37,729 bases of DNA from Bacteroidetes bacterium GWA2_31_9 (lineage in GTDB: Bacteria > Bacteroidota > Bacteroidia > Bacteroidales > GWF2-33-38), in contig MEND01000155.1 of NCBI GenBank assembly GCA_001768975.1, positions 56,067-93,795 on the forward strand. The letters run 5' to 3'. Below, one piece after another: positions 1-37,729 of the stretch. A program made the position numbers and the translations under genes. The notes under the pieces are model-generated. The model searched no databases. It worked only from the letters and a program-made list of their open reading frames with translations, and was not told where the DNA came from. How positions within the stretch are numbered: position 1 is the stretch's first letter; each line of letters starts with the position of its first letter.

Positions 1-50
1 AAAGTGAAGACATTCTACCTTTAGTCAAGAAAAAATTAGGTATTGTTTAA
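1..50 (+). CDS. C-terminal end of an unidentified protein (partial)
   Basis: Reading from base 3, an open frame gives 15 residues (SEDILPLVKKKLGIV) and a TAA stop at 48-50. A strong hairpin terminator follows 6 bases later, which supports this being the true end of a plus-strand gene that starts outside the window. The fragment is too short to assign a family. It converges on the minus-strand ferredoxin gene. Confidence 0.6.
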   Translation, partial: SEDILPLVKKKLGIV

Positions 51-56
51 TACTTT

Positions 57-88
57 AAAAGCTATCGAAAATCGATAGCTTTTTTTTT
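57..88 (+). terminator. Rho-independent terminator of the upstream plus-strand gene
   Basis: A perfect 12-bp stem (57-68 with 72-83, 3-base loop) contains the core GCTATCGA/TCGATAGC and runs into a T tract ending at 88. It lies 6 bases after the stop codon of the partial gene. The A-rich left arm means it could also act on the opposite strand, but the ferredoxin gene has its own hairpin. Confidence 0.85.
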
Positions 89-116
89 ATATTGTTAACT
101 CCAAATTCATAAATAT

Positions 117-147
117 AAAAAAAAGCCGTATTATAAATAATACAGCT
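117..147 (-). terminator. Rho-independent terminator of the ferredoxin gene
   Basis: On the minus strand a stem built from GTATTAT/ATAATAC plus an outer GC-containing part (one C/A mismatch) closes a 2-base loop and is followed by eight T residues (A run at 117-124 on the plus strand). It begins 20 bases after the ferredoxin stop codon. Confidence 0.8.
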
Positions 148-166
148 TCATAAAAAAATTGTTTTT

Positions 167-334
167 TTAAGCAGGATGAATTGCTTCAACTGGGCAAACA
201 TCTGCACATGCACCGCAATCTGTACAAGTATCAGGGTCAATTTTATAAATATCTCCTTCAGAAATCGCTTCAACTGGACATTCGTCTATGCAAGTACCAC
301 AAGCTGTACAATCATCATTAATTTTGTATGCCAT
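167..334 (-). CDS. 2[4Fe-4S] bacterial-type ferredoxin
   Basis: This 55-residue protein is a low-potential electron carrier of the cytoplasm. Two complete CxxCxxCxxxCP motifs are visible: Cys9, 12, 15, 19 followed by Pro20, and Cys37, 40, 43, 47 followed by Pro48, the classical clostridial-type arrangement of two cubane clusters. The two halves are near-duplicates (CxxCGxCxxxCPVEAI in both), as in the family. The protein is acidic and has no extra domain. A perfect -7 promoter box lies 30 bases upstream and a hairpin terminator follows, so it is probably monocistronic. Partners could include pyruvate:ferredoxin oxidoreductase or the Rnf complex, whose rnfA gene is at the other end of the window, but nothing in the sequence ties them together directly. 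Confidence 0.95.
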   Translation of the reverse strand: MAYKINDDCTACGTCIDECPVEAISEGDIYKIDPDTCTDCGACADVCPVEAIHPA

Positions 335-363
335 TTTTAATTTACTTTTGGTTAATAATTATG

Positions 364-371
364 CAAATATA
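364..371 (-). promoter_or_regulatory. Bacteroidota -7 box (TATATTTG) for the ferredoxin gene
   Basis: On the minus strand the octamer TATATTTG matches the Bacteroidota consensus TAnnTTTG perfectly, 29 bases before the ferredoxin ATG. A TTTG further upstream (396-399 on the plus strand) is 24 bases away, wider than the usual spacing, so the -33 element is uncertain. Confidence 0.5.
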
Positions 372-440
372 TTTTTCATTTTCGTTCTATAAAAACAAAT
401 TAGTAAAAATTTTACCAAGAAAAACATTACCATCTGAATA

Positions 441-1253
441 TTAGACTAATAAATTATAAAAAAAATCTAACACTCCCAATGAATATGATGAAGAAATTAG
501 AATAATTGATATTAAAAACCATTTTAAGAAATTTCCACCCCATGTAATTGCAAAATATGCCGCAATAATTCCTCCAAAAAGATTTCCAATGGAAGAAATT
601 AGCCCAACAGCATATTCCACTTGATTATGAAACATAAAAATTAATAACGAAAATGGACTATATAATAGAACTATAAATACTTTTAATGCATTTGCTTTTA
701 TAATATCAAATCCCGAAATCATAACAAGGGCAAATAGCAATAAAATTCCAACTCCTACATGAATAAATCCACCATAAATCCCAATCAAAAAATAAACTAA
801 TAAATGAATTATACTCATTTTCTTGCTTTCTGCTTCATTTTTACCCTTAATCCATTTTTCTGGCTTATATAGAATAAAAAATAACATTAAAATCATTAAT
901 AATGCTATTATCTTTTCCAACAAAGATTTATCAATTGAAACTGCAATTTGTGCTCCTACAACTGAACCCAAAACTGTAGGAATTCCCAAAATGATTCCTG
1001 TTTTTAATTCTAAAATTTTCTTTTTCTTAAATGATAATGAGGCTGCTAGAGTTTGCATTACGACTCCCAGCCTAGGTGTTCCATTTGCAATTGTTGCATC
1101 AAAACCCATTGCTAAAAACAATGAATATGTCAATGCCGTACCATTACCAGCAAATGTATTTATTAATCCTACTAAGAAACCTGCCAAAATAAGAATAGTA
1201 ATAGACTGCCAAGAGTAAATATCAATATTATGAAGATATTCTATTATTTGCAT
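441..1253 (-). CDS. TauE/SafE (sulfite exporter) family membrane permease
   Basis: A 270-residue integral membrane protein with about eight hydrophobic segments spread over its length. The first segment, at residues 20-45, holds the family-typical Gly-rich stretch LAGFLVGLINTFAGNG, and the second half repeats the pattern (IGIYGGFIHVGVGILLLFAL, about 157-176), consistent with the internal duplication of the DUF81/TauE-SafE fold. Family members export or import small sulfur- or carbon-containing anions; the substrate cannot be read from sequence. It lies between pepD and the ferredoxin gene on the same strand, with about 90 bp and a terminator separating it from pepD, so it is probably transcribed alone. 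The only antisense open frame over it (823-1218) looks like a shadow. Confidence 0.88.
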   Translation of the reverse strand: MQIIEYLHNIDIYSWQSITILILAGFLVGLINTFAGNGTALTYSLFLAMGFDATIANGTPRLGVVMQTLAASLSFKKKKILELKTGIILGIPTVLGSVVGAQIAVSIDKSLLEKIIALLMILMLFFILYKPEKWIKGKNEAESKKMSIIHLLVYFLIGIYGGFIHVGVGILLLFALVMISGFDIIKANALKVFIVLLYSPFSLLIFMFHNQVEYAVGLISSIGNLFGGIIAAYFAITWGGNFLKWFLISIILISSSYSLGVLDFFYNLLV

Positions 1254-1259
1254 TTACTT

Positions 1260-1296
1260 AAAAAATAAAAGCTCAAATATTAATTCATTTGAGCTT
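1260..1296 (-). terminator. Rho-independent terminator downstream of pepD
   Basis: A perfect 10-bp inverted repeat, AAGCTCAAAT (1269-1278) and ATTTGAGCTT (1287-1296), encloses an 8-base loop. On the minus strand it is followed by a T-rich tract. It sits 47 bases after the pepD stop and just before the permease start. Confidence 0.75.
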
Positions 1297-1342
1297 AATT
1301 AAAAATTTATCAAAGATAAATTTTCAAGTATTTAAAATATTC

Positions 1343-2800
1343 TTATTTGATATTTTTTAAAATTTCGATTAGATATTTCCAGAATTTATCAACTGACTCA
1401 ATATTAAGCTTTTCATCTGGCGAATGAACTCCTCTAAGAGTCGGTCCAAAAGAAATCATATCAAGATTTGGATATTTTTCAAGAAATAATCCACATTCCA
1501 ATCCTGCATGTATTGCTTTAACTTGAGGTTCTTTTCCAAATAAGTTGACATAAGATTTTATTGCGATTTCCAAAACTTTAGATTTCGGATTGGGTGTCCA
1601 ACCAGGATAACCAGACCCGTGAGTTACATCAGCACCTGCCATACTAAATACACTTTCAACCATATTTGCAATATCCTTTTTTGAAGAATTTACCGAACTT
1701 CTTTGGCTTGTTGTTACAATAATTTTTCCATTTTCAAACTTTACTGAAGCTAAATTTGTAGAAGTTTCAACAAGTCCCTTAATGTGCTGACTCCATGCAA
1801 TTACTCCATGAGGACAAGCATAAAGTGAGTTCAATAAATTATACTGAGTATCTTCATCAATAATATGTGTTGGATTTTCAGTAACCTCAAGTTTAACTAT
1901 CAAATCAGGCTCAGTAACACTTAATTCAGATTTAATGTCGGCTTCATATTTATTAAAATATTCTATAAATTCTTTTTCTAACATTGATGGAACAAGTATT
2001 ACAGCAAAAGCTTCTCTAGGTATAGCATTCCGTAAATTTCCACCATCGAAAGTTGATAATCTGATATCAAATAAACTTGATGCTTCCCACAATAATCTGT
2101 TTAAAATTTTATTTGAATTTCCTAAACCTTTTTGAATTTCATCTCCAGAGTGACCACCTTTTAAACCCTTAACAATAATTTTATAAGCTACATGATTTTC
2201 GGGAACTTGCTCTGATTGATAATCGAATGAAACTGTTGTATCAATACCTCCTGCACATCCAATATATACTTCGCCTTCATCTTCTGAATCCAAATTCAAT
2301 AAATACTTTCCATTCAGAAATCCTTCTTCTAAAGCAAATGCTCCTGTTAATCCAGTTTCTTCATCAACAGTAAAAAGACATTCGATTGGTCCATGTTCAA
2401 TGTTTTTATCTGTCAGAACTGCTAATTGAGCTGCTACTCCTATCCCATCGTCAGCTCCAAGAGTTGTGCCTTTAGCTCTTACCCATTCTCCATCAACATA
2501 AGCTTGAATTGCATCATTATCAAAATCAAAGCTTACATCATTATTTTTTTCACAAACCATATCAACATGGCTTTGTAAAATTACTGTTGGAACATTTTCT
2601 TTTCCTTTAGTTGCTGGTTTTAGTATTAAAACATTTCCTGCTATATCTTTTTTAGTTTTAAGATTATTTTGTTTCCCAAAATCCATTAAAAACTGAATTA
2701 TTTTTTCTTCTTTTTTTGATGGTCTTGGAACTTGAGTAATTTCATAAAAATAATTCCAAATTTCTTTTGGTGTTAGTTGGCTAAAATTTTCCATAATCAT
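1343..2800 (-). CDS. pepD: Aminoacyl-histidine dipeptidase (PepD, M20C metallopeptidase)
   Basis: A cytoplasmic di-zinc dipeptidase that hydrolyses Xaa-His and other unblocked dipeptides. The 485 residues match the usual PepD length. Metal and catalytic motifs are visible: SHVDMV (His78, Asp80), GADDGIG (Asp117/118), VDEETG (catalytic Glu147 and metal ligand Glu148), NLDSEDEGEVYIGCAGG (about 170-186), and a C-terminal GVHSPDE that supplies the last His ligand. The central lid domain carries the GHSGDEI signature near residue 217. Translation may start at Met1 or at Met3 (2794); the shorter form begins like most family members. It is downstream of dnaA with only about 43 bp between them, but a hairpin lies in that gap. 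Ordinary gene with no odd residues seen. Confidence 0.95.
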   Translation of the reverse strand: MIMENFSQLTPKEIWNYFYEITQVPRPSKKEEKIIQFLMDFGKQNNLKTKKDIAGNVLILKPATKGKENVPTVILQSHVDMVCEKNNDVSFDFDNDAIQAYVDGEWVRAKGTTLGADDGIGVAAQLAVLTDKNIEHGPIECLFTVDEETGLTGAFALEEGFLNGKYLLNLDSEDEGEVYIGCAGGIDTTVSFDYQSEQVPENHVAYKIIVKGLKGGHSGDEIQKGLGNSNKILNRLLWEASSLFDIRLSTFDGGNLRNAIPREAFAVILVPSMLEKEFIEYFNKYEADIKSELSVTEPDLIVKLEVTENPTHIIDEDTQYNLLNSLYACPHGVIAWSQHIKGLVETSTNLASVKFENGKIIVTTSQRSSVNSSKKDIANMVESVFSMAGADVTHGSGYPGWTPNPKSKVLEIAIKSYVNLFGKEPQVKAIHAGLECGLFLEKYPNLDMISFGPTLRGVHSPDEKLNIESVDKFWKYLIEILKNIK

Positions 2801-2811
2801 TATTTATTAAA

Positions 2812-2841
2812 CTAAAAATGCCATCTTAATAGATGGCATTT
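2812..2841 (-). terminator. Rho-independent terminator downstream of dnaA
   Basis: A perfect 11-bp stem, AAATGCCATCT (2816-2826) with AGATGGCATTT (2831-2841), closes a TAAT loop and is followed by TTTTTAG on the minus strand. It starts 2 bases after the dnaA stop codon and ends 12 bases before the pepD start, so pepD must have its own promoter or depend on read-through. Confidence 0.75.
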
Positions 2842-2843
2842 AT

Positions 2844-4271
2844 TTACATTTTTAATTTTTTTTCTATTTCGTCGATATAAACTCTAAATCTTTTATCTGT
2901 ATCAATTAAATTATTAACAGTTTTACAAGCATGAAGTACTGTAGCATGATCTTTTCCGCCAATTAAAGTTCCTATTGTTGCTAAAGATGATTTTGTCATA
3001 CTTTTTGCAAAGAACATTGCAATTTGTCTTGCTTGTACGATTTCTCTTTTTCTTGTTTTTGATTTTAGGGAGTCAACTGGCATTGTGAAATAATCACATA
3101 CAATTTTTTGAATATAATCAATTGATATTTCACGTTTTGTATTCTTAACAAGCTTATCAATCATTTGCTTAGCTAAGTCAATAGTAATATCTTTCTTGTT
3201 TAAGGTCGATTGAGCTAATAAAGATATTAAAGCTCCTTCTAATTCTCTTATATTATTAGTAATGTGAGATGCAATATATTCAACAACTTCATAAGGCATT
3301 TCAATTCCATCTTTATAAAGTTTTTGAGATAGGATTTTAATTCTCGTTTCGAAATCTGGTGCTTGTAAATCGGCATTTAAACCCCATTTAAAACGAGATA
3401 ATAATCTTTGTTCTAAGCCATGCATTTCTACAGGTGGCTTATCAGATGTAAGAATTAACTGTTTATTACACTGATGTAAATGATTGAATATATGGAAAAA
3501 TACATCCTGAGTTTTTTCTTTACCTTCAAAGTCATGAACATCGTCAATAATAAGAACGTCAATCATTTGATAAAAATTTATAAAATCATTACGGCTATTT
3601 TTTCTAGTTGCTTCGCCGTACTGAGTAATAAATCTTTCAGCAGTAACATACAATACTATTTTTTCAGGAAACACTTCTTTAACAGCAATTCCTATTGCAT
3701 TTGCTAAGTGAGTTTTACCTAAACCAGATGAACCGTAAATAAACAGTGGATTAAAAGAAGTACCTCCAGGGTTCTTAGAAACAGCATATCCTGCTGATCG
3801 AGCTAATCTATTACATTCTCCTTCAACGAATGAATCAAATGTAAAATTATGATTTAATTGGGGATCTATATCAATCTTTTTTATACCTGGTATAATAAAC
3901 GGATTTTTAATTTGACTATCAGAAGTTTCAAAAGGAACAGATACAGGTTTGTTTTTTAATTCTGTTTTATTCGTTGCAGGAATTTTAACAGAATATGGCT
4001 TATTATTAGAAAATACATTATTTTCCATAACAACACTATATTCAAGTTTAGCATCTTGACCTAACTCTTTTCTAAGAGTTTTTCTTAACAAGTCAATATA
4101 CTGCTCTTCTAAATATTCATAAAAAAACGGACTGGGGACTTGAATTGTTAAAGTGTTATTTTCAAGCTTAAGAGGAACAATTGGTTCAAACCAAGTTCTA
4201 AAACTAATGGCTGAAACATTGTCTTTAATAACCTGTAAGCAACAAACCCATAAATCATCGTGACTCATCAT
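2844..4271 (-). CDS. dnaA: Chromosomal replication initiator protein DnaA
   Basis: An AAA+ ATPase that opens the replication origin. All four domains are present in 475 residues: an N-terminal interaction domain (about 1-85, with WFEP and PSPFFYEYLEEQY), a variable linker (about 86-140), the AAA+ core with Walker A GSSGLGKT (180-187), Walker B VLIIDD (239-244), sensor LTSD (274-277) and an arginine-finger region RLLSRFKWG (about 289-297), and the C-terminal DNA-binding domain with the DnaA signature GGKDHATVLHACKTV. The start could be Met1 or Met2. The gene is preceded by a 347-bp AT-rich gap with no recognisable DnaA box and followed by pepD rather than dnaN. The domain content is intact, so the protein should be functional. 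Confidence 0.98.
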   Translation of the reverse strand: MMSHDDLWVCCLQVIKDNVSAISFRTWFEPIVPLKLENNTLTIQVPSPFFYEYLEEQYIDLLRKTLRKELGQDAKLEYSVVMENNVFSNNKPYSVKIPATNKTELKNKPVSVPFETSDSQIKNPFIIPGIKKIDIDPQLNHNFTFDSFVEGECNRLARSAGYAVSKNPGGTSFNPLFIYGSSGLGKTHLANAIGIAVKEVFPEKIVLYVTAERFITQYGEATRKNSRNDFINFYQMIDVLIIDDVHDFEGKEKTQDVFFHIFNHLHQCNKQLILTSDKPPVEMHGLEQRLLSRFKWGLNADLQAPDFETRIKILSQKLYKDGIEMPYEVVEYIASHITNNIRELEGALISLLAQSTLNKKDITIDLAKQMIDKLVKNTKREISIDYIQKIVCDYFTMPVDSLKSKTRKREIVQARQIAMFFAKSMTKSSLATIGTLIGGKDHATVLHACKTVNNLIDTDKRFRVYIDEIEKKLKM

Positions 4272-4618
4272 TATTAATCAATGCTTTATATATATTTTTA
4301 ATACTTTATTTTCTCTTAGCAAGGTTTCAAAAAAAAGTGGAAAAAAAAAATTATTTACTATTGTTTTTCTCGTAAAAAACATATGGAATTTAAAATCAGC
4401 CTAATAAAATTATAAATATTTTTTTCAATCTCAAACAATTATAAATCAACAGATTGCATTCAAGCACGTTGACATAAAACTTATAATAAGCTATTTAATA
4501 ACTTTTATTAAATTATTACTTTAATAAAAAAATTTATCAAATCCTGATAATGCTTTAAAATTAGCCTTTATTATTGATTAAACAAAGGATTTAGGAGAAT
4601 TATTTAAAATAAATATTG
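4272..4618. other. 347-bp AT-rich intergenic region upstream of dnaA
   Basis: No open frame of note was found here on either strand. The stretch is extremely AT-rich with homopolymer runs (a 10-A run near 4341-4350) and short palindromes such as CTTATAATAAG. I searched by eye for TTATNCACA and its complement and found no match, so there is no direct evidence that this is oriC. The dnaA promoter must lie here, but no perfect TAnnTTTG box was seen close to the start. Confidence 0.5.
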
Positions 4619-5620
4619 CTATTTTTTATTTTCCTTTTTATCTTTTTCAACAGTTGTTCTGCCGAAATCAAATAGTGAAAAATGAACATATCGCTTTGGA
4701 TTTTTTTCAAAATCAATAAATAACTTATTTAAGTTATAAGAAGCTTCTTCCAAATTATTATATAATGTATCATTATTAGTCAACATTCCTAGCGTACCTT
4801 CACCCCTATTTATTTTTGATAAAATTAAATCAATATCGGAAATTGCCTTGTTTGCATTTTTTATTGTCATACCTATATTAGCTTTCGCAATAGTATCGCT
4901 AATATTTGCAAAATTATTAAGTATTAGTGTGATTTGTTCATTATTACTTCTTAAATTACTTGAAATAAGTTCAATATTTGAAAATATTCGGGATAATTTA
5001 CTTTTCTCATTTTGCATTAAGGTATCAAGTGCAATTGAAGTATTTTCCAAATTTTTTATTGTCATTTTTATACTAGCAAATGTATTTGATATATTATCTC
5101 TTGTACTTTCATTAAAAATATATTGAAAAACTACCAAAACTGAATCTAACGATAGCATCAATTCCTCAGCTTTTACTTTCAATGGCAACATTTGAATACT
5201 TACTTGATCTTTGATACTTTGCTCTAGGCTTGAAAACAGAGTGTCGCCCTTTTCATGAAAGATTGTTGATCTTCCTTGAATTATTTCAACAGATTTTGTT
5301 CCCATTAAATCAATGCTTGCAATTTGTGCAACCGTCGAGTCTCTTAGTTGAATATCTTGCTTAATTGCAAATTCTACAATAATTCGACTTGAATTATCTG
5401 AATGAAATTTTATATTTCGAACTTGACCAATTTTTAAACCATTTAAAACAACTGGAGAGGACTCAACTAATCCATCAATTCTATCGTAAATGGAATAATA
5501 AATATTTTCTTTAACAAATAGGTTTTTTCCTTTCAAAAAATTAAAACCCCATACAAGACCAATAATTGCAATTACTACAACCAGTCCTATTGATGTATAT
5601 TTTGAAAAACTGAGTTTCAT
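4619..5620 (-). CDS. MlaD/MCE-family lipid-transport protein
   Basis: A 333-residue inner-membrane-anchored periplasmic protein of the MCE family, whose members bind phospholipids for transport between inner and outer membranes with an ABC transporter. Residues 8-28 form one membrane anchor (SIGLVVVIAIIGLVWGFNFL). The MCE domain spans about 40-120, with its beta-strand pattern VVLNGLKIGQVRNI and LMGTKSVEII. The remainder (about 145-320) is a long helical, probably coiled region with many Asn, Ser and Leu, typical of the Bacteroidota proteins. The gene follows the amidase gene on the same strand, with about 100 bp between them that hold a short tandem repeat. No MlaE or MlaF gene is in the window, so the ABC partners must be elsewhere. 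Confidence 0.9.
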   Translation of the reverse strand: MKLSFSKYTSIGLVVVIAIIGLVWGFNFLKGKNLFVKENIYYSIYDRIDGLVESSPVVLNGLKIGQVRNIKFHSDNSSRIIVEFAIKQDIQLRDSTVAQIASIDLMGTKSVEIIQGRSTIFHEKGDTLFSSLEQSIKDQVSIQMLPLKVKAEELMLSLDSVLVVFQYIFNESTRDNISNTFASIKMTIKNLENTSIALDTLMQNEKSKLSRIFSNIELISSNLRSNNEQITLILNNFANISDTIAKANIGMTIKNANKAISDIDLILSKINRGEGTLGMLTNNDTLYNNLEEASYNLNKLFIDFEKNPKRYVHFSLFDFGRTTVEKDKKENKK

Positions 5621-5656
5621 TGTTACATTGTTAAATTGTTGTTAAGCAGTATAATC

Positions 5657-5702
5657 CTAAATTCATAAATCTCTAAATTCTAAATCACAAAATTCCTAAA
5701 TC
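5657..5702. repeat. Two imperfect 23-bp tandem repeats (CTAAAT motif)
   Basis: CTAAAT occurs at 5657, 5673, 5680 and 5696, spaced 16, 7 and 16 bases, which defines two adjacent 23-bp units (5657-5679 and 5680-5702) that match at about 16 of 23 positions. It lies between the amidase and mlaD-like genes. No function is evident. Confidence 0.5.
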
Positions 5703-5721
5703 ACTAATATCGTTTTCAAAT

Positions 5722-6900
5722 TTAATTTTTTATTTCTTTTAAAGCCTCATTCAGAGGTATTTTTTTTCCATTTTTAAACGAAACTACAAAAGCATCTGGA
5801 TAGTTTACTCTTACTTTTTTTTGGATTTCAACTACTTCTTTATAATTATTTGTATTTCCAGAAGTATATTTATAAATCCCATCTAATAAATTTTCCTCAA
5901 CATTATCAATATTAGCAAATTTAGGAGAATTATGAGGAATTTGTGTTCCTGAAGTGGCAAATTGAACTTTAAAAATTATTGAGTCGTTATTTATTTTTAC
6001 TGAATTTTCAACAACTGAGTCTTTGACAACTAAATCGATGTCAAGCATTTCATCTTGATTAACATTTATTGTATCTGATGGTAAACTAATATCATCATTT
6101 TTTAACTCTTTATCAAATGAATTTTTATAATTTCTAATAGATCTAAAAATTGCAGAAGCTAAAATGTCTTGACCATTTTTAGAAAATAAATATTTTGCTT
6201 CAACAGGATTAGAAAGAAAGCCTAATTCAATTAAAATACCTGGCATAGATGTTCTTGCTAACACAAGCAAACCTTGTTGTTTGACTCCTCTATCAATACG
6301 TTTTGCTCTATCTTTAAATTGCTCTTGAACTTTAGCTGCTAATGTTATACTTTGGTCAAAATTAACGTTTTGCATTAAAGAAAAAATTATATATGATTCG
6401 GGTGAATTAGGATCAAAACCTTCATATTTTGCATTATAATCGTCCTCAATCAGAATAACGGCATTTTCTCGCATTGCAGTTTCAAAATTTTCTTTAGCTC
6501 TGTGCAAACCTAAAACCAAAGTTTCAGACCCCGAAGGACTTGCACTTTTATTAGAATTAACGTGAATAGAAATAAATAAATCTGCTTTAGCATTATTTGC
6601 AATTTCGGCACGCTTATGTAATTCTACAAAAACATCAGTTTTTCTTGTATATATAACTTTCACATCAGGCATGTACTTCTCAATATATTCTCCTAATTTT
6701 AATGAAACAGCCAAACTCACATCTTTTTCATATCCAGATTTACAAACTGAACCTGGGTCTTTTCCGCCATGCCCAGCATCTATGACAATAGTTTTTATTT
6801 TAAGTGGCTCCTCATTATCGTCAATAGTATTAGAATATGTCTGATACGAAATCAAAACAATAGAAATTAAATATAAAATAGATTTTAAATAAATTATCAT
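5722..6900 (-). CDS. N-acetylmuramoyl-L-alanine amidase (Amidase_3 family)
   Basis: A secreted zinc amidase that cuts the bond between N-acetylmuramic acid and the peptide stem of peptidoglycan, mainly at division. A signal peptide occupies residues 1-24. The Amidase_3 domain (about 36-255) shows DAGHGGKDPG with zinc ligand His44, the Glu of GYEKD (Glu58), SIHVNSN with His113, and the catalytic Glu225 in LIELGFLSN. The insert DDYNAKYEGFDPNSPESY (153-170) lies where AmiA/AmiC-type enzymes carry a regulatory helix. The C-terminal third is a low-complexity linker followed by a SPOR-like segment (about 305-390, from FKVQFATSGTQIP), which is common in Bacteroidota amidases and may target the septum. 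It is divergent from lptD across only 44 bp. Confidence 0.93.
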   Translation of the reverse strand: MIIYLKSILYLISIVLISYQTYSNTIDDNEEPLKIKTIVIDAGHGGKDPGSVCKSGYEKDVSLAVSLKLGEYIEKYMPDVKVIYTRKTDVFVELHKRAEIANNAKADLFISIHVNSNKSASPSGSETLVLGLHRAKENFETAMRENAVILIEDDYNAKYEGFDPNSPESYIIFSLMQNVNFDQSITLAAKVQEQFKDRAKRIDRGVKQQGLLVLARTSMPGILIELGFLSNPVEAKYLFSKNGQDILASAIFRSIRNYKNSFDKELKNDDISLPSDTINVNQDEMLDIDLVVKDSVVENSVKINNDSIIFKVQFATSGTQIPHNSPKFANIDNVEENLLDGIYKYTSGNTNNYKEVVEIQKKVRVNYPDAFVVSFKNGKKIPLNEALKEIKN

Positions 6901-6932
6901 TTTTAACTATAATAAAACAAACATTTTTTAGT

Positions 6933-6940
6933 TAGTTTTG
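6933..6940 (+). promoter_or_regulatory. Bacteroidota -7 box (TAGTTTTG) upstream of lptD
   Basis: TAGTTTTG matches TAnnTTTG perfectly and lies in the 44-bp gap between the divergent amidase and lptD-like genes. The predicted transcript start, about 5-7 bases downstream, falls on the first possible TTG start codon at 6945. Either the mRNA is leaderless or the true start is further in. Confidence 0.45.
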
Positions 6941-6944
6941 CCAA

Positions 6945-9539
6945 TTGCATTTTATTAATAATAACAGAACTTTGTGCAAAAATAGTATAATAAAAGTTTA
7001 TTTAAAAGTATTGTTAAGTATAGCATTCATTTTAATGAGTTCTAATCTCTTTCTGATTAAAGCTCAATATAATGATTCTATTGCAATTAATCTTGACACT
7101 CTTAATCAACCTTTAAAGTCTGAAACAATATCCTCAGATACATCAAAGCCAACAAAATCAAACAAAATTGATGCTATAATTACATACAATGCTCAAGATT
7201 CTATTCGTTTTGATTTAGGAAATCACAAAGTATATCTATTTGGAAATGCTGTAATTAATTATAAAGCGATTGAATTAAAAGCTGATTATATTGAACTTGA
7301 CCTATCTTCGGATTTAATTTTTGCTGAGGGTGTGAAAGATAGTACTGATAGCATAAAAGGAAGCCCACAGTTTAAAGATGGCGATGATCAATTCAATTGT
7401 AAAAAATTATTATATAATTTTAAATCAAAAAAGGGTTTAATATATGATGTAATTACCGAACAAGGAGGAGGATACCTTCATAGTGGAGTTACTAAAAAAC
7501 AAGAAAACAGTAGTATTGACATTAAGCATGGAAAATTCACAACATGTAATCTCGAACATCCACATTTTTATGTAAGTTTAACAAAAGCAAAAGCGATTCC
7601 AAATGATAAAATAATTTCTGGTCCAGCATATTTAGTTATTGAAGATGTCTCTTTGCCCTTAGGAATTCCATTTGGTTATTTTCCAAATAAAAAAGGTCAT
7701 ACTTCTGGCTTAATAATACCAGAATATGGTGAAGAATTAAACAGAGGCTTTTTCCTTAGAAACGGTGGATATTATTTTGCTATAAGCGATTATGTTGATT
7801 TGAAACTACTTGCTGACATTTACTCAAGAGGAAGCTGGGCTGCAAATGTGACTTCAAATTACAGATTACGATATAAATTTTCAGGAAATGTTTATTTCAA
7901 ATACGAAAATGTAATTGTTGGGGAATCTTTTCAAACAAATTATAAAAACACCAAAACATACTGGCTAAAGTGGAATCATCGACAAGAACAAAAAGCGAGA
8001 CCTTACAGTAATTTCTCCGCTAATGTTGATTTTGGAAAAAGTTCTTTTCATAAATATAGTGCTTATACCGACCCAAATAGTTATTTACAAAACACTACAC
8101 AATCTAATATTTCGTATCAAAAAAGATTTCCGAATACTCCATTTAATTATTCTTTAAACTTAAGACATAGTCAAAACAGTCTTGATTCCATGGTGACACT
8201 TGGATTACCTGAGGTTGCTCTAAATATGAATAGACTTTATCCGTTTAAAAGAAAAAAAACGGTAGGAAATGCAAAGTTTTATGAAAAAATTGGTATTTCA
8301 TATACTTCAAATATCAGAAATACAGTAACTGATAAAGACACTGCACTTTTCAGACCTGAAATTTTAACAAAAATGAAGAATGGAATGCAGCATAATATTC
8401 CAATTAGTACTTCATTTAACATATTAAAATTTGTAACTGTTAATCCATCTTTTAATTACAAAGAAGTTTGGTATCTAAACTCAATTAACAGATATCTAAA
8501 TGATACAAATGGAATAACTACTGACACTATTCAAAAATTTGTAAGAGCTGGCGATAGAAGCTTTAATACATCTTTAAGTACAAAACTATACGGCATGTAT
8601 GTATTTAAAGGAGAAAAGCAAGCTGCCATCAGGCATGTTATGACACCAAGCATAGGCTATAGTATTCGTCCAGACTATAGCAAATCTAAATTTGACTATT
8701 ACAGATATTACTATGCTGATTCTTCACATCAGGACTCAATAATGTACTCAAGATTTGCAAATGGGATTTTTGGCTCGCCTCCAAGTGGAAAATCCGGAAA
8801 TATTAATTTTTCATTAGGAAATAATGTTGAGATGAAATTGAAAAGCAAAAAAGATACAACTCAAACCTTTAAAAAGATTATGATTTTAGAAAGTTTTAGT
8901 ATTTCTTCTTCATATAATCTTGCAGTTGATTCTCTAAAATTAGCACCTTTTTCAATAAACGGAAGAACAACATTATTTAAAAAACTTAATTTGAATTTTA
9001 GTGGAGTTATTGAGCCTTATGCTCTTGACACAGCAAAAAAAACATTAATTAATAAATTTGAATACAACGAGTCAGGAAAAATTGGACGCTTAACTAATGC
9101 AAATATTTCAGTTGGTTTTAGATTAAATTCAAAATCAAAATCAAAAACAGAAAATAGTGAAAAGACTAAAGACTTAATTGGATTTCCTGATGACTACGTT
9201 GATTTCAATATTCCTTGGAATGTAAACATAGATTATAGTTATAGATATAGCAAACCTCAACTTGAAGAAAACATTACACAATCATTAAGAGTAAGTGGAG
9301 ATTTAAGTATTACTTCTAAATGGAAAATTAGTGTATCAAGTGGATATGATATAAAATTGAAAAAATTCACATTTACAAACATCAATATATACAGAGACTT
9401 ACATTGCTGGGAGATGCGATTTACATGGATTCCATTTGGATTTGCTCAAAGTTATAATTTTCAGATTAATGTAAAATCGGCAATACTTCAGGATTTAAAG
9501 CTTAATAAGAGAAGCAGTTGGTCTAATTCCAATTACTAA
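6945..9539 (+). CDS. lptD: Outer-membrane LPS assembly protein, LptD/OstA-like
   Basis: Inserts lipopolysaccharide into the outer leaflet of the outer membrane. After a signal peptide ending near ...FLIKAQ (about residue 41), an OstA/LptA-like jelly-roll domain occupies about 60-190 (GNHKVYLFGNAVINYKAI, ADYIELDLSSDLIFAEG). The remainder is a large beta-barrel region with alternating aromatic strands, matching the Bacteroidota type of LptD, and 864 residues fits that family. The frame opens with TTG at 6945, and there is no in-frame ATG before residue 33, which is inside the signal peptide. A second TTG at 6972 (codon 10) would give a more ordinary signal peptide and leave a short leader after the -7 box. 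The stop overlaps the last two bases of the convergent rfbD stop. Confidence 0.9.
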   Translation: MHFINNNRTLCKNSIIKVYLKVLLSIAFILMSSNLFLIKAQYNDSIAINLDTLNQPLKSETISSDTSKPTKSNKIDAIITYNAQDSIRFDLGNHKVYLFGNAVINYKAIELKADYIELDLSSDLIFAEGVKDSTDSIKGSPQFKDGDDQFNCKKLLYNFKSKKGLIYDVITEQGGGYLHSGVTKKQENSSIDIKHGKFTTCNLEHPHFYVSLTKAKAIPNDKIISGPAYLVIEDVSLPLGIPFGYFPNKKGHTSGLIIPEYGEELNRGFFLRNGGYYFAISDYVDLKLLADIYSRGSWAANVTSNYRLRYKFSGNVYFKYENVIVGESFQTNYKNTKTYWLKWNHRQEQKARPYSNFSANVDFGKSSFHKYSAYTDPNSYLQNTTQSNISYQKRFPNTPFNYSLNLRHSQNSLDSMVTLGLPEVALNMNRLYPFKRKKTVGNAKFYEKIGISYTSNIRNTVTDKDTALFRPEILTKMKNGMQHNIPISTSFNILKFVTVNPSFNYKEVWYLNSINRYLNDTNGITTDTIQKFVRAGDRSFNTSLSTKLYGMYVFKGEKQAAIRHVMTPSIGYSIRPDYSKSKFDYYRYYYADSSHQDSIMYSRFANGIFGSPPSGKSGNINFSLGNNVEMKLKSKKDTTQTFKKIMILESFSISSSYNLAVDSLKLAPFSINGRTTLFKKLNLNFSGVIEPYALDTAKKTLINKFEYNESGKIGRLTNANISVGFRLNSKSKSKTENSEKTKDLIGFPDDYVDFNIPWNVNIDYSYRYSKPQLEENITQSLRVSGDLSITSKWKISVSSGYDIKLKKFTFTNINIYRDLHCWEMRFTWIPFGFAQSYNFQINVKSAILQDLKLNKRSSWSNSNY

Positions 9540-10387
9540 AGTTCTTTTAAACACCTTTGTAAACCGTCTTTCCAGTGTAGAATTTCAATATTAAAAGTAG
9601 ATTTTATCTTATTTTTATTCAAAACACTATAATGTGGTCTTTTGGCAGGAGTTGGATATTCGGAAGTCAAGATTGGAGTAATTTTACAATTAATGTTTTT
9701 TGCATTAACAATTTCTAAAGCAAAATCGTACCAACTACAAACTCCTTCGTTTGAATAATGATAAATTCCGCTTTCAAATTTATTTGATTTAACAATTTGC
9801 AAAATAGTTGATGCTAAATCCTCAGCATAAGTTGGAGTTCCAATTTGGTCAAAAACTACTTTTAATTCAGGTTTTTCTTTAGAATATTTCAGAATTGTTT
9901 TAACAAAATTATTTCCGAATGATGAATAAAGCCATGATGTTCTTATAATTATAGCATCACAACCAGATTTTTCAATTTGCTTTTCACCTTCAAGTTTAGT
10001 GATTCCATATTGCGAAACAGGGCTAACTTGAATATCCTCAGTATAAGGCAAACATGAAGTTCCATCAAAAACATAATCGGTAGAAATATGAATTAATTTT
10101 ATTTTATATTGCAAAGCAATTTCCGACAAGTATTTTACTGCTTCTGAATTAATTAATAATGCTTTATCAGTCTCTGTTTCAGCTTTGTCAACGGCTGTAT
10201 ATGCAGCACAATTTATGATAAAATCGTAATTGTTAGCTTTAAAATGTAATTTTAATGTGTCTGAATTTGTAATGTCGAGCTCATTAACATCGGTAAAATT
10301 AAACTTACAATCAGGATAATTAGCCGATAATTTTCTTAGCTCGTTTCCAAGCTGACCGTTTGAACCTGTTATTAATATTTTTTTCAA
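9536..10387 (-). CDS. rfbD: dTDP-4-dehydrorhamnose reductase
   Basis: Catalyses the last step of dTDP-L-rhamnose synthesis, reducing dTDP-4-dehydro-rhamnose with NAD(P)H. The 283 residues form an extended SDR fold: a Rossmann motif TGSNGQLG (7-14), DVNELDITN (33-41), NCAAYTAVDKAE (59-70), the STDYVFDG segment (102-109), the catalytic YGITK (Tyr127, Lys131), and RTSWLYSSFGNNFV, all typical of RfbD/RmlD. It lies on the same strand as rfbC, rfbA, the UDP-xylose synthase and ugd, but a MNT-HEPN gene pair separates it from rfbC; the HEPN stop is 26 bp upstream of its start. The stop codon overlaps that of the convergent lptD gene. Confidence 0.96.
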   Translation of the reverse strand: MKKILITGSNGQLGNELRKLSANYPDCKFNFTDVNELDITNSDTLKLHFKANNYDFIINCAAYTAVDKAETETDKALLINSEAVKYLSEIALQYKIKLIHISTDYVFDGTSCLPYTEDIQVSPVSQYGITKLEGEKQIEKSGCDAIIIRTSWLYSSFGNNFVKTILKYSKEKPELKVVFDQIGTPTYAEDLASTILQIVKSNKFESGIYHYSNEGVCSWYDFALEIVNAKNINCKITPILTSEYPTPAKRPHYSVLNKNKIKSTFNIEILHWKDGLQRCLKEL

Positions 10388-10413
10388 TGAATCTGAAATT
10401 AATTAGAATTAAG

Positions 10414-10803
10414 TTATTTATTTAGCATTTTTTCAATAATTTCAATAAGTTCTTTAGCTGGCTTAAAATAAGGCATGACTTTATCTTTATCAAAATCAAA
10501 TAAATCGTCGTAATCTCCCTTTTGTCTCCATGTAAAAAGTTGTGAATATATCTTTCCAAATTCAGTAGGAATCTTTTTTGTTAAAATAAAATGTTCTGAA
10601 AAATTTGATTTTGCACCATTATGTGTTGTTGGTTTAAGTCCTGAATCTAAAAGTAGAGCAATAACTGCATAATATACAGAATAATATAATCTATTTATTA
10701 CTGAATTCCATTTGTTTTTTTCAGCTAAAATTTGTGCATCTTCAAATGTATCCTTTGCTCTTAAGAGTCTATACTTTATTAAATCTTCTTTTGCTCCTAT
10801 CAT
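10414..10803 (-). CDS. HEPN-domain protein, putative toxin of a MNT-HEPN pair
   Basis: A 129-residue all-helical protein of the HEPN family. The family signature NRLYYSVYYAV (37-47) is clear, followed by SGLKPTTHNGAKSNFSEHF (54-72) and a C-terminal GDYDD segment (about 96-100). In HEPN/MNT modules the HEPN protein is usually the RNase toxin, with an Rx4-6H active site. Here the conserved His61 is preceded by Lys57 rather than an Arg at the expected distance, so the canonical motif is not obvious and nuclease activity is uncertain. Its ATG overlaps the TGA of the upstream MNT gene by 4 bp, showing translational coupling. The pair interrupts the rfbC-rfbD order of the rhamnose cluster. Confidence 0.85.
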   Translation of the reverse strand: MIGAKEDLIKYRLLRAKDTFEDAQILAEKNKWNSVINRLYYSVYYAVIALLLDSGLKPTTHNGAKSNFSEHFILTKKIPTEFGKIYSQLFTWRQKGDYDDLFDFDKDKVMPYFKPAKELIEIIEKMLNK

Positions 10804-11120
10804 TTAATTCTTACTCCTTCATTTTTAATATTTTCAAATAATGGTGTAATTGAATGATTTTCGTACCAGTCAGATTTTGAATAAATTAATGGAGAAATAA
10901 TTTGACCAGTTTCAAGTTCAATTTCATAAAATTCATCCATGAACTTAGTTTCAAAATCGAATGAAATATTTTTTCTATTTAATAATATCAATAAATCCCA
11001 GTCCGATAATTTCTTAGCGTTACCTCTTGCACGCGAACCGTATAAATATATTTCCGAATCAGGAGCATTTTTATTTATTACTGCAATAATTTTATTCAAT
11101 ATTTGTTGTTTTATGCTCAT
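10800..11120 (-). CDS. MNT-family minimal nucleotidyltransferase, putative antitoxin
   Basis: A 106-residue DNA polymerase beta-like nucleotidyltransferase. The motif GSRARG (28-33) followed by DWDLL (Asp40 and Asp42 as metal-binding carboxylates) is complete, so the active site looks intact. In type VII toxin-antitoxin systems the MNT partner neutralises HEPN by transferring AMP to it; that role is inferred here from the gene pair and the 4-bp overlap. The antisense frame 10939-11133 is a shadow. A perfect -7 box sits only 5-12 bases upstream of the ATG, so the module probably has its own, nearly leaderless transcript in addition to read-through from rfbC, whose stop is 51 bp upstream. Confidence 0.87.
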   Translation of the reverse strand: MSIKQQILNKIIAVINKNAPDSEIYLYGSRARGNAKKLSDWDLLILLNRKNISFDFETKFMDEFYEIELETGQIISPLIYSKSDWYENHSITPLFENIKNEGVRIK

Positions 11121-11124
11121 AGAA

Positions 11125-11132
11125 CAAAAATA
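11125..11132 (-). promoter_or_regulatory. Bacteroidota -7 box (TATTTTTG) for the MNT-HEPN pair
   Basis: On the minus strand TATTTTTG matches TAnnTTTG perfectly and ends 5 bases before the MNT start codon, in the 51-bp gap after rfbC. A start site 5-7 bases downstream would give a leaderless or nearly leaderless mRNA. No convincing TTTG -33 element was seen. Confidence 0.4.
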
Positions 11133-11171
11133 GTAATTTATTAGATTAGTTTATTTTTTATCGAATATTAT

Positions 11172-11720
11172 TCAAAAATTCATCTCAGCCTTATCAAAAC
11201 CACACATATTCCTATCTCGTTCTGAAACAAGCCTTTTGTTGGCAGGAATTTTCCAATCAATGTTTAGTTTTTTATCGTTAAAAGCAATTCCTCTTTCTCT
11301 GTCGGGACGATAATTGAAATCGCATTTATAAAAAACTACTGCTGTTTCGCTTAAAACCGAAAAACCATGAGCAAATCCTTTTGGAATAAGTAATTGAGTG
11401 TAGTTTTCGTCTGACAATTCAACACCAAACCATTGCCCGAAAGTTGGTGAGTTTTTTCTAATATCGACAGCAACATCATAGATTTTTCCTGAAAATACTC
11501 TTACTAATTTTGTTTGAGCTTCGGGTTGTAATTGATAATGCAAACCTCTGATTACTCCATACGATGATTTTGATTGATTATCTTGTACGAATTGGTTAGA
11601 AAAACCTAATTCTTGCAATTTTTCTAAATTATAACTTTCAAAAAAATAACCTCTTTCGTCTTTAAAGACCTTTGGTTGAATAATTTTTAAGTCCTTTATT
11701 GGAGTTTCAATTACTTGCAT
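11172..11720 (-). CDS. rfbC: dTDP-4-dehydrorhamnose 3,5-epimerase
   Basis: Third enzyme of dTDP-L-rhamnose synthesis, epimerising C3 and C5 of the 4-keto sugar. The 182-residue cupin protein shows FKDERGYFFESY (19-30), the catalytic GVIRGLHYQ with His61, VRVFSGKIYDVAVDIR (73-88), IPKGFAHGF (112-120) and the Tyr131 region, all standard for RmlC. It starts 4 bp after the rfbA stop, consistent with an operon. On its other side the MNT-HEPN pair separates it from rfbD. Confidence 0.97.
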   Translation of the reverse strand: MQVIETPIKDLKIIQPKVFKDERGYFFESYNLEKLQELGFSNQFVQDNQSKSSYGVIRGLHYQLQPEAQTKLVRVFSGKIYDVAVDIRKNSPTFGQWFGVELSDENYTQLLIPKGFAHGFSVLSETAVVFYKCDFNYRPDRERGIAFNDKKLNIDWKIPANKRLVSERDRNMCGFDKAEMNF

Positions 11721-11724
11721 TTAT

Positions 11725-12612
11725 TTACAAATTAACAGTTAAAACTTCTTCATTGGCAACATGAATAAGATACTCGCCATATTGATTTTTCTTGAGAGGC
11801 TCTGCTAAAGCAAGTAATTGCTCTTTATTAATAAATCCTTTTTTGTATGCAATTTCCTCAATACAAGCAATTTTTAACCCTTGACGATGTTCAATAGTTG
11901 CAATATAATTTGATGCTTCGAGCATACTTTCGTGTGTTCCTGTATCAAGCCAAGCCATTCCACGTCCTAATAAATTTACTTTTAGACGATTTTCATTCAA
12001 ATATAGTCGGTTCAAATCGGTTATTTCAAGTTCGCCACGAGCAGATGGTTTTAAATTTTTTGCTTTTTCAACCACGTCATTGCTATAAAAATATAAACCT
12101 GTAACTGCATAATTCGATTTTGGATTTTTTGGTTTTTCTTCAAGACTTAAAACTTTTCCGGTTTTATCGAACTCAGCAACACCATAGCGTTCAGGGTCTT
12201 TTACATAATATCCAAAAACTTCGGCTCCATCTTTAAGTTTGTAAGAATTCATTAACATTCCACTAAATCCGTAGCCATAGAAAATATTATCGCCCAAAAC
12301 CATACAAACATTATCGTTTCCGATAAATTTTTCGCCAATTATAAATGCTTGTGCAAGTCCATCGGGAGAGGGCTGAATTTCGTAAACTATATTAAGTCCG
12401 AGTTGCGAACCATCGCTAAATAAATCTTTATAAAGCTGAATGTCTTTAGGTGTTGAGATAATTAAAATATCTCTTATTCCAGCCAACATTAGCACTGATA
12501 GCGGATAATAAATCATCGGCTTATCATAAATTGGGATTATTTGTTTTGAAATACTGCGAGTTATCGGATACAATCTTGTACCTGAACCTCCTGCGAGAAT
12601 TATTCCTTTCAT
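11725..12612 (-). CDS. rfbA: Glucose-1-phosphate thymidylyltransferase
   Basis: Makes dTDP-glucose from dTTP and glucose-1-phosphate, the entry step to dTDP-rhamnose. The 295 residues match the RmlA family: GGSGTRLYP (8-16) binds the nucleotide, [17 protein letters not shown] (30-46), LGDNIFYG for metal binding, [19 protein letters not shown], and WLDTGTH near the allosteric region. Its ATG overlaps the TGA of the upstream UDP-xylose synthase by 4 bp (ATGA), and rfbC follows 4 bp after its stop, so these three genes are tightly coupled. rfbB, the next enzyme in the pathway, is not in the window. Confidence 0.97.
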
Positions 12613-13547
12613 TTTTCTAATAATTTTTTAAAATAATCAATAGTCTTAACCAATCCTTCGTCTAATTTAATTTTTGGTTCCCAATTTAATTTGTTTTTTG
12701 CAATCGAAATATCAGGTTTTCGCTGCATTGGGTCGTCTGATGGTAATTTATTATATATAATTTTTGATTTTGAATTTGTTAATTTTATAACTTTTTCGGC
12801 TAATTCATTAATAGTAAACTCTCCGGGGTTCCCCATATTTACTGGTCCTATAAATCCTGTTTCAGAATTCATCATTTTAAGCATACCGTCAACCAAATCG
12901 TCAACATACTGAAAGCTACGAGTTTGATTTCCATCGCCATAAACTGTAATGTTTTCATTTTTTAAAGCCTGAACTATAAAATTTGAAACCACTCTCCCAT
13001 CGTTTGGATGCATTCGAGATCCGTAAGTATTGAAGATTCTGATAATTTTTATGTCAACTTTATTTTGACGGTGATAATCCATAAAAAGAGTTTCGGCACA
13101 GCGTTTTCCTTCGTCATAACAAGAACGAATTCCGATTGGATTTACATTTCCCCAATAATCTTCGGTTTGTGGATGTACTTTTGGGTCGCCATAAACTTCA
13201 CTTGTAGAAGCCTGTAAAATTGTTGCTCTGATTCGCTTTGCCAATCCTAACATATTAATTGCTCCCATAACAGAAGTTTTAACTGTTTTTATCGGATTGT
13301 ATTGATAATGAATTGGTGAGGCAGGACAAGCAAGGTTATAAATTTGGTCAACCTCAACAAAATAAGGCATTGTTACATCGTGGCGAACAATTTCGAAAAG
13401 AGGATTTTTGATTAAATGAACAATATTCCTTTTATCTCCTGTAAAATAATTATCAAGCGAAATTACTTCGTTTCCTTCGTTAAGTAATCGCTCAATAAGA
13501 TGAGAACCTATAAATCCAGCTCCTCCGGTTACTAATATTTTTTTCAT
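12609..13547 (-). CDS. UDP-glucuronate decarboxylase (UDP-xylose synthase)
   Basis: A cytoplasmic SDR enzyme that oxidatively decarboxylates UDP-glucuronate to UDP-xylose. From the chosen Met the 312 residues begin directly with the Rossmann motif [10 protein letters not shown] (7-16); a longer frame up to 13601 adds an 18-residue lysine-rich leader absent from the family, so I start at 13547. TSEVYGDP (115-122, with Glu117 as in decarboxylases) and YDEGKR (Tyr144, Lys148) are diagnostic, as are NLACPASP and [10 protein letters not shown]. These motifs exclude RmlB (dTDP-glucose 4,6-dehydratase), although it sits where rmlB would be expected. The substrate would come from the Ugd enzyme encoded 172 bp upstream. 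Confidence 0.94.
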
Positions 13548-13587
13548 CTGTTTAAATTTCTTTATTTGACTCTGATTTATTTTTTTT

Positions 13588-13630
13588 GACAGGATTAACA
13601 AGATTTACAGGTTAATCCTGTAATCCTGTC
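13588..13630. repeat. Intergenic ATCCTGT inverted repeat
   Basis: GACAGGATTAAC (13588-13599) is inversely repeated as GTTAATCCTGT (13611-13621), followed at once by a further AATCCTGTC (13622-13630) that can also pair with the left arm. The 172-bp gap between ugd and the UDP-xylose synthase holds this element and no gene. It resembles the short palindromic ATCCTGT-type repeats scattered through Bacteroidota intergenic regions. Confidence 0.65.
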
Positions 13631-13719
13631 TAAATTATTATTAAAATCATTCCTTTCCCAAAAAAATCGGGATATAAATAGTGTGCCCAAATTTTTGATA
13701 GAGAAAGATTCATCCGTTT

Positions 13720-15039
13720 TTAAGATTTTCTTCCCATACAAAAATACTCAAAGCCACTTTCTTTAACTTCTGCAATATCGTAAATATTTCGTCCATCGAA
13801 AATTACTTTAGTTTTCATAAGCTTTTCCATTACTTTAAAGTTTGGAACTCTAAACTCATTCCATTCTGTTACTACAAGTAATGCGTCTGAATCAATTAAG
13901 GCTTCGTACTGGTCTTTTGCATAGTGAATTTTATTGCCAATTTTGCGTTCACATTCGTGCATTGCCACTGGGTCGTAAGCATTTACTTTTGCTCCGGCTT
14001 CAATTAATTTGTCAATTATAACAAGTGCTGGAGCTTCACGCATGTCGTCGGTATTTGGCTTGAAAGATAAGCCCCAAATTGAAATTGTTTTACCTTTTAA
14101 ATTTCCATTAAAGTAATTATTCAATTTATTGAATAAAACTGATTTTTGTCTATCGTTTACATTTTCAACAGATTGCAAAACCTCTAACGTGTAATTATTT
14201 TCTTTAGCTGTTTTTATAAGTGCTTTTACATCTTTTGGGAAACATGAACCGCCGTAGCCAACACCAGGATACAGAAATTTATGTCCTATTCGAGTATCAC
14301 TACCAATTCCCTTTCTGACTAGATTAACATCTGCACCTACAATTTCGCAAAGATTTGCAATATCGTTCATAAAGCTGATTCTTGTTGCTAACATTGCGTT
14401 TGCAGCATATTTTGTTAACTCCGCAGAAGGAACGTCCATAAATAAAATTGGATGATTATTCAATACAAATGCTTTGTATAAACGTTTCATTATTTTTTCG
14501 GCATCTTCTGACTCTAAACCAATTACAATACGGTCGGGTTTAAGAAAATCGTCAATAGCATTACCTTCTTTCAAAAATTCGGGATTAGAAGCTACATCAA
14601 ATTTTAAGTTTGAACCACGCTTATTAAGTTCATCTTGAACAGCAGCTTTTACTTTTTTTGCAGTTCCAATTGGCACCGTACTTTTGGTAACTACAACTAT
14701 ATACTGGTTCATGTTTTTTCCAATTTCTCTTGCAACCCCTATTACGTATTGCAAATCGGCACTTCCATCTTCGTCGGGTGGAGTTCCTACTGCTATAAAA
14801 ACTGCTTCACACTCAACCAAACTTTCTTTAATATCTGTCGTAAAAAACAATCTTTCTTTTGCAACATTGCGTTGCACCATATCCTCTAATCCAGGCTCAT
14901 AAATAGGAATTTTTCCATTATTAAGCATTTTAATTTTGTTCTCGTCAATATCAACACAAGTAACTGTAATACCTGTTTCTGCAAAGCATGTTCCTGTAAC
15001 TAATCCTACATATCCTGTTCCTACAACTGAAATTTTCAT
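13720..15039 (-). CDS. ugd: UDP-glucose 6-dehydrogenase
   Basis: Oxidises UDP-glucose to UDP-glucuronate in two NAD-dependent steps. The 439 residues show the N-terminal Rossmann motif GTGYVGLVTGTCFAETG (7-23), AVGTPPDEDGSAD (83-95), TKSTVPIGT (118-126), NPEFLKEGNAIDDF (152-165), ELTKYAANAMLATRISFMN (207-225, with Lys210 and Asn214), and the catalytic Cys266 in GGSCFPKD. The C-terminal half has the UDP-binding ISIWGLSFKPNTDDMREAP. It is the first gene of the minus-strand sugar-nucleotide cluster and provides UDP-glucuronate for the UDP-xylose synthase downstream. No promoter was identified in the 57 bp before it. Confidence 0.97.
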   Translation of the reverse strand: MKISVVGTGYVGLVTGTCFAETGITVTCVDIDENKIKMLNNGKIPIYEPGLEDMVQRNVAKERLFFTTDIKESLVECEAVFIAVGTPPDEDGSADLQYVIGVAREIGKNMNQYIVVVTKSTVPIGTAKKVKAAVQDELNKRGSNLKFDVASNPEFLKEGNAIDDFLKPDRIVIGLESEDAEKIMKRLYKAFVLNNHPILFMDVPSAELTKYAANAMLATRISFMNDIANLCEIVGADVNLVRKGIGSDTRIGHKFLYPGVGYGGSCFPKDVKALIKTAKENNYTLEVLQSVENVNDRQKSVLFNKLNNYFNGNLKGKTISIWGLSFKPNTDDMREAPALVIIDKLIEAGAKVNAYDPVAMHECERKIGNKIHYAKDQYEALIDSDALLVVTEWNEFRVPNFKVMEKLMKTKVIFDGRNIYDIAEVKESGFEYFCMGRKS

Positions 15040-15096
15040 ATATTTTTAATTATTTTTAAAATAAGACTGATTTTGATTTGTACAATTAAAAGAACT

Positions 15097-15471
15097 TTAA
15101 ACTGCTGCATTTTTTTGTACAGCTTTCATAGTTTGATAAAAGTTTTTTAAAAGTTGAGGTATTAATTCATTGAGATTAATATTTTGCTTAATAATCCACT
15201 TTCTAACTTCTTTATCAAGTGGGAATTCTTCCATTTTTATCCATTGAATTTTACCAGAATCAATATCATCTTCTGTAATTTCTGGAATTTCGTTACAATC
15301 AATATTATCATCATCATAAAAGATAAGATTTTCAGGAACTCGAATTTTGTACTCATTAAAAAGAACAACCTCATTTACAGGTATATGTTCTTTTTTAAAA
15401 TCAATTTCTGATTGAGTAATCTTTTTCCCTGCATTAAGTAGTTTCAATGCTTTTTCCCAATATATTTTCAT
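15097..15471 (-). CDS. BrnA-like putative antitoxin with an N-terminal extension
   Basis: A 124-residue acidic/lysine-rich protein. The middle (IDCNEIPEITEDDIDSG, about 58-74) and the C-terminal segment (EFPLDKEVRKWIIKQN followed by a helix ending MKAV, about 82-117) follow the layout of BrnA antitoxins, in which an IDxSDIPEIT stretch precedes a ribbon-helix-helix DNA-binding region of the form LDxxVxxW. BrnA proteins are usually about 80-100 residues and normally follow a brnT toxin gene. Here only a 20-codon frame starting MEFEWDE, like the start of BrnT, remains upstream. The first 55 residues are not recognised. The assignment is by eye and moderate; the alternative is an uncharacterised protein. 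Confidence 0.5.
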   Translation of the reverse strand: MKIYWEKALKLLNAGKKITQSEIDFKKEHIPVNEVVLFNEYKIRVPENLIFYDDDNIDCNEIPEITEDDIDSGKIQWIKMEEFPLDKEVRKWIIKQNINLNELIPQLLKNFYQTMKAVQKNAAV

Positions 15472-15496
15472 TTGTTTTCACTTAAAAGATATTTGT

Positions 15497-15586
15497 CATG
15501 CAAAGTTCGCAAAGTTAAAAAAAATTCTTTGCACAAGCTGGCTCATACTGCCATTGGCAGTTTGCCTTCTTTGCAAACTTAGCGTG
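15497..15586. repeat. Long inverted repeat with inner hairpin (possible MITE-like element)
   Basis: CATGCAAAGTTCGCAAAG (15497-15514) is inversely repeated at 15569-15586 with 15 of 18 matches, and an inner perfect hairpin ACTGCC/GGCAGT (15547-15552 with 15556-15561) sits between the arms. It occupies the gap between the BrnA-like gene and the BrnT-like remnant. The remaining part of this 324-bp gene-poor gap (15472-15795) holds that remnant and the AT-rich leader of the phosphoglucomutase gene. Confidence 0.65.
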
Positions 15587-15598
15587 AAATCTTTTTTT

Positions 15599-15661
15599 TT
15601 AATCATTCTTTTGTGTATCATTATTTTTGGTCGTGAATGTTTCATCCCATTCAAATTCCAT
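15599..15661 (-). pseudogene. Possible remnant of a brnT toxin gene (20 codons)
   Basis: A minus-strand frame from ATG at 15661 encodes MEFEWDETFTTKNNDTQKND and stops at 15599. The first seven residues are the typical start of BrnT (DUF497) RNase toxins, and the frame lies just upstream of the BrnA-like gene in the usual toxin-then-antitoxin order. The following 13 residues do not continue the BrnT pattern, and the frame ends where the inverted-repeat element begins. The similarity is only seven residues, so chance is a real alternative. Confidence 0.3.
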
Positions 15662-15795
15662 TATTTATTACAAATTTAATAATGCAAATCAACTAATAAT
15701 GATAAATGTTGTAAATTTTATTTTTTAAAATTATTCTTTATATTTAAAAACTTATTAATTTTAAACTCGAAAATACAAATAAATAAAACATTTCT

Positions 15796-17538
15796 ATGGA
15801 AAACAATGATATATTAAATACAGTAAAACAAAAAGCTCAAATTTGGATTAATGGAAGTTTCGATTCTGAAACAAAAAAAAATGTAAAACACTTACTCGAA
15901 AATGATGAAAACGAACTCATTGAATCATTTTATCAGGATTTGGAATTTGGAACCGGTGGTTTACGTGGAATTATGGGAGTTGGGACAAATAGAATGAATA
16001 TTTATACTGTAGGAATGGCAACTCAAGGATTTTCAAACTACTTTAAACAACAGTTTCCAAATGAAAAACAAATTAAGGTTGCTGTTGCTCACGATAGCCG
16101 AAACAATAGTCGTTTATTTGCCGAAACAACAGCAAATATTTTTTCTGCAAACGGATTTAAGGTTTTCTTATTTGATTCGTTACGCCCAACACCGGAACTT
16201 TCGTTTGCAATTCGACATTTTGGTTGTCAGGGTGGAGTTGTTGTTACAGCTTCGCATAATCCTAAGGAATATAATGGATATAAAGCATATTGGAACGATG
16301 GAGGTCAACTTGTTGAACCACACGATAAAAATGTAATTGCCGAAGTTCAAAAAATCACTTCTGTAGATGATGTTAAATTTATAGGCAATGCTAAAAACAT
16401 TACAATTATTGGTAACGAAGTTGACGAAATTTATCTCGAAAAAATTAAGGAATTATCGTTATCTCCCGAATGTATTAAACGCAATAGTGATATTAATATA
16501 GTTTATACGCCAATTCATGGTTCTGGAACTAAGCTTGTTCCGATGATTCTTAAAAAATATGGATTTACAAATATCTCTATTGTAAAAGAACAGGAAACAC
16601 CAGATGGAAATTTTCCAACTGTAATTTCGCCAAACCCCGAAGTGCCTGATGCACTGAGATTGGCAATTGAAAAAGCAAAACAAGTTGGAGCCGATTTAGT
16701 TATGGCTACCGACCCCGATGCTGACAGAGTTGGAATTGCAGTGAGAAACAACCGAAACGAATTTATTTTATTAAACGGAAATCAAACAGGCTCTATTTTA
16801 GTGTATTATCTGCTTACAAAATGGAAACAAAATGGCAAATTAACTGGCAAAGAATATGTTTGCAAAACCATTGTTACAACCGAACTTATAAAAGCAATGT
16901 CGGACAAATTCGAGGTTGAATGTTTTGATGTACTAACTGGTTTTAAATACATTGCCGAATTAATTAAAGAAAATGAAGGCAAAAAACTATTCATCGGTGG
17001 CGGAGAAGAAAGCTACGGATATTTAGCCGGAGAATTTGTTCGCGATAAAGATGCCGTAATTGCCTGTGCGTTAATAGCCGAAGCTGCTGCATGGGCAAAA
17101 GATAATGGCAAAACATTTTACGAACTTCTGCTCGATATTTACGCAGAATATGGTTTATATAAAGAAGACCTTATAAACGTTGTTCGCAAAGGAAAATCGG
17201 GAGCCGAAGAAATTCAACAAATGATGAGCGATTATCGCAAAAATCCTCCAACTTCAATTAACAATTCAAAAGTTATAGAAATTCGTGATTATCAACTTAA
17301 AATAATCAAAAACCTTGTTACAGGAAAAGAATCGCAAATTAATATGCCAAAATCGAATGTATTGCAATTTTTCCTCGAAGATGGTTCAAAAATTACAGTT
17401 CGCCCATCGGGTACAGAACCTAAAATTAAGTTTTATGTTGGAGTTAAGGCTGATTTGAAAAATAGAGATGATTTTGAAAAGGTGGATAAGGAATTAGCAG
17501 AGAAGGTTTTTGGGGTGAAGAGGGGTTTGAAATTGTAA
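15796..17538 (+). CDS. Phosphoglucomutase/phosphomannomutase (alpha-D-phosphohexomutase)
   Basis: Interconverts hexose-1- and hexose-6-phosphates. The 580-residue protein belongs to the long PGM2-like group: substrate loop GTGGLRGIMG (about 52-61), catalytic phosphoserine Ser153 in TASHNPKEYNG, metal-binding DPDADRVG (about 307-314), sugar-specificity GGEESYGYL, and the phosphate-binding RPSGTEPKIKFY near the C-terminus. It is divergent from the sugar-nucleotide cluster, so its product glucose-1-phosphate could feed both RfbA and, through UDP-glucose, Ugd. It is followed 5 bp later by the SprA-like gene, suggesting co-transcription with an unrelated secreted protein. Confidence 0.96.
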   Translation: MENNDILNTVKQKAQIWINGSFDSETKKNVKHLLENDENELIESFYQDLEFGTGGLRGIMGVGTNRMNIYTVGMATQGFSNYFKQQFPNEKQIKVAVAHDSRNNSRLFAETTANIFSANGFKVFLFDSLRPTPELSFAIRHFGCQGGVVVTASHNPKEYNGYKAYWNDGGQLVEPHDKNVIAEVQKITSVDDVKFIGNAKNITIIGNEVDEIYLEKIKELSLSPECIKRNSDINIVYTPIHGSGTKLVPMILKKYGFTNISIVKEQETPDGNFPTVISPNPEVPDALRLAIEKAKQVGADLVMATDPDADRVGIAVRNNRNEFILLNGNQTGSILVYYLLTKWKQNGKLTGKEYVCKTIVTTELIKAMSDKFEVECFDVLTGFKYIAELIKENEGKKLFIGGGEESYGYLAGEFVRDKDAVIACALIAEAAAWAKDNGKTFYELLLDIYAEYGLYKEDLINVVRKGKSGAEEIQQMMSDYRKNPPTSINNSKVIEIRDYQLKIIKNLVTGKESQINMPKSNVLQFFLEDGSKITVRPSGTEPKIKFYVGVKADLKNRDDFEKVDKELAEKVFGVKRGLKL

Positions 17539-17543
17539 TAAGA

Positions 17544-19250
17544 ATGATACCAAAAAAAAAGCTTTTTCATACGCTTAAAATAATGTATAGTAGAAAGATC
17601 AAGTGTTGTGTTTTATCTGTTTTTATAGCGTACTTTTTTATAAATTCATCATTTTCACAAAACAATTATTACGAATATACTAAGGTAACTACTTTAGATA
17701 TTCACCATTATAGTGGATGGTATTTATCAAGTCTTCCAGAAAAACAACCTGTTTTATTTCCCGAATCTATGCTTACCGACAGTATTGGTTTTGGATTTAA
17801 CAGAGCCAAAATTTGCTGGTATTCTATTGACCCACTTTTTTTGAGAAACAATTCTGCTACTCCTACACACATTAAAGAAAACCCTGATTTTCAATCAAAC
17901 CATTTTGTTAGAGAAATTTTTGAAAAAGAAATTTTTCCAGATAGTGAACATCCAAATAATATACCTACAAATATTTCTGTACTAAATTTAGCTTATTATC
18001 CACAAGAAAAAGGACCTTATAATTATGATATAAATCAAACTACTTTTTCTTCCGGAATTGATTCAAATGGCCTATTACTAAACCCAAAATCACGCTGGGC
18101 TGGAATTATGAGAGAAATCGAAACTCCTGATTTTGAAAGAGCATCAATAAAAACTATTGAATTTTGGTTAATGGACCCTTTTGTATATGACACAATACAT
18201 TCTGGAGGGGAAATGTATATTAATCTTGGAGATATCTCTGAAGATATTCTAAAAGATTCTTGGCTATCATTCGAAAATTCACCTAAAGATACTACTTCTA
18301 TATGGGGTAATGTATCGACAATTACTCCTGGTTTATACATTGATAATAATAATCCATATAGATTTTCAGATTGTGGCTTAGATGGTTTTCCTGATTTTTC
18401 TGAAAGGCAATTTTTTAGTTATCCTAATTATATAAACAGCAAGTATTCATATTTAATTTCTATTTTAAATAGCTATGGAAGTCAATCTCTTGCATATCAA
18501 AATGCAATTCAAGACCCTTCTAATGATAACTATCACCATTTCAGAGGTTCTGATTACGACCAACTTCATTTAGGAATTATTGAACGTTATAAAAAATTTA
18601 ATTTACTAGAAGGAAATTCTACTTCTGAGAGAATAGCTTCAATTTTACCAGATTTTGAAGATATTAATAAAAATTTTGAACTTGAAGTTGCAGAAAATTA
18701 TTTCCAATATCAAATTCATATAAAACCTGATTCTTTTATTATTGGTCATAATTATATTGACGATACAATCTCCTATAACGCCACTTTTAAAAATGGAACA
18801 AAAAATTGGTTAACCTGGTTTCATTTTACAATACCAATTGAGTCGTTTCAAAAACGTTTTGGACAAATTAGCAGTTTTAAAAAAATTAAATTTATACGTA
18901 TTTTTTTGAAAAATTTTGAGGATTCTATTATTATGAGATTAGCTACTTTAGATTTAGTTCGAAAAGCTGATTATAAATATATTATCCCTAATGATATTGA
19001 GGCAAATAAATTATATATTTATCCAAATCCTTCAAATGGTAATTTTACAATATATTTATCAGATATTGAATGCCATATAATTGACCTTTATAATTTAGAT
19101 GGACAGAGAATTGATATTGATAATATTAAATCAACTGATTCAATGGGCCCCAAATTTATTAATATAAAAAACTTGAATAAAGGAATATATATTATTAAGG
19201 TTATTAGTGTTGATAATAAAGTATTTACTAGCAAAATTTTAATCTTATAA
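17544..19250 (+). CDS. Secreted SprA_N-like module with T9SS type-A sorting domain
   Basis: A 568-residue exported protein. A signal peptide precedes ...FINSSFSQ (about residue 39; Met14 at 17583 is an alternative start). Residues about 50-480 follow the N-terminal module of the giant type IX translocon protein SprA/Sov: FGFNRAKICWYSIDP, SVLNLAYYPQEKGPYNYD, SRWAGIMREIETPDFE, IEFWLMDPF, YINLGDISEDILKD, DGFPDFSE, then ILPDFEDIN, and KIKFIRIFL...LATLDLVRKADY at the end. SprA is usually over 2000 residues with a 36-strand barrel; none of that is present. Instead residues about 488-568 form a type-A T9SS C-terminal sorting domain (YIYPNPSNGNFTIYL ... GIYIIKVISVDNKVFTSKIL). This protein is therefore likely exported by T9SS, not part of its pore. 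Its role is unknown. It overlaps the next gene by 1 bp. Confidence 0.82.
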   Translation: MIPKKKLFHTLKIMYSRKIKCCVLSVFIAYFFINSSFSQNNYYEYTKVTTLDIHHYSGWYLSSLPEKQPVLFPESMLTDSIGFGFNRAKICWYSIDPLFLRNNSATPTHIKENPDFQSNHFVREIFEKEIFPDSEHPNNIPTNISVLNLAYYPQEKGPYNYDINQTTFSSGIDSNGLLLNPKSRWAGIMREIETPDFERASIKTIEFWLMDPFVYDTIHSGGEMYINLGDISEDILKDSWLSFENSPKDTTSIWGNVSTITPGLYIDNNNPYRFSDCGLDGFPDFSERQFFSYPNYINSKYSYLISILNSYGSQSLAYQNAIQDPSNDNYHHFRGSDYDQLHLGIIERYKKFNLLEGNSTSERIASILPDFEDINKNFELEVAENYFQYQIHIKPDSFIIGHNYIDDTISYNATFKNGTKNWLTWFHFTIPIESFQKRFGQISSFKKIKFIRIFLKNFEDSIIMRLATLDLVRKADYKYIIPNDIEANKLYIYPNPSNGNFTIYLSDIECHIIDLYNLDGQRIDIDNIKSTDSMGPKFINIKNLNKGIYIIKVISVDNKVFTSKILIL

Positions 19251-20971
19251 TGAAGAAAAACCCCTTCTCATTCTCATCTGTCATAATTATTTTTTCAACC
19301 TTAGTCATTATTAGGCTAATATACATTGATTTTTCAAATCGATCATTTCAGTGGGATTCCCTTGGTTATTATATGTATCTACCATCGCAATACATTTATC
19401 ACGATGTTAAAGAATTGAAATGGTATCCTGAATTAAAAGAAAAATATAATTTTCCGGGCGATTTTTATCAGGCTAGTAAACATAAAGAAACCGGGAATTA
19501 TGTGTTTTTTTACACAATGGGAGTATCTGTTCTCGAAACTCCATTTTTCTTTATCGGTCATTTTGTTGCAGGATTTTTAGGATATTCTCAAGATGGTTTT
19601 TCTCCTCCATATCATTTAACAATTAATTTTGGTTTACTACTTTATCTTTTAGTAGGGTTTTTTCTACTCCGAAAAGTTCTGTTACGATGGTTCAGCGACA
19701 AAATTACTGCGATAGTTCTTTTGCTTGTGTGCCTTGCTACAAATTTTCCTCAGTATTCGGCAATTGAAGCCGGATTTACTCATGGCTATCTGTTTTTCAT
19801 TTATTGTTTAATGTTGTATTTTACAGTTATTTGGCACGATAATCCTACTTTAAAAAAGTCATTCGTGATTGGACTGATAATTGGGTTTGCAATACTAATA
19901 AGGGTTACAGACGCATTAATAATGTTTATTCCTATTTTTTGGAATTGCCATACAAAAGAGTTAAGAAAACAAAAAATTGCATTTTTTAAATCACAGCCAA
20001 AGCACATTTACATTGCAATTTTAGCTACATTTTTAATGTTACTACCTCAGCTTATATATTGGAATCACGTTACAGGTCATTTAATTCATCAAATGGGTTC
20101 AAAATGGCATTTTCTTAATCCGTTTTTCAGAGTTTTAGTGGGATGGGAAAAAGGTTGGTTTATATATACTCCAGTCGTATTATTTATGGTTTTAGGACTG
20201 TTTTTTATGAAAACCAAAGAGTTTCGTAATTCTGTATTAGTATTTATAATTTTAAATATATGGGTTGTAATATCATGGCATGTATGGCGTTATGGAGCGA
20301 GCTATTCGACTCGTGCTTTGGCACAATGTTTACCAGTATTGGCTTTTCCGCTTGGAGTTCTTATTACAAAAATCTATAAGAAAAAAGTCTTAATAATATT
20401 GTTTTCGATAACAGTTTCATATTTAACTATTGTGAATTTATTTCAGATATGGCAATACAACAAAGGAATTATTCATTATGACGATATGAACCGTCGGTAT
20501 TATCAAGCAGTATATCTTAATCCATCGCCAACACCTGTTGAAATGTCGTTGCTTGATACTGATGAATTTCTAAATAATGAAAATGATTTTAAACAAGAAA
20601 TAATTTTCAAATCAGATTCTGTGTTTATATTAAATGCTGAATATGATACGATTAATATTCTGTTTTCTGAAAAAATTTCTGAACACAATTTGTTAAATGC
20701 AAAATGGCTAAAACTATCGGTTAATTACAAAACAGATTATACGGTTTGGGGAGCATATTTTGTAGCAGAGCTAAAAAACAGCTCAGGTTTAATCAAACAA
20801 CGTTCAATAAGATTAGATAATGTTCTTTTTAAATCTAATTTAAAAAATACAGCCGAGTTTTATTTTAATACTGAAAATGCAAATTCAGATGATGAACTTA
20901 TCATATATGGTAAAACTATAATGAATAGTAAAATTGAATTAACTGATTTTAAAATTATATCATATTTTTGA
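19250..20971 (+). CDS. GT-C-like polytopic membrane protein (putative glycosyltransferase)
   Basis: A 573-residue inner-membrane protein with about ten transmembrane segments in the first 410 residues and a soluble, beta-rich C-terminal region (about 420-573). The acidic loop after the first segment (DFSNRSFQWDSLGYYMYLP, about 27-45), the aromatic luminal loops and the segment IEAGFTHGYLFFIYCLMLY resemble the GT-C fold of lipid-linked sugar transferases such as ArnT/PMT, where an Asp in the first loop is catalytic. I could not place it in a named family. Its ATG overlaps the stop of the SprA-like gene (TAATG), so the two are translationally coupled, which may link glycosylation and the secreted protein. 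It ends at a strong terminator. Confidence 0.7.
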   Translation: MKKNPFSFSSVIIIFSTLVIIRLIYIDFSNRSFQWDSLGYYMYLPSQYIYHDVKELKWYPELKEKYNFPGDFYQASKHKETGNYVFFYTMGVSVLETPFFFIGHFVAGFLGYSQDGFSPPYHLTINFGLLLYLLVGFFLLRKVLLRWFSDKITAIVLLLVCLATNFPQYSAIEAGFTHGYLFFIYCLMLYFTVIWHDNPTLKKSFVIGLIIGFAILIRVTDALIMFIPIFWNCHTKELRKQKIAFFKSQPKHIYIAILATFLMLLPQLIYWNHVTGHLIHQMGSKWHFLNPFFRVLVGWEKGWFIYTPVVLFMVLGLFFMKTKEFRNSVLVFIILNIWVVISWHVWRYGASYSTRALAQCLPVLAFPLGVLITKIYKKKVLIILFSITVSYLTIVNLFQIWQYNKGIIHYDDMNRRYYQAVYLNPSPTPVEMSLLDTDEFLNNENDFKQEIIFKSDSVFILNAEYDTINILFSEKISEHNLLNAKWLKLSVNYKTDYTVWGAYFVAELKNSSGLIKQRSIRLDNVLFKSNLKNTAEFYFNTENANSDDELIIYGKTIMNSKIELTDFKIISYF

Positions 20972-20973
20972 AT

Positions 20974-21005
20974 AAAAAAAGCTGTCATTTAAGTTGACAG
21001 CTTTT
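20974..21005. terminator. Bidirectional terminator between convergent genes
   Basis: A perfect 11-bp stem AAAAGCTGTCA (20977-20987) with TGACAGCTTTT (20995-21005) closes a 7-base loop, with A and T flanks on both sides. It lies 3 bases after the GT-C-like gene and 18 bases after the stop of the convergent PUR-family gene. Confidence 0.85.
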
Positions 21006-21022
21006 CAAAATTTCGATTTTAT

Positions 21023-21376
21023 TTATTTCTCCAAATCATCAAAATCAACCTTTGAATATTCCTTCTCTTCTGAAAATTCATCGTCGTTGCGAGTAAAAAC
21101 AGTTCCTTCAGGTGAATTATCTTTAACATATTGAACAACCTCATTTATCCCTTCAACAAATTTTTCAAAATCCTCTTTGTAAAGGAATATTTTATGCTTT
21201 TCAAAATGGTATTTTCCATCACGGTCAAACATTTTTTTGCTCTCAGTTACCGTTAGGTACATTTCATCTCTCCTTGTTGACTTAACATCAAAAAAATATG
21301 TTCTTTTTCCAGCTCGAACTGCCTTTGAAAAAATCTCATCTCTGACGTTCTCTCTTTTTTGTTCGTATCCTTCCAT
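21023..21376 (-). CDS. PUR-family DNA/RNA-binding protein (DUF3276)
   Basis: A 117-residue Bacteroidota protein of the PUR-alpha-like family. The single PUR repeat spans about 14-88 (FSKAVRAGKRTYFFDVKST, YLTVTESKKMF, HKIFLYKEDFEKFVEGINEV), matching the beta-beta-beta-beta-alpha Whirly-like fold that binds single-stranded nucleic acid. The tail (about 89-117) is acidic and disordered. It is monocistronic, divergent from nusB, with a perfect -7 promoter box about 41 bases upstream of its start. Its cellular role is not established. Confidence 0.93.
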   Translation of the reverse strand: MEGYEQKRENVRDEIFSKAVRAGKRTYFFDVKSTRRDEMYLTVTESKKMFDRDGKYHFEKHKIFLYKEDFEKFVEGINEVVQYVKDNSPEGTVFTRNDDEFSEEKEYSKVDFDDLEK

Positions 21377-21416
21377 CGTTCAATAATTTATATTAATAAA
21401 AACAATTCTTCAGTAG

Positions 21417-21424
21417 CAAAAATA
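21417..21424 (-). promoter_or_regulatory. Bacteroidota -7 box (TATTTTTG) for the PUR-family gene
   Basis: On the minus strand TATTTTTG is a perfect TAnnTTTG match, ending 41 bases before the ATG. A TTTG lies 14 bases further upstream (plus-strand CAAA at 21439-21442), closer than the usual -33 spacing. Confidence 0.45.
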
Positions 21425-21561
21425 AAAAAAAATAATTACAAATTATTTTTATTAAATCAATTTACAAAATAGTTCTCAATAAATATTACAATTTTATCAA
21501 AGAAATATATCTATTCGTCATCAAAAAAACAACAATTAGTAATTTTATTAAAAATTTAAAT

Positions 21562-21569
21562 TAATTTTG
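21562..21569 (+). promoter_or_regulatory. Bacteroidota -7 box (TAATTTTG) for nusB
   Basis: TAATTTTG matches TAnnTTTG perfectly and lies 43 bases before the nusB ATG, in the 235-bp divergent gap. No clear TTTG -33 element is present. Confidence 0.5.
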
Positions 21570-21611
21570 CATCACTAATTTAACAAATATAATCAAATAT
21601 AAGTTCTTTAA

Positions 21612-22559
21612 ATGTTAAGCCGTCGCTTGTTAAGAATAAAAGTAATGCATATTTTATATGCTTATTTTAATGCAGAATCTCCCGATTTTTCAAAATACGA
21701 AAAAGAATTACAGTATAGTATTAATAAATCTTACGATTTATATCACTTTCTTTTATCATTAATGCTTGATATAAGAAGGTTTATTGATTTAAAACAAGAT
21801 CAAGCAAAAACAAAACGCATTTTATTAGATTCTGATATAAACCCAAATACTAGATTTCTTGATAATAAATTTTTAGTTCAATTATCAACAAATATTCAAT
21901 TAAGAGATTTTCTGAATGTTAAAAAACTTAGTTGGGTTAACCATCCAGAGATTATAAAAAATTTATATAACTCAATTCAATGCTCTGAATATTTTACAGA
22001 ATATATGAGCTTAGAGACAAGCGATTATGATCAAGATAAGAAATTTATTTCAAACATTTATGAGCATATTATTGTAAACGATGAAGAGCTTTACAATGCT
22101 CTTGAAGAAATGAGCATTTACTGGAACGACGATGTTGAATTTGTTATTAGCATGATATTAAAAACAATAAAAAGCTTTAAAGAAAACGACTCTATTTCGG
22201 CTAAACTAATGCCTTTATATAAAAATACCGACGATAAAGAATTTATTATTCAACTATTCAAGAAAACAATTGCTAACTCAATAGAAAACACCAAGTTAAT
22301 AGATAGTTATATTAAAAATTGGGAAATTGATAGAATTGCTTTTATGGACATTTTGATAATGCAATTAGCAATTACTGAGGCAGTTGAATTTTCATCAATT
22401 CCAATTAAAGTTACACTAAATGAATACATTGATATTGCTAAATTTTATAGCACTGCAAAAAGTGGAACATTCATTAATGGAGTTTTAGATAAAATTTTTG
22501 CAGACTTGAAAAAAAATAAGAAAATTGTAAAAAGAGGTTTAGGTCTGGTTGGTGATTAA
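21612..22559 (+). CDS. nusB: Transcription antitermination factor NusB (long Bacteroidota form)
   Basis: With NusE/S10 it binds boxA RNA and supports antitermination of rRNA operons. The 315 residues are about twice the length of E. coli NusB, as is usual in Bacteroidota: an N-terminal helical extension (MLSRRLLRIKVMHILYAYF at the start) precedes the conserved NusB domain at about 200-305, seen in FKKTIANSIENTKLIDSYI, WEIDRIAFMDILIMQLAITE, IPIKVTLNEYIDIAKFYS and GTFINGVLDKIF. It heads a housekeeping run with the DUF1573 lipoprotein, yajC, the YbbR-like gene and coaE, an order common in this phylum. Confidence 0.95.
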   Translation: MLSRRLLRIKVMHILYAYFNAESPDFSKYEKELQYSINKSYDLYHFLLSLMLDIRRFIDLKQDQAKTKRILLDSDINPNTRFLDNKFLVQLSTNIQLRDFLNVKKLSWVNHPEIIKNLYNSIQCSEYFTEYMSLETSDYDQDKKFISNIYEHIIVNDEELYNALEEMSIYWNDDVEFVISMILKTIKSFKENDSISAKLMPLYKNTDDKEFIIQLFKKTIANSIENTKLIDSYIKNWEIDRIAFMDILIMQLAITEAVEFSSIPIKVTLNEYIDIAKFYSTAKSGTFINGVLDKIFADLKKNKKIVKRGLGLVGD

Positions 22560-22633
22560 AGATATCACAAATTACTTCATTTAAATAATTAACTAATTTT
22601 GATTTTTTCGTTTGCATATTTTATAGTTATTTT

Positions 22634-22637
22634 GGAG
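22634..22637 (+). promoter_or_regulatory. Shine-Dalgarno-like GGAG before the DUF1573 gene
   Basis: GGAG lies 8 bases before the ATG at 22646. It stands out because most genes in this window have only A-rich leaders without a recognisable Shine-Dalgarno sequence. Confidence 0.5.
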
Positions 22638-22645
22638 AAAAAAAC

Positions 22646-23122
22646 ATGAGAAAATTAATATTTCATCTTTTTATTTATATTGCATTATTTAGCACAATAT
22701 CATGTAATAGTGATAGTAGCAAAAATAAATCAAGTTCTAATATTTCAACAGACTTAATTCAAAACCCTGTTACATCTGATGGAAATACTAACAAATCAGG
22801 ACTGCCCGAAATAAAATTCCAAAAGTTAGAGCACGACTTTGGGGCAATTATAGATGGCGAAAAAGTTTCATATACTTTTAAATTTGAAAATACAGGAGGT
22901 TCAGATTTAGTTATTACATCAGCAAAAGGAAGTTGTGGATGCACAGTTCCAAAATTCAGTAAAGAGCCTATTCCTGCTGGAAAAAGTGGAGAAATTGAAA
23001 TTATTTTTGACAGCTCCGGAAAATCAGGAGTTCAACACAAAACTGTTACTGTACTTGCTAATACACAGCCAAATACAACAACTTTAACAGTAACAGCTGA
23101 AATTATAACACCAAACAAATAA
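22646..23122 (+). CDS. DUF1573-domain lipoprotein
   Basis: A 158-residue exported lipoprotein. The signal ends in a lipobox-like STISC with Cys20 as the lipidated residue, followed by a Ser/Asn/Lys-rich linker. The DUF1573 domain (about 55-150) is an immunoglobulin-like beta sandwich with the family motifs HDFGAIIDGEKVSYTFKFEN, GGSDLVITSAKGSCGCTVP (the paired cysteines) and PIPAGKSGEIEIIFD. Its function is not known; the fold suggests protein or envelope contacts in the periplasm. It sits between nusB and yajC in a conserved housekeeping cluster. Confidence 0.93.
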   Translation: MRKLIFHLFIYIALFSTISCNSDSSKNKSSSNISTDLIQNPVTSDGNTNKSGLPEIKFQKLEHDFGAIIDGEKVSYTFKFENTGGSDLVITSAKGSCGCTVPKFSKEPIPAGKSGEIEIIFDSSGKSGVQHKTVTVLANTQPNTTTLTVTAEIITPNK

Positions 23123-23131
23123 ATATAATAT

Positions 23132-23455
23132 ATGAGTAATTTAATGTTCGTAGTGCTTATGGCACAAAGCGGAGGAGAGCAAAATCCAATAGCATCTTTT
23201 CTTCCACTAATTTTAATCGTTGTGGTTTTTTATTTCTTTATGATTCGTCCTCAAATGAAAAAACAAAAAGAAATGAGAAAATTCAGAGATTCATTACAAG
23301 CTGGAGATAAAATCATTACAACTGGCGGAATCTATGGAAAAATTGCTGATATTAAAGAAAATATCGTGGTTATGGAAGTAGAAGACAAAATGCGTTTAAG
23401 AATTGATAAATCTGCTGTTTTAAGAGATCCTTCTGATTTAGCTGACAAAAAATAA
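23132..23455 (+). CDS. yajC: Preprotein translocase subunit YajC
   Basis: Accessory inner-membrane subunit of the SecDF-YajC complex. The 107 residues have one transmembrane segment (about 24-40, SFLPLILIVVVFYFFMI) followed at once by the diagnostic RPQMKKQKE and the cytoplasmic domain LQAGDKIITTGGIYGKI. The first residues before the segment are longer than in E. coli, as often seen in Bacteroidota. The gene starts 9 bp after the DUF1573 stop and ends at a strong terminator, closing the nusB transcription unit. Confidence 0.96.
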   Translation: MSNLMFVVLMAQSGGEQNPIASFLPLILIVVVFYFFMIRPQMKKQKEMRKFRDSLQAGDKIITTGGIYGKIADIKENIVVMEVEDKMRLRIDKSAVLRDPSDLADKK

Positions 23456-23478
23456 TTCTTTTTTAAAATATTTCTTTT

Positions 23479-23520
23479 AATAAATTACCGAATATAAAAT
23501 ATTCGGTAATTTATTTTTTA
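23479..23520 (+). terminator. Rho-independent terminator after yajC
   Basis: A perfect 16-bp stem (23479-23494 with 23500-23515, core TTACCGAATA/TATTCGGTAA) with a 5-base loop is followed by a short T run. It lies 23 bases after the yajC stop. Confidence 0.88.
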
Positions 23521-23599
23521 TACCTTAGTACCATAATTAATTATCAAATGTAATTTTACAAAATGATGATAATTAATATTTTATCGCAAATAAATATTT

Positions 23600-23607
23600 T
23601 AAATTTG
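23600..23607 (+). promoter_or_regulatory. Bacteroidota -7 box (TAAATTTG) for the YbbR-like gene
   Basis: TAAATTTG is a perfect TAnnTTTG match after the yajC terminator. Its expected start site (about 23612-23614) is immediately before the TTG start codon at 23615, which predicts a leaderless or nearly leaderless mRNA. Low sequence complexity makes chance matches possible. Confidence 0.4.
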
Positions 23608-23614
23608 TTTCAAT

Positions 23615-24613
23615 TTGGATTCGGGAATTTTAAAATTATTCAGACAGCTTCAGAATAAAAGTTATTTAAAACCAAATAAAAAACTTTTTATATTTCTGTT
23701 TTTCCTTACATTATCTACGTGCTTTTGGTTTTTAAATGTTCTTACAAACAGTTTTGTTTCAACAATAAATTATCCAGTTAAGTATAAAAATTTTCCCGAA
23801 GATAAAGTTGTAGTTAATAACTTGCCAAATGAATTGGAGCTTGAAATTAAAGCCTCTGGTTTTATGCTAGTTAGATATTACCTCAGTACTTCCATCCCTC
23901 CTATTTTATTTGACATAAATTCATTTTATGAAAAACACGCTGTAATATCTTCAACAACAAATGTATATATACTTACAAAGCTCGCAAAAGATAAAATTCA
24001 ATCACAATTACAATATAAAATTGAAATATTAGATATAAACCCAGATACCATTTTTGCTCAATTTGCAACAGTAATCAGTAAAAAAATACCAGTAAAACCA
24101 AATTTAAATATCAGTTTTGAAAAGCAATACATGATAAATGGGAATATTACAGTTACTCCAGATTCTATTGAGGTTTCTGGTCCAAGTTCAATACTTGATA
24201 CATTACTTTTTGTTGAAACTCCAAAATTAGAATTTGAAGAATTAAATAAAACCATTAAACGAACAGCTTTTTTACAAGAAATACCAGAATTAAAATTTGT
24301 AAAAAGCAGAGTTGTTGTTGAAGTTCCGGTTGATAAATTCACTGAAACATCTTTAAATATCCCTATTTCAATTTTAAATATTCCTGAAAATGTCAACCTT
24401 AAAATGTTTCCAGACGAAATAAAAGCGACGTTTATGGTTCCAATGACTAAATTTTCAGAAATTAAAGCACAACATTTTACGTTCAATGTTGATTTTAATG
24501 AAACAGATTCGCTAAATGTACATAAGCTAAGAGTTTATGCTGGTAATATTCCTGAATCAATTCATAAATTAAATTACCAACCTTCATTTATTGATTATAT
24601 AGTCGAAAAATAA
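23615..24613 (+). CDS. YbbR-like domain protein (CdaR-like)
   Basis: A 332-residue protein with one N-terminal transmembrane segment (about 25-47, LFIFLFFLTLSTCFWFLNVL) and an extracytoplasmic region built of YbbR-like beta domains (about 55-330; visible units around KIPVKPNLNISFEKQYMI and ETSLNIPISILNIPENVN). In Firmicutes CdaR regulates the di-AMP cyclase CdaA; no cdaA is next to it here, so the same role cannot be assumed. The start is TTG: upstream in frame there is a stop at 23600-23602 and no ATG follows before residue 84. Its TAA overlaps the ATG of coaE by 1 bp. Confidence 0.88.
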   Translation: MDSGILKLFRQLQNKSYLKPNKKLFIFLFFLTLSTCFWFLNVLTNSFVSTINYPVKYKNFPEDKVVVNNLPNELELEIKASGFMLVRYYLSTSIPPILFDINSFYEKHAVISSTTNVYILTKLAKDKIQSQLQYKIEILDINPDTIFAQFATVISKKIPVKPNLNISFEKQYMINGNITVTPDSIEVSGPSSILDTLLFVETPKLEFEELNKTIKRTAFLQEIPELKFVKSRVVVEVPVDKFTETSLNIPISILNIPENVNLKMFPDEIKATFMVPMTKFSEIKAQHFTFNVDFNETDSLNVHKLRVYAGNIPESIHKLNYQPSFIDYIVEK

Positions 24614-25206
24614 TGCTTAAAGTAGCAATTACCGGAGGAATTGGAAGTGGAAAATCAATGGCTTCAAATATTTTTAAAATTTTAGGAATTGAAATATATA
24701 ACTCTGATGTAAAAGCCCGAATGTTAATGAGCCAAAATTCGGATTTAATAACACTCCTAAAAGCAAACTTTGGAGACGAAGCATACAATGGTAAGTTTCT
24801 AAATTCCAGATATATATCCGATATTGTTTTTGGCAATAGTGCAAAATTACAAAAATTAAATAGCATTGTTCATCCATTTGTAACTAAAGATATAAATAAT
24901 TGGTTTTCCGAGAATTGTAACTGTAATTACAAAATCGTTGAATCAGCAATAATATTTGAAAACAATCTTGAGCACTTATTCGATTATATAATTGTTGTTT
25001 ATGCACCAAAATATATTCGTATAGAGCGAGTTAAAAACAGAGAATATAATACAACTAAATCAATTAACACTAGAATTAAAAATCAGTTAGATGATAAAAT
25101 TAAATTACAAAAAGCAGATTTTATAATAAAGAATCATAACAAACTAATTGTACCTCAAATAATTGAAATTCATAATAAACTAAAAAATTTATCTAATCAT
25201 GGCTAA
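24613..25206 (+). CDS. coaE: Dephospho-CoA kinase
   Basis: Last step of coenzyme A synthesis, phosphorylating the 3'-hydroxyl of the ribose of dephospho-CoA. The 197-residue P-loop kinase begins with GGIGSGKS (8-15), has the CoA-binding region [12 protein letters not shown] (27-38), [19 protein letters not shown] (the catalytic/lid region) and [16 protein letters not shown]. Length and motifs are standard. It overlaps the YbbR-like gene by 1 bp and the following J-domain gene by 8 bp, so the three are translationally coupled. Confidence 0.95.
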
Positions 25207-25918
25207 ATATGGAAAATGGCTGACAGGCGGATTAGGCTGGGCGTTTTTTGGACCCATTGGTGGAATTTTAGGATTTGTACTTGGGTCATTAATTGATAAT
25301 ACCGAAATTCGAACAACTGGAGGAAATTTTGGAACAACTCGTGGCGATTTTGTTGCAAGTATGGTAATTTTAATTGCTGCTGTTATGAAAGCAGATGGCA
25401 AAATAGTAAAAGATGAATTAGATTATGTAAAGAAATATTTTGTACAAATTTTTGGAGAAGAAAAAGCAAAAGAAGCTATTCTTTTATTAAGAGATTTACT
25501 TAAAAAAGAAATTCCAGTTCAAGAAGTTACATTTCAAATCAAACAACATTTAGATTATTCGTCAAGACTTCAGCTTTTGCATTTTCTTTATGGAGTTGCA
25601 AATTCTGACGGACATATTCATCTTAAAGAGTTAGAATTAATTGAATTAATAACACATCAATTAGGAATTAATTCAAAAGATTCCGATTCAATAAAATCAA
25701 TGTTTATTGCCAATACAGATTCTGCTTACAAAATTCTTGAAGTTGACCCATCAGCCAGTGATGAAGATGTGAAAAAAGCATATCGAAAAATGGCAATTAA
25801 ATATCATCCCGATAAAGTTAGTTATCTTGGAGATGAAGTTCAAAAAGCTGCCAATGAAAAATTTCAAAAAGTAAATGAAGCATTTGAAAAAATCAAAAAA
25901 GAACGAGGTATTAACTAA
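25199..25918 (+). CDS. TerB/J-domain co-chaperone (DjlA-like)
   Basis: A 239-residue protein with the DjlA layout: a Gly-rich membrane-associated N-terminus (about 8-31, [20 protein letters not shown]), a TerB-like helical domain (about 50-155, [19 protein letters not shown] and [18 protein letters not shown]), and a C-terminal J domain (about 178-238, [20 protein letters not shown]) with the HPD tripeptide in YHPDKV that stimulates DnaK ATPase. The intact HPD indicates an active co-chaperone. It is coupled to coaE by an 8-bp overlap. The cluster suggests housekeeping, but client proteins are unknown. Confidence 0.92.
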
Positions 25919-25966
25919 TTGTTGAAAAATATTAAAAAATAAAATTTCTTGATTAAAGTAGAATTG

Positions 25967-25974
25967 TATTTTTG
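25967..25974 (+). promoter_or_regulatory. Bacteroidota -7 box (TATTTTTG) for the DUF5606 gene
   Basis: TATTTTTG is a perfect TAnnTTTG match ending 21 bases before the ATG at 25996, in the 77-bp gap after the J-domain gene. No exact TTTG -33 element is present; the nearest is a TTG about 15 bases upstream. Confidence 0.5.
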
Positions 25975-25995
25975 TTCGTCTAAAAATATTAATAT

Positions 25996-26424
25996 ATGGA
26001 TTTAAAAGGAATATTAGCAATTTCTGGTCATCAAGGCCTTTACAAACTTATTTCACAAGCTAAAAACAGCATTATTGTTGAGTCTTTAACAGAAAAAACA
26101 AGAATGCCTGCTTATGCTTCTACTAAAATTAGTGCACTAGAAGATATAGCTATATATACTGATGAGGAAGAAGTTCCGTTGAAAGTAGTTTTCAAAAACA
26201 TGTTTGATAAAGAAAAGGGAAAGCAAGCGATTAATCATAAAGCTTCTAACGATGAAATCAAATCATACTTTGAAGAAGTACTTCCTACTTATGATAAAGA
26301 TAGAGTATATGTATCTGATATGAAAAAAATTATAAATTGGTATAATATCCTTCATCAGGTTGATTTATTAAATGTTAAAGAAGTTGAACATGAAAAAGCA
26401 ACAGAAGAAATTCTAGAAAAATAA
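25996..26424 (+). CDS. DUF5606 family protein
   Basis: A 142-residue cytoplasmic protein conserved in Bacteroidota. The N-terminal half is a small beta domain (MDLKGILAISGHQGLYKLIS, then IIVESL and ISALEDIAIYTDEEEVPLK), and the rest is helical (about 65-142: FKNMFDKEKGK, KSYFEEVLPTYDKDRVYVSD, WYNILHQVDLL), ending in a charged tail. No catalytic residues or function are known. It has its own promoter box and terminator, so it is a single-gene unit. I recognise the family from its N-terminal pattern and length, not from any functional motif. Confidence 0.82.
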   Translation: MDLKGILAISGHQGLYKLISQAKNSIIVESLTEKTRMPAYASTKISALEDIAIYTDEEEVPLKVVFKNMFDKEKGKQAINHKASNDEIKSYFEEVLPTYDKDRVYVSDMKKIINWYNILHQVDLLNVKEVEHEKATEEILEK

Positions 26425-26473
26425 GTAGAATTAATTGCTTTTTACCTGATTTTTTACAAAATTTACATCTTCG

Positions 26474-26502
26474 ATAAGATAGGTAACTATCTTATTTTTT
26501 TT
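26474..26502 (+). terminator. Rho-independent terminator after the DUF5606 gene
   Basis: A 9-bp perfect stem ATAAGATAG (26474-26482) with CTATCTTAT (26487-26495) closes a GTAA tetraloop and is followed by a T run. It lies about 50 bases after the stop and 22 bases before the GTG start of the protease gene. Confidence 0.75.
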
Positions 26503-26524
26503 ATTTATTAAAACAACAAGTATT

Positions 26525-28117
26525 GTGAATAAATTAATCCTTTTTTTAATTGTTTTGTTGGTTACTTTCGCCACTGAAGCAAAATCGCAAGTTTTTAATG
26601 ATCAGGTATATAAATTCAGCAAAGTACTTAGTTTAGTAAAAACATTTTATGTTGATTCTGTAAATCAAGACGATTTATTGGAAGATGCAATTGTTGGAAT
26701 GTTAAAAGAATTAGACCCTCATTCTATTTACATAACAAAAGATGAAGTTGACGAAATGAATGAACCTTTGCAAGGAAACTTTGACGGAGTTGGAATTCAA
26801 TTTAACATACTAAACGATACAATTATAGTAGTATCGCCTATTTCTGGCGGACCTTCAGAAAAATTAGGAATTTTAGCCGGCGACAGAATAGTTACAATTG
26901 AAGGTGCAAATGTTGCAGGCAATGGAATCAAAAATAAAGATGTTGTTGCAAAATTAAGAGGCGAAAAAGGAACAATTGTTAATGTTGCCATTTGGAGAAA
27001 AGGCGAAAAAGAACTATTAGACTTTGCTATTGTACGTGATAAAATTCCAATTTTCAGTATAGATGCAGCTTTTATGGCAACTCCAGATGCTGGATATATA
27101 AAACTTAATCGTTTTGCAGCAACAAGCATGAATGAATTTAGTTTGGCAATGGACAAATTGAAAAAACAAGGAGCAAAAAATTTAATTTTAGACTTACAAG
27201 GAAATTCAGGAGGTTATTTAAATATTGCTATTGAACTTGCCGATAATATTTTAGGCGAAAAAAAATTAATCGTTTATACAGAAGGAATAAGTAGTCCAAA
27301 ACAAGAATATACATCAACATCAAGTGGCGGATTTACTGAAGGTAAAATTATTATTTTAGTTGATGAAGGCTCTGCATCTGCAAGTGAAATTGTATCGGGA
27401 GCAATCCAAGATTGGGACAAAGGTTTGATTTTAGGACGAAGAACTTTTGGAAAAGGGCTTGTACAACGTCCATTTAATCTGCCTGATGGCTCAATGATTA
27501 GATTGACAATTGCACGATACTATACTCCTACCGGACGATTAATTCAAAAAGATTACGAAGGTGGCTACAACGAATATTCAAAAGATATTATAAACAGATA
27601 TAATCATGGAGAACTTTCAAATGCAGATAGCATTCATTTTCCTGACTCATTGAAATATAAAACATTAGTACTTAAAAGAAATGTTTATGGTGGAGGTGGT
27701 ATTATGCCCGATTTTTTCATTCCAATTGACACAACAAATTACTCATCATATTATAGAGATTTAGTACGCAAAGGAATTTTAAACAAGTTTATTTTAACTT
27801 ATATTGATGCTAATAGAAAATCGTTATCTATTGAATATCCTGAATTTTCAAAATTTAGAGACAATTACATCTTTTCAGATAAATTACTAGACGAATTAAC
27901 TGCCTTTGCAGAAAAAGAAGAATTAAAGCTTAAGCCCGAAGAATTTAACAAATCAAAAGAAGATATTCGTACACAAGCAAAAGCTCTACTTGCCAGAGAC
28001 TTATGGGATTCGAGTGAATTTTTTGAAATAATGAATATTAAAAATGATGCTTATTTAAAAGCTGTTGAATTAATGAATAATACCACTGAATATAATAAAA
28101 TGCTTGGAATAAAATAA
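26525..28117 (+). CDS. S41-family C-terminal processing protease (CtpA/Prc-like)
   Basis: An exported serine protease that cleaves proteins near their C-termini. The start is GTG at 26525, followed by a signal peptide to about residue 21. The PDZ domain lies at about 85-165 (GVGIQFNI, GDRIVTIEGANVAG), and the S41 catalytic domain at about 185-340. Ser285 in GSASASE and Lys310 in TFGKGLVQ are 25 residues apart, the spacing known for the Prc Ser-Lys dyad; GLVQRPFNLPDGSMIRLTIARYYTP follows. The C-terminal region (about 390-530) is helical and typical of Bacteroidota members. It lies between the DUF5606 gene and the PKD giant, and each side appears to have its own control signals. Confidence 0.95.
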   Translation: MNKLILFLIVLLVTFATEAKSQVFNDQVYKFSKVLSLVKTFYVDSVNQDDLLEDAIVGMLKELDPHSIYITKDEVDEMNEPLQGNFDGVGIQFNILNDTIIVVSPISGGPSEKLGILAGDRIVTIEGANVAGNGIKNKDVVAKLRGEKGTIVNVAIWRKGEKELLDFAIVRDKIPIFSIDAAFMATPDAGYIKLNRFAATSMNEFSLAMDKLKKQGAKNLILDLQGNSGGYLNIAIELADNILGEKKLIVYTEGISSPKQEYTSTSSGGFTEGKIIILVDEGSASASEIVSGAIQDWDKGLILGRRTFGKGLVQRPFNLPDGSMIRLTIARYYTPTGRLIQKDYEGGYNEYSKDIINRYNHGELSNADSIHFPDSLKYKTLVLKRNVYGGGGIMPDFFIPIDTTNYSSYYRDLVRKGILNKFILTYIDANRKSLSIEYPEFSKFRDNYIFSDKLLDELTAFAEKEELKLKPEEFNKSKEDIRTQAKALLARDLWDSSEFFEIMNIKNDAYLKAVELMNNTTEYNKMLGIK

Positions 28118-28120
28118 ACG

Positions 28121-28128
28121 TATATTTG
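28121..28128 (+). promoter_or_regulatory. Bacteroidota -7 box (TATATTTG) upstream of the PKD giant gene
   Basis: TATATTTG matches TAnnTTTG perfectly and lies 4 bases after the protease stop, 110 bases before the ATG of the surface protein. It would give a leader of about 100 nt. No consensus -33 element was found. Confidence 0.35.
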
Positions 28129-28238
28129 TTTCAAAGAAATTTTGAAAATATGTCGCATTTTAATAAACGAAACTTCATAATTTATATTCATCTTGCTGTT
28201 ACATAACATTTAGCTAAACTCTACGTACAACTAGGGAA

Positions 28239-31200
28239 ATGAGACATTTTACAGAACATATAATTTTAATAATTTTTGTTTCTGTAATAACTTTGTTTTT
28301 TTCTTTCAAAAGCTCAGCTCAAGATTGTACAATTACATCTAAGGCTAACGATATGATTCCGGACAAACTTTGTGCTCCGGTTTCTTTGTCTTGGGAAGTT
28401 ACATATAGAGGCGTAAATGATAATGGAACCTCCGTAGAAATTCAGTTTAACTGGGATGATGGAAATCCAACCGAAACAGTTGCTGCTATTAGTACTAATC
28501 CTGCACAGAAAGAATGGAAAGTTCTAGTTAATCACGTTTATCCTAAAGGAGGTATTTCTTGCAACTATAATCCAACTGCCACCCTTGTTGTTAATGGAGT
28601 ACTTTGTACAAGTTCAATTCAAGAACAAAACGTAACTGTTTGGGATACCGACGACGAAAATGGTGGAGCTGTAACTATTTCACCACAAGTATTTCCTATA
28701 TGTGTTGGCAATTCAGGAACTGTAACATTTCAAGATGTTTCAATTTTCAATTGTGTCCCACCTGTAGAAAACGACAATCAAAACTTAGCAACACGTTGGA
28801 CTCAGTGGGTTTATGGAACTAGTTTTACAATTTCAAATGTATTAGTTAATGGTTCTGCTCAAGCATATCCATATTATGATGCAGTTTATGAACATACTGG
28901 TCCTGTAACCGGACCTCAACCTCCAAATGATTTTAGCTTTCCATGCTTTTCGCCTGCCACGGCTACTGTTGCCCAATTTTTTGAAGTTACTCTCAGATAT
29001 TGGAATTACTGTAATCCTTATGACGACCCAAATATTCCCGGACTACCAGCAGATTTGGTTAATGGAGATAATCCTCCTGTTATAGGAACAGCAATGATTT
29101 TAATTGTTCCTCGACCTGATGCAACAATAACGCCAGCTGGACCTTTTTGTGAAAACGCATCTGCTGTATTTTTAACTGCTGCAACTGCAGGAGGAACATG
29201 GTCAGGGACAGGAATTACCAACTCTTCAAATGGACGGTTTAATCCTGCAACAGCTGGACCTGGAACTCACACAATAACATACATAGTTACCGATGGAAAC
29301 GGATGTGCAGGAACTGATACAGAAACAATTACTGTTTATGCAATTCCCAACCCAAACATTTTGCCTTCATCACCTGCAGAGGTTTGCCCGGGAGACTCAC
29401 TTCAACTTGATGGAAATCCAATTCAAGGAAGTGGAAATATCATTACACATTTATGGACTGGAAATACTGCTCCGTTAACTGCAACAAATATTCAAAATCC
29501 GTATTTTTATACAAACACACAAGGTTCTTATGTTTTAACATACAAAGTTACAGACGATAACAGCTGTTTTAAGGCTGAAAATATAACTGTAAATGTTAAC
29601 CCCGTTTCTGCAAACATAATTCCAAATCCAGCTGAAGCTTGTAAAGGTCAAAATTTTATAATTAACGGAAATCCTTCGGGTGGAACTGGAAATTATGTTA
29701 CACACGACTGGAGTGGCGATGCCATTTTACTTAGCGATTCTACAATTCAAACTCCAATATTTAATTCTGCAGTTACTGGAATTTTTAACTTTTCGTACTT
29801 TGTTTCAGATAATAATGGCTGCTATGGAACTGATAATATTTCAGTTACAGTATTTGATGTCCCAGTTTCTAACGCTGGAATAAACGACAGTATTTGTGGA
29901 AAAAACTATTCATTTTCTGCAATACCAAGCATTGGAACAGGAACTTGGTCGAAAAGCTCAGGTGCTGGAACTGCCAATTTTACAAATGTTAACAGCCCTA
30001 CATCATCTGTAAGTGTTAGCTCATTTGGAACTTATCAGTTTAAATGGAAAGAAGTTTTTGGTCCAAATTGTTCCGATAGTGCATTTGTAACAATAACATT
30101 TATTGAAACTCCAATATCTAATGCAGGAACTGACAATAGCACTTGCGGATTTAACATTCAACTAAATTCTGTTCCAAGCGTTGGAGTTGGAGAATGGAGT
30201 CTTTTATCAGGAACAGGCAATTTAAATTTTACAAGTATAAACTCGAATAATAGCTTTATTACTGCCGATACTTATGGGAGTTATGAGCTTATTTGGTCAG
30301 AGGACAATTCGTTTGGATGCGTTGATAACGATACAGTTACTATTAATTTTGATGTTGTTCCAATTACACTTTTTACTCCATTTGATTCGTCGGGATGTAC
30401 TCCTTTTACTATTAACTTTATTGATAATTCTGTTGGTTCGTCAATATATTTATGGAATTTCGGAGGTACAAACACTTCAAGTAATCAAAATCCTACATAT
30501 ACTTTCATTAACAATGGAACTTCAAACTTAAGTTTTGATGTTAAATTAGTTACAAGTTCAATTTATGGATGTAAAGACTCAATTAGCACAACTGTAACAG
30601 TTTTTCCAAAACCAAATTCAGTATTTACACACGATGCAACACCATCATGCAGTCCACTAAGTGTCAATTTTACAAATACATCAACAGAATCTAATTTTCA
30701 TATCTGGAATTATGCTGATGGAAGCGGAAACGACACAATTTTTCAAAATTCTCATATATTTACAAACGACACTTCATTTATTCAGTATCTTAATGTACAG
30801 CTAATTGCTGTATCTGCAAATAACTGCAAAGACACATCATCGCAAATAATTACAGTTTATCCAAATCCAAATTACAACTTTGTTATAAATCCAGATTCGG
30901 CTTGTCATCCTGCAAATGTAAACCTGCTTGCTACACCTGGAGCTTTTGTTTACACTTGGAATTTTGGCGACGGATCAACATCAAATGGCAGTTATAATAT
31001 TAATCACAACTATGTAAACAATTCAAATACAGACACTAGCTTTACTATTAAACTAAATACAACCTCATTATTGGGATGCAAAGATTCATCAACACAACAA
31101 GTTACAATCCATCCAAAACCTTCAGCAATTTTCACAATTGATACAAATTCAGGTTGTACTCCATTGAATATTCTTTTTACTAATAATTCGCAAAATGCCT

Positions 31201-34187
31201 CATTTTATTATTGGAATTTTGGCGATGGAAATATTGACACTTTAAGCAATTTGCCTTTCACTCACACATACACTAACAATATTAGTACTCCAATAATCAA
31301 CAACATTACTTTAGTTACAGAATCCTCAAATGGTTGTAAAGATACTGCAAGTAATACTGTTACAATTTATCCCGAAATAATTGCAAATTTTACATCTGAT
31401 ACAGTTGGCTGTGAGCCATTAACTTTGCAATTTATAAATTTATCAATAGGTGCAAATAGCTACACTTGGGATTTTGCAAATGGAAATACTTCAACTCAAA
31501 CTAACCCATTAAATACATTTGAAACAGCAGATTATAACGATAGTATTTTCAGAATTGAATTAATCTCCAAATCGCAGTATAATTGTAGAGATACTTCATT
31601 TTTAAATATTCATGTTCTGCCAAAACCAATGTCTGAATTTTATCCCGATACAATTGCTGGATGTTCGCCTTTCGATGCTGAAATAATTAACCTTTCGGAA
31701 GGAGCCGATTCTTTTCAATGGAATTTTGGTGATGGCGAATTTTCAAACAGCACTGATTCAATCATTAACCATCTTTATTATAACAACTTAAGTTCGCCAA
31801 GCCAATTTCAAATAAGTTTGACAGCTTTTAATATTTTTGGTTGCTTCGACGAAAATTTCAAGCCTGTGATTGTATATCCAAATATAAATGCAGATTTTAC
31901 AACAGATACAACAGGCTGTCATCCATTGAATTTACAATTGTTAAATCAGTCTTATGGTGCAAATCAGTATTTTTGGAATTTTGGAGATGGAGCTAGTTCA
32001 TCGTCGATAAATCCAATTCATATATTTAATAATTATGGATTTACAGACACTACTTTCAATGTTCGTTTGATTGTAAAATCATCGTTTAATTGTTTCGATT
32101 CAATATTTAAAAATATTAATGTTTATCCTAAGCCTATTGCGAATTTTATTCCCGATTCAATAACTGGATGTTCGCCATTTACTTCACAAATAACAAACTC
32201 ATCGCAAGGAGCTGATATTAATAATTGGAATTTTGGAGATGGAAGTTTAAGCTCTTCAAACGACACTTTAATTTCACATTTATATACAAACAACCTTAGC
32301 TCTCCAAGCGAGTTTCAAATAAGCCTTAGTGTCGAAAATACATTTGGCTGTATAGACCAAATTTATAAACCTGTAATTGTGTATCCAAATGTAAATGCTG
32401 ACTTTATTTCAGATACTGCTGGTTGCCATCCTTTAAATATTTTGTTTTTAAACCAATCGTCAGGTGCAAGTGTTTATAATTGGGACTTTGGCGATAACGA
32501 TAATTCGTTCACCTTAAATCCTTCGCATATATATCAAAATACAACTCAATCAGACACTACGTTTACCGTTAATTTAATTGTAGAATCGATTTTTCATTGC
32601 AAAGACAGCACAAATACTAATATTACTGTTTATCCGAGACCTGAATCATTTTTTGTCACAAATTCATCGGGTGGCTGTACTCCTGTTGATATTCAAATTG
32701 AAAATCAAAGTGTTGGAGCAAATATTTTTGAATGGTCGTTTGGCGATGGAAATGTTTCAAATTCATCTCAACAATTTATAAATCATACTTATACAAATAA
32801 CCAAAATTCTCCAACAACAAATGTTTTGAATCTATCTGTTACAAACTCTCACAATTGCTCAGATAGTTACAATACGAATATTGTTATTAACCCGTTTATT
32901 AAAGCATTATTTACATCAGATACAGCAGGATGTAGTCCTTTGATTGCTAGTTTTACAAATTCATCTTATGGAGCTGATAGTTATTTGTGGAAATTTGGAG
33001 ATGGAACAGCTTCAACACTTCAAAATCCAACTCATACATTTATAAATAACTCTGCTGTTGATTCAATTTATCACATTACTTTAACAGCACAATCGCAATA
33101 TGGATGCTCTGATAGTTTAAAAGCAACTGCAATTATACATCCATCGCCAATTGCAAGCTTTACTGCAAACCCTGCTAGTCAAATTTTTCCGTCCTCAACT
33201 GTTGACATTCAAAATAATAACGATAACTCAAACTGGAATTATTTGTGGAATTTTGGAGATGGAAGTTCATCATCAGTTTCGCAACCAAGTTCACATATTT
33301 ATCAAAGTTTCGGGCAATATACTATAAACTTAATTGTTAATTATCAATATTGTATTGATTCATTAAGTAAATTAATTGAAATAATTGCCACTCCACCAAT
33401 TGCCGATTTTGATTCGTCTGCAAGTGGCTGTCCTCCATTAACAGTAGTGTTTAATAATAAATCAACAAATGCCGACACATATTTTTGGGAATTTGGCGAC
33501 AACAATACTTCTTCAGAATTTGAACCAGAGCATATATATTCAAATCCAGGGACATATCATGTAAAGTTAACTGTTTATGGACCTGGTGGCGAAGACGACT
33601 CATCTGGTGTTATAATTAATGTTTTTCAAAATCCAACTGCTTTATTTACAATTAGTCCAAACTTAGTTTATTTGCCCGAACAACCAATAAATTGTTACAA
33701 TTTATCAACTTATGCCGATTCGTACTTATGGGATTTCGGCGACAATCAAACTTCAATCGAATCTGACCCAAAACATATTTATTCAGAGGTTGGGACTTAT
33801 ACAATTTCATTGACGGCTATTACAGAAAATGATTGCAAAGATACTTATATAGCTCCTGATGTTGTTACTGCAGATGTTAGTGGGAAAATAGTTTATCCAA
33901 ATGCATTTACTCCAAATCCTAATGGTGCTAATGGAGGACAATATGACAAATTAGATTACTCAAATGATATATTTTTTCCAATTCAAGAGGGTGTTGAAGA
34001 ATTTCACATGGAAGTTTATACACGTTGGGGCGAATTGATTTTTGTAAGTGAAGATATTAATATTGGTTGGGATGGATATTATAATGGAGAGTTATGTAAA
34101 CAAGATGTTTATGTTTGGAAAGTACGTGGTAAATATATTAATGGTGAGAATTTTAATAAAATTGGAGATGTAACTCTGTTAAGATGA
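28239..34187 (+). CDS. Giant PKD-repeat surface protein with gliding-motility type-B C-terminal domain
   Basis: A 1982-residue exported protein, probably a filamentous adhesin. A signal peptide ends near residue 28 (FFSFKSSAQ). Residues 30-300 hold a unique region with a PKD-like start (FNWDDGNP). About five Ig/PKD-like modules rich in Gly-Thr follow to about residue 705 (e.g. TAGGTWSGTGITNSSNGRF, WSKSSGAGTANFTN). Then come about 14 PKD domains with the W-x-FGDG core, most with a GCxPL start and a GCxD near the end, whose two cysteines could pair. The last 95 residues are the gliding-motility-associated CHU_C type-B sorting domain (YPNAFTPNPNG, MEVYTRWGELIF, GWDGYYNGELCKQDVYVWK). SprB-like proteins of this type need a PorP/SprF partner, which is encoded downstream. 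Confidence 0.93.
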   Translation: MRHFTEHIILIIFVSVITLFFSFKSSAQDCTITSKANDMIPDKLCAPVSLSWEVTYRGVNDNGTSVEIQFNWDDGNPTETVAAISTNPAQKEWKVLVNHVYPKGGISCNYNPTATLVVNGVLCTSSIQEQNVTVWDTDDENGGAVTISPQVFPICVGNSGTVTFQDVSIFNCVPPVENDNQNLATRWTQWVYGTSFTISNVLVNGSAQAYPYYDAVYEHTGPVTGPQPPNDFSFPCFSPATATVAQFFEVTLRYWNYCNPYDDPNIPGLPADLVNGDNPPVIGTAMILIVPRPDATITPAGPFCENASAVFLTAATAGGTWSGTGITNSSNGRFNPATAGPGTHTITYIVTDGNGCAGTDTETITVYAIPNPNILPSSPAEVCPGDSLQLDGNPIQGSGNIITHLWTGNTAPLTATNIQNPYFYTNTQGSYVLTYKVTDDNSCFKAENITVNVNPVSANIIPNPAEACKGQNFIINGNPSGGTGNYVTHDWSGDAILLSDSTIQTPIFNSAVTGIFNFSYFVSDNNGCYGTDNISVTVFDVPVSNAGINDSICGKNYSFSAIPSIGTGTWSKSSGAGTANFTNVNSPTSSVSVSSFGTYQFKWKEVFGPNCSDSAFVTITFIETPISNAGTDNSTCGFNIQLNSVPSVGVGEWSLLSGTGNLNFTSINSNNSFITADTYGSYELIWSEDNSFGCVDNDTVTINFDVVPITLFTPFDSSGCTPFTINFIDNSVGSSIYLWNFGGTNTSSNQNPTYTFINNGTSNLSFDVKLVTSSIYGCKDSISTTVTVFPKPNSVFTHDATPSCSPLSVNFTNTSTESNFHIWNYADGSGNDTIFQNSHIFTNDTSFIQYLNVQLIAVSANNCKDTSSQIITVYPNPNYNFVINPDSACHPANVNLLATPGAFVYTWNFGDGSTSNGSYNINHNYVNNSNTDTSFTIKLNTTSLLGCKDSSTQQVTIHPKPSAIFTIDTNSGCTPLNILFTNNSQNASFYYWNFGDGNIDTLSNLPFTHTYTNNISTPIINNITLVTESSNGCKDTASNTVTIYPEIIANFTSDTVGCEPLTLQFINLSIGANSYTWDFANGNTSTQTNPLNTFETADYNDSIFRIELISKSQYNCRDTSFLNIHVLPKPMSEFYPDTIAGCSPFDAEIINLSEGADSFQWNFGDGEFSNSTDSIINHLYYNNLSSPSQFQISLTAFNIFGCFDENFKPVIVYPNINADFTTDTTGCHPLNLQLLNQSYGANQYFWNFGDGASSSSINPIHIFNNYGFTDTTFNVRLIVKSSFNCFDSIFKNINVYPKPIANFIPDSITGCSPFTSQITNSSQGADINNWNFGDGSLSSSNDTLISHLYTNNLSSPSEFQISLSVENTFGCIDQIYKPVIVYPNVNADFISDTAGCHPLNILFLNQSSGASVYNWDFGDNDNSFTLNPSHIYQNTTQSDTTFTVNLIVESIFHCKDSTNTNITVYPRPESFFVTNSSGGCTPVDIQIENQSVGANIFEWSFGDGNVSNSSQQFINHTYTNNQNSPTTNVLNLSVTNSHNCSDSYNTNIVINPFIKALFTSDTAGCSPLIASFTNSSYGADSYLWKFGDGTASTLQNPTHTFINNSAVDSIYHITLTAQSQYGCSDSLKATAIIHPSPIASFTANPASQIFPSSTVDIQNNNDNSNWNYLWNFGDGSSSSVSQPSSHIYQSFGQYTINLIVNYQYCIDSLSKLIEIIATPPIADFDSSASGCPPLTVVFNNKSTNADTYFWEFGDNNTSSEFEPEHIYSNPGTYHVKLTVYGPGGEDDSSGVIINVFQNPTALFTISPNLVYLPEQPINCYNLSTYADSYLWDFGDNQTSIESDPKHIYSEVGTYTISLTAITENDCKDTYIAPDVVTADVSGKIVYPNAFTPNPNGANGGQYDKLDYSNDIFFPIQEGVEEFHMEVYTRWGELIFVSEDINIGWDGYYNGELCKQDVYVWKVRGKYINGENFNKIGDVTLLR
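30361..33870 (+). repeat. Array of about 14 PKD-domain repeats, partly in an alternating A-B pattern
   Basis: Within the giant gene the core W-x-FGDG recurs about every 80-90 codons. The central units alternate between an A type (core followed by INHxYxNNxxSP) and a B type (ADFTSDTxGCxPL ... NPxHxF), giving a two-domain super-repeat. Two adjacent copies, beginning with CCCGAT at 31644 and 32151, are 507 bp (169 codons) apart and still highly similar, pointing to a fairly recent tandem duplication. Confidence 0.85.
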
Positions 34188-34226
34188 AGTTAGAAGTTTG
34201 AGGTTTGAGGATTAAAAATATAAGAT

Positions 34227-35834
34227 ATGAAAACAAATTTAACGATTTTAGTTTTGTTCCTTAGTGCAACAATGCTATTTGCTCAAGATAAGGAAGTTAA
34301 AAAACAAATCAAAGCTAAATTTGAGGAAGCAAATTACTATTATCAGTACGATAATTTTCATTTAGCTTTACCGGTTTTGCTTGATATTTTAAAGCTTGAC
34401 AGTACTAATATTGATGCTATTTACAAAACTGCAATTTGTACTTACAACACAAAACGCAATAAACAAGAATCGTATAAATATTTTGAAAAAGCTCAACTTG
34501 AGTTTAAAGAGTCGTACTTTTATTTAGGCTTACTAAATCATGATAACGAATTATTTGACAATGCATTAGACTATTTGATTAAGTACAAAAACTGGGACGG
34601 AATAAAAAAATATTCTAATGATGAGGTAGATTACTACATGAACAAATGCGTTTATGCTAAAGAAATGATGTTTAGCAAAATAAATGTAAATTTTCAAGTT
34701 TTGGGAGATAGTATTAATACTGAATATCTGGATTATGCAACTGTTTTATTACCAGATGAATCTTTAATGTATTTTACTTCACGAAGAAGTGGCGGAACTA
34801 GCGATTTAAAAGATCCATTGGGCGAATACTACGAAGATATTTATGTGTCTCACAATAAACTTGGAAAATGGTCAGCTCCTACTCTTTTAACTGCACCAAT
34901 CAACACTACATTGCATGATGCCTGTGTTACAATAACTTCTGATGGACAAGAATTATATATTTACAGAACAAATGCGGATTTATCAGGTGGAGATATTTAT
35001 TTATCGAAAAATATTGAAGGAACATGGTCAGAACCTGAAAAAATCAAATCTGATATAAATTTTAAAAATTCGTGGACTCCAAGTGCAAGTATCTCTCCTG
35101 ATAATAATTACATCTATATTTCTAGCAATAGAGAAGGCGGTTTTGGAGGAAAAGATATTTATAGAGTTACAAAATTACCAAATGGAGATTGGAGTTTAGC
35201 CGAAAATTTAGGTTCAGCAATAAACACTCCTTATGATGAAGATGCTCCGTTTATTCATCCCGATGGAAAAACCTTATTTTTTAGTTCAAAAGGACACAGA
35301 GGAATGGGAAATTATGACATTTTCAAATCTATATTAAATGAAGATGGAACATGGACAGCACCAGAAAACATTGGATATCCGCTCAATAGCGTAAGAGACG
35401 ATATTTATTATGTTGCAACACCTGATGGTAAAAGAGGTTATTTTTCATCGAACAGAAAAGGTGGAGTTGGCGAAACCGACATTTACTCAGTTGATTTACT
35501 GGATAATCCTGCAAATTACATTTTATTACGAGGAACTGTAAGTACAAACGACCCAGTTTTTGCTCCTGTAAAAGCCACAATTTCTATTATTGATTATCAA
35601 ACAAAAGAATTGCAGGGAATTTATCGTACAAATGCTGAAAATGGAAAATATCTTATGGTATTACTTCCAAAAAGAAAGTATAAGATGGTTGTAGAATCTG
35701 AGGGCTTTTTCAGCGTTGTTGACGAAATTGATATGACAAAAAAATTAAGAATTGAGGATATTTTTAAAAATGTAACTCTACAAAGATTAAAAACTGAAGA
35801 ACCAAAGGAAGCTCCTGTAAACGATAATGAATAA
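34227..35834 (+). CDS. PorE-like TPR/beta-propeller/CRD protein lacking the OmpA domain
   Basis: A 535-residue exported protein (signal peptide to about residue 19, LFLSATMLFAQ). The N-terminal part (about 22-150) is TPR-like (FEEANYYYQYDNFHLALPVL, AIYKTAICTYNTKRN). A PD40/WD40-like beta-propeller follows (about 165-430), with repeated blades of the form YIYISSNREGGFGGKDIY, LFFSSKGHRGMGNYDIF and GYFSSNRKGGVGETDIY. Residues about 438-515 form a carboxypeptidase-regulatory-like domain (GTVSTNDPVFAPVKATISI). The T9SS component PorE has the same order plus a C-terminal OmpA-like peptidoglycan-binding domain, which is absent here, so this protein cannot anchor to the wall that way. It lies 39 bp after the PKD giant and overlaps the PorP/SprF gene by 8 bp. 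Confidence 0.88.
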   Translation: MKTNLTILVLFLSATMLFAQDKEVKKQIKAKFEEANYYYQYDNFHLALPVLLDILKLDSTNIDAIYKTAICTYNTKRNKQESYKYFEKAQLEFKESYFYLGLLNHDNELFDNALDYLIKYKNWDGIKKYSNDEVDYYMNKCVYAKEMMFSKINVNFQVLGDSINTEYLDYATVLLPDESLMYFTSRRSGGTSDLKDPLGEYYEDIYVSHNKLGKWSAPTLLTAPINTTLHDACVTITSDGQELYIYRTNADLSGGDIYLSKNIEGTWSEPEKIKSDINFKNSWTPSASISPDNNYIYISSNREGGFGGKDIYRVTKLPNGDWSLAENLGSAINTPYDEDAPFIHPDGKTLFFSSKGHRGMGNYDIFKSILNEDGTWTAPENIGYPLNSVRDDIYYVATPDGKRGYFSSNRKGGVGETDIYSVDLLDNPANYILLRGTVSTNDPVFAPVKATISIIDYQTKELQGIYRTNAENGKYLMVLLPKRKYKMVVESEGFFSVVDEIDMTKKLRIEDIFKNVTLQRLKTEEPKEAPVNDNE

Positions 35835-36822
35835 ACTGTTTTTCATATTATGTTTTCTGACTTTTTCTTTAGTTTCTAAAGGACAGGACCCACAATATTC
35901 GCAGTTTTATGCTGCACCACTTTATCTTGCTCCATCGTTTGCTGGTGGCACAGAGGGTAGCAGAGTAATTATCAATTATCGAAATCAGTGGCAACAAGTT
36001 CCCGGAGCGTTTAATACTTATTCACTTTCGTACGACCATTATATTCCGAACGTAAGAAGTGGCGTTGGTTTTTTGTTTATGAGAGACCAAGCCGGAAGTG
36101 GCAAATTAAATACTACAAATGCAGGATTCCAATATTCATACAGCATTCCTATAAATCGAAAATGGGAAGTACGACCGGGTATTCATTTTCTTTTTGCACA
36201 ACGTGGAATAAATTTTAACAAGCTGGTTTTTGGCGACCAAATAGTTTATAATTCTCAAACTTCTGTAGAAATTCCAAGCGATAAAAAAGTAAATTATTTC
36301 GATTTTTCGGCTTCAGGGCTTGCATATTCAGATAGAAACTGGATTGGAGCATCATTCGACCATCTTTTAAAGCCAAATCAATCGCTTACAGGGAATTCGA
36401 GCAAAATTCCATTAAAATATTCTGTTTTTGGAGGAACAAAATTTGCAATTAATGGAAGATTTGGAAAATACGACGAAGAAACTATTTCATTGGCATTTCA
36501 TTTCAAGTCTCAGGCTGAATACGACCAGCTTGATTTAGGAATTTACTGGGCAAAAAGACCGTTGGTTATTGGCGTATGGTACAGAGGCTTACCTCTTATA
36601 AAAGATTACGAAAATAAGTATCGAAATCAAGATGCGTTTGTGGTTTTAGCAGGTTATCAATTAGAAGATTTAAAAATTGGTTATAGCTATGATTTTACAA
36701 TTTCACATCTTGCTTCAAACACAGGTGGGTCGCATGAAATATCAATAATATTTGAATTCTGGCAAGACCAAAAAGTTAGAAAAAAACGAAAAAGAGTTGT
36801 GGTTTCTTGTCCTAAGTTTTAA
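35827..36822 (+). CDS. Type IX secretion system membrane protein, PorP/SprF family
   Basis: A 331-residue outer-membrane beta-barrel protein. After a signal peptide (to about residue 20, LVSKGQ) the family-defining start DPQYSQFYAAPLYLAPSFAG is present, followed by NYRNQWQQVPGAFNTYSLSYD and barrel strands ending in a Lys/Arg-rich tail. Members of this family are encoded next to proteins with type-B T9SS sorting domains and are required for their export or surface attachment, as SprF is for SprB in Flavobacterium johnsoniae. Here it follows the PKD giant and the PorE-like gene in one transcription unit, which suggests that it serves that substrate. Confidence 0.95.
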   Translation: MNKLFFILCFLTFSLVSKGQDPQYSQFYAAPLYLAPSFAGGTEGSRVIINYRNQWQQVPGAFNTYSLSYDHYIPNVRSGVGFLFMRDQAGSGKLNTTNAGFQYSYSIPINRKWEVRPGIHFLFAQRGINFNKLVFGDQIVYNSQTSVEIPSDKKVNYFDFSASGLAYSDRNWIGASFDHLLKPNQSLTGNSSKIPLKYSVFGGTKFAINGRFGKYDEETISLAFHFKSQAEYDQLDLGIYWAKRPLVIGVWYRGLPLIKDYENKYRNQDAFVVLAGYQLEDLKIGYSYDFTISHLASNTGGSHEISIIFEFWQDQKVRKKRKRVVVSCPKF

Positions 36823-36904
36823 AAAGGCAATCAACTAGCATTACAAAAACTAAAACATTAAAAGAACGTATCAACAACACGCAATTGGTAGCATTAATAA
36901 ACTT

Positions 36905-37258
36905 ATGAATTCGGAACAAAATATAATTTTCTACAATACGGCAGACGGTAAAGCTAAAGTAGCCTTATTTGCAAAAGACGGCAATATATGGATGAACCAA
37001 AACCAGCTTTCTGAACTTTTTGCCACCTCAAAGCAAAATATTGGTCAGCATATAGCCAGTATATTGAATGATAATGAATTAGACGAAGATTCAGTTGTAA
37101 AGAATTACTTTACAACTGCCGCCGACGGCAAACAATATAATGTTAACTTCTACTCCTTAGATATGATACAAACCGATGAATACGATATTGAAGAATTAAA
37201 ACATATCGAAAACGAAATAAAAAATAATATTGGTAATGATGCCAAAAATAGTTGGTGA
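36905..37258 (+). pseudogene. Truncated RhuM-family (virulence RhuM) gene
   Basis: Residues 6-88 of the 117-residue frame follow the N-terminus of RhuM proteins: NTADGKAKVALFAKDGNIWM, QLSELFATSKQNIGQHI, LNDNELDEDSVVKNYFTTAA and FYSLDMI. RhuM proteins are about 300-350 residues; here the similarity stops after LDMI, and an unrelated 29-residue tail leads to a stop, so most of the gene is deleted. RhuM genes occur in accessory islands and their function is poorly known. The flanking stretches 36823-36904 and 37259-37383 contain no gene; a 17-codon frame from ATG at 37261 is not assignable. The region looks like the scar of a lost accessory element between the T9SS cassette and rnfA. Confidence 0.75.
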
Positions 37259-37383
37259 TTATGGCAAACATAAAAGATTTTACAAACGCAGGATATTCAG
37301 TTTTAGACACATAAAACATCGATAAAAGAACAGAAAAAAGAACACAAGTCGTTAGGAAAACAATTAAAACTCTCAGTTTTTTG

Positions 37384-37729
37384 CTAAACAATCCCCGTAA
37401 ATCCCATAAATGCCATAGCTAAAAGTCCTGCTATAACAAGTGCTATTGGAATTCCTTTCATTCCTTTTGGAATGTTCATTAGGTCGAGTTGTTCTCTTAT
37501 TCCTGCAAAAATTACTAATGCTAAACCAAAACCTATTGCAATTGAAGCCGAATATACAACGCCTTCCAATAAATTATAATTTTTCTGAATTGTTAAAATT
37601 GCAACTCCAAGCACAGCACAGTTTGTAGTAATTAATGGGAGAAAAATTCCTAAAGCCTGATATAATGGAGGACTAATCTTTTTCAAAATTATTTCTACCA
37701 TCTGAACTAATGCAGCAATTACGAGAATA
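37384..37729 (-). CDS. rnfA: Rnf electron-transport complex subunit A (partial, start outside window)
   Basis: Inner-membrane subunit of the Rnf ferredoxin:NAD+ oxidoreductase that couples electron transfer to ion pumping. The visible 114 residues are the C-terminal part: LVIAALVQMVEIILKKISP, LGIFLPLITTNCAVLGVAI with the conserved Cys of the TTNCAVLG motif, IGFGLALVIFAGIREQL and the C-terminal AFMGFTGIV. The Met at 37701 is internal, because the frame continues upstream to the window edge with conserved sequence. The TTNCAVLGVA form and the C-terminus fit RnfA/RsxA better than the NqrE subunit of Na+-NQR, though the two are close relatives. Ferredoxin, the Rnf electron donor, is encoded at the other end of the window. 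Confidence 0.93.
   Translation of the reverse strand, partial: ILVIAALVQMVEIILKKISPPLYQALGIFLPLITTNCAVLGVAILTIQKNYNLLEGVVYSASIAIGFGLALVIFAGIREQLDLMNIPKGMKGIPIALVIAGLLAMAFMGFTGIV

Follow-up and report, generated by a model that had tools for sequence, protein, structure and literature searches.

The window (the whole stretch of DNA analysed, 37,729 nucleotides) belongs to a genome of 4.96 Mb, hereafter G000, which is 91% complete and assembled in 288 contigs. It carries a gene whose product combines a piece of SprA, the T9SS translocon, with putative signals for export. We call this product the lone protein, and such SprA pieces encoded outside sprA lone modules. The features of the locus are the following:

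15796..17538, + strand: phosphoglucomutase/phosphomannomutase gene, upstream neighbour, ending 5 bases before the lone gene
17544..19250, + strand: lone SprA-module gene, 568 aa (TIGR04189, Pfam, PDB, direct reading)
17544..17657, + strand: putative signal peptide, residues 1-38, ending ...FINSSFS/QNN (read from the sequence)
17685..18980, + strand: SprA middle module, residues 48-479, probable extracellular cap lobe (TIGR04189, PDB, AF2, Foldseek)
18483..18974, + strand: Pfam SprA_N (PF14349) match, residues 314-477, the sole part so matched (model 11-181 of 510)
19017..19244, + strand: type-A T9SS C-terminal sorting domain, residues 492-567 (PF18962, TIGR04183, PDB, Foldseek)
19250..20971, + strand: 573-aa polytopic membrane protein, downstream neighbour, its ATG overlapping the TAA of the lone gene by one base (TAATG)

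The phosphoglucomutase/phosphomannomutase gene and the lone gene, which share a strand, are possibly read in one transcript. The downstream membrane protein has no Pfam, NCBIfam or PDB match; by its sequence (FQWDSLGYY) it has the look of a candidate GT-C glycosyltransferase. No conserved neighbourhood was found around lone genes, and no relative of this membrane protein lies beside the others. Neighbours of lone genes are pgm, trmD, etfAB, pntAB and similar genes, and no lone gene was seen next to T9SS translocon genes.

Direct reading confirmed the 568-residue frame at 17544-19250 and all six motif strings quoted by an earlier sequence-only reading of this DNA. The N-terminus is basic and then hydrophobic, ending in SSFS/QNN, and AF2 places a low-confidence helix at residues 4-34 of this signal-peptide region. 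A second in-frame ATG at 17583, which may be the true start, gives a shorter and equally good putative signal peptide. The central part of the protein matches the SprA/Sov model TIGR04189 over residues 48-479 with 406 bits (curated cut-off 200), and the matched positions, 771-1197 of 2319, make up 18% of the model. In the SprA of F. johnsoniae (PDB 6h3i), the match spans residues 866-1267 of 2403 (E 7.7e-54). The sequence-only reading was thus right that the protein contains an SprA-type module of about 430 residues and wrong in calling it N-terminal, since these positions fall in the middle of SprA. Pfam SprA_N, for which it had proposed a search, does match significantly (157 bits, gathering cut-off 27) but only over residues 314-477. 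The name of this Pfam family is misleading as to position, and it matches the SprA of G000 itself twice (C283:30010-31155 and 33067-34671). That reading had staked its case on a significant SprA_N match, and strong SprA matches were returned by TIGR04189, Pfam and PDB searches alike. The sorting domain at the extreme C-terminus was recognised by both type-A families, as it had anticipated (PF18962, E 1.1e-11; TIGR04183, E 1e-10), and shows the motifs YPNPSNGNF and LNKGIYIIKV and a lysine close to the C-terminus. It is similar to the CTD chain 8glk_D in a PDB sequence search (E 3e-5), and Foldseek matches it to the CTD chains 8gl6_D and 8gl8_D. SprA homology and a type-A tail in one frame bear out the proposal of a T9SS-tagged protein derived from a piece of the secretion pore.

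The AF2 model of the window protein (alignment A1, 54 rows; pTM 0.72) reaches pLDDT values that mostly exceed 85 between residues 55 and 475, except in a few loops, and contains no barrel. Its best PDB matches in Foldseek are four SprA entries (6h3i, 6h3j, 8gl6 and 8gl8; E 4.5e-33 to 1.3e-25). The next matches are far weaker and are to beta-sandwich domains, among them CTD chains and the CBM11 domain 6r31 (probability 1.00, E 0.011, TM 0.17 by query and 0.52 by target). Loops 241-247, 260-277 and 359-370 are unordered in the model, as are the corresponding loops (885-929, 934-940 and 1029-1042) in an SprA fragment from the relative L060; in both predictions they look as though the rest of SprA were required.

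The SprA translocon is a 36-strand outer-membrane barrel of about 2400 aa. The full-length sprA of G000 is one open frame of 2591 aa on contig C283, separate from the window, and the module corresponds to about residue 916 to 1370 of it. To place the module with respect to the membrane, we used the AF2 model of a 1151-residue SprA stretch of L060 (alignment A2), whose mean pLDDT is 70, low in places, and which Foldseek matches to solved SprA with E down to 5e-92. Several strands precede a first soluble stretch, some 420 residues long, and four long strands (585-599, 602-615, 627-641 and 662-674) stand immediately ahead of the module. With an even number of strands between them, the two soluble stretches should lie on the same side. 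The N-terminus of SprA lies in the periplasm, to which the pore opens, and a cap covers its outer side (PMC10994853; PMC7463736). From the predicted strand pattern together with this published topology, we infer that the module is in the extracellular cap; we found no residue range for the cap in the openly accessible paper.

A 288-contig assembly, with a second lone copy that stops at a contig edge, invites the suspicion that the gene is a remnant of a second full-length sprA or an assembly artefact. The window copy, however, is complete from its start through the tail to the stop in 1.7 kb, and the genes on either side are intact and unrelated. With the SprA of G000 as query, the sole significant match in the window is that of SprA residues 916-1393 at 17670-19070, and no barrel remnant was found there beside the lone gene. 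Moreover, the same architecture occurs in another genus, in Bacteroidetes bacterium GWF2_33_38 (G002, MEOF01000032), which has both sprA and a 568-aa lone protein with a tail. The sequence-only reading had conceded that it would fall if full-length sprA were missing from this genome and the frame were a broken piece of it; the open sprA frame lies on another contig. Because of this intact gene on C283 and the lack of a barrel remnant, we regard the explanation as refuted for practical purposes.

The second lone copy of G000 (C166:1-1134, cut by the contig end) is informative about how such genes are built. It has a signal peptide followed by SprA 753-818 joined directly to SprA 920 onward. The absent stretch, 819-919, corresponds to the four long strands in the AF2 model of L060 (fragment 585-674), and the junction therefore retained the soluble lobes and removed the membrane strands. 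Further along the same contig, the region G000:C166 (L036) 2310-19999, on the minus strand, is an SprB-like adhesin locus in the vicinity of this module: it comprises a PorP/SprF gene and a repeat protein that exceeds 5400 aa and ends in a T9SS-like C-terminus.

Our search for the module covered 393 genomes from the order and 395 from the class, and we re-read most genomes with more than one match. The resulting numbers of lone genes are lower bounds, given that no more than four candidates per genome were scored in the first round of the large scans. Lone genes were found in at least four Bacteroidales families: in that of the window (f1), with two copies in G000 and one in G002; in f64 (at least 1 of 10 genomes, G390); in f67 (at least 3 of 17; G392, G776 and the stop-interrupted G784); and in f119 (at least 2 of 16; G792, intact, and G217, frameshifted). 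The lone gene is missing from all but a few per cent of the sprA-bearing genomes in the two scans, and where present it always shares the genome with a full-length or near full-length sprA. A 691-aa frame (L082) taken at first for a lone module was rejected: SprA frames lie on its flanks, and it is an sprA that is either broken or misassembled. Second matches such as those in G028, G048, G054, G236, G333, G389, G391, G424, G496 and G541 proved to be sprA split over contigs or split alignments. We saw no sign of mobility, as the phage collection gave no module match and the plasmid collection a single sprA, whose record is classed as a plasmid.

The survey proposed by the sequence-only reading thus recovered its two-domain architecture, in GWF2_33_38 and also in f64. 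Type-A tails are carried by the lone proteins of G000, G002 and G390, while the C166 copy ends before its tail; that of G002 scores slightly below the Pfam cut-off (23.9 versus 27) and above that of NCBIfam (24.3 versus 23). The lone proteins of f67 and f119 have no tail and begin instead with lipobox-like sequences: LLMLYC/KPEESDF in G392, LLMFSC/KPDDTDE in G776, MVISC/KKEPAVI in G792 and LFMLSC/KKDPSGN in G217. The surface-export signal of LES lipoproteins is K-(D/E)2 (PMC5080379). The first two of these four starts resemble it, with K and acidic residues at +2 to +5, whereas the window protein has the T9SS tail in its place. Surface exposure of the f67 and f119 lone lipoproteins is thereby predicted, and judging from these signals both routes would bring the module outside, into the compartment of the cap.

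In a carefully built tree, the window module, the second G000 copy and the G002 copy form a clade (support 100/96) that is nested in the sprA clade of their own family (99/99), with the same placement in two further trees. The window gene is therefore a partial copy of the sprA of its family, with which it shares 55-60% identity over about 430 residues, and an ancestral position is not supported for the window protein: SprA came first. Outside f1, one common lone clade (p 0.30) and repeated derivation from the sprA of the respective host (p 0.09, 0.27 and 0.35) both survive AU tests.

We then asked how strictly the module is conserved once free. Between the lone gene and the sprA of G000 we estimated dN 0.33 and dS 1.15, between the window and C166 copies dN 0.30 and dS 1.27, and between the sprA genes of G000 and G002 dN 0.25 and dS 2.16. 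The dN/dS of lone versus sprA is thus about 0.29, roughly twice the 0.12 between the two sprA genes of the family, although with dS near saturation these figures mean 'below one' rather than exact ratios. Across 109 full-length SprA modules, 74 columns are at least 97% conserved. Lone modules retain 75-96% of these invariant columns, versus 36-62% of the other consensus columns, and the two complete f1 copies keep 64 and 70 of the 74. Taken together, the fold of the lone module is under purifying selection, apparently less strict than in SprA.

This bears on the possibility that the genes are decaying fragments, products of partial duplication with accidental export signals that drift without a role. 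Such decay would account for the patchy distribution, the raised dN/dS, the frameshift in G217 and the interrupting stop in G784. Against it stand six intact complete frames (window, G002, G390, G392, G776 and G792), dN well below dS even between lone copies, the retention of the invariant positions, and the presence of export signals in all complete copies, where decay would have erased them. We consider decay improbable, though the window protein itself could have lost its function.

The losses do not look randomly scattered. Nine invariant positions (L228, K241, G246, Q275, S359, D377, T379, F445 and R449) are lost in at least three of the four lone clades, versus 2.0 expected at random (2.5 with residue type fixed); none of 20,000 shuffles reached nine, in a test that presumes independent lone clades, an independence that the tree does not settle. 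Two of the nine changes, L228I and S359T, are conservative, and the alignment of the loops is uncertain. Several of the nine lie in or near loops for which AF2 predicts no order when the rest of SprA is absent. This pattern points to residues that SprA would need and that a free domain would not.

A rival reading is that the lone module acts on the translocon in trans. In the solved structure, the cargo CTD is bound jointly by the PorV loops and SprA, with the cap assisting (PMC10994853). A free cap lobe might then bind at the outer surface what the cap binds, be it cargo CTDs, PorV loops or another cap lobe, and so ease the release of the CTD from PorV, shield the pore or act as a regulatory decoy. 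Both lone forms seem routed to the compartment of the cap, the fold is kept, and sprA always accompanies the lone gene, all of which would suit such an accessory. The repeated loss of SprA-invariant positions would not, and neither would the lack of lone genes beside T9SS translocon genes or the fact that most genomes of the order and class that bear a T9SS have no such gene. We hold this role possible but unlikely, and think still less probable its more specific form, in which a soluble copy of the cap, exported by the parent machine or flipped as a lipoprotein, would bind cargo CTDs or PorV at the outer surface and control release or pore activity. The related idea of the sequence-only reading, a decoy, plug or competitor of the pore, is mildly disfavoured, because lone clades lost the same SprA-invariant positions and none of their genes was seen beside translocon genes. 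Its other option, a binding fold reused outside SprA, fits best among those that it offered; the predicted structure has a weak jelly-roll likeness to CBM11.

Our preferred explanation, to which we give a probability of roughly one half, is phrased as follows: the lone protein is an exapted surface binding domain, exported by T9SS, that arose by partial duplication of sprA and has been freed from docking into the translocon. One soluble SprA lobe from between transmembrane strands, probably the extracellular cap, would have been excised from a copy of the family's own sprA without the barrel strands and would have gained a signal peptide and a type-A T9SS tail. The protein would be synthesised in the cytoplasm and exported by Sec; its CTD would be recognised by PorV in the SprA pore, through which it would leave by the same T9SS, and the PorU sortase would attach it to the surface or release it. 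These steps beyond the type-A tail follow from established knowledge of T9SS, not from the data presented here. Outside, it may serve as a free folded binding domain whose ligand could be a surface glycan or protein, although the CBM likeness of the model is weak. Having lost residues that are invariant only in the context of SprA while retaining its fold, the module has most likely ceased to dock into the translocon.

Compared with SprA/Sov (TIGR04189; 6h3i, 6h3j, 8gl6, 8gl8), the lone protein shares the module, its predicted fold and the invariant motifs, but it lacks the transmembrane strands and the second soluble lobe (568 versus about 2500 aa), carries a T9SS tail, and has lost several SprA-invariant residues. 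Lacking a barrel, it does not belong to the SprA translocon family, despite scoring above the TIGR04189 cut-off. Like type-A T9SS cargo (PF18962/TIGR04183; RemA, RemZ), it consists of a putative signal peptide, a passenger and a type-A CTD with the conserved motifs, and its host has SprA, PorV and PorU, as type-A cargo demands; its passenger, however, is a translocon piece and not an enzyme or adhesin. We found no description of lone or duplicated SprA pieces in the open literature, subscription journals being mostly outside our coverage, and a lobe of the translocon itself as the passenger of a T9SS cargo is new in this sense. One practical consequence concerns annotation: the equivalog model TIGR04189 scores 311-451 bits on lone modules of 378-568 aa, exceeding its cut-off, so that small cargo proteins or lipoproteins may receive the name 'translocon Sov/SprA'. 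Our results also suggest that an SprA lobe can fold and be selected alone. Lone proteins would offer a soluble handle on a 2400-residue membrane pore, with which conserved residues required for the fold can be separated from those conserved only for the translocon; should they act in trans after all, they would represent a new kind of T9SS component.

Several minor observations were made along the way. In G000 there are two genes for PorU-type sortases, one intact (C91:3170-6343) and one split into three frames (C7:23876-27835) beside a PorV gene; another PorV-like stretch, interrupted by six stops, lies at C153:5753. The sprA of the plasmid collection (PLSDB NZ_OY725768.1, 102715-103995) comes from a Parabacteroides distasonis record of 388 kb; catalogued as a non-mobilizable plasmid, this record is perhaps a chromosomal piece. 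Weak extra module matches at G582:C3:184820-185278 (457-aa frame, E 4.7e-4) and G243:C108:4432-4713 (248-aa frame, E 1.8e-4) are perhaps distant jelly-roll relatives of the SprA cap. The single-contig genome G448 contains a stop-broken sprA region (C1:2607173-2608469), either an assembly error or a degraded copy, and L067 (JAADHC010000055.1), named Chlorobiota, has an sprA that groups inside Bacteroidales and is probably a mislabelled assembly. Finally, positions 28239-36822 of the window hold a type-B cargo locus, with a 1982-aa PKD-repeat protein whose type-B T9SS tail scores below threshold; a PD40-repeat protein and PorP/SprF come after it.

Follow-up and report, generated by a model that had tools for sequence, protein, structure and literature searches.

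The window analyzed here, a stretch of 37,729 nucleotides from Bacteroidetes bacterium GWA2_31_9, encodes a predicted secreted protein that we interpret, with a probability of about 0.6, as T9SS cargo derived by duplication and excision from the cap domain of SprA, the T9SS translocon. If true, a structural domain of a secretion machine has become that machine's own cargo, and the genome holds a natural, soluble, genetically separate SprA cap with which binding by the cap (to the C-terminal sorting domain [CTD], PorV, glycans or phages) could be addressed without disabling the translocon. The features on which the analysis rests are as follows.

15796-17538, forward strand: pgm, phospho-sugar mutase of the phosphoglucomutase/phosphomannomutase superfamily (Pfam PGM_PMM I-IV)
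17544-19250, forward strand: free-standing SprA piece carrying a T9SS type A signal (568 aa counted from the first ATG)
17565-20970, no strand: stretch absent at the locus of sister genome G001 (blastn, window versus L196: matches stop at 17564 and resume at 20971)
17583-17660, forward strand: probable Sec signal peptide (by eye from the sequence)
17670-18983, forward strand: SprA cap-type segment, aa 43-480, with a beta-sandwich core of CBM11-like fold (TIGR04189 and VIA-align)
19017-19244, forward strand: T9SS type A C-terminal sorting domain, aa 492-567 (PF18962, TIGR04183)
19250-20971, forward strand: GT-C-fold integral membrane protein, putative polyprenyl-phosphate-sugar-dependent glycosyltransferase (573 aa; AF2 model and fold matches)
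19355-19357, forward strand: Asp36 codon; the residue lies in the first extracytoplasmic loop and is the same in 26/26 aligned proteins
20591-20968, forward strand: C-terminal beta-sandwich, CBM16/CBM22-like, aa 448-573 (VIA-align Z about 10)
20980-21002, no strand: inverted repeat of 8 bp downstream of the GT-C gene (by eye)
21023-21376, reverse strand: right-flanking DUF3276 gene, found at the corresponding position in G001

Domain architecture of the stand-alone SprA piece

The original prediction of a SprA-like secreted protein that is T9SS cargo was borne out by the sequence on both counts. The likeness to SprA is far above chance level: the protein matched positions 771-1197 of the 2319-position TIGR04189 profile (E = 2.5e-121) and F. 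johnsoniae SprA (6h3i) at residues 866-1267 (E = 7.7e-54), and its cap-type segment aligned with SprA structure 8gl8 at about residues 862-1265 (VIA-align Z = 39.9, rmsd 2.5, 379 aligned). The type A CTD exceeded both curated cutoffs (PF18962: 45.3 bits against a Pfam cutoff of 27; TIGR04183: 41.5 bits against an NCBIfam cutoff of 23). The signal-peptide region is typical by eye from M14, and the model shows a single helix at 4-35. SprA/Sov translocons are whole-length proteins forming a 36-strand barrel with other domains. Compared with these (TIGR04189; PDB 6h3i and 8gl8), the window protein shares the sequence and fold of one segment, about 862-1265, but lacks the barrel, the other SprA domains and hence the whole-length architecture, and adds a probable signal peptide of its own along with a type A CTD; judged by sequence, it is a single excised piece of SprA. 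The matched segment is very probably an insert of the extracellular cap, which PMC9127263 describes as a pair of folded beta-sheet inserts located between strands 7-8 and 11-12. With type A T9SS cargo (PF18962/TIGR04183) it has in common a CTD above the cutoffs and, by eye, a probable signal peptide, whereas its passenger, in place of an enzyme or adhesin, is part of the translocon. The core of the cap-type segment also resembles CBM11 (6r31: VIA-align Z = 10.8, rmsd 3.1, 154 aligned, 16% identity), a likeness known from the beta-sandwich fold and not from ligand residues, and differs from it by large extra loops. The same fold likeness applies equally to SprA's own cap.

Related copies and sequence constraint

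Full-length SprA is a separate gene in the window genome (2591-aa frame on contig C283), and besides it there are two stand-alone cap copies, the second of which (C166) reaches a contig end, so that its known part is without the C-terminus. Another stand-alone copy stands in G002, from the family's other sampled genus, with a CTD that scored just over the NCBIfam cutoff (24.3 versus 23) and under that of Pfam (23.9 versus 27). These three copies formed one clade within the family's SprA tree (support 100/98), in which the branch of the window copy is long (0.52). Differences between the window copy and its own genome's SprA at the three codon positions were 0.335/0.249/0.426 (pN = 0.276, pS = 0.577). 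Of 118 positions with a conservation of 90% or more across 59 other SprAs, the window copy kept 97 and the G002 copy 105. Retention in the window copy was 50/52 at aa 43-240, 8/17 at aa 241-300 and 26/35 at aa 371-480, and seven positions (241, 248, 379, 382, 427, 476 and 477) were lost in both complete copies. These comparisons indicate that the stand-alone family copies evolve under constraint; some relaxation in the window copy also appears real, because 21/118 conserved positions are lost and its branch is long.

A fourth version occurs in G459 (family f184); it is lipoprotein-like, apparently frameshifted and spread over two frames, and its domain boundaries are nearly identical to those of the family copies. 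An AU test that placed all four stand-alone copies in one clade gave P = 0.096, so a single origin for the four stays unrejected.

Locus layout and the neighboring membrane protein

The TAATG overlap noted earlier was confirmed: the SprA-like stop codon (TAA, 19248-19250) gives its last A to the ATG of the GT-C gene at 19250, both genes lying on the forward strand. Such an overlap is ordinary for the window, where 6 of the 23 same-strand neighbor pairs in the gene list overlap, one other sharing the same single base. The 5-bp gap noted between pgm and the SprA-like gene depends on where the latter starts; it holds for the first ATG (17544) and becomes 44 bp for the second (17583). Codons after the first ATG overlie A-tract/AGCTTTTT sequence like the pgm 3' inverted repeat of G001, and from the second ATG (MYSRKIK...) the signal peptide looks more conventional; 17583 is the likely true start. 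The inverted repeat at 20980-21002 is by eye a probable terminator, on which the terminator scan made no call, and a similar repeat stands directly after pgm in G001. Promoter and terminator scans returned nothing above chance (0 terminator calls) and therefore have no bearing on co-transcription of pgm, the SprA-like gene and the GT-C gene, which is plausible.

The membrane protein proved to have the GT-C fold that had been proposed for it: an AF2 model (pLDDT 84.6) matched ALG12 (Z = 26.3), AglB (Z = 21.6) and ArnT (Z = 21.0). Members of the GT-C superfamily are marked by an acidic residue conserved in their first extracytoplasmic loop, and the Asp expected there was found as Asp36, invariant in all 26 aligned sequences. 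The fold extends over about 340 residues in common with the lipid-phosphate-sugar GT-Cs ALG12, ArnT, Pmt4 and AftB (Z = 17.8-26.3), which share the invariant first-loop Asp, but the window protein is only 8-12% identical to these and bears the C-terminal CBM-like beta-sandwich. No Pfam or NCBIfam family scored above cutoff for it. The model and its matches thus point to a GT-C-fold enzyme, putatively a glycosyltransferase with a lipid-linked donor. At 20 loci homologous to the GT-C locus, a GT2 gene lay within two genes in 10, while the window gave no GT2 match to the same query. A custom CTD profile built from 7 rows, of which at least one is not a CTD, placed cargo within two genes of the GT-C gene at 3 of the 20 loci, too few for a link to be claimed.

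Conservation of the locus in relatives

The gene order pgm, cargo, GT-C enzyme, which had been suggested to form a functional unit, is not conserved in the relatives examined. The pgm gene was present in 41/41 genomes searched. In G001, a congener whose PGM is 91% identical, the locus keeps both flanks but has no SprA-like/GT-C pair, and the difference at 17565-20970 is either a two-gene insertion in the window or a loss in G001. There was no GT-C match in G001 or G002, and the other stand-alone copies (that of G002 and the second of the window genome) stand in other gene contexts. A survey of 29 GT-C loci (one each from 29 other genomes, flanks up to 1.5 kb) gave no SprA-like match. Of 30 pgm loci surveyed, 29 came from other genomes; none of the 27 of these with readable downstream DNA had a SprA-like gene after pgm, where the genes differ between families. 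The pair was thus not found elsewhere in any genome examined, and the G001 locus together with the GT-C and pgm surveys speaks against a conserved pgm-cargo-GT-C operon and leaves the proposed unit unsupported. Of the two outcomes named in advance as refuting the original prediction, absence of the pair from relatives is thus the one observed; the other, a membrane protein lacking the GT-C fold, was not.

Proposed origin and alternative explanations

Conversion of the SprA cap into cargo would have begun with the one duplication within this Bacteroidales family that, as the tree shows, yielded the three family copies. In sequence, the copy carries a probable signal peptide, and a type A sorting domain takes the place of the barrel in the window and G002 copies. 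Known T9SS biology suggests that the product would be exported by Sec and then pass through full-length SprA with PorV, to be released or attached to the surface; the window genome has genes of the PorV family and of the PorU (sortase) family, the PorU-like genes being intact on C91 and in broken frames on C7. The folded cap may finally act as a separate surface domain, for which the CBM11-like core weakly suggests glycan binding. The downstream GT-C gene shares the locus, and perhaps the pgm transcript.

A secreted cap might instead mimic the exposed face of SprA and so absorb phages or antagonists, or compete for PorV or substrate, a role that we consider unlikely. It would fit the retention of 50/52 conserved positions in aa 43-240, and PMC10994853 and PMC9127263 describe the cap as the exposed part of SprA that contacts substrate; in PMC9233685, F. 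columnare sprA mutants resist phage. Against it, aa 241-300 and aa 371-480 are regions where conserved positions are missing from the window copy, and no phage record encodes the cap segment. Moreover, T9SS export is blocked when SprA is lost, so the resistance of sprA mutants need not make SprA the receptor. A broader version is likewise doubtful, namely that the cap has on more than one occasion been put to use as a free protein of the cell surface (as cargo in this family and independently as a lipoprotein in G459 of f184) and acts as a phage or antagonist decoy or cargo-release competitor by imitating the translocon's exposed face.

That the gene is a non-functional by-product, an SprA fragment fused by chance to a CTD and now drifting, would account for the narrow distribution, the long branch of the window copy and the splitting of the G459 version over two frames; the open frames, the domain-exact boundaries, the CTDs kept in two diverged copies and the excess of differences at third positions make this quite improbable. 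Very improbable is a glycan unit, in which pgm supplies sugar phosphate, the GT-C enzyme takes the sugar off a lipid carrier for transfer, and the cargo either serves as target or is anchored with the product. Close spacing, the TAATG overlap, the GT-C fold and Asp36 are consistent with it, as is the frequency of D(S/T)X (X = A, I, L, V, M, T, F or Y), the Bacteroides O-glycosylation motif: the two complete stand-alone proteins have 12.3 and 15.8 per 1000 aa (rates that take in signal peptide and CTD), against a mean of 4.4 and a maximum of 9.2 in 59 SprA segments, and the C166 copy, its C-terminus off the contig, has 7.9. The window cap segment alone has 6 such motifs against 1.9 expected on shuffling (P = 0.007), in a test picked after the sequence had been seen. 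However, the pair is missing at the G001 locus, the GT-C gene from both G001 and G002, and the SprA-like gene from 29 other GT-C loci, while the other copies occupy other contexts and the genes after pgm vary between families.

Searches for further copies

The G459 version is a true second copy, unlike the other candidates checked. Among short SprA frames that were dropped, three loci (L078, L091 and L109) carry whole-length SprA genes interrupted by frame breaks, masking or the end of a contig, and in three more (L112, L126 and L143) the frames are open to the contig or locus end. The second match in G329, at profile positions 590-1601, lies on a fragment of a contig; the matches in G423 are pieces of one SprA. 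The 18 genomes of the class besides G000 with at least two matches hold one SprA each, whole, contig-split (G121, G231) or frame-broken (G135), and minor matches at profile positions of about 602-656 sit in other long frames and do not represent copies of the cap. Among open-licence papers, surveyed by title and opening of the abstract and including PMC11705866, none dealt with a free-standing SprA cap. A Pfam BIV_Env match to the C166 copy (17.1 bits versus a cutoff of 20.8) was dismissed as chance, and the one plasmid record that matched the cap segment is annotated as SprA of Parabacteroides.

Predicted secreted protein and gene layout

Three adjacent genes of the window (contig C155, 56067-93795, of a Bacteroidales genome) were analyzed:
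15796-17538, + strand, pgm
17544-19250, + strand, SprA-like ORF of 568 codons
19250-20971, + strand, membrane-protein ORF of 573 codons

The SprA-like identity originally predicted for the middle ORF was confirmed by the NCBIfam SprA model (E = 2.5e-121) and by the sequence of the Flavobacterium johnsoniae SprA structure (E = 7.7e-54), with matches limited to profile positions 771-1197 of 2319 and to structure residues 866-1267, respectively. Its proposed role as a T9SS cargo was likewise supported by a type A sorting domain (CTD) after the SprA segment, which scored over both cut-offs. Together, the segment match and the tail point to a layout of putative signal peptide, inferred SprA cap and T9SS signal. 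An AF2 model of the protein (mean pLDDT 76.3; SprA part mostly >85, loops at ~240-280 and ~360-380 low, CTD ~50-65) aligned with SprA at Z = 36.7-39.9 and rmsd 2.5, from SprA residues 860-862 to 1265; the alignment end reached residue 1365 where CTD residues of the model were drawn in. A review (PMC9127263) attributes the 50 Å cap closing SprA on the outside to two folded inserts, which lie between strands 7-8 and 11-12, and the size, position and globular beta-sandwich model of the window segment suggest that it is one of these two inserts. The main interest of the locus lies in this excised, T9SS-tagged SprA cap, for which no earlier report was found in the literature searched.

The noted overlap of the SprA-like and membrane-protein ORFs (TAATG, one shared base) was confirmed, and is unremarkable because overlaps are common in the window (6 of 23 same-strand adjacent pairs in its gene list, one of them besides this pair by an identical single base). 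The 5-bp gap between pgm and the SprA-like ORF holds from the first ATG and is lost if translation starts at the second (17583), which we consider the likelier start and from which the putative signal peptide is more typical. Elsewhere in the window, the PKD-repeat protein encoded at 28239-34187 (1982 aa) ends in a weak type B T9SS tail that scored under both curated cut-offs. Directly upstream of the window (L198 9385-11914, on G000:C155), three tandem DUF6089 (PorG-like) outer-membrane proteins lie between NAD-kinase-like and uppS-like genes (named by eye); the third alone has a near-C-terminal cysteine (FPCPAYW).

Distribution and origin of stand-alone copies

The source genome (GWA2_31_9, G000) holds a full-length SprA on contig C283 (2591-aa frame) and a second stand-alone copy on C166, which runs off the contig. 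Near the latter (L065 2310-19999) are a >5400-aa repeat protein and a PorP/SprF-family protein ending in VSCPKF. Within the 80-genome relative set, stand-alone copies were confined to G000 and G002, a genome from the other sampled genus of the family; none was found in the congeneric genome G001 (79% complete). The G002 copy, on contig C32, has its own CTD (24.3 bits versus an NCBIfam cut-off of 23; 23.9 versus 27 for Pfam, and thus below it). A 215-aa protein with the tail CISCPTFH, without a match in a Pfam search, lies 51 bp upstream (L064 10637-11284). In F. johnsoniae, SprF and PorG bind the track via C-terminal cysteine pairs (PMC12635249).

Per-genome counts in the class and order sets covered every matching genome (E limits 1e-15 and 1e-40). 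At least two SprA matches were found in G000, G002, G329 and G459 among 295 genomes of the order; the second match in G459, from family f184, was a genuine stand-alone copy, and that in G329 was a contig fragment. In the class set (247 genomes), the 18 genomes other than G000 with at least two matches each carried a single SprA. A scan of 84,980 species genomes returned G002 as the sole stand-alone copy among the best 80 of 571 relatives, so more divergent copies beyond these may have gone unnoticed.

The three copies of the family (window, C166 and G002) grouped as a single clade (100/98) in a 66-row tree, nested among the SprAs of that family (clade support 100/99). The window segment shared 57% identity with its own SprA, 62% with C166 and 54% with the G002 copy. 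Differences from its own SprA at codon positions 1, 2 and 3 were 0.335, 0.249 and 0.426 (pN 0.276, pS 0.577), compared with pN 0.089 and pS 0.549 between the SprAs of G000 and G001; the window copy is under constraint, weaker than that on SprA. At 118 positions ≥90% conserved across 59 SprAs outside the family, the window copy kept 97 (50/52 at aa 43-240, 8/17 at 241-300 and 26/35 at 371-480), the G002 copy 105, the C166 copy 66 of 72 covered, and family SprAs 116-117. Seven positions were lost in both the window and G002 copies, versus 2.3 expected from 21 and 13 losses (P = 0.002 under independent loss), most simply explained by inheritance.

The G459 copy (L232 8045-9411, contig C8) has boundaries near-identical to those of the family copies (profile 772-1066 and 1080-1189) and a lipoprotein-type signal (by eye), is split over two frames, and has no CTD; a repeat protein lies downstream. 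It grouped with its own SprA in a 29-row tree (88/74, not firm) and formed a very long branch of unsure placement in a 68-row tree, and an AU test did not reject one clade of G459 and family copies (P = 0.096). Two independent excisions of the segment, one in the family and one in G459, are likely.

Conservation of the locus and the membrane protein

The suggestion that pgm, cargo and GT-C-like enzyme form a coupled glycan unit gained no support from conservation. In G001, UDP-glucose dehydrogenase, a small ORF, pgm, DUF3276 and a NusB-like gene (by eye) follow the window order, with an inverted repeat directly 3' of pgm and no SprA-like/GT-C pair; blastn matches end at window position 17564 and restart at 20971. 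The pair was either gained in G000 or lost in G001. pgm was present in 41/41 genomes with varied neighbors. In G002 (L197, G002:C32:102000-116500), pgm lies at 10363-12105 on the minus strand; downstream is a cassette carrying genes for a T9SS-tail protein and AbiH (PF14253), followed by a 178-bp copy of the pgm 3' end (78.7% identical). The 3' end of pgm may therefore serve as a gene-uptake site in at least two lineages of the family.

The membrane protein had no Pfam or NCBIfam family at or above its cut-off. Its predicted GT-C fold was recovered in an AF2 model (pLDDT 84.6) aligning with ALG12 (Z = 26.3), AglB (21.6), ArnT (21.0) and Pmt4 (19.8), Foldseek concurring (ALG12, E = 1.7e-5), and the expected first-loop Asp is Asp36, invariant in 26/26 aligned sequences. 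Residues 448-573 aligned as a CBM16/CBM22-like sandwich (Z ~10). Counting the source genome, relatives occurred in 32 of the 80 genomes. A GT2-like gene lay at most two genes away at 10 of 20 loci read more widely (from 20 of the 31 other genomes), and all seven run against Pfam, from seven loci, were PF00535, which fits a putative polyprenyl-phosphate sugar donor; the same GT2 query had no match in the window.

Possible function

The two complete copies have a higher density of D(S/T)X, the Bacteroides O-glycosylation motif, than SprA segments do, a hint from a post hoc comparison. The free cap could bind glycans, since the model has a CBM11-like core (Z = 10.8), or could imitate the exposed face of SprA. 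F. columnare sprA stop and frameshift mutants resist phage (PMC9233685), which could be due to lost export. The cargo would be synthesized with a signal peptide, exported via full-length SprA together with PorV, and finally attached to or released from the surface. In the solved translocon, the cargo CTD contacts PorV loops and SprA (PMC10994853); the SprA cap is mentioned in a figure legend of the same paper. PorV and PorU families were found in the source genome. An intact PorU-like sortase gene is on C91, and a second, split across several frames, lies beside a PorV-family gene (G000:C7:23876-26967).
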